Origin: Hydnum rufescens UP504
Taxonomy: Eukaryota > Basidiomycota > Agaricomycetes > Cantharellales > Hydnaceae
Reading direction: 5' to 3'
Assembly: GCA_014904985.1 (NCBI GenBank)
Contig: MU129012.1
Coordinates: 97,421 to 161,420 of the forward strand
Length of the DNA: 64,000 nt
Part shown: positions 1-64,000 of the stretch, piece by piece
Layout: the number at the start of each line of letters is the position of its first letter
How positions within the stretch are numbered: position 1 is the stretch's first letter
Translations under genes and position numbers: made by a program
The notes under the pieces: generated by a model
Databases searched by the model: none
What the model saw: only the letters and a program-made list of their open reading frames with translations
What the model was told of the DNA's origin: nothing

Positions 1-1023
1 CAGAAAGGCGAACACATGACCCACCACCCGCTGCTCGGGTGGTGGTCATAAGGGAGTTTTGTCTCAGTAGGTTACAAATAGCCGCAAAAAGAGTAGCCAC
101 AAGTACTCTTTTGCGCCCATTCGATTCTTATTACGACGTAGCTTTTATTATTTTTGATTATGCGCTAAGGCCCGAGACAAAAACCTTCCGCACAAACGAC
201 GGCGCCGAACGCAAAGCCAAACCAAACAAACAAAAACCGCCCAATGGTAGCCGCAGGAACCACACACCTCTGCAGGCGGGTGTGGTGGCATGGTTTAACG
301 TGAGTCCCCCCCCCAATAGATACAGCCGTGCAAACAGTAGCAGCGAATAGCTGCTCCTTTTTTGCTGCCTTTTTCGAATTTTTAAACTACACATTTATAT
401 TTAGGCATATATTGAACGAACGTCCACACCAGCCAAACAAGCCAGGGCCACATGAAACTCGCCGAACGATAGCCCGCACAAAACAAGGAAAGTCACGCAA
501 ACCACACACCCCGCTGCGCGCGGGTGTGTGGTATGCAGTGTAATATCTTGTGTACGCAACTGTGCAAAAAGAGCAGCTAGTGTGCCCTGTTTTGCCACAG
601 GTTCTAATACTTAACTAACACTATCGACTTTTCTAGTTACACCCCAACCTTCCAACCAACGAAATGAAGAGCGCTGAACAAGGATGAGCAGAATGGAGAG
701 CCGGCCGAAACGCAGACCACACACCCGCCAACGACGAGGGCCCGACCAGCCAGGATTCAAACAACACCGCGCCAACCGAAAACAGCCAAACGGAATACGC
801 GATAAACACAAAGCGAGCCACGGCAAGTGAGACGCGGCCCGCCAAGCAAACACACACCCGCTGTGGCGGGTTGTGTGGTTCTTATAAGATAATTAGCCTG
901 CACCTCTTACCAGATGAAAAGAGCAGCCAATAGCTGCCTCTTTTTGCGCTGCGTTTAATTTTTAACTAACATATTATCTCATTTATTCTTTAGACTACCG
1001 CCGAACGACAAGAAATAAATGAA
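1..1023 (+). repeat. Array A1 (part 1): intron/exon module array, right-arm type, CpG-rich copy
   Basis: Four modules in + orientation. Intron-like units lie at about 53-158 (donor and acceptor both damaged), 300-404 (clean GTGAGT...TTTAG), about 540-636 (donor damaged) and 889-993 (donor reads AT instead of GT). Each carries the intronic hairpin (consensus GCACAAAAAGAGCAGC, 4-nt loop, then its complement) at about 85, 330, 565 and 915. Exon-like pieces end in the second hairpin (CACACACC...GGTGTGTGG) at about 20-48, 262-290, 510-533 and 851-878. The order and the spacer words of the introns match array A4 read in reverse. Unlike A4, most CpGs are intact. The first bases match the sequence next to a palindromic core, so a core probably lies just left of the window. 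Confidence 0.8.
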
Positions 1024-1030
1024 GGGACCG

Positions 1031-1869
1031 TGTGCAGTGATCAAATTGACATTTGCTTTCTCCCTAAGGACTTACCCTCAGAGTATTATTCTTTCATCCG
1101 ACTCTATCAATATGGCGCCTTACTTCCGTCAAATGTCTTGTCTCCTCTATCCCTCCCATTCACTACGGGGTTATTGTCATCCTTGCCGATTATTGGCATT
1201 TCTTCTTAATTATTGCCACTTGTTATATCAGCGTCGGCAGCGGGCTATGGGCTGGTACCAACCAGTGCAGCATTGGCGCCCCTTGTCAGCACCTGTCTTC
1301 CCATCGCTCCCACTGAGGTCCATGAGTTGCCAATCCAGAACCCCCTCCTCCTCCTCTTACCCCCCAGTCCTGGCATCCACATCACCCTGTCCCAATCCGT
1401 ACTCCATCCACGTCATTACAGTCATTTGACACTTTGGACACTTTGGAGTACCCAGGCGTACACTGCCTTGGAAGTACATATGCTAAGGGTGATACATATG
1501 GAAGTTGGGGCATAGCCATGTGGAGGTGCGCACAGGATTCATAACACAGCTGCGTCAGCTTAGTGAGCTTAGTGATGGTGGCTGTGGAGGCTGACTGATG
1601 GGCTGTGGACCGGCATTCTAGGAGGATCGGAAGGTTATGGAAGACGGCGGAAGCTCTGGAAGGTTGGAGGCTGTTGCAGGAAATAGTATTTATAGCCCTT
1701 TGCAGTTTGGGGATCACCAGTTTTGATCTCTCAGGATTCCCACTGCGATAGGTGCGAGACTGTGTTCCCTTGTTGTGTGTGTATACTCAGGATTCCCACT
1801 GCGATAGCTGTGGTTAATTAATCTCTTTCTCTTTCTGTTTGTGGCTTCGACGGCAGTGTCGCCCTGACA
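1031..1869. mobile_element. Solo LTR (family LTR-1) inserted in array A1
   Basis: An 839-bp block beginning TGTGCAG and ending CCTGACA (TG...CA) interrupts the A1 exon after about 1023. The exon resumes at 1870. The uninterrupted version of the exon is seen in reverse orientation near 52270-52320, which gives the empty site. Flanking pentamers are GACCG on the left (1026-1030) and ACCCG on the right (1870-1874), an imperfect 5-bp duplication. It contains a short direct repeat (1731-1752 and about 1789-1810). No coding region was found. The superfamily is not determined. Confidence 0.55.
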
Positions 1870-2376
1870 ACCCGCCATATGAACCCCCCCCCCTCCCGAA
1901 ATGACAACCCACGCGCAAACCGCGAATATACCAGCCAAAACTGTGCCAGAAGGCCACAGGAACCACGCCCACTGAAGCGGGTGCATTGGTTTTCCAGTAC
2001 CGTCACGCAAAGGAGCAGCCAATGCTGCTCCTTTTGCGTGGCTTTTCTTTTTTTGTTTTTTTTTTGTTTTGCACTAACATATCATTTATTATCGTAGATT
2101 GTCCGTCTGCACCCACAACCCGCACCAAACCCGCACGAACCGTGAACTGCGACCCACCGAACGAGGCCAAAGGCCTGCCAAACGAACCCCTTCCCCGGGA
2201 AACGATGATGCGACCCGCGAAAACAAACGAAACCCGCCAACGACAAACTGCCAGACAAAACCCGAAACGGGAGCCCATGGCACAAGACGCCAGAAACACC
2301 AGACAGAGCCACACACCTGCTTCGGGGGGTTGTGGTAACATTCAGGTAAGCAATCTCCGTGTACAAGTATAACCGC
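1870..2376 (+). repeat. Array A1 (part 2): modules 5 and 6, truncated by the Copia insertion
   Basis: This continues A1 after the solo LTR. Intron 5 spans about 1997-2097, with hairpin arms CGCAAAGGAGCAGC and GCTGCTCCTTTTGCG at 2005-2040, an ACTAAC branch site and a CGTAG acceptor. The exon-like piece is about 2098-2345 and ends in the exonic hairpin near 2310-2337. Intron 6 starts with GTAAGC at 2346 but is cut by the Copia element at 2377. The intact version of intron 6 is present in reverse at 51701-51811. The exon is rich in Lys, Arg, Pro and Asn codons. No known domain was found. Confidence 0.75.
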
Positions 2377-2448
2377 TGTTAAGTCCATATAGGGGGTATT
2401 GCCACTTCGGGCTGATTACATAATTAACTCTTTATTTTTATTCCAACA
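2377..2448 (-). repeat. Copia 3' LTR (72 bp)
   Basis: On the + strand it begins TGTTAAGTCC and ends TTCCAACA. It is nearly identical to 7008-7079. The outer boundary is fixed by an uninterrupted copy of the array intron (near 51790), where array sequence continues exactly where the LTR begins here. The LTR is very short for Copia. Confidence 0.85.
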
Positions 2449-2460
2449 CTCCCCCTCAAG
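2449..2460 (-). other. Copia polypurine tract
   Basis: On the minus strand the sequence reads CTTGAGGGGGAG directly before the 3' LTR, the expected plus-strand primer position. The pol stop codon (TGA, 2456-2458) lies inside the tract. Confidence 0.75.
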
Positions 2461-5400
2461 CGCGACACAGTCCAAGTCCAGCGACGTGGCGGTCCGACCT
2501 TGCACCCGCGAGTGCTTTCATAAGTATATCGGCCGTCATGTGCTCCGTAGGGCAGTAAACAAAATTAAATGATCGTCTTTAATGGTCTGGCGGATAAAGA
2601 TGAATCGGATATCAATGTGTTTGTTCGGGCGTGATAATTATCGCCCATAGCAGAGTTTTATCGCGGCCTGATTGTCGCAATAGAGAGTCGTAGGTTTAAG
2701 GGAAAAATGGAATAATTCGGCAATTAGGCTTTGTAGCCATATGCCCTCTTTTGCCGCATGAGTCGCGGCGACGTATTCTGCCTCGGCAGTTGATAGGGTA
2801 ACGAGTTCTTGTTTTCGTGAACTCCATGAGACGGTTCCTCCATTAATTAGATACGCATATCTGAGATCGCGCGTCTATGGTCTTGTGTGGCCCCATCGGC
2901 ATCTGTAAAACCGAGTAAATCGTGTGGCTCGAGTGCCATATACGAGATTAAATTCTTTCGTTCTGGCTAAGTATCATATGACCCGTTTAACTGCCTCCCA
3001 ATGTATCGGTCCCGGATTATCAAGGAATTGAGATAGTGTGGATACGGCGAAAGAGATGTCTGGCCTTGTGGCCACAGACGCATACATAAGGCTTCCTATA
3101 GCCTCGCGAATAAGGGGTACGCTCATCCGTTCAATATCCTGCAGGATTATTTTCATTATCAATTTGGGCATATGTAGCCCCTGGTTCCATTGGAGTGTTA
3201 ACGGATTTTGCATCGCCGAGGGAGAATCGGGTAACTATTGAGTTGATATACGACGTTTGGGATAATCGGATGTCCGTAGATCGCGGTCTCGTTGACTTTA
3301 ATTCCTAATAGCCAATGTAGTGGCCCTAGGTCCGTAATGGCGTATTTTCATTGATTTTTCTTTTGTATTCATCAAGTAATTTTCTTGATGCGCCGGTGAA
3401 TGTACAATCGTCGACGTGAATCGCCAATATTAATTTTCTCCATTTGTTTGTATATGGAAAACACCGGGGTCGGCATGGCTCGCACTAAATCCGAGATCAT
3501 TAAGTGCCCATGAAAGCCAGTCATACCATCGTCTTCCGGCTTGTTTAAGACCGATAGAGTGTCTTTCGTAGTCGCAGAATAGTGTTCTTCCCTGAGGTTT
3601 ATATTCAGGGGGAATTGCATGTATATTTCTTCGTCTGCATCTAATTCACCGTTTAGGTAAGTGCCATTAAAGTCGAATGAATCGATTTCCCAGTCTTTCT
3701 CCGTGGCCATTGCAATAATTGTGCAGAAACTGGCAAGTCGTGCCACCGGGGAATAGGTTCATAGTAATCAACACTGTATATTTGAGTAAATCCGCGGGCT
3801 ACAGCCGTGCCTTGTATTTTTGGATAGTACCATCGGCTTTCGTTTTATTTTGAATACAAGCTTGCAGTCGACAATATTTTGCCCTGTGGCCGCGGCACTT
3901 CCTCCCAGGTTCCGGCATCTTTAACGGTTTTGAGTTCTATATCAATGGCCTCTTTCCATTTTGGCCAATCTGTTCTTAATTTGGCCTCCTCCAAGGACTT
4001 GGGATCGCCGTCAATGTCTTGTATTGCCCCGTAGACAGCGTCATCGAATTCCATGTGATACACGGCGTCATTTGCAAGATTTACTTCAGGGGTGGCAGTG
4101 CTCCCCTGACGCCGGGTATTTTATCATCTGGTTTGGAATTCATATACCCATGTACTGTACCTTCACCCTGTTCGAGGCGTTGTACATACTGCGAGGGTTT
4201 TGGGACACATTCTGAACGTTGCTCGGGTTCAGCGGGCCGGGTCTTTTTCGGCGCGGGAGGGGTTTCTAATGGAATATAGGGGCGAATAGGGGTAGATGGT
4301 CCAGACTTAACGCTTTTGTTGTCATCTGAGCCATTAGGATCAGTATGGGCAGTTTCCTGATCTGGATTTATATAGGGGGTGGAGGACGTGGCATTTCTTG
4401 AGCTCGAGCCGGGCATATCAAATGGAATTTCGATTGTCGGCGTCACAAACTTGACGTTTCGTTCGACGGAAATCTTATTCCATCCCTTCCAATAAATTCT
4501 ATGGGCATGGGGGCTGTCATTATCATAGCCTACCAAAATGCCTCATTTGCCCGTTCGTCCAATTTGGATCCTGAATCATTATGGACCCAGACTCGTTGGC
4601 CCCATTCAGGAACACTTCCTAAATTCGGTTTTTCTTTTGTGAGTCGTTCAAGTGGGTCATGTTCCCTAAAACCCGTGTGGAAGTACGGTTCTTGAGCCAC
4701 ACGGCCCAATTCACTGCCTCCCCCCACAGATTTTTGGGTAATCCAGATTGATGCAACATAGCGCGGGTTCGCTCAAGGATTCTTCTATTTAGGGACTCGG
4801 CAACTCCATTATGTTGTGGAGTATCGTGTGTAGTTAATCGTCGTTCTGTCCCCTGATTACGTAAGAATGTGCTGAATGCGGTACTCGTATATTCGCCCCG
4901 CGGTCAGACCGAAGTCTTTTAATTTGAACTCCATGTTGGGTTTTTGCCCATGCTACAAAGTCTTTGTATGCATTAAAGGCCTCGTCTTTTGTCCGTATGA
5001 CCTGAATTTTTGTATATCGCGTCGCGTCATCCGTAAATGTTATGTAATATGGTCGCCCGCCTAGTGAATTAATGGGGGATGGCCCCCAGACGTCCGTATG
5101 TATTCTTCCCCAAAGGAAGATGCAAGGGGTGCCATTCTTTCCTTTTTTATTATTTTCCTTGTGGCCTTTCCATACTTGCATGAATCACAGGAAAATTCTG
5201 TAATGTCATCCACGAGTTTAATACCCTGGATAACATTATTTTTGATGAGGGAACGAATTGAGTCAATTGAGATGTGACCCAACCTCCGGTGAAGCTCCGA
5301 GAGCTTAATTGTTTCGTCCCGGCACTAGCAGCCACATTGGCATGCTCAACTTTGTATAGGCCATTATTGCCTACTGGGATTTCCCCAATAATCACGCCCT

Positions 5401-5919
5401 TGGGATTCTTTATTTTGCACGAGGTTCCGTCGAATAAGACCCTGTGACCTGCTTTCGTAATCCGATTAATTGAGATGACGGTGAGTCCCATTTCTGGAGC
5501 ATGTAGGTGTCACGTAATATAACCGGGGTGAATTTCCCGCCATTTGGCACTTGTATTTTTAAATCACCAGTGCCAATAGCATAAAATATTCGTTTGTCGG
5601 CCGCGGTAATTGGGCGAGGGTCAATAGAGCGATAGTTAATGAATTGCTCTTTGTACAGCGACATATGCCTTGTTGCCCCTGAGTCATATAATTCGGTGTA
5701 AATAGGGGAATTTATTTGTGTATTCGTCGTGGCCATGGTATTCGTCTCTGGCCTTGTGGCCTCAATTACAGCCCATGCCTCAACGTCGGCATGCTCTGTG
5801 GCCGTGGCTGTGCTTTCCTTTGCACCCGCCCTGGGATTTGTGGACCACTGTGGCCCCTGTCCCTCCTTTCCTCCCCCTTTCACCCAACAGTCTGCTTTAT
5901 AATGCCTTTCCTGTGGCAA
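2456..5919 (-). pseudogene. Copia pol polyprotein (protease, integrase, RT, RNase H), broken
   Basis: Read from the right. Protease has DSGATRHM near 5680. The GAG pre-integrase segment lies near 5150-5490. The integrase core is near 4830-5180, with HTDVWGP and FTDDATRY. A typical Copia integrase tail with YWKGWNK follows near 4480. The RVT_2 reverse transcriptase (about 3370-4060) includes the variant YLNGELDADEEIYMQ and GLKQAGRRWYDW, then a VDD motif near 3400. The RNase H tail has STAEAEYVAATHAAKE and YCDNQAAIK (about 2660-2800) and ends HMTADILMKAL before the stop at 2456. Neighbouring domains sit in different frames, so several single-base shifts are needed to read through. It would encode the replication enzymes of the element. 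Confidence 0.85.
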
Positions 5920-6620
5920 TTAAAGCACTCCACATTCTTCCCGGCCTTCCTTCTCTGGCCATTAGAGTAAAATGCCTCTTCACTATTATTAGATTTCCCT
6001 TTGCCTTTCTTTAGGGATCGTCGGTCGTACTCGTCTGTCACGAGTCGAATTACTAGGGTGGGGGTAATGGACTTGCCGCTAAGATCCGCTGCGGCCATAA
6101 TTGAATTTATCGTATTATCGTATGAATCCGGGAGTGATCCCAACAATGTATTTCCGTATTCTTCGTCTGTAATTGTGGCCCCCATGGCCGCCAATTGCTC
6201 TTTTAGATCCGTGAGTTTATCGAAATGCGCCCGGACATCGTCGTCTGCGCCACAGCGTGTATTTTGTAATCGTTTACGTAAGTCGACCAAAATTAATTTA
6301 GATCGCCCTTCGTACAAGGCCCGGAGCTGTTCCCACACCTCCTTTGCCTTCAATCCGGCCTTAATCTGGCCGAACACCATATCTGGGACCGAGCCTGCCA
6401 CTAGTTGCTTTACCATGGCCTCGTCCCTTCTCCATCTTGCTTCCGGTGTAAGCCCATCAACCGTACCGGCCCCGGAATAATCTGACGTAATCGTATCATT
6501 CGAAAGGTGCTCGAGTAGCCCCTTGGCGTCCAGAGCCCACATAATTCAGTCATGGTACATGACCCAATTGGCCCCGTCTGCTGCTAATTTCGTTATCCTG
6601 ATCTTGAATTCGTCGCTCAT
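5880..6620 (-). pseudogene. Copia gag (UBN2-type) with nonsense codon and frameshift
   Basis: The start is probably ATG at 6620 (MSDEFKIRITKLAADG). An in-frame TGA near 6547 separates this leader from the main frame, which continues IMWALDAKGLLEHL. In related gags this position is usually Arg, so CGA to TGA is likely. The body carries the retrotransposon gag fold, with VWEQLRALYEGRS-like and LPDSYD motifs. Near its C-terminus is a CCHC knuckle, ECFNCHRKGH...C. The knuckle is split by a frameshift near 5895, and the protease frame overlaps there. The product would be the capsid and nucleic-acid-binding protein. Confidence 0.8.
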
Positions 6621-6990
6621 AGCTGTAAGGTGTTACGGGTAGTGTCAAAGATATAGGGGTAAATGATTTTTATTATAGGAGCGGCGATGGGCCCATAACC
6701 TAGTGTAAGGCTACGGATGAGAATGTATTTCCCCTGATTACTAAGCAGACGTGAGCGGATTCGATAGACCGGAGAGCCCTAGTTGCTCGGGTGAATTAGC
6801 AGGAAGGATATTATTATTAGAGTCCTTAGATCTGTAGGCGAGCTCAAGCTCGCCCTTTTATACTGTGTACAGGATATTAAAGAAACTACATGAGAATAGT
6901 AGAATGTTCGGGTACTATACTACTGGCATCAACAAGAAGGATACAGAATGTTCTCTTAGGTATATTATTACCATAAGAGGGTGGTAGAGG

Positions 6991-7007
6991 AGTCGCGCTT
7001 GATACGG
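6991..7007 (-). other. Copia primer-binding site
   Basis: Immediately inside the 5' LTR the minus strand reads CCGTATCAAGCGCGACT. This resembles the initiator tRNA-Met-derived primer site (TGGTATCAGAGC) common in Copia elements. The fit is partial. Confidence 0.5.
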
Positions 7008-7079
7008 CGTTAAGTCCATATAGGGGGTATTGCCACTTCGGGCTGATTACATAATTAACTCTTTATTTTTTTTCCAACA
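7008..7079 (-). repeat. Copia 5' LTR (72 bp)
   Basis: It matches the 3' LTR at 2377-2448 in length and almost every base, differing mainly in the first base and in the T/A run near the outer end. It ends 4 bp before the ATG of the next gene. An untranslated leader of about 390 bp (6621-7007) separates it from gag. Confidence 0.85.
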
Positions 7080-7083
7080 CGGC

Positions 7084-10000
7084 ATGCCTGCATCCGTGAA
7101 GGACGGGGTAGAGAAAGTCGAGCCTCAATTGCCACGGGATCCTCACACTCCCGCGCGAAATGATACTCCAGTTCGTTACGTTCACCCTCTTTTGCGAAGT
7201 CGACCTCTTCCTGCGAGAACGCGTCCTGTTGTTCGTCACAACAAAAATTTCAGCCCTTCACGGTCCGATCCTTTGTCTCTTCCTACGTTTCAATCTTACG
7301 ATCTACATGACACGACCCCACCTGCCCCCCCACCTTCACGAGAACTAACGACTGTAACGCCACTGCATTCTCCTTCTGTATCGTCTGCTGCCTCATATGT
7401 ATCTCCATCACGACCTTCTTCTTCTCTATCTCATGTATCTCGATCTGCTCCTCTCCTACCTCACAATCGTCTAATCTATCACGATACTCTGGATCATCAG
7501 CATCACTTTCATCCTTCCCAGAGAAAAATTTGGACGAGATGATCGGTGACAATTCAGACACCACTGGTATCCTTCCTCTTACCTGCTCACCTCACCCAGC
7601 CTCAGCTGCCTCTTTGCCGCCCACTCATTCAGCCCACACTCCTATCCCAGGCTCCGAAGTCTTCTCAGAAACGCTGCACCCCTCTTCCTTCCTGCCTCGA
7701 TAAAGTACTGGAACGAAATACCAGCAGCATCCTTTACACCCATCCCCCGCCCCGTCCCTCTCAAGATACCAATTCCTATAACCTATTTCTGTCATGCTGG
7801 AAGAAGGCCACGCGGGATCCCCCAAACATATTCCCTCCACTTCATGAATTGAGGAAAGGGAAGTCCTTGGTCGATTTATCATACAACTCCACCATCATAG
7901 CTCCCTGGAAGAACGGAGCCTACATCTTCAATTTCGTAAATATCCTGATTTTCGAGTTAGGTTTCAGTATGACTGAGTAAGACCGTCTGTCCGATAGCTA
8001 AGCAGTATGGTCCTGGGTATTGCGGTATGTGCTCTCTTAGATAGTGGATGGACCCGAAGATATCAAGTATTGCGATGTTTGAATAGGGCTCGTCTTTTGC
8101 CGCTACGTTCTATAGCTTGATGGGGGTATATGACACTTTCCAGGTGTTTGCCTTGGTTTTGAGCACTATTGGCATGTTTTATTCATTCTCCCTCATCTGG
8201 GTATTTCTAATGGTCTTTCTCAGTCCCAAATGCGGGCAAGAATCTTGGACCCATCATGGCGGAAATTATTCCTTGGTACAATGTGAGTCCCATCTCTACA
8301 TTATATTCCATGAAGGACCTCGTCTGATTCTTGGAACTGACGAACGACAGACCCAACATCCTCGCTCTTAATATATTTCCACTTCTCACTCAGAAGATAT
8401 TGTTCCTCACTTTCATGGTCCTCATCTCGCTCGCACTCGTTTATTATTTCCACATCGCCGACTCGAGAAATCATTAATCCCACATCCAACACCGAGGGGA
8501 TCTACCGCTCTGGGAACCGCGAAGTCTGGAGTCCGGGTGGGGTGTTGTGTTGGCTAGTTTCATTTTAATGGTGCTATATCTCCCTATAAGCACCATTGCC
8601 GTACATGGTCTGTGAGTCTGCTTTTAGATCCTTTTCGACTCAGACTTTGATGGGAGGCATTCTGCTTGTGATACTTCAATATGCTTAGGTGTGGTCATCC
8701 GATTTTGCGCCCCCGAGTAATGTACGAATTTCCTGGGTACCTACCCACCCGTCCCAGCCACATGTTTCTCGACGAGCACAACTCCGATAGTGCCAATCTT
8801 GCTCCTGCGGTCCTCATTATGTGTGTTACGACCATAGCCGGCGTAAGTCGCTGTTTACCCTCTCGCAGTGTCTCCAGTGGATGCGGACCTATACTTTCAG
8901 ATGACGTTGTATTTTCCGTTCCGTCTGTCCGTCGCTATACAAAAGTGTCTGCCTTCCGTCGATCCGTACACCGAACTCGGGCGCCGGAGGACCTCCACTG
9001 AGATGGAACTTGAGTACCAGCGACGGCTCGACAGAGATACGAACCCTTTCTCCTACCTCTACAATGACTATCGCCGTCAATGGAGCACATAGTACGTCCT
9101 CCCTTTCCTATAGATCTCGCTCCTAGACTTATTCTTCATGTTCAGTAAATCTATCTATCTATTCGTGAAGTTGGCGGCCCTCTTGATAGTTGCCCTCGAA
9201 GATCCTTCCAATTGTCTCATGCGATCTGTCCGTCCGCAGACTGCATTGCTCATACGTCAAGTGACTCTCATACTCGCGATGGCGGGTTTCTGGATTCTGC
9301 AGTCATTCTTGGCACCATTCCTTGACCCGATATCTAACGCGAGTGAATGGGTCAGTCGTGCTGGTTATAGCTATTACCGCTGTGATTGGACTCGTTGGCG
9401 TTAGTGGGGCGAGTATCAGTACAAAGAAGGCGTTTCAGGGTCCTGTGCTCTATGTGTATGCCATTCAAATCAGCTCTTGCTCTATGCAGGGAGCTTACTT
9501 TTCGGATCGTGACTTTCAGCATATACGTGCTAACTTACGGTCTTAACATTTGTGCGTCTTTACTGGTTTCCTGTTTCTGTCCCTCTTTTTTTCTCAGGAT
9601 CTTGGTCCAGATTTTGCGGTGATTCACTGGTCATGGGTGCAGAGGATTGTCAAACGTACGTACACAAGCTGTCCCAGTGCAAGAGCGATTGGTCTGATAA
9701 TCTGTTGGTACAGGGATCGCGAGACGAATCGATTTTAGTAAGTCCTGTGATCTCCGTTTGGATATCACCCATGTTGCTCAAAGGAACATTGTCAAGGCAT
9801 CGATATCTTTCTCCCCCCGGTAGGTATTCTCGTGTGCGAACTCCAACCAACCGCGGCTTCTCATGATCTCCCTAAAGTCTCGACATTTCCCCTTCTTCGC
9901 CTCACATCAAGCGCAGGATATGGCAAGAAACAATCACAACTATGATCCTTACTCACCCCGACACCCGCATCCCTGCCAGCCAAAAGATGATCTTCCTCGA

Positions 10001-11973
10001 AGCGCCCGAGTCTGAATGGTCACCATACCTGCTCGGGTATCAAGGCTCCCCGGCTGAACGACATGTGGAGAATATCAAGGTTAAGAGTCTTCAATGTTTA
10101 TGAGAATGCAACTACATTTGATGTTGCTCGTCTGTTGATATCTAGATTCTCCGAGAATTGGGAGGAGTCGCATACAAAATTGCGTCGGCCCAAGATAGTG
10201 ATGTCCGAATACGGGCGGCGTTCGAATATATCACCGATCGCTTGGTGGGTCCTGATGCCTATTGGGCAGGACTGGACCATGAACGCAAGATCGATTCTCG
10301 CTGGGGTAATGCTTGGTGCCTACCGTTTCCTCTTACAGTGGTGCGTCTAGTATAACAATTCATAGCAGGCATGACGTGGCCTTCTGACAGTGTCACGCTG
10401 TCCAATCCTAGGTAATTCGTTTTGACGATGGGAGCTTGGCAGTACTATCCAATCTCCCGCAGTTTGAGGATTTTATCCACCAGAACTTGGAACAACAAGT
10501 GGTCAGTTCAAGGAAAATAAGATATGCCCTGCGTTGCCTCGAAAGTCAAGTCGTTTTCTGGCCTTATTCACACAACGAAGTGCGTACTGGCGCTTTTCAA
10601 ATTTCCACTTTGTCTGACGCCACCTTGCACTATTTTATAGGCTATAGGATCTCAGAGCTTGATATCTTGCGGTGGTGGGCGATACAAGGCAGTAGCCACC
10701 ACACACTTCGAATTGGGCACTTTCATTATTCAAAGGCGTGGGAAGCTGCTGTTCGACGACTACATCGACCTCGGGAGCGGATTCGAAATCCGTATTAAGT
10801 ACTCATCCAAGGTAACCGTGGACGGTAGCGTTATCGGTCTTTCAACCGAATTCGTCCTCACGCCCATGTTGGCGACATTCTTTGCACTTAACGAACACCT
10901 CATTCGTTCCAACTTGCAACGTCTCTCTGGCGCCCTACGCCGATATCGCGAACACGTTCGACTTGACGCCATGTCCAAACGCGATGCGTTGAGTTATCTC
11001 TTTTTGTCCGAAATCTACGAAGTGCCTGCATCACCCCAGGATCTGCTTGGCCGTGTGAAGGCCTTGGAACGCGATATTACCGGAACGGTCGCGGAGATGC
11101 TTCAGGACGGATTGCAGCAAGGTGCACTGACTGGAGTGGACGAGAGGATGAAATATGTCGCACGATCTTCCGTGACTGCTTGGTGGTATCTATTCTGGGT
11201 ACAGCTCATGCTTCCTCTCTCAGGGTGAATGAACTGATGCTTAGGTGTACGTTGAAACAGGATGACTTCTGGAGACGAAATCACGCCACTATTACCGCGC
11301 TACGAACCTGTGAAAGTGACTTCAACCCTCGCTATCCTTACCGTCCATTGCTTATCGACCTCTGCCTCGCGCGGTCCTCGATGCATTCCTCGTTCAAAGG
11401 GGCTTGCTTACGCTAGCAGTGAAAGGGAAAATCTATCATCGTAGTTTTATTCACACAGGAATCTTGAACAAGGTGTACTTTCGACTGAACCAGATCGTAT
11501 TTCCTCAGGAAACTGCCCAGGTGCGTACGCGTTGTCTTTGACTTTTCGTTTCAATAACCGGGGGTCATAGGGGATACGTACCTACGTCGGAGGTAAACTT
11601 GCTGGTGATGTAGACTTGGCAGACATCGATCACGATAGAGCCATGCGCCTCTCGCGCAGACATGAACGTCTCTCAACGATCGACACCGGTGGCGGTACGG
11701 ATCATGATGACACGGAGATTCGCGAGCGACCTGCAATTCACGTATGAGGGCGTATTTGATGACCCCATTCAGCCTCGATCTGTAAGTGTCTTGCACAAAG
11801 CTTACTGGAGCATTGACCCATTAGTCTCTCAGTCAACTTCATTCTGGAGGCCCTGGGGGAAATTTCCCATTTGGTTTGGAATCACACCGTTTGCGCGGAC
11901 GCGATATCATTCCCACGGTGTTGCATTTGACTTGACATTGGATACCATCCACCACCGATCTGTTCGTAATTAA
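7084..11973 (+). CDS. Large conserved multi-pass membrane protein of Agaricomycetes, function unknown (multi-exon, frame-disrupted)
   Basis: ATG at 7084. The N-terminal part (to about 7730) is Ser/Pro-rich and probably disordered. The SLVDLSY region is at 7860-7890. Transmembrane segments follow at about 7925-7965, 8150-8220, 9140-9200, 9260-9320 and 9350-9420. A soluble C-terminal half (about 9990-11973) contains GPDAYW, RRGKLLFDDYIDLGSGFE, DDFWRRNHATITAL, RAVLDAFLVQRGLL and TGGGTDHDD, and ends TAA at 11971. Introns such as 11521-11570 and 11777-11827 are canonical and keep phase. I recognise the architecture as a family widespread in mushroom-forming fungi without a named function. Frame jumps near 8120, 11330 and 11740 break the reading frame. 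They could be sequencing indels or decay. It converges on AROM, with 29 bp between stop codons. Confidence 0.6.
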
Positions 11974-12002
11974 TCGAAATGATACATTTTATCTCTTGGC
12001 CA

Positions 12003-17197
<5,195 letters not shown>

Positions 17198-17363
17198 AAC
17201 TCTACAATAATTGCCAAGTCAAGAAGTCGGCGATAGCCGGGCGAAAAATAGCACACATTGAAAGACTCTTTTGGTATTGGTGGCGATGCACAGTCATTGC
17301 AGGTGCTCGTGTTCGCAATGTTGCTATAAAGTGAGAGAATATCTGCCTTTGTCCTAGATCATA

Positions 17364-20300
17364 TCAACCTTTCCCTGTATAGCGCTGTTTGTCATACTCC
17401 TTCCACAATATCTTTAGCATTGTTCTCCCTCCATCATCCAGCATGGCTGTCATAATCGAATCTCTCCCGTGCTCCCCATCATATCACACAAAGCAAATAA
17501 CCCTGGTTCCAGCTCCCCACGTATTGGTGGGAAAATTGGGAGAGAGGATCCGTAAGCGCCCGCAAGTAGGCGGTCAAAACGTACGGTGCGTGTTTGGAGA
17601 AAGGCTGTGCCAAAGACTGCGCCTTTCCTGCGGAATCTATTCGTGATGGCGGGATTCGGACACTGTATTTAGTCATGAGACTCGTCAGAAGACGGGCAAG
17701 CGATTTCGCATTGTCAGCACCGAGAGGATAAGATGAGTTTATCCAGGTGGGTAGTGTATCAGTCACAGAACGCCGTTGTCGAGCACCGAGATCCGGGCGC
17801 ACAGCTCGAAGAATTTCTAAAAGGCGACTCAAAACAGCCGATAAATGGGGCAAGGCTGTAGCGACCAGATCACGCCGTTGTCGTACCAAGGTGGTGGCGA
17901 TAGACACAATGTGTTCATAAGTCGCGCCTCAGTCTCGTCCTCATGCGAGACAGCCCCAGAGAGCATTTTCGCCAAGATGAGGAAAATACATCCAATGTCA
18001 ACCGTACGTAAAGACAGGGGCTGTCAAATGGAAAGGTGGGCACAACGTCAAGTGAATCCCTGCGTGGAGCTTACCCGTTCGGTGCATTGATGCAAGATGA
18101 AACGTAGCGTCTGCAACGTGAGCTGTTGTGTACGTATACTAGAGTGGGCCAGACTCTGCAAACATTGGGTTGTGTGTTTCTGGTTTATTTTATGGGCGCC
18201 TGAATTAAGTAAGACAGAATTAGACAGATTCCATTCGCAGGGATGGCGCGCACAAACCTTCGGGAGAGTAGCGCATTAATACATCCGATAACCGAATCAT
18301 TGTAATAAGCTCAGTTGGTGGTTGAGATACAGATGTCAGAGCCCAATAGATTCCATCAAGCGCAAACGCATATCGTTCGTAGATGACGCTTTGGAGTATT
18401 TAATCAGGGCGACATCAGCTTCGTCATATTCTGCGAAATGTTCTGCATGAGATCCTGTACTTCGAGTGAAAGCAGGAGTCTATGATCTAACCCGACGTCC
18501 CGAGCATACGACACAATGCAATGTAGTCCGCCAACATGTTCTGGCCAGGGACTTTACAGGAGAAATGTCAACAACCAGGAAATGATTTAGAATGTGAAAT
18601 TGTACCAATAATCCCCAGCCATCTACGGAACTGGAGCACAATGCAGAAGGCCTGGACGAGTGAAGCCTTGGTGAGGGATATTTGGGTCTCCGACGACGCC
18701 ACTTCCAACAGACAGGAGCGAAGATAGCTGAATATGCGGGTCGATAATTCTCGCATATGATGCTGCTGATCCAAAGGTATTCTAATGGGAAGACGCGAGT
18801 GGTGAATTACATAGGAGCGAGCGGTAAAGCGTTGTGACTCACTTAACGATTTCGATATTTTCTGACATGATTCGAAGTAGAAGTAGGAGGCACTGAAGGT
18901 CGAGACGATGGATAGGTGCCTCAGACGTCAGTGATAGAAGATGTGAAAAGGAGTTCAACACTGAGTTGATGACATTGGCATCGCCCCTGAGCAACGATTT
19001 TACGGCGCCACTACAGGAGATGATTTGAACGACAGATATTACGACGCATCCAGTTGAGCATCCGCTTACGTGTAGGCAATATCCAGCAACTTCAAAGTAG
19101 TCTCGGAAAAAAGATCGGTCGCACTGTCAGCCACCCCTCTCGGTGAACTCATGTATATCATCAATAGGACATTTGAGGACTGCACAAAGTAGGTCATGCC
19201 AAGAAGTGATTCATGAATGAAACAACGTACGAACCAGTATGTCAGTATTCCCAGTTTCTTGAGCAACATGGAGCACGAAAGTGCGAAGTAAAATTCGTTC
19301 CTCAATGGATGCAGTTGGCCCATGGGATTTCTTAAATCCCGACTTCCTCACTCCCTCCCCACGGCTAACGGGGTCCGACAGAGCGCAAGCCAAATATACA
19401 TCAGCAGCAAGTGCTCGTCGGACAAATTCCGCACGAGCCGAGCGAGTAATGTAATCCACGGGAAGCGCAAGTATGATTCGAAATGCCGCAATGGCTTCCG
19501 AAATCTCGAATGAACCTTCTATCGGCGGGTCTCCATTCTCAACGCACCGCAGGTAAAGATCTATGTCGATTTTCAGTAACACGATCGTTCGTGCTTCCAT
19601 TGCGGCAAGCAACGCAACTGCATACATTAGGTAAGAAGATGATATTTCAACACAGAACAGGTTATCACGTACCGCGGATATTCGCACATTCCCATAATAA
19701 GGCGGAGGACAAGGTTCGACGAATAATTGCAGCAAGGGTAAGGGAAGAAGATTCGGAGGCAGGCTCTAACCTGTCATAGGTGTTGTGTTCAAGTAGCAAG
19801 TCCACCACCCGAGCAATCTGGGGTGAGGAAGCATAAGCACTAGGAAAAGAGAATGTTTAATTGGCTTTGTCGATGGCGAGGCCGTCTGGAAAACGCACTC
19901 GAGGACTGGAAGCCAGCGATCGAGAAGTACGTCCCACAGGGCAATCGCAATAGTGGGTGCCTCTTTGTTTAAGTCTGATAGTGAGCCTGTCCACGTTGTC
20001 TGCACGGCGACCTCAGAGGAAACCTCAAGCCGGTTTATAAGTGTGTCGAAGAAAGAAGTTGAAGGCTCCAAGAGCGGGAAGTAGAGGGGCAGATAGTGCT
20101 GGAGGCATGTTCGCGCCTGGGTAGAGCAGAGATCTTAGAGAAAATGCCCTGACGTACATAAACTATAAGAAACTCACGATTTCGATGGCTAGTTCAGGTA
20201 AAACATTCGGGGATTCGAAAATCGGCTCAAGATTAGCGCCAATCTCCTTCAGGTCGTTGGGAGACGGAGGAGCAGCCTCCCAGATTGAGCCTGCCGTTTG

Positions 20301-22488
20301 GGTGGCATAAGCAAGTCTAAGCATCGCGGCTCCCACCAGTTCGATTTCGTCTTGATTTACCGCAAGCTGCTGCTTTTTATTGACAGATGCTGTCAACGCA
20401 CGGATTGCGGGTCGTATAAGATTGTCTTTCAGGTGCACTACTCGCCGGCCCAAATCCTGGATAATGTCTGCAGACAGGGCCTTCAAAGGCAACGATCTGA
20501 TTGTCCCAACGATGAGGCGCGTAATGAGGGAAAGTCGAGACGCGAATGGATGGATATCCACACTCAGCCTTCGCCTTTTCTTTGCGGGGCCAGTATCATC
20601 GAGGAGATTTGAAGGAAGAGCAGTGCGGGCTTCATGATCCTTCCAAAGACTAGACAGAGTATCTAGTAGCATGCCGATGACTGAAGATGTTTGTGATGGT
20701 GTGAGGAAGGTGGATATAGCCAAGCTGAGCTGATCTTGATACTCGGCGCACAGGATGGGTCCTTTGGAAATAGTAGAATAGGTCCGAGTTTCCACGATCA
20801 CCTCAGCGAGTGTTTTCACGAGCATGTGCATTAGCTTATCGAGGGTTCTTGTCTTGGTGTGATAATTAAGCTGCAGTTCTAGAAATTCCAGTGCGGTTGG
20901 TCGAATTGACGAAGGAAACTGCCAAATATGCCCCTTTGAGTAATTTCCATAGGAATAGAAAAGTCGATGCACACTAACGGACGCCAGGGCGGAAAGCACA
21001 GCAGGAATTATCGGTGTCACCAAATCATAATCGAGATGAGCGAGAACGACAAGAAATCGTGCTGCGAATTCTGCTAAAGGGCCCTCTGAAGCAAAATAAA
21101 TTAGACCGGAAGATCTCGCAAGAGGCGGAAACACCAATACAGCTAACCTTGATTGGATTGACCGAGTAATTCAACAGCCAAGACTGCCTGGGAAATAACG
21201 AACTCCCGGCCTTTCGTATCTGAGCTCTGATACAGAGCTTCGTCTTCCATGACAAGAAACAATTCGAGTTTGGCCTTCCAACAGGACTCAGCGAAATCCC
21301 GCACTTCAGTCTTACGAGAAGTCGTCTCGATAACATTAAAACACATCAGAAGGAAGTCCATGCCGGCTTGTTTGACTTGGGATTTGGGAGAAATGCGACT
21401 CTCAGTTTGGCCTGCTTGAAAGATAACGGTCCGATATTTGCGAACGTACTCCACAAAGAAGCGGAGTAATGGCGGAAGGATACGGAGGATAGAACGAAGC
21501 AATGTAGACTGAGTAGGTGCGGAATTTATTTTTGACAAAAATGAACTAAGGGTGGCAGATGAAGAGGTCTTGGGGCTTGGATCTTGTGGTCCAAGTTGGT
21601 TTCGCAGAACGTCGGAATTGAATAGAACCGCACTTCCAACCGCGACGATTCGAACGTCCAAATTTCGCAGAGTAACGTAATGACCAAGATTCGAGTGACA
21701 TTGCACCCAATCTTGCAAGCTGTTTTCTACGAATGTAGCGTAGGTCTAGATAGGCTTGGTTAATAATTGTGCTGGGGATAGACTCGTGCGATCATTACCT
21801 TTTTCTTGCTTGAGTACTCTGAGAAAGTTTCCACAAAGGCGTCCACAGCAATGAGTGCAAGACTGGATAACGGATCGTGGTGTTCCTGTTCCGAATCCGT
21901 ATCTGTTGGCGAAGGAAGTTCTTTACTGAATGCAGCAATCGTTGTGCAGAAACACTCGAATAGGGCGTCGTAGTTTGCCTTGGGGAGAGCAAGCGGAGAG
22001 ATAATTCGGAATACTTTTAGGGATTGGGATAATACAGCCATTGATAAGTTAGGGATGTTTCGAATCAAAGTTGATAGAACGGGGAATGTTGGCATGCGAT
22101 TTAATAAGGGAGTAAGCCACAGTGCGGTAGATTTTGATATTCCCATGGCACTGGATGGATGCACACTGTCCTCAGACAGAATTTTGAATAAAAGTCCCCA
22201 ATATCGCTCGTCCAATAGAGGATTAGTTTGGCTAGAATATTCTGGTTGCAGCATTTTTCCCATTTAAAAGGATGTGCAAACTTACGGATCACGTCCTTTG
22301 TCCTTCAGAAATCTCGAAAGAATCCACTCAGTGATCAAGCTCAGGTTTACTGGGACGTAAAATGAGCGAGCTATCCAGGCTTGGGTAGCCAACTCAATTT
22401 TGGAGGGACCATTGGGATGAGGAGGATCTGGGGAGCCTTTTAATGCCTTGATGAAAGAATCCGACGATGCCAGATGGTTCGCCATCAT
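17364..22488 (-). CDS. URB2: Urb2/Npa2-family nucleolar ribosome-biogenesis protein (multi-exon)
   Basis: The N-terminus is MMANHLASSDSFIKAL (ATG at 22488) and continues to a TEWILSRFLKDK segment. Long helical-repeat exons follow: about 22250-21780, 21718-21143, 21137-20163 (with a basic PAKKRRRLS stretch, possible nuclear signal), 20071-19766, 19735-19211 and 18774-18568. The final exon (17907-17364) carries the Urb2 signature: SLARLLTSL, KHAPYVLTAYL, ELEPGLFALCD and a C-terminal LWKEYDKQRYTGKG. In yeast Urb2 acts in early assembly of pre-60S particles in the nucleolus. Single-base shifts near 17525 and 17458 break the C-terminus, and the region 17910-19210 is poorly resolved. It lies in tandem with AROM (166 bp between) and divergent from ALG10. 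Confidence 0.8.
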
Positions 22489-22590
22489 GTTTTGGTTGGA
22501 CTCCACCACGCCAATACAGAACTCGACTCGGTCGTTGCCGCAGGGGCTAGTTAGCATAACCAACACTGCCACTTGTCACCACGAATAATC
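22489..22590. promoter_or_regulatory. Shared divergent promoter region of URB2 and ALG10
   Basis: Only about 100 bp separate the two opposing start codons (22488 on minus, 22591 on plus). Any promoter must therefore be bidirectional or overlap the coding exons. No clear TATA box was seen. Confidence 0.6.
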
Positions 22591-24540
22591 ATGGCCGGGA
22601 TGTCACAGGAAACGATACAATACGCAGCGTATGCAATGTTGAACATTGCGGTGGCCCGCGAAGTAAACAGCATCGTAATCTCCCCATACATGGTACGCTG
22701 TGTTATGTTTATTGTTGGAGCGCGAGCTAAATGTTTGGGTAGGATGAACCTTTCCATGTGCCTCAGGCTCAGGCCTACTGTAATGGGGATTGGACTGTCT
22801 GGGACCCAAAGATTACGACACCACCCGGACTGTGATTACCCTTCGAGTCCAATTTCACGCACGGTGCTTGACTGACTCCCGATGTAGATACGTTTTGTCT
22901 GTTATTCTAAAACGTTTATTTATCTTCAAATGCACTACGGGAATTCTTCGCCTGACCAACGTACTTCTCCTTCTGACACTCCCCCCAATATTATCTCATC
23001 TGCTGGCGACAATGCGGCGCATTAATCCACCGCGGTCTCTCCTCGAACCTACCACAGAGTCTATAGTTATATCAGCCTTTCCAATCGCTTGGTTTTTTTC
23101 CTTCCTATATTACACCGAACTTGGTAGCCTCGTTTTTGTCTTGGCGTGTCTCTGGGCCGCGATGAAGGACAGACATTGGCTCGCTGCTTTGGTGTGAATC
23201 AAGTGCGAATGATCTCCGAGTAACAATACTTATATATCCTTGTAGTTAGGTCTTACTAGCTGCAGCTTCCGTCAAACCAACATTATCTGGGTCCTGTACG
23301 CTCTGGGAGCCAGCTCATTGCTGACCCTTCACAGAAAAGCACGAATCAATGCACAAAACGCGGACTCCCATAGAGTGGCTCTGCTCCACGATCCACCGGT
23401 TTGTTTTGCTTCAATTTGTGAGTTCCCGGGTTTAGGGGAGCGTTATGTCCCAACTTACGAAGACCCGAAGATGACCTTTCCAAAAGCATTACTTCCGTAC
23501 CCCACGCTATAGTGCCAATCATGCCCTCCTTTCTTCCATATACGATCTTGGCCGCCGCTTTTTCGGTCTTCATCGTATGGAATGGAGGCATTGTTCTCGG
23601 TTCGTATGTTTACATGTCATCCTAAAACCTGACCACCTCTTTAACGCCTGGTTGGTAGGCGACAAATCGAATCATATTCCACAGCTGCATGTCCCCCAAC
23701 TACACTATTTCGTCGGCTTTTCCACGGCTTTAGGACTCCCAGTTCTAGTATCAGGTCCCGGTGGCCCTGTATACCTCTTTAGACAAGTCCGAAATCGCAT
23801 GTTTGGTTCTCTCCGGTGTGTCTTGTCTCCCGTGACGCTCGTCTTCTCTCGCTTACGTTAATGAAATAGCCGGATTCTCTTAACGATGATGCTCACATTC
23901 AGGAATCGCCGTATCAGTGCATTTCTTCACGTGAGCACCCAAATTCACAAACGTTTGTGAAAACTTACCAGGCTGAGGTGGATTATTTCGGTGTGGAAAA
24001 AAAAGCATCCACCATCCCTTCCTATTATCTGACAACCGGCATTACACATTCTACGTGTGGAATCGCCTCTTCCGCCGTCACCCAGTCGTCCCGTACTTGT
24101 TATCTCCTGCATACCTCGTCTGCTACCACATGTGGTTTATTCGTGTGTACTGTCCGCCGTGGCCTGTTTCCATATCCAGCCAACCTGATAGCCCGGACCG
24201 GAGTGCGAATCCACCTCCCCCTTCGAGTGGATCAGGCGAGTCGTCCCGGGGTACTCCACCACCACCCGATCCGGACGCTAAGACGCTCCTCCAGTGTCTG
24301 CTCCTGCCCATATGTCTTGTCCCAACGCTCCTCCCGACGCCCTTGTTAGAACCTCGGTACTTCCTCATCCCGTACACCCTCCTTCGCTTACAGATCGAAC
24401 CGCCAAAGAGGAATGGACCCGGCGTGGGGTCCGGCTGGGCCATTATAATCGAAGGCGTGTGGTATGGCGTGATCAACTGGATCACCATGTTTGTTTTCCT
24501 ATATCGAGAGAGAGAGAATGTCGGAAGGTTCATGTGGTAG
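22591..24540 (+). CDS. ALG10: Dolichyl-phosphoglucose alpha-1,2-glucosyltransferase (DIE2/ALG10 family)
   Basis: This ER multi-pass enzyme adds the third and last glucose to the lipid-linked N-glycan precursor. ATG at 22591 ([10 protein letters not shown]); an in-frame ATG at 22573 is possible. Exons: 22591-22692, 22743-22831, 22888-23191, 23246-23429, 23471-23599, 23659 to about 23860, and about 24000-24540. The introns join in phase. Family motifs are clear: [17 protein letters not shown] then [12 protein letters not shown] (the conserved luminal DExFH...ITTPPGLY block), [66 protein letters not shown] and a C-terminal VGRFMW before TAG at 24538. A Pro/Ser-rich loop (about 24170-24280) is an insert. 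The exon structure between 23860 and 24000 is unresolved. The first exon overlaps the minus-strand promoter zone of URB2. Confidence 0.92.
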
Positions 24541-24827
24541 AATAAATAAACGAAAAATTGTCATAAACGTATCGTGAGTATGTAATCCTACAACCCAAGG
24601 CATTAACAAGGCTATCAAATACAACGAGCACCGAACAAGAAAAGAACGTCTATACTAGTTGGATGCAACGAAGATCCTGCAAACAAAACCAAAACCAGAA
24701 GAAATAAACGTCGCCCTTGAATATACTGTAATCGTCTTCGTCACACCGGTCCGATATCGATGGAAGCAACGTAAAATCCGAACTTAAAATCCAACTTTAG
24801 AACGCCTCTACGGTTCGTGCCTCCCTA
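24541..24827. other. Convergent intergenic region ALG10 / TLC gene
   Basis: About 290 bp, AT-rich, with no ORF, hairpin or repeat. It presumably holds the two 3' UTRs. Confidence 0.6.
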
Positions 24828-26095
24828 TTATGGCCATCCCTGAACTCCCGATACGCGTCCCGCATCCCCCGACCAACAGCCACAGCCCCGCGCACCGCGA
24901 TAACAGGGGCGCGCGCAGGGGGGAACGCCTCGCCGATGAATTGCACAAGGCGCCGCACAGCTCTTCGCCATCGTCTCTGAAAGACCGGCGCGCGCGTACA
25001 GCGCCGGTCTCTGCGGCGTGGCGGGGGATGCTGGGCGGGGGAATCCTGAATGACGCTGGGCGCGGGGGAACCGGTGCCGGGCGGGCGTCGTTTGTAACGT
25101 CTGGGTACTTGGGGGATACGACTTGTCCTGCTTTGATGATTGCGATGCAGACAGAGGTTCTTGGGTCTCTATCTCGGAGGAGGTGGATACCAAAGACTCG
25201 GTGGAAGACACAAGATTGGGCTCCTTGTGGTCGGCTTTCGCGCTCTTGGCTTCCTGGTTGGCAGCGGCCAGAATAGAGCGATTCCGGGCTCGCTTGATAA
25301 AGCCGTTGATACATCCTGAAAACCAGACGACATGCATTGGGAATGCGAGGGCGAAAAGACCGGCTGGCCAGAATGATCCGCCGACGGCGGCATGTCGTGC
25401 AGTAGGCATGAGAACGAGCGTGAAGAGCACCATATGGAAGACGATGCGAGTGGAGAAGAACAGGATAGAGAAAAGGATGTCATGTCTTAAGGCGGGGAAT
25501 ATGTTGGAGGCGGCTAGGAAGCAAGTGGGGGCCTCCATAACAGCAGCAAGCATAAATATGTTCGTCCAGTCCCAGGAGATTAGGAAGTGGACAAGGATAA
25601 AGTACACAGGGTGATGCACCCATCCCATGATTCTAAGGGGTAAAGCAAAAGAGGGGGTCATAAACAAACCGTCCTCTAGGGACCTCTGATTCTCACATTG
25701 TAACGCGGTCTCTGTAATATATGGATCCCATGAACAGGTCACTAAGTTCACGGGCATGATGTAAGGTCTTGATGGATAGGGACGAGGGGGACGGCTCACG
25801 AAAAAAGATAGGCTTGGAAGACACGACAAGCAGTCTCGGATAGCCAACGCGCTTGCATCAAAACGGCCACGTCGCCTCTCTTTCGAGCGAGATCCAGAAC
25901 GAAAGGGAGGCTTGCGAGGGTCATGGCCGCACTTCCCAATCCTGTAAGGATCCAGGATCGTTGCTTGGACGTGCGGAAAAAGGGCAGGCCAGCATGAAAA
26001 AGCGCGATAAAGAGGCCGCAGAAGGCAACGAAGGCCCTGTATCCTGTGGGGATTGAGCTCAACGTGAGGGCCACCAGGGAGGATGAGGAGGGCAT
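24828..26095 (-). CDS. TLC-domain (TRAM/LAG1/CLN8-like) multi-pass membrane protein
   Basis: ATG at 26095 (MPSSSSLVALTLSS). Exons 25800-26095, 25697-25741 and 24828-25632 join through introns of 58 and 64 bp, the second in clean phase. The first exon gives two or three hydrophobic helices, then AYLFS|DLF. The third begins IMGWVHHPVYFIL, the TLC-type histidine pair, followed by a helix, MEAPTCFLAASNIFPALR and a long FSILFFSTRIVFHMVLF helix, all typical of the TLC fold. The C-terminal 110 residues are Ser/Gln- then Arg/Pro-rich and probably cytosolic. TLC proteins act in the ER or plasma membrane on lipids. The closest class (ceramide synthase-like or TLCD-like) cannot be decided, and no Lag1 motif is evident. 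Confidence 0.7.
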
Positions 26096-26672
26096 GCCTG
26101 CCGCGACAGGGAGGAAGGGAGTGCAAAATGTAAGGAACGAAATTGCTTTTTAAAAGCTGGCACCGTCCGGCAAAGATTTCCAAATAGGGGCTAGTAACTG
26201 ATTAGGCCGTGCAGTGCTGGGCAACGCTGATTGGCTCGGCTTCGCACACGTTCGAACCCCCTCTCCACCATTCCCATTTTGCACCACTTTTGGCTACGGG
26301 CTACCACGAGCACGTTGAATTTTCCTACGGATGTTTTTCCCCATCGAATGTCTTACAGTAAAAATATTTGTTTTTCTGTGAAAGGAAGAATTTACGTATT
26401 GGTAGAGTTAAAATACAAGGGGCAACGATGATGCCATGAAAAAGTACATGTTTCAGGGAACCATCACTGTAGCCGAACGCGAGCGAGAGTGCCCCAGAAT
26501 CCAATGAAATTAACGGATGAAATGTCAATCCCGTATTGAAGCTATGTGCAGAACTAACAATATATTAAAGTAAAACCACCGTTCGCAGCAGAGCGTCCGA
26601 TTGGGAGCAGGCACCCCCAATAAAGAGGAGTCATACAAAAAGAGAGAAATTACGGGAATAAGCAATGTCCGG
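26096..26672. other. Intergenic region, no feature recognised
   Basis: It contains the presumed promoter of the TLC gene and the 3' region of the next minus-strand gene. Short ORFs on both strands (for example 26231-26431) lack supporting features. Confidence 0.5.
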
Positions 26673-28560
26673 TCAGCGGTAGAGGCTCAACACCCCCCCT
26701 TCGTTCGTACCATCGTGCATAATCACACCTCTCGCGTTGGGCGCCGTGGGGCGTAAATTGTCTATCACAAGAGAGCGAGATGACGTAGAGAAGGATGGGG
26801 AAGACAGTGCAGAATGAAAGGAAGTCGTCATCCCGTCCTCGAGGTCATTCTCTGAAGGGGTGGACCTAGGCACGGAAGATTGCGGGGACGACGGATCTGA
26901 CAAAATGATCGATGATGGCCTTCGAGGATTTCTCGGAGGAAGTGGAATGGGATTCGAAGTCCACGACTTGGAGCGCAGACGTCCCGTGACTTGAAGAGCG
27001 TCGCCATTGGTAGGTCTAGGGAGGTCAGACACCCCCACAGGAGGCGCAGTCTGGACCCAGACTTCTGGGCCACGCGACTCCGCTATCCCATGTTCTTTCC
27101 TAACACTCTCTGGCAGTGGCGGAACGGGTGGAACTGAGGTCTCTTGCAGATAGCGTCTTGGGTCGAGGGAGCCGAAAGAGACGACGCGCTTAACCCCTTT
27201 AAGACCCTTTCCTTCCCGGAGGTGTACATCTGTTGGAGGAGTGTTGGAGCGTGAACGGCGACGTGGATTCATATCAGTAATGGGATGTCCCTCCAATTCA
27301 GTCACAAACGAGGACGGATCCGTCAATCGAATTGCAGGGGGACTGGGTTGGAAAAACGAGTGTGATTGAGAAAATGGGTCGGGCGTATTGTCGATGCCGA
27401 CTGCTGGTGATTGGGGAATCGGTGACAACTTGAACGGCACTGCCAATACCTCTACAGCGGAGCGACTCGCCACTCTGATCGCCTCCAGACTTTTCCGAGC
27501 CTTGGACTGCATAATCGAAAACAGATTAGAGTGGATCTGCATGAGAATCAAGGAGCACATACCCTTTTGGGGGGCGTCATTGAGTCAATTGAGGAAGTTG
27601 ATGGTGCACGACTGAAGGGAACAAATCAATCCCAATTCTTGTCAGGACCCTAGACAACACATACACTGGCGGTGGGCGTCTTCGTGGTTCGTCTGGGGGC
27701 TCGACAGGTGGTGCCGGAGGAAAGGGTTGCCATCGTCTCTGCTTTAATTCCTCGGCCAGCCTTTGATTCTCCTTGGTCAACGCATCATTAGCCTCCTGAA
27801 GGCCTTCCAGCTGCTTCCTACTCTCCTCCAGTTCACTGTCGGAGAGTAATCAGTTATTGGGCGTCCGCTGCGCCATAATATGTCGTGGTGAACACCCACA
27901 GTCTGATCCTTTTATACTCCGCCGTAGCATCCGCCTGTGCCCTCATAGAGCTGTCAAACAGGCCCGAAGAGTTAGAAACAATAATGATCTACGCGATGGT
28001 TAGGCATGACTTACCTTTTGAGGGCGCTCTCAGCCCGACATTTGCTCCTCCAGGCTGATTCAAGGCGAATTCGAGAAAGAGTTTCGCGAGCCTCTTCAGT
28101 AGCTACGGCAAGACGCCTGTACGGAGACAAGAGCCATGAGATTAATTGTCAGATGATATACTAGCCAAAGGCAGATACGCGCATGGTGATCATATCAGCG
28201 CGTTTTTTGAGTCTGCGGCGGATGCTGTTTTTATCCCTGAGCAAATGCGAAGTGACGGGCCGTCAGCTCAGTAGGCGAAGGGGGCTTTGAACGATATGAT
28301 AGGCTGCAAAAGAGAACAAAGGAAGACGTACGACCCTTTCCCTGCGGATTTGTAGAGGTGCACTTCACGATGTACGATATGCGCGTACAGGGCAATTCTT
28401 GCAGAGAGCAGAGCGATAGATGGAGCCTCCCCGGGACGAAGACTAACAGCTGATGTAGGAGAGCGGTGGTACCAGCTGGGCCGCGACGATTTTGATCGGG
28501 ACTTGCTCGAATGTAGAGGTGGATGAGGGAGTGTGGGAGGAAAAAGAGTGTTTTACACAT
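26673..28560 (-). CDS. Coiled-coil, largely disordered protein of unknown function (multi-exon)
   Basis: Read from the right. A Ser/Arg-rich N-terminal exon (about 28560-28340) has SRPSWYHRSPTSAVSLRPG followed by ALLSARIALYAHIVHREVHLY. A basic RRRLKKRADMITMR exon lies near 28160-28230. EEARETLSRIRLESAWRSK, a likely coiled coil, lies near 28020-28110. Next comes AEYKRIRLW near 27900-27950, then ALTKENQRLAEELKQRR near 27740-27790. The last exon (27560-26673) is Pro/Ser-rich with patches such as VPPVPPLPES and ends TGA/TAA-proximal SLYR. Several introns are canonical (for example GTAAGTC near 28015). The exact start and some phases are uncertain because the 5' part lies in a tandem duplication with indels. 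No catalytic domain is visible. A scaffold or cytoskeletal role is only a guess. Confidence 0.55.
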
Positions 28561-29113
28561 ACTACGCGGCGCGCCGCCAGTGCCTTAAAAATGAGGGACA
28601 GGGTGATGAGGTAGGGATATCACAAGGATATCAGAACCTTTGTTCGGGAACAGATGTTTGGTCCCGGTCCCGATTGAGTCACTACCACCTCCAATAACAA
28701 AGAGAGCGATCGTCTTTCTCCTTTTTTTTGTACATATTCCTTGCAAGACTATTGTTCCAGACCTAGCTAGGGCGACATTGTCGTCACTATGTGTGCCATT
28801 ATTACCATATCCATTCTTGGAGGCCGGAGGTGGTCGAGTTCCGTCGACTTCGTGAGCCACACTGTATAGTACATTACATGTCCTTTGCTTTTTTATGGTT
28901 CCTTCTGAGCTTTACATTTAGCTCACCCTATTTTGCAACCACCGAGGAAACAGCTACAGTAGTGCGTATTACTAGTCACTACTCCCATATACAGCAGCAA
29001 GATGATCAACCAATCAGACCCAGAGCGTGTGCTGCTGGAAACTGATTTGGTGAACATGGGTTCATGATCAACCTATCAACACATTCACTCTCGCCCATCA
29101 GGTTTCAGAGTAT
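28097..29113. repeat. Tandem duplication, copy 1 (1,017 bp)
   Basis: It matches 29114-30122 over its whole length with only scattered differences, mostly single-base insertions or deletions (for example GAAGGGGG versus GAAGGGG, GTGTTTTAC versus GTGTTTTTAC). It contains the 5' exons of the coiled-coil gene and its upstream region. Copy 1 is joined to the rest of that gene. Confidence 0.9.
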
Positions 29114-30122
29114 CAGTACTACGGCAAGACGCCTGTACAGGAGACAAGAGCCATGAGATTAATTGTCAGATGATATACTAGCCAAAGCGATACGCGCATG
29201 GTGATCATATCAGCGCGTTTTTTGAGTCTGCGGCGGATGCTGTTTTTATCCCTGAGCAAATGCGAAGTGACGGGCCGTCAGCTCAGTAGGCGAAGGGGCT
29301 TTGAACGATATTAGGCTGCAAAAGAGAACAAAGGAGACGTACGATCCTTTCCCTGCGGATTTGTAGAGGTGCACTTCACGATGTACGATATGGCGTACAG
29401 GGCAATTCTTGCGGAGAGCAGAGCGATAGATGGAGCCTCCCCGGGACGAAGACTAACAGCTGATGTAGGAGAGCGGTGGTACCAGCTGGGCCGCGACGAT
29501 TTTGATCGGGACTTGCTCGAATGTAGAGGTGGATGAGGGAGTGTGGGAGGAAAAAGAGTGTTTTTACACATACTACGCGGCGCGCCGCCAGTGCCTTAAA
29601 AATGAGGGACAGGGTGATGAGGTAGGGATATCACAAGGATATCAGAACCTTTGTTCGGGAACCGATGTTTGGTCCCGGTCCCAATTGAGTCACTACCACC
29701 TCCAATAACAAAGAGAGCGATCCTCTTTCTCCTTTTTTTTGTACATATTCCTTGCAAGACTATTGTTCCAGCCCTAGCTAGGGCGACATTGTCGTCACTA
29801 TGTGTGCCATTATTACCATATCCATTCTTGGAGGCCGGAGGTCGAGTTCCGTCGACTTCGTGAGCCACACTGTATAGTACATTACGTGTCCTTCGCTTTC
29901 TTATGGTTCCTTCTGAGCTTTACATTTAGCTCACCCTATTTTGCAACCACCGAGGAAACAGCTACAGTAGTGCGTATTCCTAGTCACTACTCCCATATAC
30001 AGCAGCAAGATGATCAACCAATCAGACCCAGAGCGTGTGCTGCTGGAAACTGATTTGGTGAACAATGGGTTCATGATCAACCTATCAACACATTCACTCT
30101 CGCCCATCAGGTTTCAGAGTAT
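29114..30122. repeat. Tandem duplication, copy 2 (1,009 bp)
   Basis: A direct repeat of 28097-29113 with no spacer. The junction falls in CAGTA(G)CTACGGCAAG. Copy 2 leads into unrelated sequence at 30123. The repeat may be a real duplication or two alleles placed head to tail by the assembler. Confidence 0.9.
29230..29571 (-). pseudogene. Duplicated 5' fragment of the coiled-coil gene
   Basis: It repeats the N-terminal exon seen at 28340-28560 (SRPSWYHRSPTSAVSLRPG), but the gene body is absent on its 3' side because copy 1 intervenes. It could serve as an alternative first exon if the duplication is real. It is meaningless if the duplication is an assembly artefact. Confidence 0.5.
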
Positions 30123-30139
30123 TCGGGGCCTATGGACTA

Positions 30140-30492
30140 CAGCTGTTAAATTATTGATAGGCAGTTTTCAATTTTTTACATGCTGGGGCTGTGGGAAGAT
30201 TTGCTGGTGGCTGGGTGTCCTGAGTCCATTGCGGAAAGTTCCGATTGCGTCATAATGGCCAGCAGGAGACGATGACGGCTGGACAGGTTAGCGAGAAAAA
30301 ACCAACCATCATTTTACCGTGCGGTCACAGACAAAAGGGCGTGCATCGAGGCCAGCCATAGGCCTCAGGACGACAAAGACGGCAGGCCCGGAAGGTCTTG
30401 GTGACATGTGGACTGCTCCACACCATACATTTGGTCGGAGCTACCCGAATGCTATGTGTTTTGCAAACTGCCTATCAATAATTTAACAGCTG
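30140..30492. mobile_element. TA-flanked MITE (Tc1/mariner-like), 353 bp
   Basis: Inverted ends of about 30 bp start CAGCTGTTAAATTATTGATA at 30140 and end with the complement at 30492. There is one mismatch in the inner part. Both ends are flanked by TA (30138-30139 and 30493-30494), the target duplication of the Tc1/mariner group. There is no ORF. The interior is GC-richer and shows no relation to the other repeats here. Confidence 0.8.
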
Positions 30493-30494
30493 TA

Positions 30495-33400
30495 AAATGT
30501 CTTGCAAATACAGTACGGCTCCTGAGTGTAAATAGTCAAAATTCATATATTGGTTGTTATAAATTTAAAAAATAACAATGCGCATCTACTCAGCGCAATG
30601 GAGAGTTTACAGTACTATGCTCGTTCACTAGAAACTTATGGTCATTGGTTTCGCATGTTTGTAATCAGATCTGGGCAAGCACGTCCTTCATGCAATTGAT
30701 CGCATTCATGGGATACAAACTCTGTGCGTATCGCCTATATTTCTCTCTTCGCATTGGCCTCGTCTTTTCCTTGTAATTTAGATCCTGGCAAAGCACTGCG
30801 ATTCATCATTGGATCGTATTATCCGCGCTCCCCGGCCACACTCCTCGAAGATTGTTAGTCCCATCTATTTTCATGCTCGATGTTCGATGTGCCCCATCAA
30901 TCTCACGCGTCTTTCGCCGATAAATGCCACATCATCAATTCTGTGATTCATCGCGGCGATTGTTCTCTTGGCAATATTAATGGATCTGCCAGACAACGTG
31001 GACATGTCCCTGAACATTACAGTAATCAGGAGCTTCCGCTTCTTTTACGGCTCCTCGGAGATACAAGCCCAATAGTTCTGCGTGTGAGAGGGTACGGGTC
31101 TGGCGAGATTCTGCACTGTACTTCATCCCTGGTGGTCTCGAGTCGACTGGAGCGATGAAGCCTCTTGACGGTGCCATCCGTTCGCCAGGATGTGACACCA
31201 GGTCAAATTCAACAGACGCCCTGGGTTGCTAGTTGCGAGCGGCGCCGACTGTAATCTGGCGGACAACTTCGCGTAAAACAGCCCCCTACTCAGCTCCTAT
31301 TTACCATAACATATTGCTACTGATAATGATATTCAAGTTCGATATTCGTCTATGCAATGATACGGGCTTTCGCTCATTCTACCTCAACCATGTGTATCTT
31401 TCGTCGTCTCGTATTTCACGTTACAGTGATCCCACCAGACCTTTGCCTCTCCCTGGAGTCGAACCGGGTATAAAGATGCCATCTTGGGCAGTTGTGCCCT
31501 AGAGAACGAGACTTGGATGTCCCCGAACATTGTTCGTCTCTCTGCACTTCGCTCACCCCGCCAACGCTCGCATTTTTACTATCGATAATGCCCGTTTGCC
31601 GGCTGACGTCTAATCGGTGAACACCGATCCCAAAATGGCCACAGAGGTTTGTATATGACTCACCGACCAAGCGAATCCCGCCTTCGCACCCCTCCTGACG
31701 GTTCTTCCTTGTCGCAAGGGACCTGTCATATCAAACAAGGCTCTTCACAGGACGATGGAATTGGAAGAACGAGGGCTTCGTGAAGAGGAAGATCGCACGT
31801 TCCGAGAAGCAGCAAGCAGGGATCGCGAGGAATACACAAAGGCAACAGGCTCAGGCCCGTGCGCAGCCGAATCGCGACACAGCCAGCAATAAATTGAATA
31901 ATCTCAGAGAATCGGACGACTCCCGAACCTGCCTCTGGCGCTCTCGATATCAATGTACGGCCACCATGTTGGGAGACACTGGATTGCGGAAGTTTGGTGG
32001 GGAGGATGATCTGACGCTCTCTACACTTTTGTGGAGACGTTATTGATTTCGTCGGAGCATCCCAAGCGCGATTTCTCAAGAGTGATCCTCACTACGGCGT
32101 GCAAGTCATCCGGTGATAAGCGATTACTTCGTTACAGAAATCCATGAGCACCTGACCCAAGGGCGAGTCCAACTGAAGACCTCTAAGTGATTGTATAATA
32201 ATCAATTTGGAGTGACCGTGGGAACAAAAATGGGTCACACGCAATTGAGCTGCCCTACCCCGCCTCCGTCCCCGCCCCCTTTTAATGCTTGCACTCTCAA
32301 AACATATAGCTGACTCAACCGGGGCACATTCGGAATCAACACTGCCTTACCTGAGAATTCGCGTCGGCCTCCTTACCGACCGCGGTCCTAGGAAGCACAA
32401 AATGCACCTAGTAGCGGTCCACATCGAACGCTCCGAACACTTACTGATCTTGTGGGCTTATGGAGCGGCAACGTCACCTGTCGGGTCTTCCCTCGCCTAT
32501 CCCTTCGCGGCATTGACGTATACGATGAACATGGAAGGTGGACTGGAATTGTTCGTGCTAACAATCCGGATCTACTCTATGCTCGTCAAGCTTCGTAACA
32601 GAAACGCGATTCGCGACATTCTCGACATTCTGGGGCTGATATTTTTCGGGGCTCCGTGAGCCCAGTGTGCATTGCTCAAAGGGGCAGTCATGCGTGTTGT
32701 CGCCGGTCCGCCCATCCATCCGTCCAGTAGATCAACGGAGGACAAAGGTTGACTGGAGTCTGGCCATGCTGGCATTAGCGACGTCGCCATGCTTGGTCGA
32801 CAACTTGCCCATCGCGGCCCTTGCGTCCTTGCCTTTGCATTCTCGATTCCTTGAAAGATCCTCCACGTGTTCGGATGTCGTTCGTTCGAATTCGTGTGCA
32901 TGACCTAATGAGACTAGGATGGTATGTGCCCAATTCCATGCTGACCTTTTCGTTCTTAACACCCACCGCAGTGTGCTCTCAACTCCACTTGCCACGCGTA
33001 AACACCAATGAAGTCCGAGATCCACCGTCGAGACAAGCTGTGGTGTCCGCGATCTTTTTCGTCATCCCATATATACTTGCAGCTGGGAACGGTACCAGAT
33101 GTGTCCTTATCTGCGGTGTACTGTACACTAGCCTTTGAGCTAGTCGTCCTCCACTGTGATGGAGCAGATGGAGAGTCTCTGGGCGATAGTCAGAACACGA
33201 AGATGGCTGTAATGGGATTGCGAATCTCGACGCATACGGCGCATCGCATTACATTAATATGACCAAGTCTACAGCCCTCATTTGCTTAATAATTCTGTGC
33301 TCACTACTTCGAGTATAGCAGAAGACGCTCGCAGGATACGAGAACTAGCCAAAAGTGGATTGTAGTCAATTCAGCAGACAGTACACAGGATGACAGTTGA

Positions 33401-33710
33401 CGGGCGCCTGATTAGAACTATTCAATCGCTTACCACCTGACAGCTTGATCCCAACTTCTACATTGGGCCCGTTGAGAACCACGTCGACCTGCCGGCGAGC
33501 GTGTTCACAATCCTACCTCCTCTAGCCCTCTATGAACTTCTCAGCTCTCGCCTCAGATAGGCTCTGGGGAGGAGGACCGTCGCCATCCGTATCTGTATCT
33601 TCTGCCTCTTCTGCCTTGGCCTCTTCAACGTCGTGTTTTTGTGCTTCAGGCTACGCATTTCTTCGAGAAGCATCCCTTCGATATAAGCAGGATTAGCTAC
33701 TGTCTCCCAG
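30495..33710. other. Coding-like but unassigned region
   Basis: CpG content is normal and there are several short ORFs, but no complete gene model. Plausible exons on the + strand are 31755-31850 (charged, MELEERGLREEDRTFREA) and about 32515-32600 (VYDEHGRWTGIVRANNPDLL). Canonical donors and acceptors occur, yet I could not chain exons into one frame. A possible signal-peptide exon begins at 33711. On the minus strand, 33530-33886 holds a Lys/Arg-rich ORF of uncertain status. It could be one or two degenerate genes. Confidence 0.25.
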
Positions 33711-35900
33711 GTGGCCAAGTTTAGCACGCAGGCATACACCGTTACCGTCCTCGTCGCGTTATCATTCGCTATGCAACTCGTGGCTTCTGACACTATTATT
33801 CGGCAAAGTGAGTGGGGTATTTTGATGATTCCTCTTGAAAATATTCGTCTAATATCGAATAAGGCCAGTCGCTTGCAGCATTGCATGAGGGTTTAGCGGC
33901 TTGGTGCGGGTCCGGTGCCTCTATAATGGCCTTCTGTACAAGCTGGGATCTTGGCGTCCGTGCTTGGCTCCGCATTCTTCTGCCTTTGGCATTTTTCGGA
34001 GTCGTGTCGGTTTTCTATACTGTCACGCAATCACTGGTCACAGTTAGAACATTCAATACTGCTCTCCCTATTTCCTTGACTGTCTCCACAGCGCTTAATA
34101 TCAGTCGCCCTGCGTGGAGTACAACAAAGGGAGTGTGGGATGACCCCTTCACCCTCACGTCTTATCTATGGCCTCAACTTGGTACCAACACCACGGTTGT
34201 GCTACCACCGGGTGTCAATGGAACGTAAGTGTTTCTGATTCTATGAAGATGGTCCGAGCAGTAGATTCAGCCAAATATTACAGAGTGCTATTCAGCACTT
34301 TGCCATCAATTATGACTCCGGATGTTGTGTTTAAGGATCCATATGCCCGTGATATTTCTGTCAGATGTGGTATCATTCCTCGGGCACCAGGCGACTACTT
34401 CAATGTTTCATATACTGCACCAGGTATGATTGCTTAATATTTGTGATTCCACTTGTTCATGATCTGATGCATGAATTTAGGAGAAAGCCCTTCACTTCAG
34501 AATGATAGTGTTCTTGTGTTCAACTTGAATCCTGGATTTGAACCAACTCCAGGAGATATGCAATGGTACACCACTGAGGCCAATGTCTCTGTGGGTTCTG
34601 GTTACTTTGCACTTGGGGGAAACAAAGAGTCAACAGGGGCCCATCCTGTATCCTGGTGTAAGCTATCTGATCTGTATGAGGGCCCTGTTTCTCAATTCCC
34701 CCTCCCATTTTAGTTAATGATGTTCTCATGCTGCTCACCCCCAAGTGGATGAATGGTTCAGCTGCTGCCTTTGCATACATATCAACTAGAAATGACAGTC
34801 TGAAGCTGAACCCTTCCATCAGCTTTGCACAACCAGTGCAATATGTCCTCCAAACTCAGACTTGGAGCTTTGTAAATAATGATACCAACAGTAAGCATCC
34901 TCTGTGAAGGCAAAAAGTACTTCTCACAAAGACCTTGTTGATTCAGATGCATTTCATGAGGATATAAACATGACATTTTATATCTGGCCCATTGGGTGCT
35001 CAATGTTCTCTCAGAATATTACTGCTGAAGTGCGGGGTGACAATGTTCTGCTCTCAAGGAGCTTACCACCAGTGCCAACTCCCAATCCTACACCATTCAT
35101 TCATTCAAAAACACCTGATGACCCCTGGGAGGCTGGATGGGCTGAGTTTATTTACTTTCTCTGCAATGGCACCATGCACACCCTGTCACCCACACAAGTC
35201 CTCACACCCTTCCAACTTCAGTTGCTGTCTAACCTCAATAGCACTGCTGACAGCTTGGCCCTCCTTGGTGAACGGCTTGCAACTGCAGCATCCTTGTCTG
35301 GTGCTATGCTTCTCCACTTCTGCCACACCCCCAGCACTGTCCCATCTGACCTCCAATGGAAACCTGTCTGGGCCAATGTACCTGGCTCACATTCTGTCAT
35401 TCAGGCTGGTCTAGTTGTACAGACCCAGTTTCTTATGGCTCAATTCATCCTTTGGTCTATTCTCCTATTTGTCTTCATTGTGGCTGCAGGACAACTGAAA
35501 TCATCAGATGATGTCCTACAGGATGGCCAAGTGATCAACCTGATGTCTCTCCTCCATAACTCATCTCTCCCTCATACAGTCATCAAAGATGTCAATAAAG
35601 ACCTTCAAAGAAATCAAGCAATGCACATGCATGTGCTGTGAGATCATTTGCAATTACAGTGTATCATAGGTCCTTGTTGACTGCACATTTGTAGATGTGA
35701 TGGCCACACTCTTGATATTGATGACACCAAGCTGAGACAGCACACCCCCTCTTCAGCAACTCCACTCTTCTCATTAGTAAGTCATTGTGCACTTTGATCA
35801 TTGACATATTGAGCACATATCTAGTGTTGGTGGTTCTCAGTATGATGATTTGGCAAAGATGGAATCCACTGGTGCTTCATTGCTTCCTGGACTTGGATCA
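33711..35900 (+). CDS. Glycosylated membrane protein, paralogue 1 (multi-exon, unknown function)
   Basis: A possible first exon at 33711 (MAKFSTQAYTVTVLVALSF) joins an exon near 33870-34227. That exon has a hydrophobic helix (LRILLPLAFFGVVSVFYTV), then TFNTALPISLTVSTALN. The large ectodomain exons (34228-35400) contain many N-glycosylation sequons (NISR, NTTV, NVSY, NITA, NSTA) and the conserved FYIWPIGCSMFSQNITAEV. A single C-terminal helix (about 35430-35490, FILWSILLFVFIVAAG) precedes a short tail with NLMSLLHNSSLP. After an intron the tail continues CDGHTLDIDDTKLRQ (from 35695). Introns are short and GT-AG. Most of the gene is CpG-poor but still open. The following gene is a paralogue. 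The family is known to me only as an uncharacterised Agaricomycete membrane protein. Confidence 0.6.
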
Positions 35901-35929
35901 ATTATGCTAAACTGGTCAATCTCCACAGG

Positions 35930-38150
35930 ATATCCTGGCTCTGGTCTTGGCAATATTCATACCACATACATTAGTCATGTTTGCATTGCTTGGCTCCTAT
36001 TTGGTTTTAATGTTGTTGTGGTCATCTACTCATGTATTTGACCACAACTTGTTTGATATCAAAAGATTAGATCATGCAAGAAAGCGTATATCACTTGGGA
36101 CCAGGCAGTGGCAGTGGGCATTATTTCTGTGATTGCCTATACAGTACCAGCAATTGCATCACACCTGGCAATTCATCGACGTTTGTCTAATTATTTTGCC
36201 CATATCTGAGTGTGTTGACTATCTATTTCTCATCATTAGGTCAAACTGTTGCTGCCCTCCATGATACTCTGTGCAGTTGGCTTGGCATCCCTTATGCTGC
36301 ACTTGCCTTTCTCAAAAACCAGGATTATCCTCAGACAATATGCCAACTGATCACCACATTGGCATTCCTTCTCAGCATTTCATGTCTTCATATCTTAATA
36401 CCCTCAGTCATCACAGTCCATGCTGTTAATGCAACTGTGTCACCCAATGTATCAGTCATCAAAATGCCTGGAATTTGGCCCATATTACACCATCAGCTCA
36501 GGTCCAAAATGAAATTTCCCTTGCAGTGAAACCAATTCCATTCTTGTGGGACCAGAGGGATTCTTGTGTAGGTCTCCCCATGGGTTATAATGGAATGTAT
36601 GTCTGCTTTGAGGATCAAGCAACCATACTTCCTGGCTAACTGACTCTGAAATTTTGCTGGTAGGACTTTGTTCAGCACATTAGAAAGGTCCATAGCAGGT
36701 GATACTGTCTTTGAAGATCCATATGCTCAGACAACAGCAGTTCAATGTGGATCATTTCCATCTTCTCCTCTCAATGTATTCAACATCACATACCACCCAG
36801 GCATGTTTGTTCTAAATTTCCTGAATCCTAGATGACTAATTTACTGTTTCAGGGGATAAACCAGACCCCATCTCAAATTTCCGTTCAGAGTGGCTCATAT
36901 TTGATCTTCAACTCATCTATCCACTGTCTCAGATCACCACAATGATGTTCAGATCACAAGTTACCCCCCACTATCAACACTTTGCTTTTGGTGGAGGAAA
37001 GGAATCTACAGATGCACCACCTAGTCAATGGGGTGAGCTCATGCAATTGACTCTCAGCCCGCTATGTGACTAACACTTCAATAGTGAGGGACCTAGTCCT
37101 GTATCTTCCCCAGAATCACTCCAATGCATATCCACAATCATATAACATGGGCACAATTGCACTTGCCTATATATCCCTCCATCCTGATGCATTTCACTTT
37201 GCTGGTGGAGACATCCCATTTACAGTTGAGACTGCACAATTTCAAGCCTGGAGTTGGATTGGGAACTCCACTTGGGGTAAGTTAAGCATTGCCTCACATG
37301 TGGAGAGCCATAGCCAACAACCCATAATAGCAGCATCGCCGATAGAACTGGAACAACTCAATGTCACATTCTATATCTGGCCCATTCTTTGCTCTCTTTC
37401 TGTCCATAATGTGACAGCTTGGGTCAGCACCAACAGTCACTCCCAACTCCAAAGGACAAATTTCAATCTGACCTTGGGGAATTCAACAACACCTCTCATT
37501 AACGCAATGGGACATTGGACCAATGGAACTTCATGGTCATACATTGTAGATCTACTGTTCTTGGAGCAAGCAGCTGTGGGACTACCCACGTGGCTTGAAG
37601 GGAGTCTCAATCAGATCAGGTCCTTGACATCACTAGAAGATTGGCTCAGCAACTTTGCTGCCTTCTATTATGCCTTCCTAGTCCAACACTGGCGGATTAC
37701 TGGCTCACAATGGTGGAGTGAGGCAACAGGGTCCGTTGTGGTGACTCAACAGGTCCTCCACGGCCAACTTGATATGGATGTTTTCTACTGGGTTCTTGGC
37801 GTTATCTGTGTTATTGTCATGATCATTGCTTCGGCACTATCGATCTGCAGGATTAAAACTCAACAAGGACCTATGATAAGTAACGGTGTAATGGACATGA
37901 TCTCTCTGCTCCGTGGATCATCGCTCCCTGGAATCATTGCTGGAGATAATGATGAAGATCTGGGAAGGGATGGTCGGCGGCATCGCGCAGAACGTACAAT
38001 AGTCATGTGAGCAATCGATTTCCGCCATCTCTTGCTCAGAGATCTGAATATTCCTTGTTCAGGTACAAAAATTCGATTCTCGATGTCCCAGAGCGGTTGG
38101 AAGATGCGCATTCCCTTTTCGATTCTGAGGCCCACGAGATGACAGGTTGA
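35930..38150 (+). CDS. Glycosylated membrane protein, paralogue 2 (multi-exon)
   Basis: N-terminal hydrophobic helices lie near 35935-36025 (DILALVLAIFIPHTLVMFAL) and 36345-36425 (FLLSISCLHILIPSVITVHA). The ectodomain exons run to about 37740, with FYIWPILCSLSVHNVTAWV aligning to the same block in paralogue 1 and sequons NVTF, NVTA, NLTL and NGTS. The C-terminal helix is at about 37780-37850 (VFYWVLGVICVIVMIIASAL). The tail has DMISLLRGSSLPG, the counterpart of NLMSLLHNSSLP in paralogue 1. After an intron (38007-38063) the last exon reads YKNSILDVPERLEDAHSLF and stops TGA at 38148, unless spliced further. The first two thirds are CpG-poor and the end is CpG-normal. The N-terminal exons are only loosely defined. 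Confidence 0.55.
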
Positions 38151-38600
38151 TTGATTTCCCAATCTTTCATATCACATCTGAGTCTCTGATATCGCGTTGG
38201 TATTCCACCGTAGGCTTGCAAAGTTCGTTTCTGGAGATAATATCGCCGGGCCCCTTGAAGAAAATCTCTTTGGCACCTACAAGACCACAGGTCAATTCAT
38301 TTCCCAATCCTCATACTATACTTACCTCAGGTTGCCTCGCTGATGGTTGCTTCGGTATTCAGCTGTAGACTTGCAAAATTCGATGAGGACGATAGCATTG
38401 CCAGCGTCGCCAGGAGATGAGCATCTCCCTATCAATTCCGAGGGGCACGGGACGACAGGTGAATTGGTCCCAATTTTCCATGCCATATTTCCACGACTTA
38501 CTGATGTCGTTTTGGTATTCCGCGAAGGCTTGAAACGTTCCCCGCGGACAAAGACACGAACTTCTTCAGGGAAGAGCGTGCCCGCTGGATAGAAGTCACG
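38064..38600 (+). repeat. Degenerate exon-intron repeats at the 3' end of paralogue 2
   Basis: Three related modules of about 140-160 bp follow one another. Each has an exon-like piece starting (A)CTTGCAAA(A/G)TTCG or TACAAAAATTCG and ending in a GACAG or CACAG donor context. Each is followed by an intron-like piece beginning GTYRATT(S)ATTTCCCAAT and ending near TTGGTATTC...GTAG. The first exon is in frame with the gene, and the others carry stops or shifts. This looks like serial duplication of the last exon and its intron, giving possible alternative tails. Confidence 0.5.
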
Positions 38601-39900
38601 TCCCCGGGATATGTTATGATCACCTCGGTCATTTGTCTTTTCGGAAAGAGTACGAGACCTTCAGTATCTGCTCTGCCGGGCTGAAAAATGTGTTCTTATC
38701 CATCCTTAGTGCCCGGATGCCTGTTACGATTCTTACGACTCCCAACCTTCATTGGGCCTCATCTTCTTTCATATTATCTCAGTCTGCTTTCTGTGCTTTA
38801 TGCTGTTTCGTGCCTTTCTCGTTGTCTGACGTCATTGTACTGCGCAAATACAAGGTGTACCCTCGCCAATGTTCTCTATCCCTGTGATGTTCTGTGATGA
38901 GTTTCTTCTGTGATCATCTTTCTTCTGTAATCATTTTTCTTCTTCGGATCGTTGCTTTCTTCCGTGTTTTGGGTGCCAAGTTAAATAATCACCTGTCCTC
39001 TACTTCGGTAAGCCAAGGGGGTGCATGTGATCCAATCCGGGAACATAGGTACCCCCCTCGGGAGACCCAAAATACTATTTTTGACCTCATTTTAGGGTCA
39101 CTGGGAACTTAGGAATGCCTCAGTAATACATTGGTAATCAAGTTGTAGGTGATAACTGGGGTCATGCCTCTACCCTTTGCGACTTACTTGGCTGCCAACC
39201 CTCATCCACACACCCGTTTACCCTGAGCCCTGTTGACCAATATTTCAATATTGGATCACTTGACCTCTTGTTCATTGTTTAGTCAGCAACTTCCTAGTAT
39301 AGCATTCTTGATTTTCCGCCCCAGATGTAAACCGAGAATCCAGCGCACTAGTTTTGACACATTCGGATCCAATCCGGGGTCGCCTCGCCCGATGATTCAG
39401 CCGTAGATTACGAAAGACTTATGTATGTACAAAGTGGTATCAGCTGATATATGTTGTCTAGTGCAGTAGATAATGGGGTATACATTGTGGGAGTGATTTT
39501 TGGAGGGCCCCCGGTTCAAACCTTGCCAAAGTTGAAGTTTTCTCAGTATTCAATTAAGTGCTCATGCAGTACTCCCACTTGTACCATGCAAGACCTCCAT
39601 GGTATTGTATGGGGTCATTTCCATGGCATACCCCCCCTGTGCCTGTAGTCACATGCTTGAGAAGGTGGAAATTTCCTTTTTTGGAATTCTCAAGAATGTG
39701 CTCCAATCCTGCTCAAGGCTTGTCTGATAACTTAAAAAATATAATTTATGAACTATTTAGTTATGTTTTCACCAGCTAAAGATCATATCTAGAAACTTAT
39801 CCACTCTCAACTTGTGGCATTCCAGTTTTGCATCTGGGTGGTGTTGAGTCATGTTCAAAATGAATTACACTGAACTCTTGGTTCTCAGTTTTACATCTGG
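38601..39900. other. Intergenic region, no gene recognised
   Basis: The T-rich sequence from 38630 to 39000 has only short ORFs. The CpG-normal to CpG-poor transition occurs at about 39.4 kb. Confidence 0.5.
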
Positions 39901-41853
39901 TGTTGCAGAGATAAATCCCTACTACATACAAACTCCATCTGAGGAAAATTGTTCAATTAAATGAATCAATTTACATGCCTATCTGTGCTTCAATTCCCAT
40001 GCTGTCATTCATTTGAGAACCAGCCTGAACCCCATACATCTAAGATCCACAAACCTGCATTGTTCCTTTGCTTGTATATGAGCCAATTTATTGTCTATCC
40101 ACAGCCCTTCAATAGGCCACATCACATTGTATTTGTGTATGCCCCCCTTGAGTCCAATTAATTCTGGACACAGGAATTCAACTTGTCAACCATCCCTGAC
40201 CTTGGATTGTTCTTTCAAGCATTTCCTGATTCCTTAAAGGGGGTGACTCTAACAAATTGTGATTATGTAATATGACAGATTATGCACCCAGACCTTGATC
40301 CTGACTCATGGACTTGTCACATGATTAATAGGGGCTAAAAGGGCATTCTCAAGGAGTAAACATGGAATTGCTCCCTCAATTTTTATCAGATCAACTCAGC
40401 AAGGTAATGCCTAGAAAGCCACAATTCATACCTATTGGATGGTACCAAGCACAGGTTGAAAAAATTGAAACTGCATCCTCCAGGTCATTTTTACTATGTA
40501 TCTCAAATTGTCAAGCTGTATTTTTCAATTTTCTCACCCATTGTTTATCCAATTTATTTGCAACAAAGACTCCCAGAAGGCCATCAATGATCTGCACCCA
40601 ACAGTACCAGGGGAAAAACAATCTGATGTGAACTTGGCCTTTTACAATCAACCCCCCCCACCCCCCCCCAAAGTCTCATTTCATCCTTGCCTCCACTTTT
40701 CTGACTATTAATGGCAATTATGCTTAGCCCATCATATATCAGACAAAGGGTCCATTCAGGATGACCAGTTCCACCATTCCCCAAGGGAATCTGTTTGGTT
40801 AGAGAGGAGAAATAGCCTGGTTAAGCCATATGTCCTTGTTCTGACTTGATTTTTGAACATCTCCTTCAGTTCTGAAGTTTTTGACTTGATCTCTTTTTCA
40901 TCATTTTTGCCTTAATCCCACTTTTCTGCTGGTTTCATTATTGTTCTATTGGGATGTATGTAAGCACAGTAAGTGTGAATTTTAATTGTCTTCCCCCTTA
41001 CCCAGTTTTGAGACACTGATGTATTGCTGCTGGTTCTTGGGAGATTTCCACTGAGACTACTACTTCTACTACACTTTGTTTAGGGCCTCAAGAGGAGAGA
41101 GCTGTAGGGTGTGGTACTGTGACAGAAATTCATTCTTCATTCTATTGCTTGGGCAAGTGTTGCTTGCAGCAATATATTTTTATCCTGAAAGACCTACATT
41201 CCTTCAAGCCTGAACATTTGTATTGATCCCATGTGTAACAAAGTGCCTCCCAGATTCAGGAGGGCACCTGTTGTCATACTTGGACAAAGTGAGTCAACAG
41301 GGGAGGGAGTAGGATATGGGAGAATAGGAAGAGAAAGGGCAATCACACTGCCCTCAGCACTAGCTTTGGACAGAGGAGCTGGACACAGAGCTAAGCACTG
41401 GCTTTGCTCTGAGCCCAGGGGAAAAGGTTGTGAGGGAAGGGAGGTCATGATGAAAGGTAGTAAAGTAGTGACTGGCCAAGTGGCACAGTCACTACCTAAG
41501 GAGAGGAGGTGGGGTCAGTAAGAGGAAGGACTATCCTGCTTACTGCTTTCCCTGCTGGTATCCAAAGGTGTAGGTCCCAAGCTAGAGAAAGGACTTGTAT
41601 TGATGGCTACTAGACAGGCCAACCAGATAGGCAGATAGAAGCAGAGTAGAGACTGATATTCACGGTTTCTCACTAGGTGACGAAGATCTGGGCAAAGGTT
41701 AACTTAATTAATCTCGGCAACTGCCATATATACATGACTTTTGAGTCCTAACTTAATTACATAATACACTATATTACACCATGGTCCCCTGTTTTCATTC
41801 TCAATTCCATATCACAGACTGTGGCAGAGTCAGTCTTTAGATTCCTGCTTACA
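39901..41853 (+). mobile_element. Solo LTR (family LTR-3), interrupted by a younger solo LTR
   Basis: It starts TGTTGCAGAGATAAATCCC and ends CCTGCTTACA. It matches, in reverse, 49404-50616 along its length (shared landmarks: the ATAAATCCCTAC start, the ATTGCTGCTG and GAGATTTCC block near 41035, and CAGAAAGACC-like sequence near 41190). The LTR-2 insertion at 41234-41783 splits its 3' part. The sequence resumes ATGGTCCCCTG in register with the other copy. There is no internal coding region. It is strongly CpG-depleted, hence old. Confidence 0.65.
41234..41778 (+). mobile_element. Solo LTR (family LTR-2) with 5-bp target duplication
   Basis: 545 bp, TGTAACAAAG...ATATTACA, flanked by CCATG on both sides (41229-41233 and 41779-41783). 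A second copy lies in reverse at 57833-58390. It is nested inside the older LTR-3 solo LTR. The internal ORF of about 96 codons (41231-41521) is a by-product and not conserved between copies. Confidence 0.85.
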
Positions 41854-42528
41854 CTGGCTAGGGCAGAAAGTACTCAACTTGTTGGCAGTTGAGGACTTTT
41901 GGCAACATCCAGAACCAAAAACCATAAATTCAGCACCACAACTCAATGCTGGCCCAGGGTGAGGGGTGTGTAAGTCTGAAAACCTAGTATTCAGGCCCAT
42001 AAAATGCACAGAAGTAGATTCCTTGTTAGTTTGGTCATATCTAAACTAAGGAGTTGGGAGGAACCAGAAGGTGGCAGAGGTTCTGGGTCCAACAGATTAG
42101 CCCAGTCTGTAGGACTATGGCTATTTCATATAGCCTGACAAGTTAGTAGTTCTTGGAGGGAAAGAGTCTCTATGCCCACAAGGGCAAAGTAGGTGGGCTT
42201 AGTCATTAAGACTGGGGTTGCACAGTGTGTAGTGCATAATCTGTAAGTCCACAACTCCATGGGATGGACAGATGATGATGGTAGAAAAAGATACATTGCC
42301 TTGGACATTGCCATGGCTTTCCCCTTACAGCTTATGTAACTAATGAAGACTATCTAAGTAAGGTGGCAATTCCCAGGGCAGCACCAAACTCCCTGTGGGA
42401 GAAGCTTCCCACTGGTTTAGGATAGAAAATGAGAGAAGAGGGAATAAAAGGGTTCTAACTATTAGGGAGCCAACCCCTTGATCCATAAGTCTACTGAAGT
42501 GGCTTAAGGGACTTTGACACCACTGACA
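41854..42528. other. Repeat-domain spacer, nothing recognised
   Basis: CpG-poor, with no ORF of interest, hairpin module or LTR end. Confidence 0.5.
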
Positions 42529-43050
42529 CAATGCTGGCAATTGCCAGGAGTTAAAAAGCCCCCAAGTGCTGTGCTACAGGCAGAATCCATATTAATAGCA
42601 AGTACCTAGATGTGAAATAAATACTATATAATATATATTTGTCCAAAAATGTGAACAAGATGATGATAATAAGTCAGAGCTCAAACAAGGCACAATATGC
42701 CTAATTGAGAATGGATTGGGCCACTTCTATGAGTCATAATTGGCCCAAATTAAAGTATAATGGTGGTAAATGTGTACCCCCACATGGGCAACTAGTTATA
42801 TTGGACAATTCTGGCACTTTTTAATTTTTCATGCCTTCAATTCCCTGCTTAGGGAATTGAAGGTGTGAAAAATAAAAAAAGTGCCAGAATTGTCCAATGT
42901 AACTAGTTGCCCATGTGGGGGTACACATTTAGTATCATTATATTTTAATTTGGGCCAATTATGACTCATAGAAGTGGCCCAATCCATTCTCAATTAGGCA
43001 TATCATGCCTTGTTTGAGCTCTGACTTATTATCATCATCTTGTTCACATT
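42529..43050. repeat. Palindromic core 1 (truncated foldback)
   Basis: Near-perfect inverted arms of about 200 bp meet at about 42848 (AATTCCCTGCTTAGGGAATT). The left arm extends to the usual outer end (CAATGCTGGCAATTG at 42529). The right arm stops at 43050, lacking the outer 110 bp seen in cores 2-4. It belongs to the same family as 46802-47437. Confidence 0.85.
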
Positions 43051-46044
43051 CAGCCTGGTCAGCCAATTATCCACATCTAACTAGATATTTCAAGAGTGGT
43101 ATTTATATACTCTAACTAGATCTCAGAGGCTTGGGGCCCCCAGAGGCCCCTGCAATACAGTTGAGGGTGCCCATCAAGCAGCCCAGGGGCCCCTGCCATA
43201 GTTTTATTTATCTATTTATTATTATATACACTTGCCTGGGGGGCTCACCCATGCACCCCAGAAGAGCAGCCAGAGGCTGCTCTTCTTGCACAATGTAGCT
43301 AGGGAGAATACATACCAGGGGGACTCACCATATATTGGGTCACACTCACCATGGTGGGTGTGGTCCTGGGGCCACTCATTGGGCATGTTCAGTTCTTGTT
43401 TGGTGTTGCTGTTCATTGCGTCACCCTTTGGTGCATTGCTGTTTGGCATGTTGCCATTTGGGCCCTTGTTCACTTTGTGGGTTTTCATCGTGGCCACAAT
43501 CTAGAGTACTAAAAGAAGTAATGAAAGATCTATTAGTACAGATATTCAAAGCAGTGCAAAAAGAGCAGCTTTTGCTGCTCTTTTTGTGTGGGTGTAGCTA
43601 CTGGGGGTGGGGACTCACCTTATATTGTACCACACACCTGCTGCAGTGGGTGTGTGGTTCCTGGGGCCCTCATTTGGCATGGTGCTGTATGTTGCATCAT
43701 TGGGGTGTTGCCATTTGGGCTCTTGCCATTTTGTGGGTTATTGTTGTGTGTTGGATGAGGCTGCAATCTAGAATAATTAAGATGTTAGTAAAAAATTTCA
43801 AAGCAGTGCAAAAAGAGCAGCATTCACTGCTCTTTTTGTGTGGCTGTATCTACTTGGGTGGGGGACTCACCTTATATAGTGCCACACACCTGCCATAGCA
43901 GGTGTGTGGTTTGTGCAGCCATTCACATTGGTTGTGTTTTCATGGTTTTCTTTGTCATGTTATATGGGAAGGGGGGGTGGGTCCTTTGGTGTCTCCCTGG
44001 GCTTGTGTTTGGCAGGTTTTCACCTTCAGGACATAGAATAAAATATTAGATTAGTTAAATATTAAAACCAGCACAAAAAGAGCAGCTTTCACTGCTCTTT
44101 TTGCACAGGTGTATACACTGGGGGGACTCACCTTCTATAGTAAGCCACACCCCTGCCATAGCAGGTGTGTGGTTCATGCAGCCACTCATTGGGCACATTG
44201 TCATCTGTTGTGGTTGCATTGGTCACATTTTTGTTCATGGGGTTTGGCTTGCAGACCTTCATTTGGCAGCTTTGGAGTTGCAGGGTTTGGCTCAGGTTTG
44301 GCAGGCTGGTCAGTTAAATGGGGGACCTAATTAGGTACCACTTTCAGGGCAGAAAATGGTACCTAAGAGGTCCCCAGACAGTATGGCTGAAATACAGCCA
44401 TTCCAATTCATTTCAGCCAATCCATGGCTGTGCTAGATTATATATTTATTTATTATTATTATTATTACTACTATTATTATATACATATTATCCCCCCCAG
44501 GGTCTGCCACCACAGGGGGGGCATGGTTCCTGCAGGTCACACACCTGCATATATGCACCATACCCACCACAGCAGGTGGGGTTCATATGCCCTGGTCAGG
44601 GCTGGTTCCATTTGGCACTCCCTTGAGGGTGTGGGTTTTCATTCATGGGGGCTCATCCATGGTTTTCATTTGTGGCATGTTATTTGGCAGGTTTGTGATT
44701 GGGGGTTTATGTGGGTTCTGGTTCAGGATCTAGAGAAATTAAAAATGAAACATTAGTTTAACAGTAATGCAGTGCAAAAAGAGCAGCTTACACTGCTCTT
44801 TTTGTGCCACAAGAGTAAAAAAGGAAAAGGAAAAGAAACATACCTTGCAGTACCCCACACCTGCTGCAGCAGATGTGGGGTACTGGGGCCCTGTACTCCA
44901 GCTTGTATGGTGGGTTGTATGTGTCCTCCCTGCAGTTTTCATTTGTGGGGGGTTGTTTGTGGGTTTCATTTGTGGCATGTCATTCTGTGGGTTTCTGGTT
45001 GGGCATTTGCACGGGTGCTGGCCAGGATCTAGAGAGATAATAATAGGTTAGTTGAAAATGAATGCAACACAAAAAGAGCAGTGTATGCTGCTCTTTTTGT
45101 GCCACAAGAATAAGAAATAAAAAAATATAACTTACTTTGTAGTACCCCACACTCACTGCAGTGGGTGTGGGGTACTGGGGCCATGTACTCTGGCTCATAC
45201 ATAGTGCAGTTTGTATGTCCTCCCTGTGGTTTTCATTTGTGGGGGGTCATTCATGGGTTTCTGGTTGGGTGTTTGCACAGGTTCTGGCCAGGATCTAGAG
45301 AAATAATAATGGGTTAGTTGAAAATGAATGCAATGCAAAAAGAGCAGCATATGCTGCTCTTTTTGCACCACAAGAATAAGAAATAAAAAAATTAAACTTA
45401 CTTTGTAGTACCCCACACCTGCTACAGTGGGTGTGGGGTACTGGGCCATACTCTGGCTTACATGTACAGTGGTTTGGACCAGTCCCCCCAGGTCCCATCA
45501 TTTGGGTGTTGATAGGTGGGGTTACAGGGGGTTTTGTGTCAGTATTTGTTGGCATGAGAAGTGAAGACCTACAATAGAATAAAAAGTTGTAAATTAGTTA
45601 AGAATTAAATGCCACACAAAAAGAGCATGCTGCTCTTTTTGCACACCTGTGGGGGGTAGGGACTCACCTTATATAGGACCACACACCTGCCATGGCAGGT
45701 GTGTGGTTCCTGGGGCCCTTATTTAGCACAGTTGCATCCTTGTTTGGTGTGTTGCCATGTGTCACATCATTTGGTGCATTGTCATGTGTCATGTTGCTTG
45801 GTGTGTTGCTGTCTGTTGTGTTGTTTGGTGCATTGCTGTTTGTTGCATTGCCATTTGGGCCCTCATCATTTCATGGGTTTTTGTTGTGCCTTGGACCAGG
45901 CCTCAATCTAGAATAATAAAAGATAAAAGACACATTAGTATAAAATTTCAAAGCAGCACAAAAAGAGCAGCAAAAGCTGCTCTTTTTGTGCCATTGTATC
46001 CACTAGCAAAAAAACTCACCTTGTGACCACACACCTGCAGTGGG
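43051..46044 (-). repeat. Array A2: nine intron modules, minus strand (left-arm type)
   Basis: Introns on the minus strand at about 43230-43328, 43501-43618, 43768-43870, about 44033-44131 (acceptor mutated), 44730-44843, 45029-45135, 45295-45401, 45569-45667 and 45908-46019. Each contains the A5-GAGCAGC hairpin. Each donor is preceded in the exon by the ACACACC/GGTGTGT hairpin. Branch sites read CTAAC or CTAAT 15-30 nt before the acceptor. Exon-like pieces are 140-600 bp with no conserved reading frame. Direction is outward from core 2. The exonic hairpin next to the core (46031-46044) is split by a hAT MITE. Confidence 0.85.
44318..44520. repeat. GGTACC hairpin plus AT-rich block (P3 unit), copy in A2
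   Basis: A hairpin with arms around TAGGTACCA and TGGTACCTA (44330-44372) is followed by a stretch ending in an ATT-repeat run (44450-44480) and CCCCCCCAGGGTCTGCC. An inverted copy lies at 56590-56815 in array A5, in the same relative place. Confidence 0.75.
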
Positions 46045-46718
46045 TATGGATGCTGTGGTTCAGGTTTAAACCTGTGGAACCTGAGTTTAAACCTGAACCT
46101 GACCCAGGTCAGGTTCCATTGGGGTCAGGTTTCATTTCATTTTCTTCAGGTCAGGTTCAGGTTTTGCCCTTGCCCTGAATCCAAAAACTGGTCTCAAACC
46201 AGGTTTAAACCTGAACCTGAAAGCTAGGGTGTAGGTTCCATTCCATGTAAATTGACCACTATTCTGGCACCAAATCTGGCAATTTACACATGTGACTATA
46301 GTTCTGGAGTCAGAAGTCACATGACTTGGCCATCAAATGAGGTAATTGGTGCAGGTCACAAGTCACATGACAGAATGTAGTGACTAAATACCATCTCCAG
46401 AAGATGTGTGAGCAGTAAATTGAAGTGAAAGGGGGCTAGGAAGGAGATGTGGATCTAAAGCAGGATGTAAAGGGAGTGGCAGAGGCAGAGACTTGAGCAG
46501 AGGGTGTAGATATTCTGTAGTACCCCCTGAAAATGTTGGCTTCCCTCATACCTCAGGTTTCAGGTTTAAACCAGGTTTAAACCTGAACCTGACCTGAATG
46601 AGACTGAACCTCAGGTCAGGTTCAGGTTTTTCCCTCATGGGTGATTTTGGAACCTGGTCAGGTTTAGGTTTGGCCAAATTGAGCAAAACCTGAGAAAAAC
46701 CTGACCGTGGCAACCATA
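46045..46718. mobile_element. hAT-type MITE with 8-bp target duplication, 674 bp
   Basis: Ends are TATGGATGC (left, diverged) and GCAACCATA (right). Flanks are GCAGTGGG at 46037-46044 and again at 46719-46726. An 8-bp duplication is typical of hAT elements. Arms are built from CAGGTTCAGGTT/AACCTGAACCTG repeats. The insertion splits an exonic hairpin of the array. It belongs to the same family as 53622-54346. Confidence 0.8.
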
Positions 46719-46801
46719 GCAGTGGGGGGTGTGGTCATTTGGTTGCCTTTCCAGGTGGCTGCCTGTTGTGGTTTGCAGAGATTCAAAACAAGATGGAAAC
46801 T

Positions 46802-47437
46802 CAATGCCAGCAATTGCCAGTACCCAAAAGTGCCCAAGTGCTGGCACTACAAGCACAATACATAGTAATAGCAGGTATATAGACATGGAATAAATTAATA
46901 TTCAGTAAATATTTTCCCAAAAATGAAAAAGACAGTGATAGTGAGTTAGAGCTCAATAAGGCATGATATCCCTAATTGCAAAGTGGATTGGCCATTTCTA
47001 TGGGTCAGAATTGGCCCAAATTTAAATATATTTATGGTATATATGCACCCTGCATGGGCAACTAATTATACTGGATGTTCCTGCCATTTTTCAATTTTTC
47101 ATGCCTTCAATTCCCTAAATAGGGAATTGAAGGCATGAAAATTGAAAAATGCCAGAATCATCTGATATAATTAGTTGCCCATATAGGGTGTATATATATC
47201 ATCACTATATTTAAATTTGGGCCAATTCTGATGTGTGGAAGTGACCCAATCCACTTTGCAATGAGGCATATTGTCCCTTATTGAGCTCTGGCTCATTATC
47301 ATCCTCTTCTTCACATTTTTAAACAAATATTTATTGTATATTCTATATTCCATGTCTACATGCTTGCTATTAATCTGGATTGTACTTGTAGCATCAGCAC
47401 TTGGGTGCTTCTTGAGTATTGGCAATTGCTGGCATTG
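46802..47437. repeat. Palindromic core 2 (foldback, about 636 bp)
   Basis: Two arms of about 318 bp, roughly 85-90 percent complementary by eye, meet at CCCTAAATAGGG (about 47119). Outer ends are CAATGCCAGCAATTGCC and GGCAATTGCTGGCATTG. It separates array A2 (minus) from A3 (plus). The symmetry continues into the flanks, where the first exon of each arm shares GGTTGCCTTTCCAGG-like sequence. Confidence 0.9.
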
Positions 47438-49403
47438 AATTTCACAAGTACACACCACACACCCAGCAACAGAAAGGTGAGTGCATGACCACAACACAAC
47501 ATCAACAGCAACAGCAGCAACAGCAGCAGCCCCAGTGCATGACCATGACCACACACCTGCTGATGCAGGTGTGTGGTCATAAGGTAAGTTTTGTCTCAGT
47601 AGATACAATAGCACAAAAAGAGTAGCACAAGCTACTCTTTTTGTGCCACTTTAAATTCTTATACTAACATAGCTTTTATTATTTTAGATTATGGTCTAAG
47701 GCCAAGACCAAAACCCACCACACAATGAGGGCCTGAATGGCAAGAGCCAAACCAAAAGAAACAATGGACTGCCCAATGGGTGGCCCCAGGAACCACACCT
47801 GCTGTGGTGGTGTGTGGTACCATTTAAAGTGAGTTCCCCCCCCCCCAATAGATACCATGGCACAAAAGAGCAGCAAAAGCTGCTCTTTTTTGTGCAGGTT
47901 TTAAATTTTTTACTAACACTTTCATTTACTGCTTTAGGCCAAGCTGTCCACCCATGAATGACACCCCACATATGACCATGTGAATGGAAACTCATGAACA
48001 AGCAACAATGCCCACAGGAAGCCATGAAGAAGAGCAGGAAAACAGGGGCCACACACCCACATGGTGGGTGTGTGGCAATATAAGGTATGTAATTTTTTTT
48101 AATAGCTCCAGTCATGCAAAAAGAGCAGCAGTTGCTGCTCTTTTTGCACAACCTTTGAATTTTAACTAATGTCTTAGTTTTTTCAGGCCAAGCTGTCCCA
48201 GCCCAATGTGCAAACCATGCAGTCAGGAGCCCAAACCTGCCCACCCACCAGTACACCAAAGAACCCCCCCCCAAACAATGAGGCCTGATCAGCCAGAACC
48301 CCAGCAGCAATGTGTAAATAGTGAACATGCCAAATGAAACCCAACCAAACAGACCCAGCCAAATGAAACCACCCAAACCCCATGACACCATACCCAATGA
48401 AACAATGCCAAACAAAAATGTGAGAGGTGGCCACATGCCACCTGAGTGACTATGCAAACCACACCCGCTGTGGCAGGTGTGTTATAATATTAGGTATGTC
48501 TAATCCCACCGGTGCCAAAAGAGCAGCAGAAGCTGCTCTTTTGGCACCTCTGTTTTTTTTTTTTTAACTAATGTATTATTATTCACTGTTCTAGGTCCCT
48601 TCCCTACATGAAATGACAATGCAACATGCCAAGGAACACCCCCCAGATGAAACCCAGGATGGAGAACGCATGACACAGGGCCACAGGGACCCCAGATGAA
48701 CCACACCTGCTTTGGTGGGCATGTGATAATTCTAAGGTAAATACAACCATGCAAAAGGAGCAGCATATGCTGCTCTGGCTTTGCTTGTTTTTTTTTTTTT
48801 ACTAACATATTATTTATTATTCTAGGTTGTCATCTGGACTCACAACCCCCATGACCCCACTGAATGAACACAGGAGAATGACAACCCACCCACCAAACAA
48901 AACCCACAAATGGCAATGAGTTGAAACTGTGACCCAAGCCCCAGACGAACCCCACACCCACTTCAGTGGGTGTGTGGTGATTTTAAGGTCAGTACAACTG
49001 CACAGAAGGAGCAGTGTATGCTGCTCCTTTTTCATGGCTCTTCTTTTTCTTTTTTTACTAACATATTCACTATCCTAGGTTGTCAGAATCAAGACCCATG
49101 ACCCCACCAAAGAAACACACAAGAATGGAAACCCACACAGCCAACCACCCCAGATGCAAAATGAACATGTGACTGTGGTACAACAAGGTAACTGTTTTTT
49201 AAAAATTCCTATACACACAATGATGCAAAAGGAGCAGTGCAAGCTGCTCCTTTTGTGTCACTTTGAAATTTTTTTTACTAACATACTTTATCATTGTAGG
49301 ATTCAAATCAAGGCTCCCAAAATGATGACCCATCCCAACAGCAACCCATAACCCATGCCCAATGGTGAAGTGTGAAGCCACACCCCCAGTACCACACACC
49401 CAC
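47438..49403 (+). repeat. Array A3: seven intron modules, plus strand (right-arm type)
   Basis: Introns at 47584-47687, 47829-47937, 48085-48186, 48494-48594, 48737-48825, 48988-49078 and 49188-49299 all have GT donors, a central 14-16 bp hairpin, a CTAAC/CTAAT branch site and an AG acceptor. Exon-like pieces between them are 141, 147, 307, 142, 162 and 109 bp, so not all keep one frame. Most end in the exonic hairpin 8-20 nt before the donor. A CAA/CAG run (47497-47530) lies in the first exon. The array ends where a solo LTR splits the next exonic hairpin. Confidence 0.88.
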
Positions 49404-50616
49404 TGTAAGCAGGTTGGTTAAGAACCAATCCAACTACTGTCCACATCGTTGAGGAGGACAAATGAAGGGAGCCATGGGGACAATTCGAATATTCAGGTCT
49501 GGGGAAATGAAGGTCTTTCTGGTTAATAGAAAATCCCAATGAACAGTAATTGCTCAAGGGAATAGATCAGTGTCACAAAATTAGATGTCAAGGCCACACC
49601 CTGAAGTTGTCCTCTTGACTATTCAGTCTTAATGTGGCTGTACACAGTCTTGACAAGTGGGAAATCTCCTCCAGACAGCAGCAATACTCAGTGCCTCAGA
49701 CTGTGATAGGGGGAAAAACCAACTATTTACATGCTCCCTCCCCTTTATATACATTCCAGAGGACAATTCAAAATTCCGGAAGAAAAGAGGAGATAAGGGA
49801 AGCATAATGAAAAAGAAATGAAGCTAAAAGCTTCAAAACTGGTGGAGATATTCAAGAATCAAGTGAAAAAGAGACAAAAAACACTTTACAAGGCATTCCT
49901 CCCTTGAAACTGGATAGATTCCCTTAAGGAAAGGTGGAATAGGTCGCCCTGAGTGCCCTTTGCATCGGAATTTAAGAGGGCCAGAACTAATTTGTCATTT
50001 GTGTTGGTGGAGCAAGGGGGGAGTCATGAGGAAGGGGTTGTCTTGTGAAAAATGGAGTTCTTGTCTGTTCATTTTGCTCTTGGTACTGTTCGATGCGCAT
50101 TTTTAACATCTTTTAGGGTGTGGTACGTGCAAACGAATCTGATAAGAATTGGCTTCGAAACTCAAGAAATACTCCTTCAGAGTATGAATCATGGAAAGAT
50201 ATTGTTTCAGGGATCGCATTTTTGATCCGTTTGTTGCATCTTTGGTACCATTCAATAGGTACTATTTGTATCTTTCTGGGAACAGTTGTTCTGAGTCGAT
50301 CCAATCAAAACTGACAGAGAAACTCAAAAAATACTCCTTGAGAGTGACATAATCCCTTTTTGAATCATGTGATGGGTCCGTGGGTCCAGAACGAAGGCCA
50401 GGCACAGTCTGCATCATTACATAATCACAATTCTTCGCCCTTAAGGCAAAGGAATGATGTGGAATGATGGGTTTTGGACATGTAGAATTTGGACTGTTTC
50501 TCCAATGAATGAAGGGTGTGAAAATTAAGGATTGGATGGATGATCAATTCGTTTGTTTGGTTGGAAAATTGGCCTCAGATGGGGATTCTATGGTGTAGGG
50601 ATTTATCCCTCCAACA
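49404..50616 (-). mobile_element. Solo LTR (family LTR-3), reverse copy, 1,213 bp
   Basis: On the minus strand it runs TGTTGGAGGGATAAATCCC...CCTGCTTACA. It carries a TATATAAAGG box (about 49744 in + coordinates) and matches 39901-41853. It has split an exonic hairpin: the left half ends at 49403 and the right half (AAGCAGGTGTGTGG) resumes at about 50623. No clean target duplication was seen (CCCAC versus CTGCC). Confidence 0.7.
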
Positions 50617-50896
50617 CTGCCCAAGCAGGTGTGTGGTGCTACTATATAGTTTGATTTTTTTTTTTAAATCTCTATGCACAGTACTACACCCACTGAAGCA
50701 GGTGTGGTACTACTTGGTTTTGTTTTTTGGATTTCTATAGATGGTACCACACACCAGCAGGTGTGGTGAATTTTTAGATAAATAAATAAAAAATAAACAA
50801 GTCAATAAGAATAAAACACAGGACTGCTGAACAAAACCCCAGGGGTAAGCATATGTATAATAGTGATAATAAAGAAACAATTATAAATGGAACTAT
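50617..50896 (+). repeat. Distal end of arm A3: exonic-type hairpins only
   Basis: Three ACACC...GGTGT hairpins at about 50620-50640, 50680-50710 and 50740-50768, spaced about 55-60 bp apart by T-rich linkers. The intronic hairpin is absent. An AT-rich TAAATAAATAAA tail follows. The same layout, inverted, is at 51150-51345. Confidence 0.7.
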
Positions 50897-51033
50897 CCCA
50901 CCTTGGTCAGTCATCTAAGCCTACCTAGTTAGGTACCACTCCCGGGGCAGATAATGGTACCTAAGTAGGTCCCATCACTATTCTGGCTGAAATGGCCATT
51001 TTATGATTTGCACTTCAGTCAACTGAATTGGCC
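50897..51033 (+). repeat. Left terminal inverted repeat (137 bp)
   Basis: It matches the reverse complement of 56827-56962 with about ten differences. It contains the hairpin TAGGTACCACT...ATGGTACCTA (50929-50972). Confidence 0.85.
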
Positions 51034-53621
51034 GAAATGGCTGAAAATTGGCTGAAAATTGGCCAAAACTGGGACTTAGAGAATCTCAGACTTGCACCAG
51101 GCCATACTGGCTTATCGGGGATAATATGTTCCATTTATATTTATTTATTTATTTATTTATTCAAAAATTCCATTAAAAAAAAACATACCACACATGCACA
51201 GTGGGTGTGGTACCATCCATATAAATCAAAAACAAAGTACTTAGTAGCACCACACACCCACTAGGGTGTGTGGTACTGTCCATATAAATATTAAAAAAAA
51301 CTACTTGGTAGCACCACACACCCACTAAGGCAGGTGTGTGGTACCAGGGGTGCAGCTTGGCATGTCACCGTTGGGTGTGGGTTATGGATTGCCATTGAGG
51401 GGGGTTGTTGTTTTGGGAGGATCCTAGAATAGTAGTGTATGTTAGTAAAGAAAATTTCAAAGTGATGCAAAAGGAGCAGCTTGTGCTGCTCCTTTTGCAT
51501 TGTACATATAGAAATAAAATAAAATAAAAATCTTGTAGTACTACACCCACTGAAGTGGGTGTGGTACTCATTTTGCACCATGGTCGCACAGTTTGTACTT
51601 GGTATGGGTCATCATTTGGGGGGTTGGTTCATTTGCAGGTTTCCATCCTCGTGTGTTTGTTCAGGGTCATGGGTCTTGATTGGGGGGTTCAAATGACAAC
51701 CTAGAATAATAAATAATACATTAGTAAAGAGGAAAGAAGACAAGCCATGCAAAAGGAGCAGTGTATGCTGCTCCTTTTGCGCAGTTATACTTGTACATGG
51801 AGATTGCTTACCTGAATGTTACCACACACCCACTGAAGCAGGTGTGTGGCTCTGTCTGGTGTTTCTGGCATCTTGTGCCATGGGCTCCTGTTCATGGGTT
51901 TTGTCTGGCAGTTCATCATTGGCAGGTTTCCTTGTTTTCACAGGTCGCATCATCATTTCCCAGGGGAAGGGGTTCATTTGGCAGGCCTTTGGGCCTCATT
52001 CAGTGGGTTGTGGTTCACAGTTCATGTGGGTTTGGTGTGGGTTGTGGGTGCAGACAGACAATCTATGATAATAAATAATATGTTAGTGCAAAACAAAAAA
52101 AAAACAAAAAAAGAAAAGCCATGCAAAAGGAGCAGCATTGGCTGCTCCTTTTGTGTGATGGTGCTGGAAAACCAATGCACCCACTTCAGTGGGTGCATGG
52201 TTCCTGTGGCCTTCTGGCATGGTTTTGGCTGGTTACAATTCATGGGTTGTGCACAGGTTGTCATTTTGGGGAGGGGGGGGTTCATATGGCAGGTCTTCAT
52301 TTATTTCTTGTCATTTGGGTGGTAGTCTAGAATAATAGATAATATGTTAGTTAAAAATTAAAACCAGCACAAAAAGAGCAGCATTGGCTGCTCTTTTCAT
52401 GCTGGTAGAGGTGCAGGCATAACTTATCTTATATAGAACCACACACCCACCACAGCGGGTGTGTGGTTTGCTTGGCAGGTGCATTCTCACTTGCTGTGGC
52501 TCGCCTTTGTGTTTATCGGGTATTCCATTTGGTGTGTTTTCAGTTGGTGCAGTGTTGTTTGAATCCTGGCTGGTTGGGCCCTCATTGTTGGTGGGTGTGT
52601 GGTCTGGCCCATTTTGGTGGCTCTCTGTTCTGCTCATCCTTGTTCAGCAGCTCTTCATTTCATTGGTTGGAGGTTGGGCGATAACCTAGAAAAGTTGATA
52701 GTGTTAGTTAGTAATTAGAACCTGCACAAAAAGAGCAGCACTAGCTGCTCTTTTTGTGCAGTTGTGTACACAAGATACTTACCTTACATACCACACACCC
52801 ACCACAGCAGGTGTGTGGTTTGTGTGACTTCCTGTTAAGGGTTGTACTCGAGGCGAAAGATACGATGACGTAATCGAGTTGAATACAAGGAAATGCCCTT
52901 AAGGCGATTGACAAGGTAGTCATGAAGTGGGGATTACGTAAGTCATGAGAGACGAGTATGTATGAGGAAGACCAGCTTCTTGAGACTTAATATGCAAAGG
53001 TTTTAAGATGAGAGTCGTGAGCGATAACTGAGATCACAAGAGAGGAATTCAATCGGTTGACAATATATTCTCGATCTTCTAAAGAACGAGTGTACATCAA
53101 GTAACTACTTATACTATTAGAGATCAAAAGGGTTTATGGATAAAGGGGTGTTGAATAAAGGAGGGATGTATATAATAGGAAATGCTGAAAGAGGAAGGCA
53201 CAATGGCAGTGAGGGGGAAGGTCATGTGATGGCGTGATTGGCTTGGTTATTCTGCATATGTAAGTGAGGTTACGAGTACGACTTGTAACACTTCCTTGTT
53301 TTGTGCAGGCTATCATTCGGCAGGTTTTCATTTGCCCTGGCTTTGGTTGGGCTGGTGCAGATGTTCATTCAAATCATGACCTAGAATATTAAAATGTGTT
53401 AGTTAAAAATTCAAAAAGGCACAAAAGGAGCAGCTATTGCTGCTCCTTTTGCACAGCTGTATCTATTGGGGGGGGAACTCACGTTAAACAGTGCCACACA
53501 CCTGCTGCAGCGGGTGTGTGGTTCCTGGGGGTACCCATTGGGCGGTCCGTTGTTTGTTTGGTTTGGCTCTTGCCATTTGGGCCCTCATTGTGTGGTGGGT
53601 TTTTGTCTGGGGCCTTAGACC
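51034..53621 (-). repeat. Array A4: modules 2-7 and hairpin-only block, minus strand (right-arm type)
   Basis: Hairpin-only block: three exonic hairpins at about 51186-51345. Introns (minus strand): about 51424-51530 (donor damaged), 51701-51811, about 52063-52170, 52327 to about 52432 (donor GT changed to AT), 52686-52782 and 53381-53482. Their spacer words and order match array A1 introns (for example CAATCTCC(A/G)TGTAC, ATCTTGTGTAC, CCCCCCCAATAG). Exon-like pieces are mostly 140-250 bp, each ending in the exonic hairpin. A solo LTR lies between 52833 and 53290. Confidence 0.85.
52833..53290. mobile_element. Young solo LTR (family LTR-4) with CTTCC target duplication
   Basis: 458 bp, TGTTAAGGGTTG...GACTTGTAACA, flanked by CTTCC at 52828-52832 and 53291-53295. 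The uninterrupted site is present in array A1 near 486-495. A TATATAATA box lies near 53169. Unlike the surrounding element it keeps many CpGs, so it inserted after, or escaped, the decay of its host. Confidence 0.85.
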
Positions 53622-54346
53622 TATGGTTGCCAAAGTCAGGTTCAGGTCAGGTTTTGCCCCATTTGGGCAAAACCTGAACTTAACCAAAACCTGAATCTTC
53701 TCAATTGGCAAAACCTGAACCTAACCTGAAGAAAACCTATCTTAGGTTAGGTTCAGGTTAGGTTCAGGTTTAACCAAGGTTCAAACCTGAAATCATGAGC
53801 CCCTTCAGACAGGAGAAATATCTGAGCTCAACACTGATTTTAACCATAATCCAGAATGAGTCATCAATTCTGGCAAGTTCCAGAATTATGTAAGCAGGTT
53901 CCTTGGTGGAGAAATATGTTACTTTGAAGTGAAGTTATACATAAAACCTCATGAACAGTTTATATTGACTATACATAGTCTATGTATAGTCAATATAAAC
54001 TTTGTATGAGGTTTTATGTTTAACTTCACTTCAAAGTAACCTATTTCTCCACCAAAAAACCTGCTTACATAATTCTGGAACTTGTCAGAATTGATGACTC
54101 ATTCTGGATTATGGTTAAAATCAGTGTTGAGCTCAGATATTTCTCCTGTCTGAAGGGGCTCATGATTTCAGGTTTGAACCTGGGTTAAACCTGAACCTAA
54201 CCTGAACCTGAAAACATGGGGGCCCAAAACCTGAACCTGACCTGAGGAAAATTACATGAAACCCGACCCCAATGGAACCTGACTTGGGTCAGGTTCAGGT
54301 TCAAACTCAGGTTTTCCAGGTTTGTAACCTAACTTCAGCAACCATA
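53622..54346. mobile_element. hAT-type MITE with 8-bp target duplication, 725 bp, largely palindromic
   Basis: Ends are TATGGTTGC and GCAACCATA, flanked by CTTAGACC at 53614-53621 and 54347-54354. The empty site is seen near 47690 (in reverse) and near 160-175. The interior is a near-perfect foldback centred at about 53979 (TATACATAGTCTATGTATA). The outer arms are made of CAGGTTCAGGTTAGG-type repeats. Confidence 0.88.
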
Positions 54347-54554
54347 CTTAGACCATAATATAAAATAATAAAAGCTATGTCAGTATAAGAATTTGAAGTG
54401 GTGCAAAAAGAGTAGCTTATGCTACTCTTTTTGCACTATTTGTACCTACTGAGACAAAACTCACCTTATGACCACACACCTGCAGCAGCGGGTGTGTGGT
54501 CATGTGTTTGCCTTTCTGGGCCATTGCTGGTGTGGTGTGTGTAGCTGTGCAATT
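54347..54554 (-). repeat. Array A4: core-proximal module 1
   Basis: Minus-strand intron about 54357-54464, with a hairpin whose arms read AAAAAGAGTAGC and GCTACTCTTTTT. The G-to-A variant (GAGTAGC) is shared with the first module of A1 and of A3, so module identity is inherited by position. The acceptor is altered. The first exon then reaches core 3. Confidence 0.8.
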
Positions 54555-55194
54555 CAATGCCGGCAATTGCCAGTACTCAAAAAGTGCCTAAGTGCTGGTG
54601 CTACAAACATAATACATATTAGTAGCAAGTATCTAGACATGGAATACATGCTATATAATAAGTATTTATCCAAAAATGCCAAGAAGAAGATGATAATAAG
54701 TCAGAGCTCACTGAGACATGATATGCCTAATTGCAAAGTGGATTGGGCCACTTCTATAGGTCAGAATTAGCCAAAATTGAAATATATTAATGGTATATAT
54801 GCACCCTACATGGGTGACTGATTATATTGGACGATCTGTCCATTTTTCGATTTTTCACACCCTCAATTCCCTAATTAGGGAATTGAGGGTGTGAAAAATC
54901 GAAAAATGGACAGATCGTCCAATATACTCAGTCGCCCATGTAGGGTGCATATATACCATTAATATATTTCAATTTTGGCTAATTCTGACCTATAGAAGTG
55001 GCCCAATCCACTTTGCAATTAGGCATATCATGTCTCAGTGAGCTCTGACTTATTATCATCTTCTTCTTGGCATTTTTGGATAAATACTTATTATATAGCA
55101 TGTATTCCATGTCTAGATACTTGCTACTAATATGTATTATGTTTGTAGCACCAGCACTTGGGCGCTTTCTGAGTACCAGCAATTGCTGGCATTG
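54555..55194. repeat. Palindromic core 3 (foldback, 640 bp)
   Basis: Arms of about 320 bp meet at CCCTAATTAGGG (about 54874). The inner 180 bp is almost perfectly complementary. Ends match cores 2 and 4. Both arms read outward into intron arrays. Each arm encodes the same meaningless ORF on opposite strands, as expected for a palindrome. Confidence 0.92.
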
Positions 55195-56589
55195 AGTTTG
55201 CATCTTCCTCTGCATCTCTGTTACCACAACAGGCAACTGCCTGGAAAGGCAACCACATGACCACACGCCTGCTGCTGCAGGTGTGTGGTCACAAGGTGAG
55301 TGTTTTTATTAATAGATACAAAAGTGAAAAAAGAGCAGCAAAAGCTGCTCTTTTTGTGCTGCTTTGAATTTTTAACTAATGTGTTGTTTATTATACTAGA
55401 TTGAGGCCTGCTCCAAGGCCCATGAAAGCCCACGAAATGACAAGGGCCCAAATGGCAATGCAACATGCAGAAACGTGCCAAACAGCAACACAACACACAG
55501 CAACACATCAAACAAGGGTGCAATGCACCAAACAGCAACACACCAAATGAGGATGCAACACATGGCAACATGATATGCAGAAACCCACCAAACAAGGACA
55601 TGACCATGCCAAATGAGCCACACACCCACCACAGCAGGTGTGTGGCACTATGTAAGGTGAGTCCCCACCCCCCCAGTAGCTACAGCTGCACAAAAAGAGC
55701 AGCAAAAGCTGCTCTTTTTGTGCTGCTTTGGAATATTTCACTAACGTGTGTTTACTTATTTTAGATTGAGGCCTCGTCTAATGCATGACGAGAGCCCAAA
55801 CAGCAATGCAATGCACAGAAACATGGCATGGCAATGTGACATACAGCAACATGACACAGCAACATGACACATGGCAGCGCGCCATGGCAATGCAACACAC
55901 GACAGCATGACATGGCAACGTGCCAAACAAGGGCACAACTGCATCAAATAATGCCCCAGGAATCACACACCCACCATGGCGGGTGTGTGGTTCTATATCA
56001 GGTGAGTCCCTTCCCCCCCCCACTCCAGTAGCTTCAGCCACACAAAAAGAGCAGCAAAAGCTGCTCTTTTTGCATGGTGCTTATTTCTTAACTAATTTAA
56101 ACATAGTATTTTGTAGGTTTCAACTTCTCTCATGAATGAATACCGACAAAGAACCTGCTGTAATCCCACTTATCGACACCCAAACAATGGGGGACCCATA
56201 TGAACTGCTGTGTGTACAAGCCCACATACACAGCCCCAGTACCCTACACCTGCCGCAGCGGGTGTGGGCACAAGGTATGTCTCATGTTTTGTTTTATTTC
56301 TTAGTCTTGTGGTGCAAAAGAGCAGCATAAGCTGCTCTTTTTGCACTGCATTCATGTTCTACTAATATTTTATTCCTTATTTATCTAGATCCTTGACCAG
56401 AATCCCCATGAGCCCCCAAGCAGAACCAGCTGAACAAGATGTGGCGAACAATAACTATGAACAAACCCCCACAAATGAAGACTGACCACTCGAGGGAGTG
56501 CCCAAAAGGAACTGGCCCCTGACTGCACTCGCTGTGGAGGGTATGGTGGGTATATGCAGGCGCATGACCTGCATAAACCATCCCCCCCT
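55195..56589 (+). repeat. Array A5: four intron modules, plus strand (left-arm type)
   Basis: Introns at 55296-55399, 55657-55764, 56002-56116 and 56275-56388, all GT-AG with the A5-GAGCAGC hairpin and a CTAAC/CTAAT branch site. Exon-like pieces are 257, 237 and 158 bp and rich in CAACATG/CAACACA repeats (codons for Asn, Thr, Met, Gln). Each ends in the exonic hairpin. The order corresponds to array A2 of the other copy. Confidence 0.88.
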
Positions 56590-56826
56590 GTGGTGGCAGA
56601 CCCCAGGGGGGATAATATGTATATAATTATAGTAGTAATAATAATAATAAATAAATATATAATCTAGCACAGCCATGGATTGGCTGAAATGAATCGGAAT
56701 GACCATATTTTGGCTGTATTTTGGCCATACTGTCTGGGGACCTATTAGGTACCATTTTCTGCCCTGAAAATGGTACCTAATTAGGTCCCCAATTTAACTG
56801 ACCAGCCTGCATTTTGGCCAATTCTG
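56590..56826. repeat. GGTACC hairpin plus AT-rich block (P3 unit), copy in A5
   Basis: An inverted counterpart of 44318-44520. The central hairpin is nearly perfect: arms around GGACCTATTAGGTACCATTT and its complement, near 56738-56792. Confidence 0.75.
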
Positions 56827-56962
56827 GGCCAGAAGGTTGACCAAAGTGCAAATCATAAAATGGCCATTTTGGCTGGAATAGTGATGGGACCTACTTAGGT
56901 ACCATTATCTGCCCCAGAAGTGGTACCTAACTAGGTAGGCTTAGATGACTGACCAAGGTGGG
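56827..56962 (-). repeat. Right terminal inverted repeat (136 bp)
   Basis: The reverse complement of 50897-51033. It contains the hairpin TAGGTACCATT...AGTGGTACCTA (56897-56935). Confidence 0.85.
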
Positions 56963-57580
56963 TTTGGGGTTGCAGGGCTTGGCTCAGGTTTGGGGTTGTG
57001 GGGTTTGGCTTGGGTTTGAGGTCAGGGGTTCACTGGGGTTCAAGTCCAAGATCTAGAAAAATAAGATGGTGTTAGTTAAAAATTAAAGCAGCACAAGAAG
57101 AGCAGCTTATGCTGCTCCTCTTGCACCATTAAATTTAAATTTAAAAAAACTCATCTTGTAGTGCCACACACCCACCACAGCAGGTGTGGTTCCTGGGGCC
57201 ATACATTGGGTGCATTCTCATCTGTTGTGTGCTCATTTGACATGTTGGTGTCTGTCACATGCTCATTTGATGTGTTGGTGTCTGTCATGTGCTCATTTGA
57301 TGCATTGTCATTTGGTGTGTTACTGTTTGCTGTATCACCATTTGGGCCCTTGTCATTTCACCAGGTTTTGTCAGATGCCATGATCTGGAAGAATAAATGA
57401 GCAGTTAGTAAAAGTATTCAAAGCAGTGCAAAAAGAGCAGCTTTTGCTGCTCTTTTTGTGCCATTGTATCTACTGATAAGGAAACTCACCTTGTGACCAC
57501 ACACCCACAATGGTGGGTGTGTGGTTGTTTGCTTGCCTTTCCAGGCAGTTGTTGTGGTAGGTCCAAGAAAGATGCAGACT
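56963..57580 (-). repeat. Array A6: two intron modules, minus strand
   Basis: Introns on the minus strand at 57053 to about 57152 (donor AC changed to AT on the + strand) and 57385-57489. Hairpins are at about 57095-57125 and 57427-57460. The exon between them carries a repeated GTGCTCATTTGA(T/C)GTGTTGGTGTCTGTC motif (57225-57300). They read outward from core 4. Confidence 0.8.
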
Positions 57581-58726
57581 CAATGCCAGCAATTGGTGGC
57601 ATGCAAAGAGCACCCAAGTGCTGGCACTACAAGCACAATACATATTAATAGGAAGTATCTAGGAAAAAATAAAGACTATATAGCAACTATTTTTGCAAAA
57701 AAAAAAAGAGAAAAGGATGATAATAATAAGGAAGAGCCCAATAAGGCATGACATGCCTACATTGCAAAGTGGATTGGGCCACTTCTATGGGTCAGAATTG
57801 GCCCAAATTTAAATATGTTGGTTGTATATATGTGTAATATAGTGTATTACATAATTAAGTTAGGACTCAAAAGTCATGTATATATGGCAGATTCCACAGA
57901 ATCAAAAATAGTTAACCTTTGCCCAGATCTTCATCACCTAGTGAGAAACCATGAACCCTGCTTCTGTCTCTGTCCTGCCTATCTGGCTGCTTGGTTGGCT
58001 TGCTAGTAGCCATTAATCACTAGCTGGGTCTTTCCTCTGGCCCCTGCAGTTGTCTGTCCCTGGATAACCTGCACAACAGTAAGTAGAGCATCTTCTCTAC
58101 TTGCTGACCCCTCCTTCTCCTTAGGCAGTGACTGTGCCACTTGGCCAGTCACTACATTATACCTCTTTCATTATCTCCCTTCCCTCACAACCTTTTCCCC
58201 TGGGCTCAGAGCAAAGCCAGTGCTTAGCTCTGTGTCCAGCTCCCCTGCCCAAAGCTAGTGCTGAGGGCAGTGTGATTGCCTCTTCATCTTATCCCCTTAT
58301 TCCCTCCCATCTGGCTCCCAACCTGTCAACTCTGCTTTGTCCAAGTATGACAACAAGTGCCCTCCTGAATCCAGGAAGCACTTCATTACAATATGCACCC
58401 TATGTGGGAATTGAGGGTGTGAAAAATTGAAAAATTGAAGGATCATCCAATATAATTAGTCACCCACATAGGGTGCATATATACAACCAACATACTTAAA
58501 TTTGGGCTGATTCTGACCCATAGAAGTCACCCAATCCACTTTGAAATGTAGGCATGTCATGCCTTATTGGGCTCTTCCTTATTATCATCATCCTTTTGTT
58601 TTTTTTTTTGTGAAAATAGTTGCTATATAGTCTGTATTTTCTCCCTAGATACTTCCTATTAATATGTATTGTGCTTGTAGTGCTGGCACTTGGGTGCTCT
58701 TTGCATGCCAGCAATTGCCAGCATTG
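57581..58726. repeat. Palindromic core 4, split by a solo LTR and missing its centre
   Basis: Left arm 57581-57832 and right arm about 58391-58726 match the arms of core 3. The solo LTR lies in the left arm. After the LTR the left arm jumps from GCACCCTATGTGGG straight to the right-arm sequence GAATTGAGGGTGTG, so the innermost part of the palindrome has been lost. Confidence 0.85.
57833..58390 (-). mobile_element. Solo LTR (family LTR-2), reverse copy, with ATATG target duplication
   Basis: 558 bp, flanked by ATATG at 57828-57832 and 58391-58395. It matches 41234-41778 in reverse. Removing it restores the ATATGCACCCTA sequence of the other cores. Confidence 0.9.
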
Positions 58727-59705
58727 AGTTGCATCTCTTACCACCAAACAGGCCACCACCTAGAAACCCAGGCCAATGACCATGCACCCACAGCAGCAGG
58801 TGTGGTCATTCAAGGTAAGTTTTCTTTTTACTGTAGTAGATACAATGGCACAAAAAGAGCAGCAAAAGTTGCTCTTTTTGTGCTACTTTGAATTTATTTA
58901 CTGACCACCTTTTAATTAGTTCTAGGGTATGGCATAGCATCCAATGAAACCCCCCCCAAATGAGACCCAATCAACCAGGGGCCCCAGTGGCAACACACAA
59001 AATGAAACAAAGCCAAACACAATGAAACAGCACCAAATGAAAACATGAGAGGTGGCCATGCACTGCCACAGTGGCCACACAAACTGCACACCCACTACAG
59101 TGAGTGTGTTGTTCTATATAAGATAAGTGCACCCCTACAGCACAAAAAGAGCAGCAAATGCTGCTCTTTTGGCACTGGTTTTAATTTTTTTAACTGATAC
59201 ATCCTTTATTCTAGGCTGCCACAAATGAAGACTGGTGAAATGAGTGCCCCCCAAAATGATAACCTGCCCACAAAGCAAAGGCCACCAATGACAATGCACC
59301 AAATGAAGACATGAGACAACACCACAACCCATATGAACCACACACCCACTATGGGGGGTGTGTGGTTCTATAGAAGGTAAGTACCATTGGATACCTGCAA
59401 CAGCACAAAAAGAGCAGCCCTGCTGCTCTTTTTCACTGGTTTGAATTTTTAACTAACATATTTATTATTCTAGGTTATCACCTGACATGAAGACTCACCA
59501 AATGAACCCCCCCTGTGGAAATGACAATGCCCCACCAAACAAAAACTACAAATATGACCAGCCAAGGAACACCCACCAGACCCAACTTGGGAATGGGAAC
59601 ACATGACACAAGGACCATGGAACCCCCAGACAAACCACACCTGCTGAAGCAGGTGTGTGGCAATCTCAAGGTGAGTACCCCCCACCTTTATGCACCTGAG
59701 GCAAT
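58727..59705 (+). repeat. Array A7: three intron modules plus an orphan donor, plus strand
   Basis: Introns at 58815-58925, about 59123-59214 (donor AT instead of GT) and 59377-59473, with hairpins at about 58849-58885, 59143-59175 and 59404-59432. A fourth donor (GTGAGT at 59671) follows the last exonic hairpin, but the intron is replaced by a GGTACC-type hairpin (59713-59740) and unrelated sequence. The array is truncated there. Confidence 0.82.
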
Positions 59706-60360
59706 CACATTAAGGTACCTAGTTAGGTAGGATATTCTATATAGGTACATCTTATCTAAGTAGGTCTAATCTATATGAGTTTGCTGGGGTTGCTCTCGGT
59801 TCTGTGCTTGAAAAATCAGGCTTGCTAGGGCATATTTTTTGGCACTGGGTCCCCCTCAAAAATATCGGGGGTTCGGGGCAGTAGCCCCCAAGAAGCTCTG
59901 GGGATGGAGGTCTGGGTAAACCTGAAAATGGCCTATGGAAGCCCCACCATGGCTTGGGTAAGCCTGTGTTAGCTTCTGAGAGGGCTGGGTGAGCTTTTGG
60001 TCCAGAATCAAAGCTTTGGGCTCACCCTGGTCTTACTTCGGTCTCACTTTCCCCTTCACAAGGTCACCCATCCCTACTCTTGTCTCTCCCAACCCTTCCT
60101 GGGCAACCCCACTACTATACTAGCTAGACAATGCCTTACCATAGGATCCTGTCTTCTACTGTTGATCTTGATAATTGTTTCACTATCCATACCATGCGCT
60201 GTTGTGTTTTTTGTCTTTCTCTTTCCCCAAGGGAGTGGGAAGCAGAACGGGACTCACATAAATGAATGTCCTTGTGCTTCCAACTTCACTACCATGAGCT
60301 CACCACCTTCAAGGTAATATTAACCCATTCGAACTCCATTTGGGTGGATGCAAATCATAA
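59706..60360. other. Spacer between the repeat domain and the GRF gene
   Basis: TAGGTACC-type hairpin remnants (59713-59770), then G-rich sequence with no module. An ORF at 59997-60317 has one hydrophobic stretch and could be an upstream exon, but nothing supports it. Confidence 0.4.
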
Positions 60361-61316
60361 TGTCAAACATTGTTTTCTTCCCCATCATCTGATTTGATTA
60401 TGGAGGTTTGGGTACAGAAGTACAATGTCACCTTTAGGGACAATGAGCCATTGTGCCATTGTTCAGTTGCTGGTGAGCCCCATCTAGTTAATTTTGCACT
60501 CTCACATCTTAAAATCCCATATCCCTCAAACAGTGAGACTTGTTTCAATCCCAGGGGGTGAAAATAAGGGAAAGCACTTCTATGTGTGTGGCAGACAGAA
60601 TGAGTGTGACTTTCTATGTGCATTAACACCATTATTTCCTCTTCTCCACTTTTACAATTCTTTCTTTCAGACTGGGTTTGTCTCACGATGATGTGGCAGT
60701 TGATGTGGTTGACAATTGGATGTCTTGCATCTATTAGGCTGAGCAACCACCCCAGAATCATCATCGTTTGATGGTACATCACACCGCCAGTCTGCAAGCA
60801 AGAGGGGTAGCTGGGGAGTAGGTGAAGATGATGAGTTCAGTACAAGTCCAAGAGCCTCCACGCCCAGTATGTACTGATTTCCATCCTTTGTATTTGGGCT
60901 GACCTAGGGTTGTAACCTCTCAGATTCTCCCTCAAAGTGCAGGCTCAAACCCTCAGCATCCACTATGCCAGCATCTCCAAAGGCTACACCCTCAAATCCA
61001 TCTTCACCCATCAAGTTGGGAGCCAGTTTAGCTTCATCATCAGTTCCCACTGCGATGGACACTGGCATAGGTCCATTAGGGGGTGGAGTGTCTGAGGTCG
61101 TGGGGCTCTAATTTTCTTGTTTCAATTGCCAATTCTCATGATTTCTTTTCATAGGTTACTATGCTCCTCAAACAAATGAAGCTTGAACTCGCCAGTACTC
61201 AATTAGAGATTGCTGCCCTTCGATGTGAAGTTACTGGACTAGGTAGGGATGTGTCTGGGGTGTGGGGCGATGTTGGAGAGCTCCATAACCTCCTTACCGA
61301 TGATGGCATTGAGTAA
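60361..61316 (+). CDS. GRF-type zinc-finger protein with C-terminal coiled coil (multi-exon)
   Basis: Exon 1 (about 60377-60640) encodes PLCHCSVAG, a spacer, then NPRG and, after a one-base shift in a GGGGG run near 60558, ENKGKHFYVCGRQNECDFL. This is the GRF zinc finger (CxC...NxGKxFYxC...CxFF-like), which binds single-stranded nucleic acid in other proteins. A middle part (about 60670-61110) is low-complexity with unclear frame. The last exon (61155-61316), after a CATAG acceptor, encodes MLLKQMKLELASTQLEIAAL and ends LLTDDGIE, a short amphipathic coiled coil, stop TAA at 61314. Short GRF plus coil proteins are common and often repeat-associated in fungi. Its role here is unknown. Confidence 0.6.
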
Positions 61317-62040
61317 CTAGTTGGCAACATGTCTGCATTGTGTTCCACCTCGTGCTTCATGAGGCAAAACCCAGTGTTGCTGTGCCTCTCTTGGAGCGTT
61401 CTCATTCTCTCATATGCCTCATGCTTTCCTCTTCTTTCTTTTGTGTCATCTTCTGTGTTGCCCAGTATTTGTTCTTCATTTTCAACTGCTCATGCTGCAA
61501 TTGATGGCCATACTGTGATCAGTGCACATGGAGAACCGGCGAAAGTGACAGCTGTTCCCGAATGCCACAGTTTAGTGTTCCAGGATAGGTGTGAGTTCAA
61601 ACTCTTTCTGACATGTTAACAAGTAGCCATCCAGAATGAGTGTGAGGCTGTTGGCATCGTATTGGAAATTCAAATTCACTGGAATGGGAATCCCATACAC
61701 AGCATCCACATGCACAACATGGTCAAGATACTGTAGTCCACATTTCGAACCCACCCACCTCTACAACACTAGAACCTCCTCTACATACCCTGTCACATCC
61801 TTTCCACTGTAAGGAGACTTCCCAATGTCCCCAGCATCCACAAGTTCAATGCGATGGAAACCATATCATACATATATCTTCCTCCTTGACCTCAACACTA
61901 CCACCCTCAGCAAGTGGCTCCTCAAATCCACATACTTCCCACCACCAGGATCTTCAGGTGGCTGCGGCCTCATTGCATTCATGAAGCAAGGTGTATCATG
62001 AGCTGTGAACCCAGCCACCTCCATTTGCCTCAAATATTTC
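61317..62040. other. Region between GRF and KDZ genes
   Basis: CpG-poor. ORFs on both strands (61329-61619 plus, 61572-61754 minus) show no family motif. Parts could be the 5' exons of the next gene. Confidence 0.4.
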
Positions 62041-64000
62041 CCCCTGTCATTCTACTCGCCCTTCAGTGAAGCAGCGAGGGCCAGGAGGATTACAAGAGAA
62101 AGTGGACCTTCTTGGAAATGCAGCATTACATATTCCCTCTGATCCATCAGTCCCTGACTTCATCTGCAATGCATTCCAGTCACTGCAGGCTGACTCTCTG
62201 CAATCTTCCTCTCCTTCAGGGAACCCACTGTCACTGCATTGGCCTCACCCTAGCCAAAAATACTCCTGACACTCCAGTGGCATTGATATCAACATGGAAC
62301 TTGAACAACTTGGCTTCAGTACCTTGTTCTTGGAGACTGTTGGAATTCCTGCCGCATTTTCAGATCTTCCCATCCCTCCAAAAATCACTCCAGCCAATAA
62401 CATCCACAAACCCCCTATTATACCAAAAAAACCAAAGTTACATGAACAACATGGATGACTATGATGAGATGTTAATTTTGGTGAGACATGGCTGTATAGG
62501 TCAATTGATGCTTCCACCACATGTTCATCTCCCCTGGCAGCCTTGTCTGCAGGCCCGGAGCACAATGAATGTTTGCTTGGTTTTGGGAATGGAGGTCCTG
62601 CATGCCTTGATTCTGCATTATCACAACTGGTCAATTCTACTTCTTGGAGTCCTATCACAACATTGAATAATGAAGGGCTGAACCAAATATTCACTGATGA
62701 AGTCCCTATATCTACCAAACAATCCAAGTCATGCAACTTGACATCACATGCAACCTTGGCATAGCAGTGGAATGACCTCATTCCTCATCTTATCGTTCCA
62801 TTTTCAAGATGCATTGCTGCAACAAATTGGGATTCTTGGATGCCATTCAATGCCCATTTGCCAGCATGTGATGGTGATAAGGGATGCCACACAAGGACCT
62901 TGAAGATTACTTGTGTTCATCTCAAAAGTATGTGCCCATGGATCATTTCCAAATATGAGTGTTTATCTTCAGTCATTTCTATGTAGGTATTCACAAAATC
63001 ACTTTATCTGTCTGCAACTGCTGCCCAGCAGCTCTCCTTCTTCTCGAACTTGGCCTTTTCCCCTCAGCCCTGTACATCCTATGCTCACAGTTGACCTGGA
63101 TCTTCTCGACTTTACATTGACAGTCTTCAAAGTAGAGCAACCCAATATCCATGGGTGGGTGAGTTCCTTGCAGAGATTTTTATGGAAACAGGGACATGTT
63201 TTGGAAGGCGATGTACAAACTCATCCTGATATTCCAAACTATACTGCCTTTTTTTCATGTACCCTCCCTAATAGGATACGCTTCAACAGCATTTCAGGAA
63301 AGCATTGCAATATTACAACATCTTAGTCAGTTCAATGGAAGAAGTTGTGAATAATGCAGTCATACTGGCGAGGAAGCAGAAGCAGGAGAGTACATCTCTC
63401 CCCAATCAGGTTCTGTCAGATCATGTGACAAGTGCTGTGCCAGCAGTCTCTGGTCAATTGCCCTTGGCAGCTCCGTTGTCTTTAACTTACTTGCAATCCT
63501 CCTCATTCAAATCATCATCTTTGCCTTCACTCAAACCATCATCTTTGCATCACTCATCGCCTGTCCCTTTGTTGTCTCCACCCCAGCTGCCTTCACTGAC
63601 ACCACCACCCGAAGGACGATTGCCTGTTTTGTCACTGCCCAGAGGATAACTACCCATATCGTCACTGCCTGAAGGATGATCATCCCAATTACAAACTTCA
63701 TTGCCTTCATTAGATGATCTGGCAGAAAATCCCTATACTCATTTGTATCACACAGACCTGGAAGACCACAAGCCAACTGTAAACAATACTCGCCCTAGTA
63801 TATACCTCCAGTATCACTGCCCAGCCTGCTTTGGAGGAGTCAAATACCCAAAGGATGGCCGGTACGTACTTTTGTGCAACACTTTATGTTGTTAAGTCTT
63901 CAATATTGACTCTACCAACTCCAGGCCATGCATATTTGTTGCCAGTGACGGATGCACTACGCAATGGCAACAGCAAGATAGATATGACAGGCAAGACTAC
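62041..64000 (+). CDS. KDZ-type (Kyakuja-Dileera-Zisupton) transposase gene, N-terminal part, runs off the window
   Basis: Unresolved, probably disordered 5' exons (about 62296-62760) precede WNDLIPHLIVPFSRCIAAT (62771), ACDGDKGCHTRTLKITCVHL, ITLSVCNCCPAALLLLELGLFP, MLTVDLDLLDFTLTVF, DTLQQHFRKALQYYNIL and YLQYHCPACFGGVKYPKDG, then FVASDGCTTQWQQQDRYD at the edge. This succession (W..LIP, Cys cluster, LFP, VDLxLLxF, RxxFxxALxYY, CPxCFGG, then an Asp-containing block) is the pattern I associate with basidiomycete KDZ transposases and their Cys-cluster region. Introns are short. At least one shift occurs near 63065. The catalytic domain lies beyond 64000. It may be a degraded copy. Confidence 0.55.

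Follow-up and report, generated by a model that had tools for sequence, protein, structure and literature searches.

We describe a family of mobile elements in Hydnum rufescens, a fungus that according to the excerpted text of PMC7550596 was among the first ectomycorrhizal Cantharellales sequenced. The family is real, abundant, unusual and apparently non-autonomous. With a probability of roughly 0.6, we read its members as non-autonomous, probably KDZ-mobilized elements, each with a cargo of two divergent non-coding units that contain multiple introns. One copy, element A, lies within the window, i.e., the whole 64,000-nt stretch of DNA analyzed here (C104:97421-161420 of a 63.2-Mb, 539-contig assembly). 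In this reading the copies are cut-and-paste transposons of ~4.5-6.4 kb for which a KDZ transposase is the most likely mover; they number in the hundreds, are apparently non-coding, and look like a kind of passenger transposon that no paper listed in our literature searches, judged by title and opening lines, describes.

The proposed way of life of these elements can be set out in several steps: (i) a KDZ transposase acting in trans would recognize the termini CACCTTGGTCAG.../...CTGACCAGCCTG; (ii) the cargo would be two apparently non-coding units arranged head to head; (iii) the central palindrome, with a putative central promoter, probably gives both arms the same start region; (iv) each arm, a tandem series of exon and intron modules, would be transcribed outward; (v) the introns would actually be spliced from the RNA; and (vi) splicing may benefit the element, e.g., through better stability or export of the element's RNA, or through reduced harm to the transcripts of the host.

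Element borders, nesting and genomic copies

The preliminary description had drawn a single element at 50897-56962, bounded by one pair of terminal inverted repeats (TIRs). The inverted similarity of these outer ends is present (127 bp at 93.7% identity between 50897-51023 and 56962-56836, or 152 nt at 87% in another alignment), but it does not represent the TIR pair of one element, a reading ruled out by the copy alignments together with the reconstruction of a second element, B (Table 1). In the alignment of the fetched loci, homology of the copy L012 with the window runs from base 50899 to base 56809, and L009-L013 and others are flush with these two ends, their flanks being unrelated. Once A is removed from B, the latter aligns in order, from first to last base, with L015, L016, L018, L020, L012 and A, in pieces that are ~65-94% identical and separated by unaligned stretches, and the 7-bp sequence CCAAACC stands at both of its outer flanks. 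Since 56810-56960 is the left terminus of the oppositely oriented B, each of the supposed TIRs is the left end of a different element, A being nested in B. The interior had been described largely correctly, but the left arm as drawn includes two unrelated insertions, a miniature inverted-repeat transposable element (MITE) and a 456-bp insertion, which both break the left arm of A, went unmentioned, and are missing from L012 and from a related copy at window positions 1-2376 (for the MITE, 1-490).

Table 1. Positions within the window of elements A and B and of the features they contain
Feature	Position	Strand	Sequence or remark
Element A, full	50899..56809	+	5'-CACCTTGGTCAG ... CTGACCAGCCTG-3'; from alignment of genomic copies
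Left terminal region of A (left TIR of the preliminary description)	50899..51050	+	Inner border approximate
True right terminal region of A	56735..56809	-	Matches the left terminus imperfectly, in inverted orientation; approximate inner border
Element B, main part (same family as A)	44302..50898	-	Right end at 44302
Left terminal 151 bp of B, cut off by insertion of A (right TIR of the preliminary description)	56810..56960	-	
Left-arm modules	51440..53525	-	Hairpins near 51470, 51752, 52126, 52372, 52729, 53424; CACACC-type palindromes between
456-bp insertion, nested, not element proper	52834..53289	.	7-bp target site duplication (TSD) ACTTCCT
725-bp hAT-like palindromic MITE, nested, not element proper	53622..54346	.	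8-bp TSD CTTAGACC
First left-arm intron, predicted, approximate	54362..54464	-	Coordinates by eye
Central palindrome of A	54551..55198	.	324-nt arms, 97% identity
Right-arm intron 1, predicted	55296..55399	+	GTGAGT ... CTAAT ... TAG, with hairpin
Right-arm intron 2, predicted	55657..55764	+	
Right-arm intron 3, predicted	56002..56116	+	
Right-arm intron 4, predicted	56275..56388	+	GTATGT donor

The genome search and copy alignment proposed at that stage were carried out with the left TIR as query (best 40 of 419 candidates scored, 20 loci fetched) and yielded the element ends; the alignments agree with the idea of a mobile, apparently non-autonomous element whose modular architecture recurs in other copies. 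Both ends in consistent orientation were found at 13 of the 20 loci (L009-L013, L015-L020, L022 and L023), one of which, L017, is the KDZ copy with both family ends, and the right ends of L018 and L019 are duplicated. As for the others, L014 and L027 stop at a contig border, L021 has two left-type ends, and for L024, L025, L026 and L028 no right end was found within the 10 kb read. L012 is 96-98% identical to L010, L009 and L011 and 94% identical to L013, and the window copy A is 89.9-93.4% identical to L012 across three main pieces. Genome-wide, the 21-base left-end pattern has 341 matches and the 22-base right-end pattern 322, with none for the reversed controls; these patterns have some open positions, and the counts are of ends, not of intact elements. 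The exact hairpin core of the modules occurs 4,921 times, far more often than by chance, compared with once for the reversed-pattern control, the pattern being its own reverse complement, with each match reported on both strands. Of the listed matches, all from C1 and C2, most stand in arrays with ~200-400 bp spacing and a few stand singly; several of the arrays contain a gap on whose two sides the loops are oppositely oriented (e.g., C1:370731-374240).

Intron-like modules and coding content

Seven introns reading left and four reading right had been counted in the element, and we find 7 hairpin modules to the left and 4 to the right of the center of A, 10 of which fit the strict hairpin pattern, the one near 51752 being imperfect; arms built of ordered, intron-like modules reading outward likewise recur in other copies. 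In each module an exon closed by a CACACC...GGTGTG-type palindrome is followed, in order, by a donor that is commonly GTGAGT, by the hairpin AAAAAGAGCAGC-loop-GCTGCTCTTTTT, by ACTAAY as branch point and by YAG as acceptor. The called introns are mostly ~90-125 nt long, with one of 173. In A the 3' AG of the first left-arm intron appears changed relative to L012, and an automatic splice rule passes only two of the left-arm introns. A first splice-site caller chose poor donors in the left arm, and a later one called fewer introns there for several copies; the signal statistics that follow are independent of both.

Of 197 hairpins, the exon-end palindrome by itself gave the orientation of 159 modules; those dropped lay too close to a locus end, had no such palindrome or were ambiguous. 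Removal of near-duplicates left 112. Strong donors were present in 67 of the 112 in sense compared with 1 in antisense (mean of 12.4 and maximum of 20 in 100 shuffles), and a strong branch point with acceptor in 87/112 compared with 1/112 (mean of 7.2 and maximum of 15 in 100 shuffles). With looser signals, the counts rose to 69/112 for the donor and 98/112 for the branch point and acceptor (8 and 16 in antisense; shuffle means of 24.1 and 44.5), and 64/112 modules had all of these together. The ordered, strand-specific donor, branch point and acceptor of spliceosomal introns are thus found in the 112-module set, while the absence of GTRNGT from the tested interval in 43/112 modules counts against our reading. 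The most economical reading of the modules would be that they make up two divergent non-coding units whose RNA is spliced.

The introns could alternatively be introners that were inserted singly into a non-coding element, to which the similarity of the intron-like units across modules, their size of mostly ~90-125 nt and the thousands of hairpin cores in the genome would be suited. We consider this highly improbable: introns and exon-end palindromes are repeated as one unit, which is the pattern of tandem duplication, an unsystematic look at the modules revealed none that lacks its intron, and in the excerpted text of PMC9860276 Pezizomycotina fungi are the sole non-aquatic group of the 8 with introners.

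Among the hairpins, GNRA loops make up 34/105 of the non-redundant tetraloops in sense and 0/105 in antisense, and some core stem positions show paired changes, such as position 7 of stem B, which is A-T in 112, G-C in 46 and intermediate in one of the 159 modules. In the same 159 modules the wobble test was symmetric (G-U 64 and A-C 56 in stem B, 71 and 59 in stem A), which counts against our reading; since the outer stem positions decay without a clear excess of G-U over A-C, there is no sign of present RNA-level selection. Matches to Rfam families all fell below the gathering score. The letters of the branch point and acceptor are fixed in otherwise diverged modules, with a mean column identity of 52% in 16 hand-picked modules with ragged ends.

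Modules also occur in a second carrier, a 3.4-kb insertion in a KDZ element on C19. It holds five of the hairpins together with sequence resembling the modules, bears TAGGSTATTGCAC at its ends, is flanked by the 8-bp TSD AGTGCAAC, and is missing from the C2 copy, where the empty site differs by one base. Its terminal sequence recurs at about 40 further places in the best 40 of 79 candidates; the modules were seen in the one copy read. DNA transposons often carry inverted subterminal repeats, and the modules may be seen as subterminal transposase-binding repeats of this kind. Their intron signals would then be left over from a single captured exon-intron fragment that multiplied in tandem, and would have no function in splicing. 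The mirror orientation of the arms, the lack of consistent coding in the spliced arms and the symmetric wobble test are all compatible with such repeats. We nevertheless find this doubtful, given the strand specificity of the signals, the branch point and acceptor letters kept through divergence, and the presence of modules in an element with different termini, which is unexpected for the binding sites of one transposase.

In agreement with the earlier statement that A has no enzyme gene, the two open reading frames (ORFs) of at least 150 aa that overlap A hold no Pfam domain. In 24 predicted spliced arms the exon phase is mixed and no consistent ORF emerges; for L009, L010 and L012, the arms after predicted splicing have stops in every frame. 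In five of the 24, an ORF exceeds the 95% value from shuffles (L009 right, 127 versus 115; L013 right, 175 versus 101; L015 left, 121 versus 115; L021 left, 177 versus 106; L022 right, 118 versus 110), which counts against a non-coding reading, and in 3 of these 5 the antisense ORF is longer. These ORFs and the gene-like layout would agree with arms that are the decayed protein-coding, multi-exon genes of an originally autonomous element. The inconsistent exon phases and the stops speak against such an origin, as does a protein query from one spliced arm, which had no match at an E value of 0.01 among 48 word-sharing candidates, and we hold it to be improbable.

Central palindrome, target sites and the mobilizing enzyme

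The central palindrome reported previously for A is indeed present. Across 15 elements compared (L023 was left out), it was found in 13 and is missing in L020 and the C19 element. Its arms are 93-99% identical within a copy in 9/13 (96-99% in A, L009, L010, L012, L013, L015, L021 and L022; 93% in L019), while the same arm compared across distant subfamilies is mostly 69-84% identical (~15-30% different). Between copies of the close subfamily of A, L009, L010, L012 and L013 the value is 96-99%, between L015 and L022 92%, and between L019 and the latter two 86-89%. Within-copy identity is lower in L018 (87%), L016 (86%), L011 (83%) and B (82%), and the same arm is 93-95% identical between L016 and L018, above their own within-copy 86-87%, which counts against our reading; homogenization is therefore not universal. 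In the palindrome of A and L012 an intron-like stretch without a hairpin can also be made out by eye, but the other aligned subfamilies have not retained its signals.

A variant of our reading takes the intron-hairpin modules to be a selfish RNA-level cassette that rides transposons with different termini. It would form a divergent pair of spliced non-coding RNAs, whose repeated splice signals and GNRA hairpins would aid persistence of the element, and gene conversion would keep the palindrome halves alike; we offer this as a tentative possibility.

Target sites were examined in 14 copies, the flanks of L023 being left out. A TSD or candidate was seen in 4: (i) L009, where an empty site defines the 8-bp TSD TCGGTTTC, with 7/8 letters kept, the left copy differing by a single CpG-type change; (ii) L013, an 8-bp candidate with 7/8 letters and a change that fits CpG decay; (iii) L016, an 8-bp candidate with 6/8 letters and changes that fit CpG decay, weak alone; and (iv) B, whose flanking heptamer is a 7-bp TSD. 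These duplications of 7-8 bp are as for a KDZ transposon, with four exceptions that have a target deletion instead of a TSD: L012 (~71 bp), L010 (~139 bp), L018 (~625 bp) and A, at whose insertion site ~68 bp of B, counted by eye, are replaced. These 4 of the 8 resolved insertions count against our reading. The deletions may have arisen at insertion or later. The remaining 6 copies (L011, L015, L019, L020, L022 and the KDZ copy) gave neither call; the flanks of L020 and L022 match separate places, and the candidates scored for them included no empty site. The empty site of L009 rules out, for this copy, the Helitron-like integration without a TSD that the flanks had first suggested.

A search for an autonomous relative with the same TIR had been suggested, and the locus C120:118966-124716 has both family ends together with a KDZ domain (PF18758, E value of 2.6e-46) and a CxC1 domain (E value of 5.7e-9). 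The KDZ copies at C2 and C19 stop exactly at the right-end 12-mer of the family, so that these 12 bp are common to the C120, C2 and C19 copies, but both ends occur only in the first. The left 875 bp of the C120 copy, however, have no counterpart in the other KDZ copies found, whose homology goes ~10 kb further left in different sequence without reaching an end, and it may therefore be a recombinant or chimera. Two observations count against our reading: the KDZ elements at C2 and C157 were followed for ~14.9 kb without their left end being reached, and the upstream stretches read there contain no module hairpin. The genome-wide search for this transposase family gave 154 KDZ matches in the best 150 of 584 candidates. 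One KDZ protein of the assembly shows 92% identity, across 82% of the protein, to BS47DRAFT_1300358 of Hydnum rufescens UP504. In the excerpted text of PMC12730594, Zisupton has 8-bp TSDs, and Kyakuja-1_LB and Kyakuja-2_LB have CA...TG termini, no TIRs and 7-bp TSDs. Taken together, the termini, the 8-bp TSD and the one KDZ-bearing copy indicate a KDZ transposase, and mobilization by such an enzyme, judged from sequence, is likely.

Comparison with known systems

With ~4,900 hairpin cores, which in the copies read are part of intron-like units in the mirror-image arms of mobile elements, the family offers a natural test system for (i) introns as the cargo, and perhaps the advantage, of a transposon, (ii) the origin of tandem intron modules and (iii) palindrome halves that stay alike while subfamilies diverge. 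For genome annotation the family is relevant as well, since such loci could pass for genes.

Foldback and Galileo elements have an inverted organization and repeat-rich arms, with long TIRs forming most of the element. The Hydnum family resembles them in its inverted organization and in the repeat-rich arms around a center but differs in that its terminal similarity is short and imperfect, its palindrome is central and its arms are intron-like modules rather than long TIRs. Pack-type elements carry captured gene fragments and are likewise non-autonomous with exon-intron-like cargo; for the Hydnum modules, in contrast, no host gene of origin was identified, and they have multiplied in tandem, with opposite orientations on the two sides of a palindrome. 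Introners, as described in the excerpted text of PMC9860276, are repetitive sequences with spliceosomal signals, many with DNA transposon signatures, and the Hydnum introns share the repetitiveness, the signals and the link to DNA transposons, but come many per element, as tandem exon-intron modules. Compared with KDZ elements, the family differs in having ends that are imperfect inverted repeats, unlike the two Kyakuja families with their 7-bp TSDs, in that no transposase was found in element A, and in its palindromic center and intron-module arms, which the excerpted text of PMC12730594 does not report. It nonetheless shares with the KDZ elements of that text the CA...TG termini of both Kyakuja families and the 8-bp TSD of Zisupton, and one copy with its ends encodes KDZ and CxC1 domains.

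Family copies and nested insertions in the window

Besides A, the module-bearing, palindrome-centred element at window 50899-56809, we identified a partial, inverted copy of the same family, which matches the left arm of A at 82-88% in its main pieces. This copy lacks both insertions that are nested in A's left arm, i.e., the 725-bp MITE (TIR, TATGGTTGC; 8-bp TSD, CTTAGACC) and the 456-bp insertion, and carries its own insertion of ~846 bp (window 1025-1870); the genomic loci L015, L011, L022 and, partly, L025 contain matches to this ~846-bp unit as well. More modules and palindrome-like sequence were observed at window 57020-59500, to the right of B (the minus-orientation family copy in which A is nested), and probably represent another damaged copy.

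Features of the window and of locus L028
Feature	Location	Strand or orientation	Details
Partial copy of A's family	window 1-2376	inverted	
Copia-type retrotransposon remains	window 5883-6545	minus	gag (Pfam)
Multi-domain shikimate-pathway ORF	window 12563-14524	minus	shikimate kinase, dehydroquinase, shikimate dehydrogenase domains (Pfam)
456-bp insertion	window 52834-53289		left arm of A; 7-bp TSD ACTTCCT
hAT-like MITE, palindromic, 725 bp	window 53622-54346		left arm of A
ORF with Tc1/mariner-type transposase domains	L028 3032-4084		HTH_Tnp_Tc3_2, DDE_3

Further features of the window

The sequence at window ~4127-5359 matches the flanks of genomic locus L012. The shikimate-pathway ORF is presumably ARO1-like, and a direct tandem duplication of ~1 kb (97.6% identity) was noted at window 28096-30122.

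Unusual termini and KDZ sequences

The right terminus of the family is duplicated in L018 (at 5661 and 5765) and in L019 (at 5544 and 6013), which suggests imprecise transposition or recombination of the ends, and the element at L021 2307-6850 is bounded by two left-type termini in inverted orientation rather than by one terminus of each type. In the genome-search matches at C50:260873-264088, a KDZ (Kyakuja-Dileera-Zisupton) fragment immediately adjoins a left terminus of the family in the opposite orientation. On contig C19, a module-bearing element of 3.4 kb, with ends TAGGSTATTGCAC and an 8-bp TSD, AGTGCAAC, lies inside a KDZ element (L045/L041, ~525-3933 of the joined stretch).
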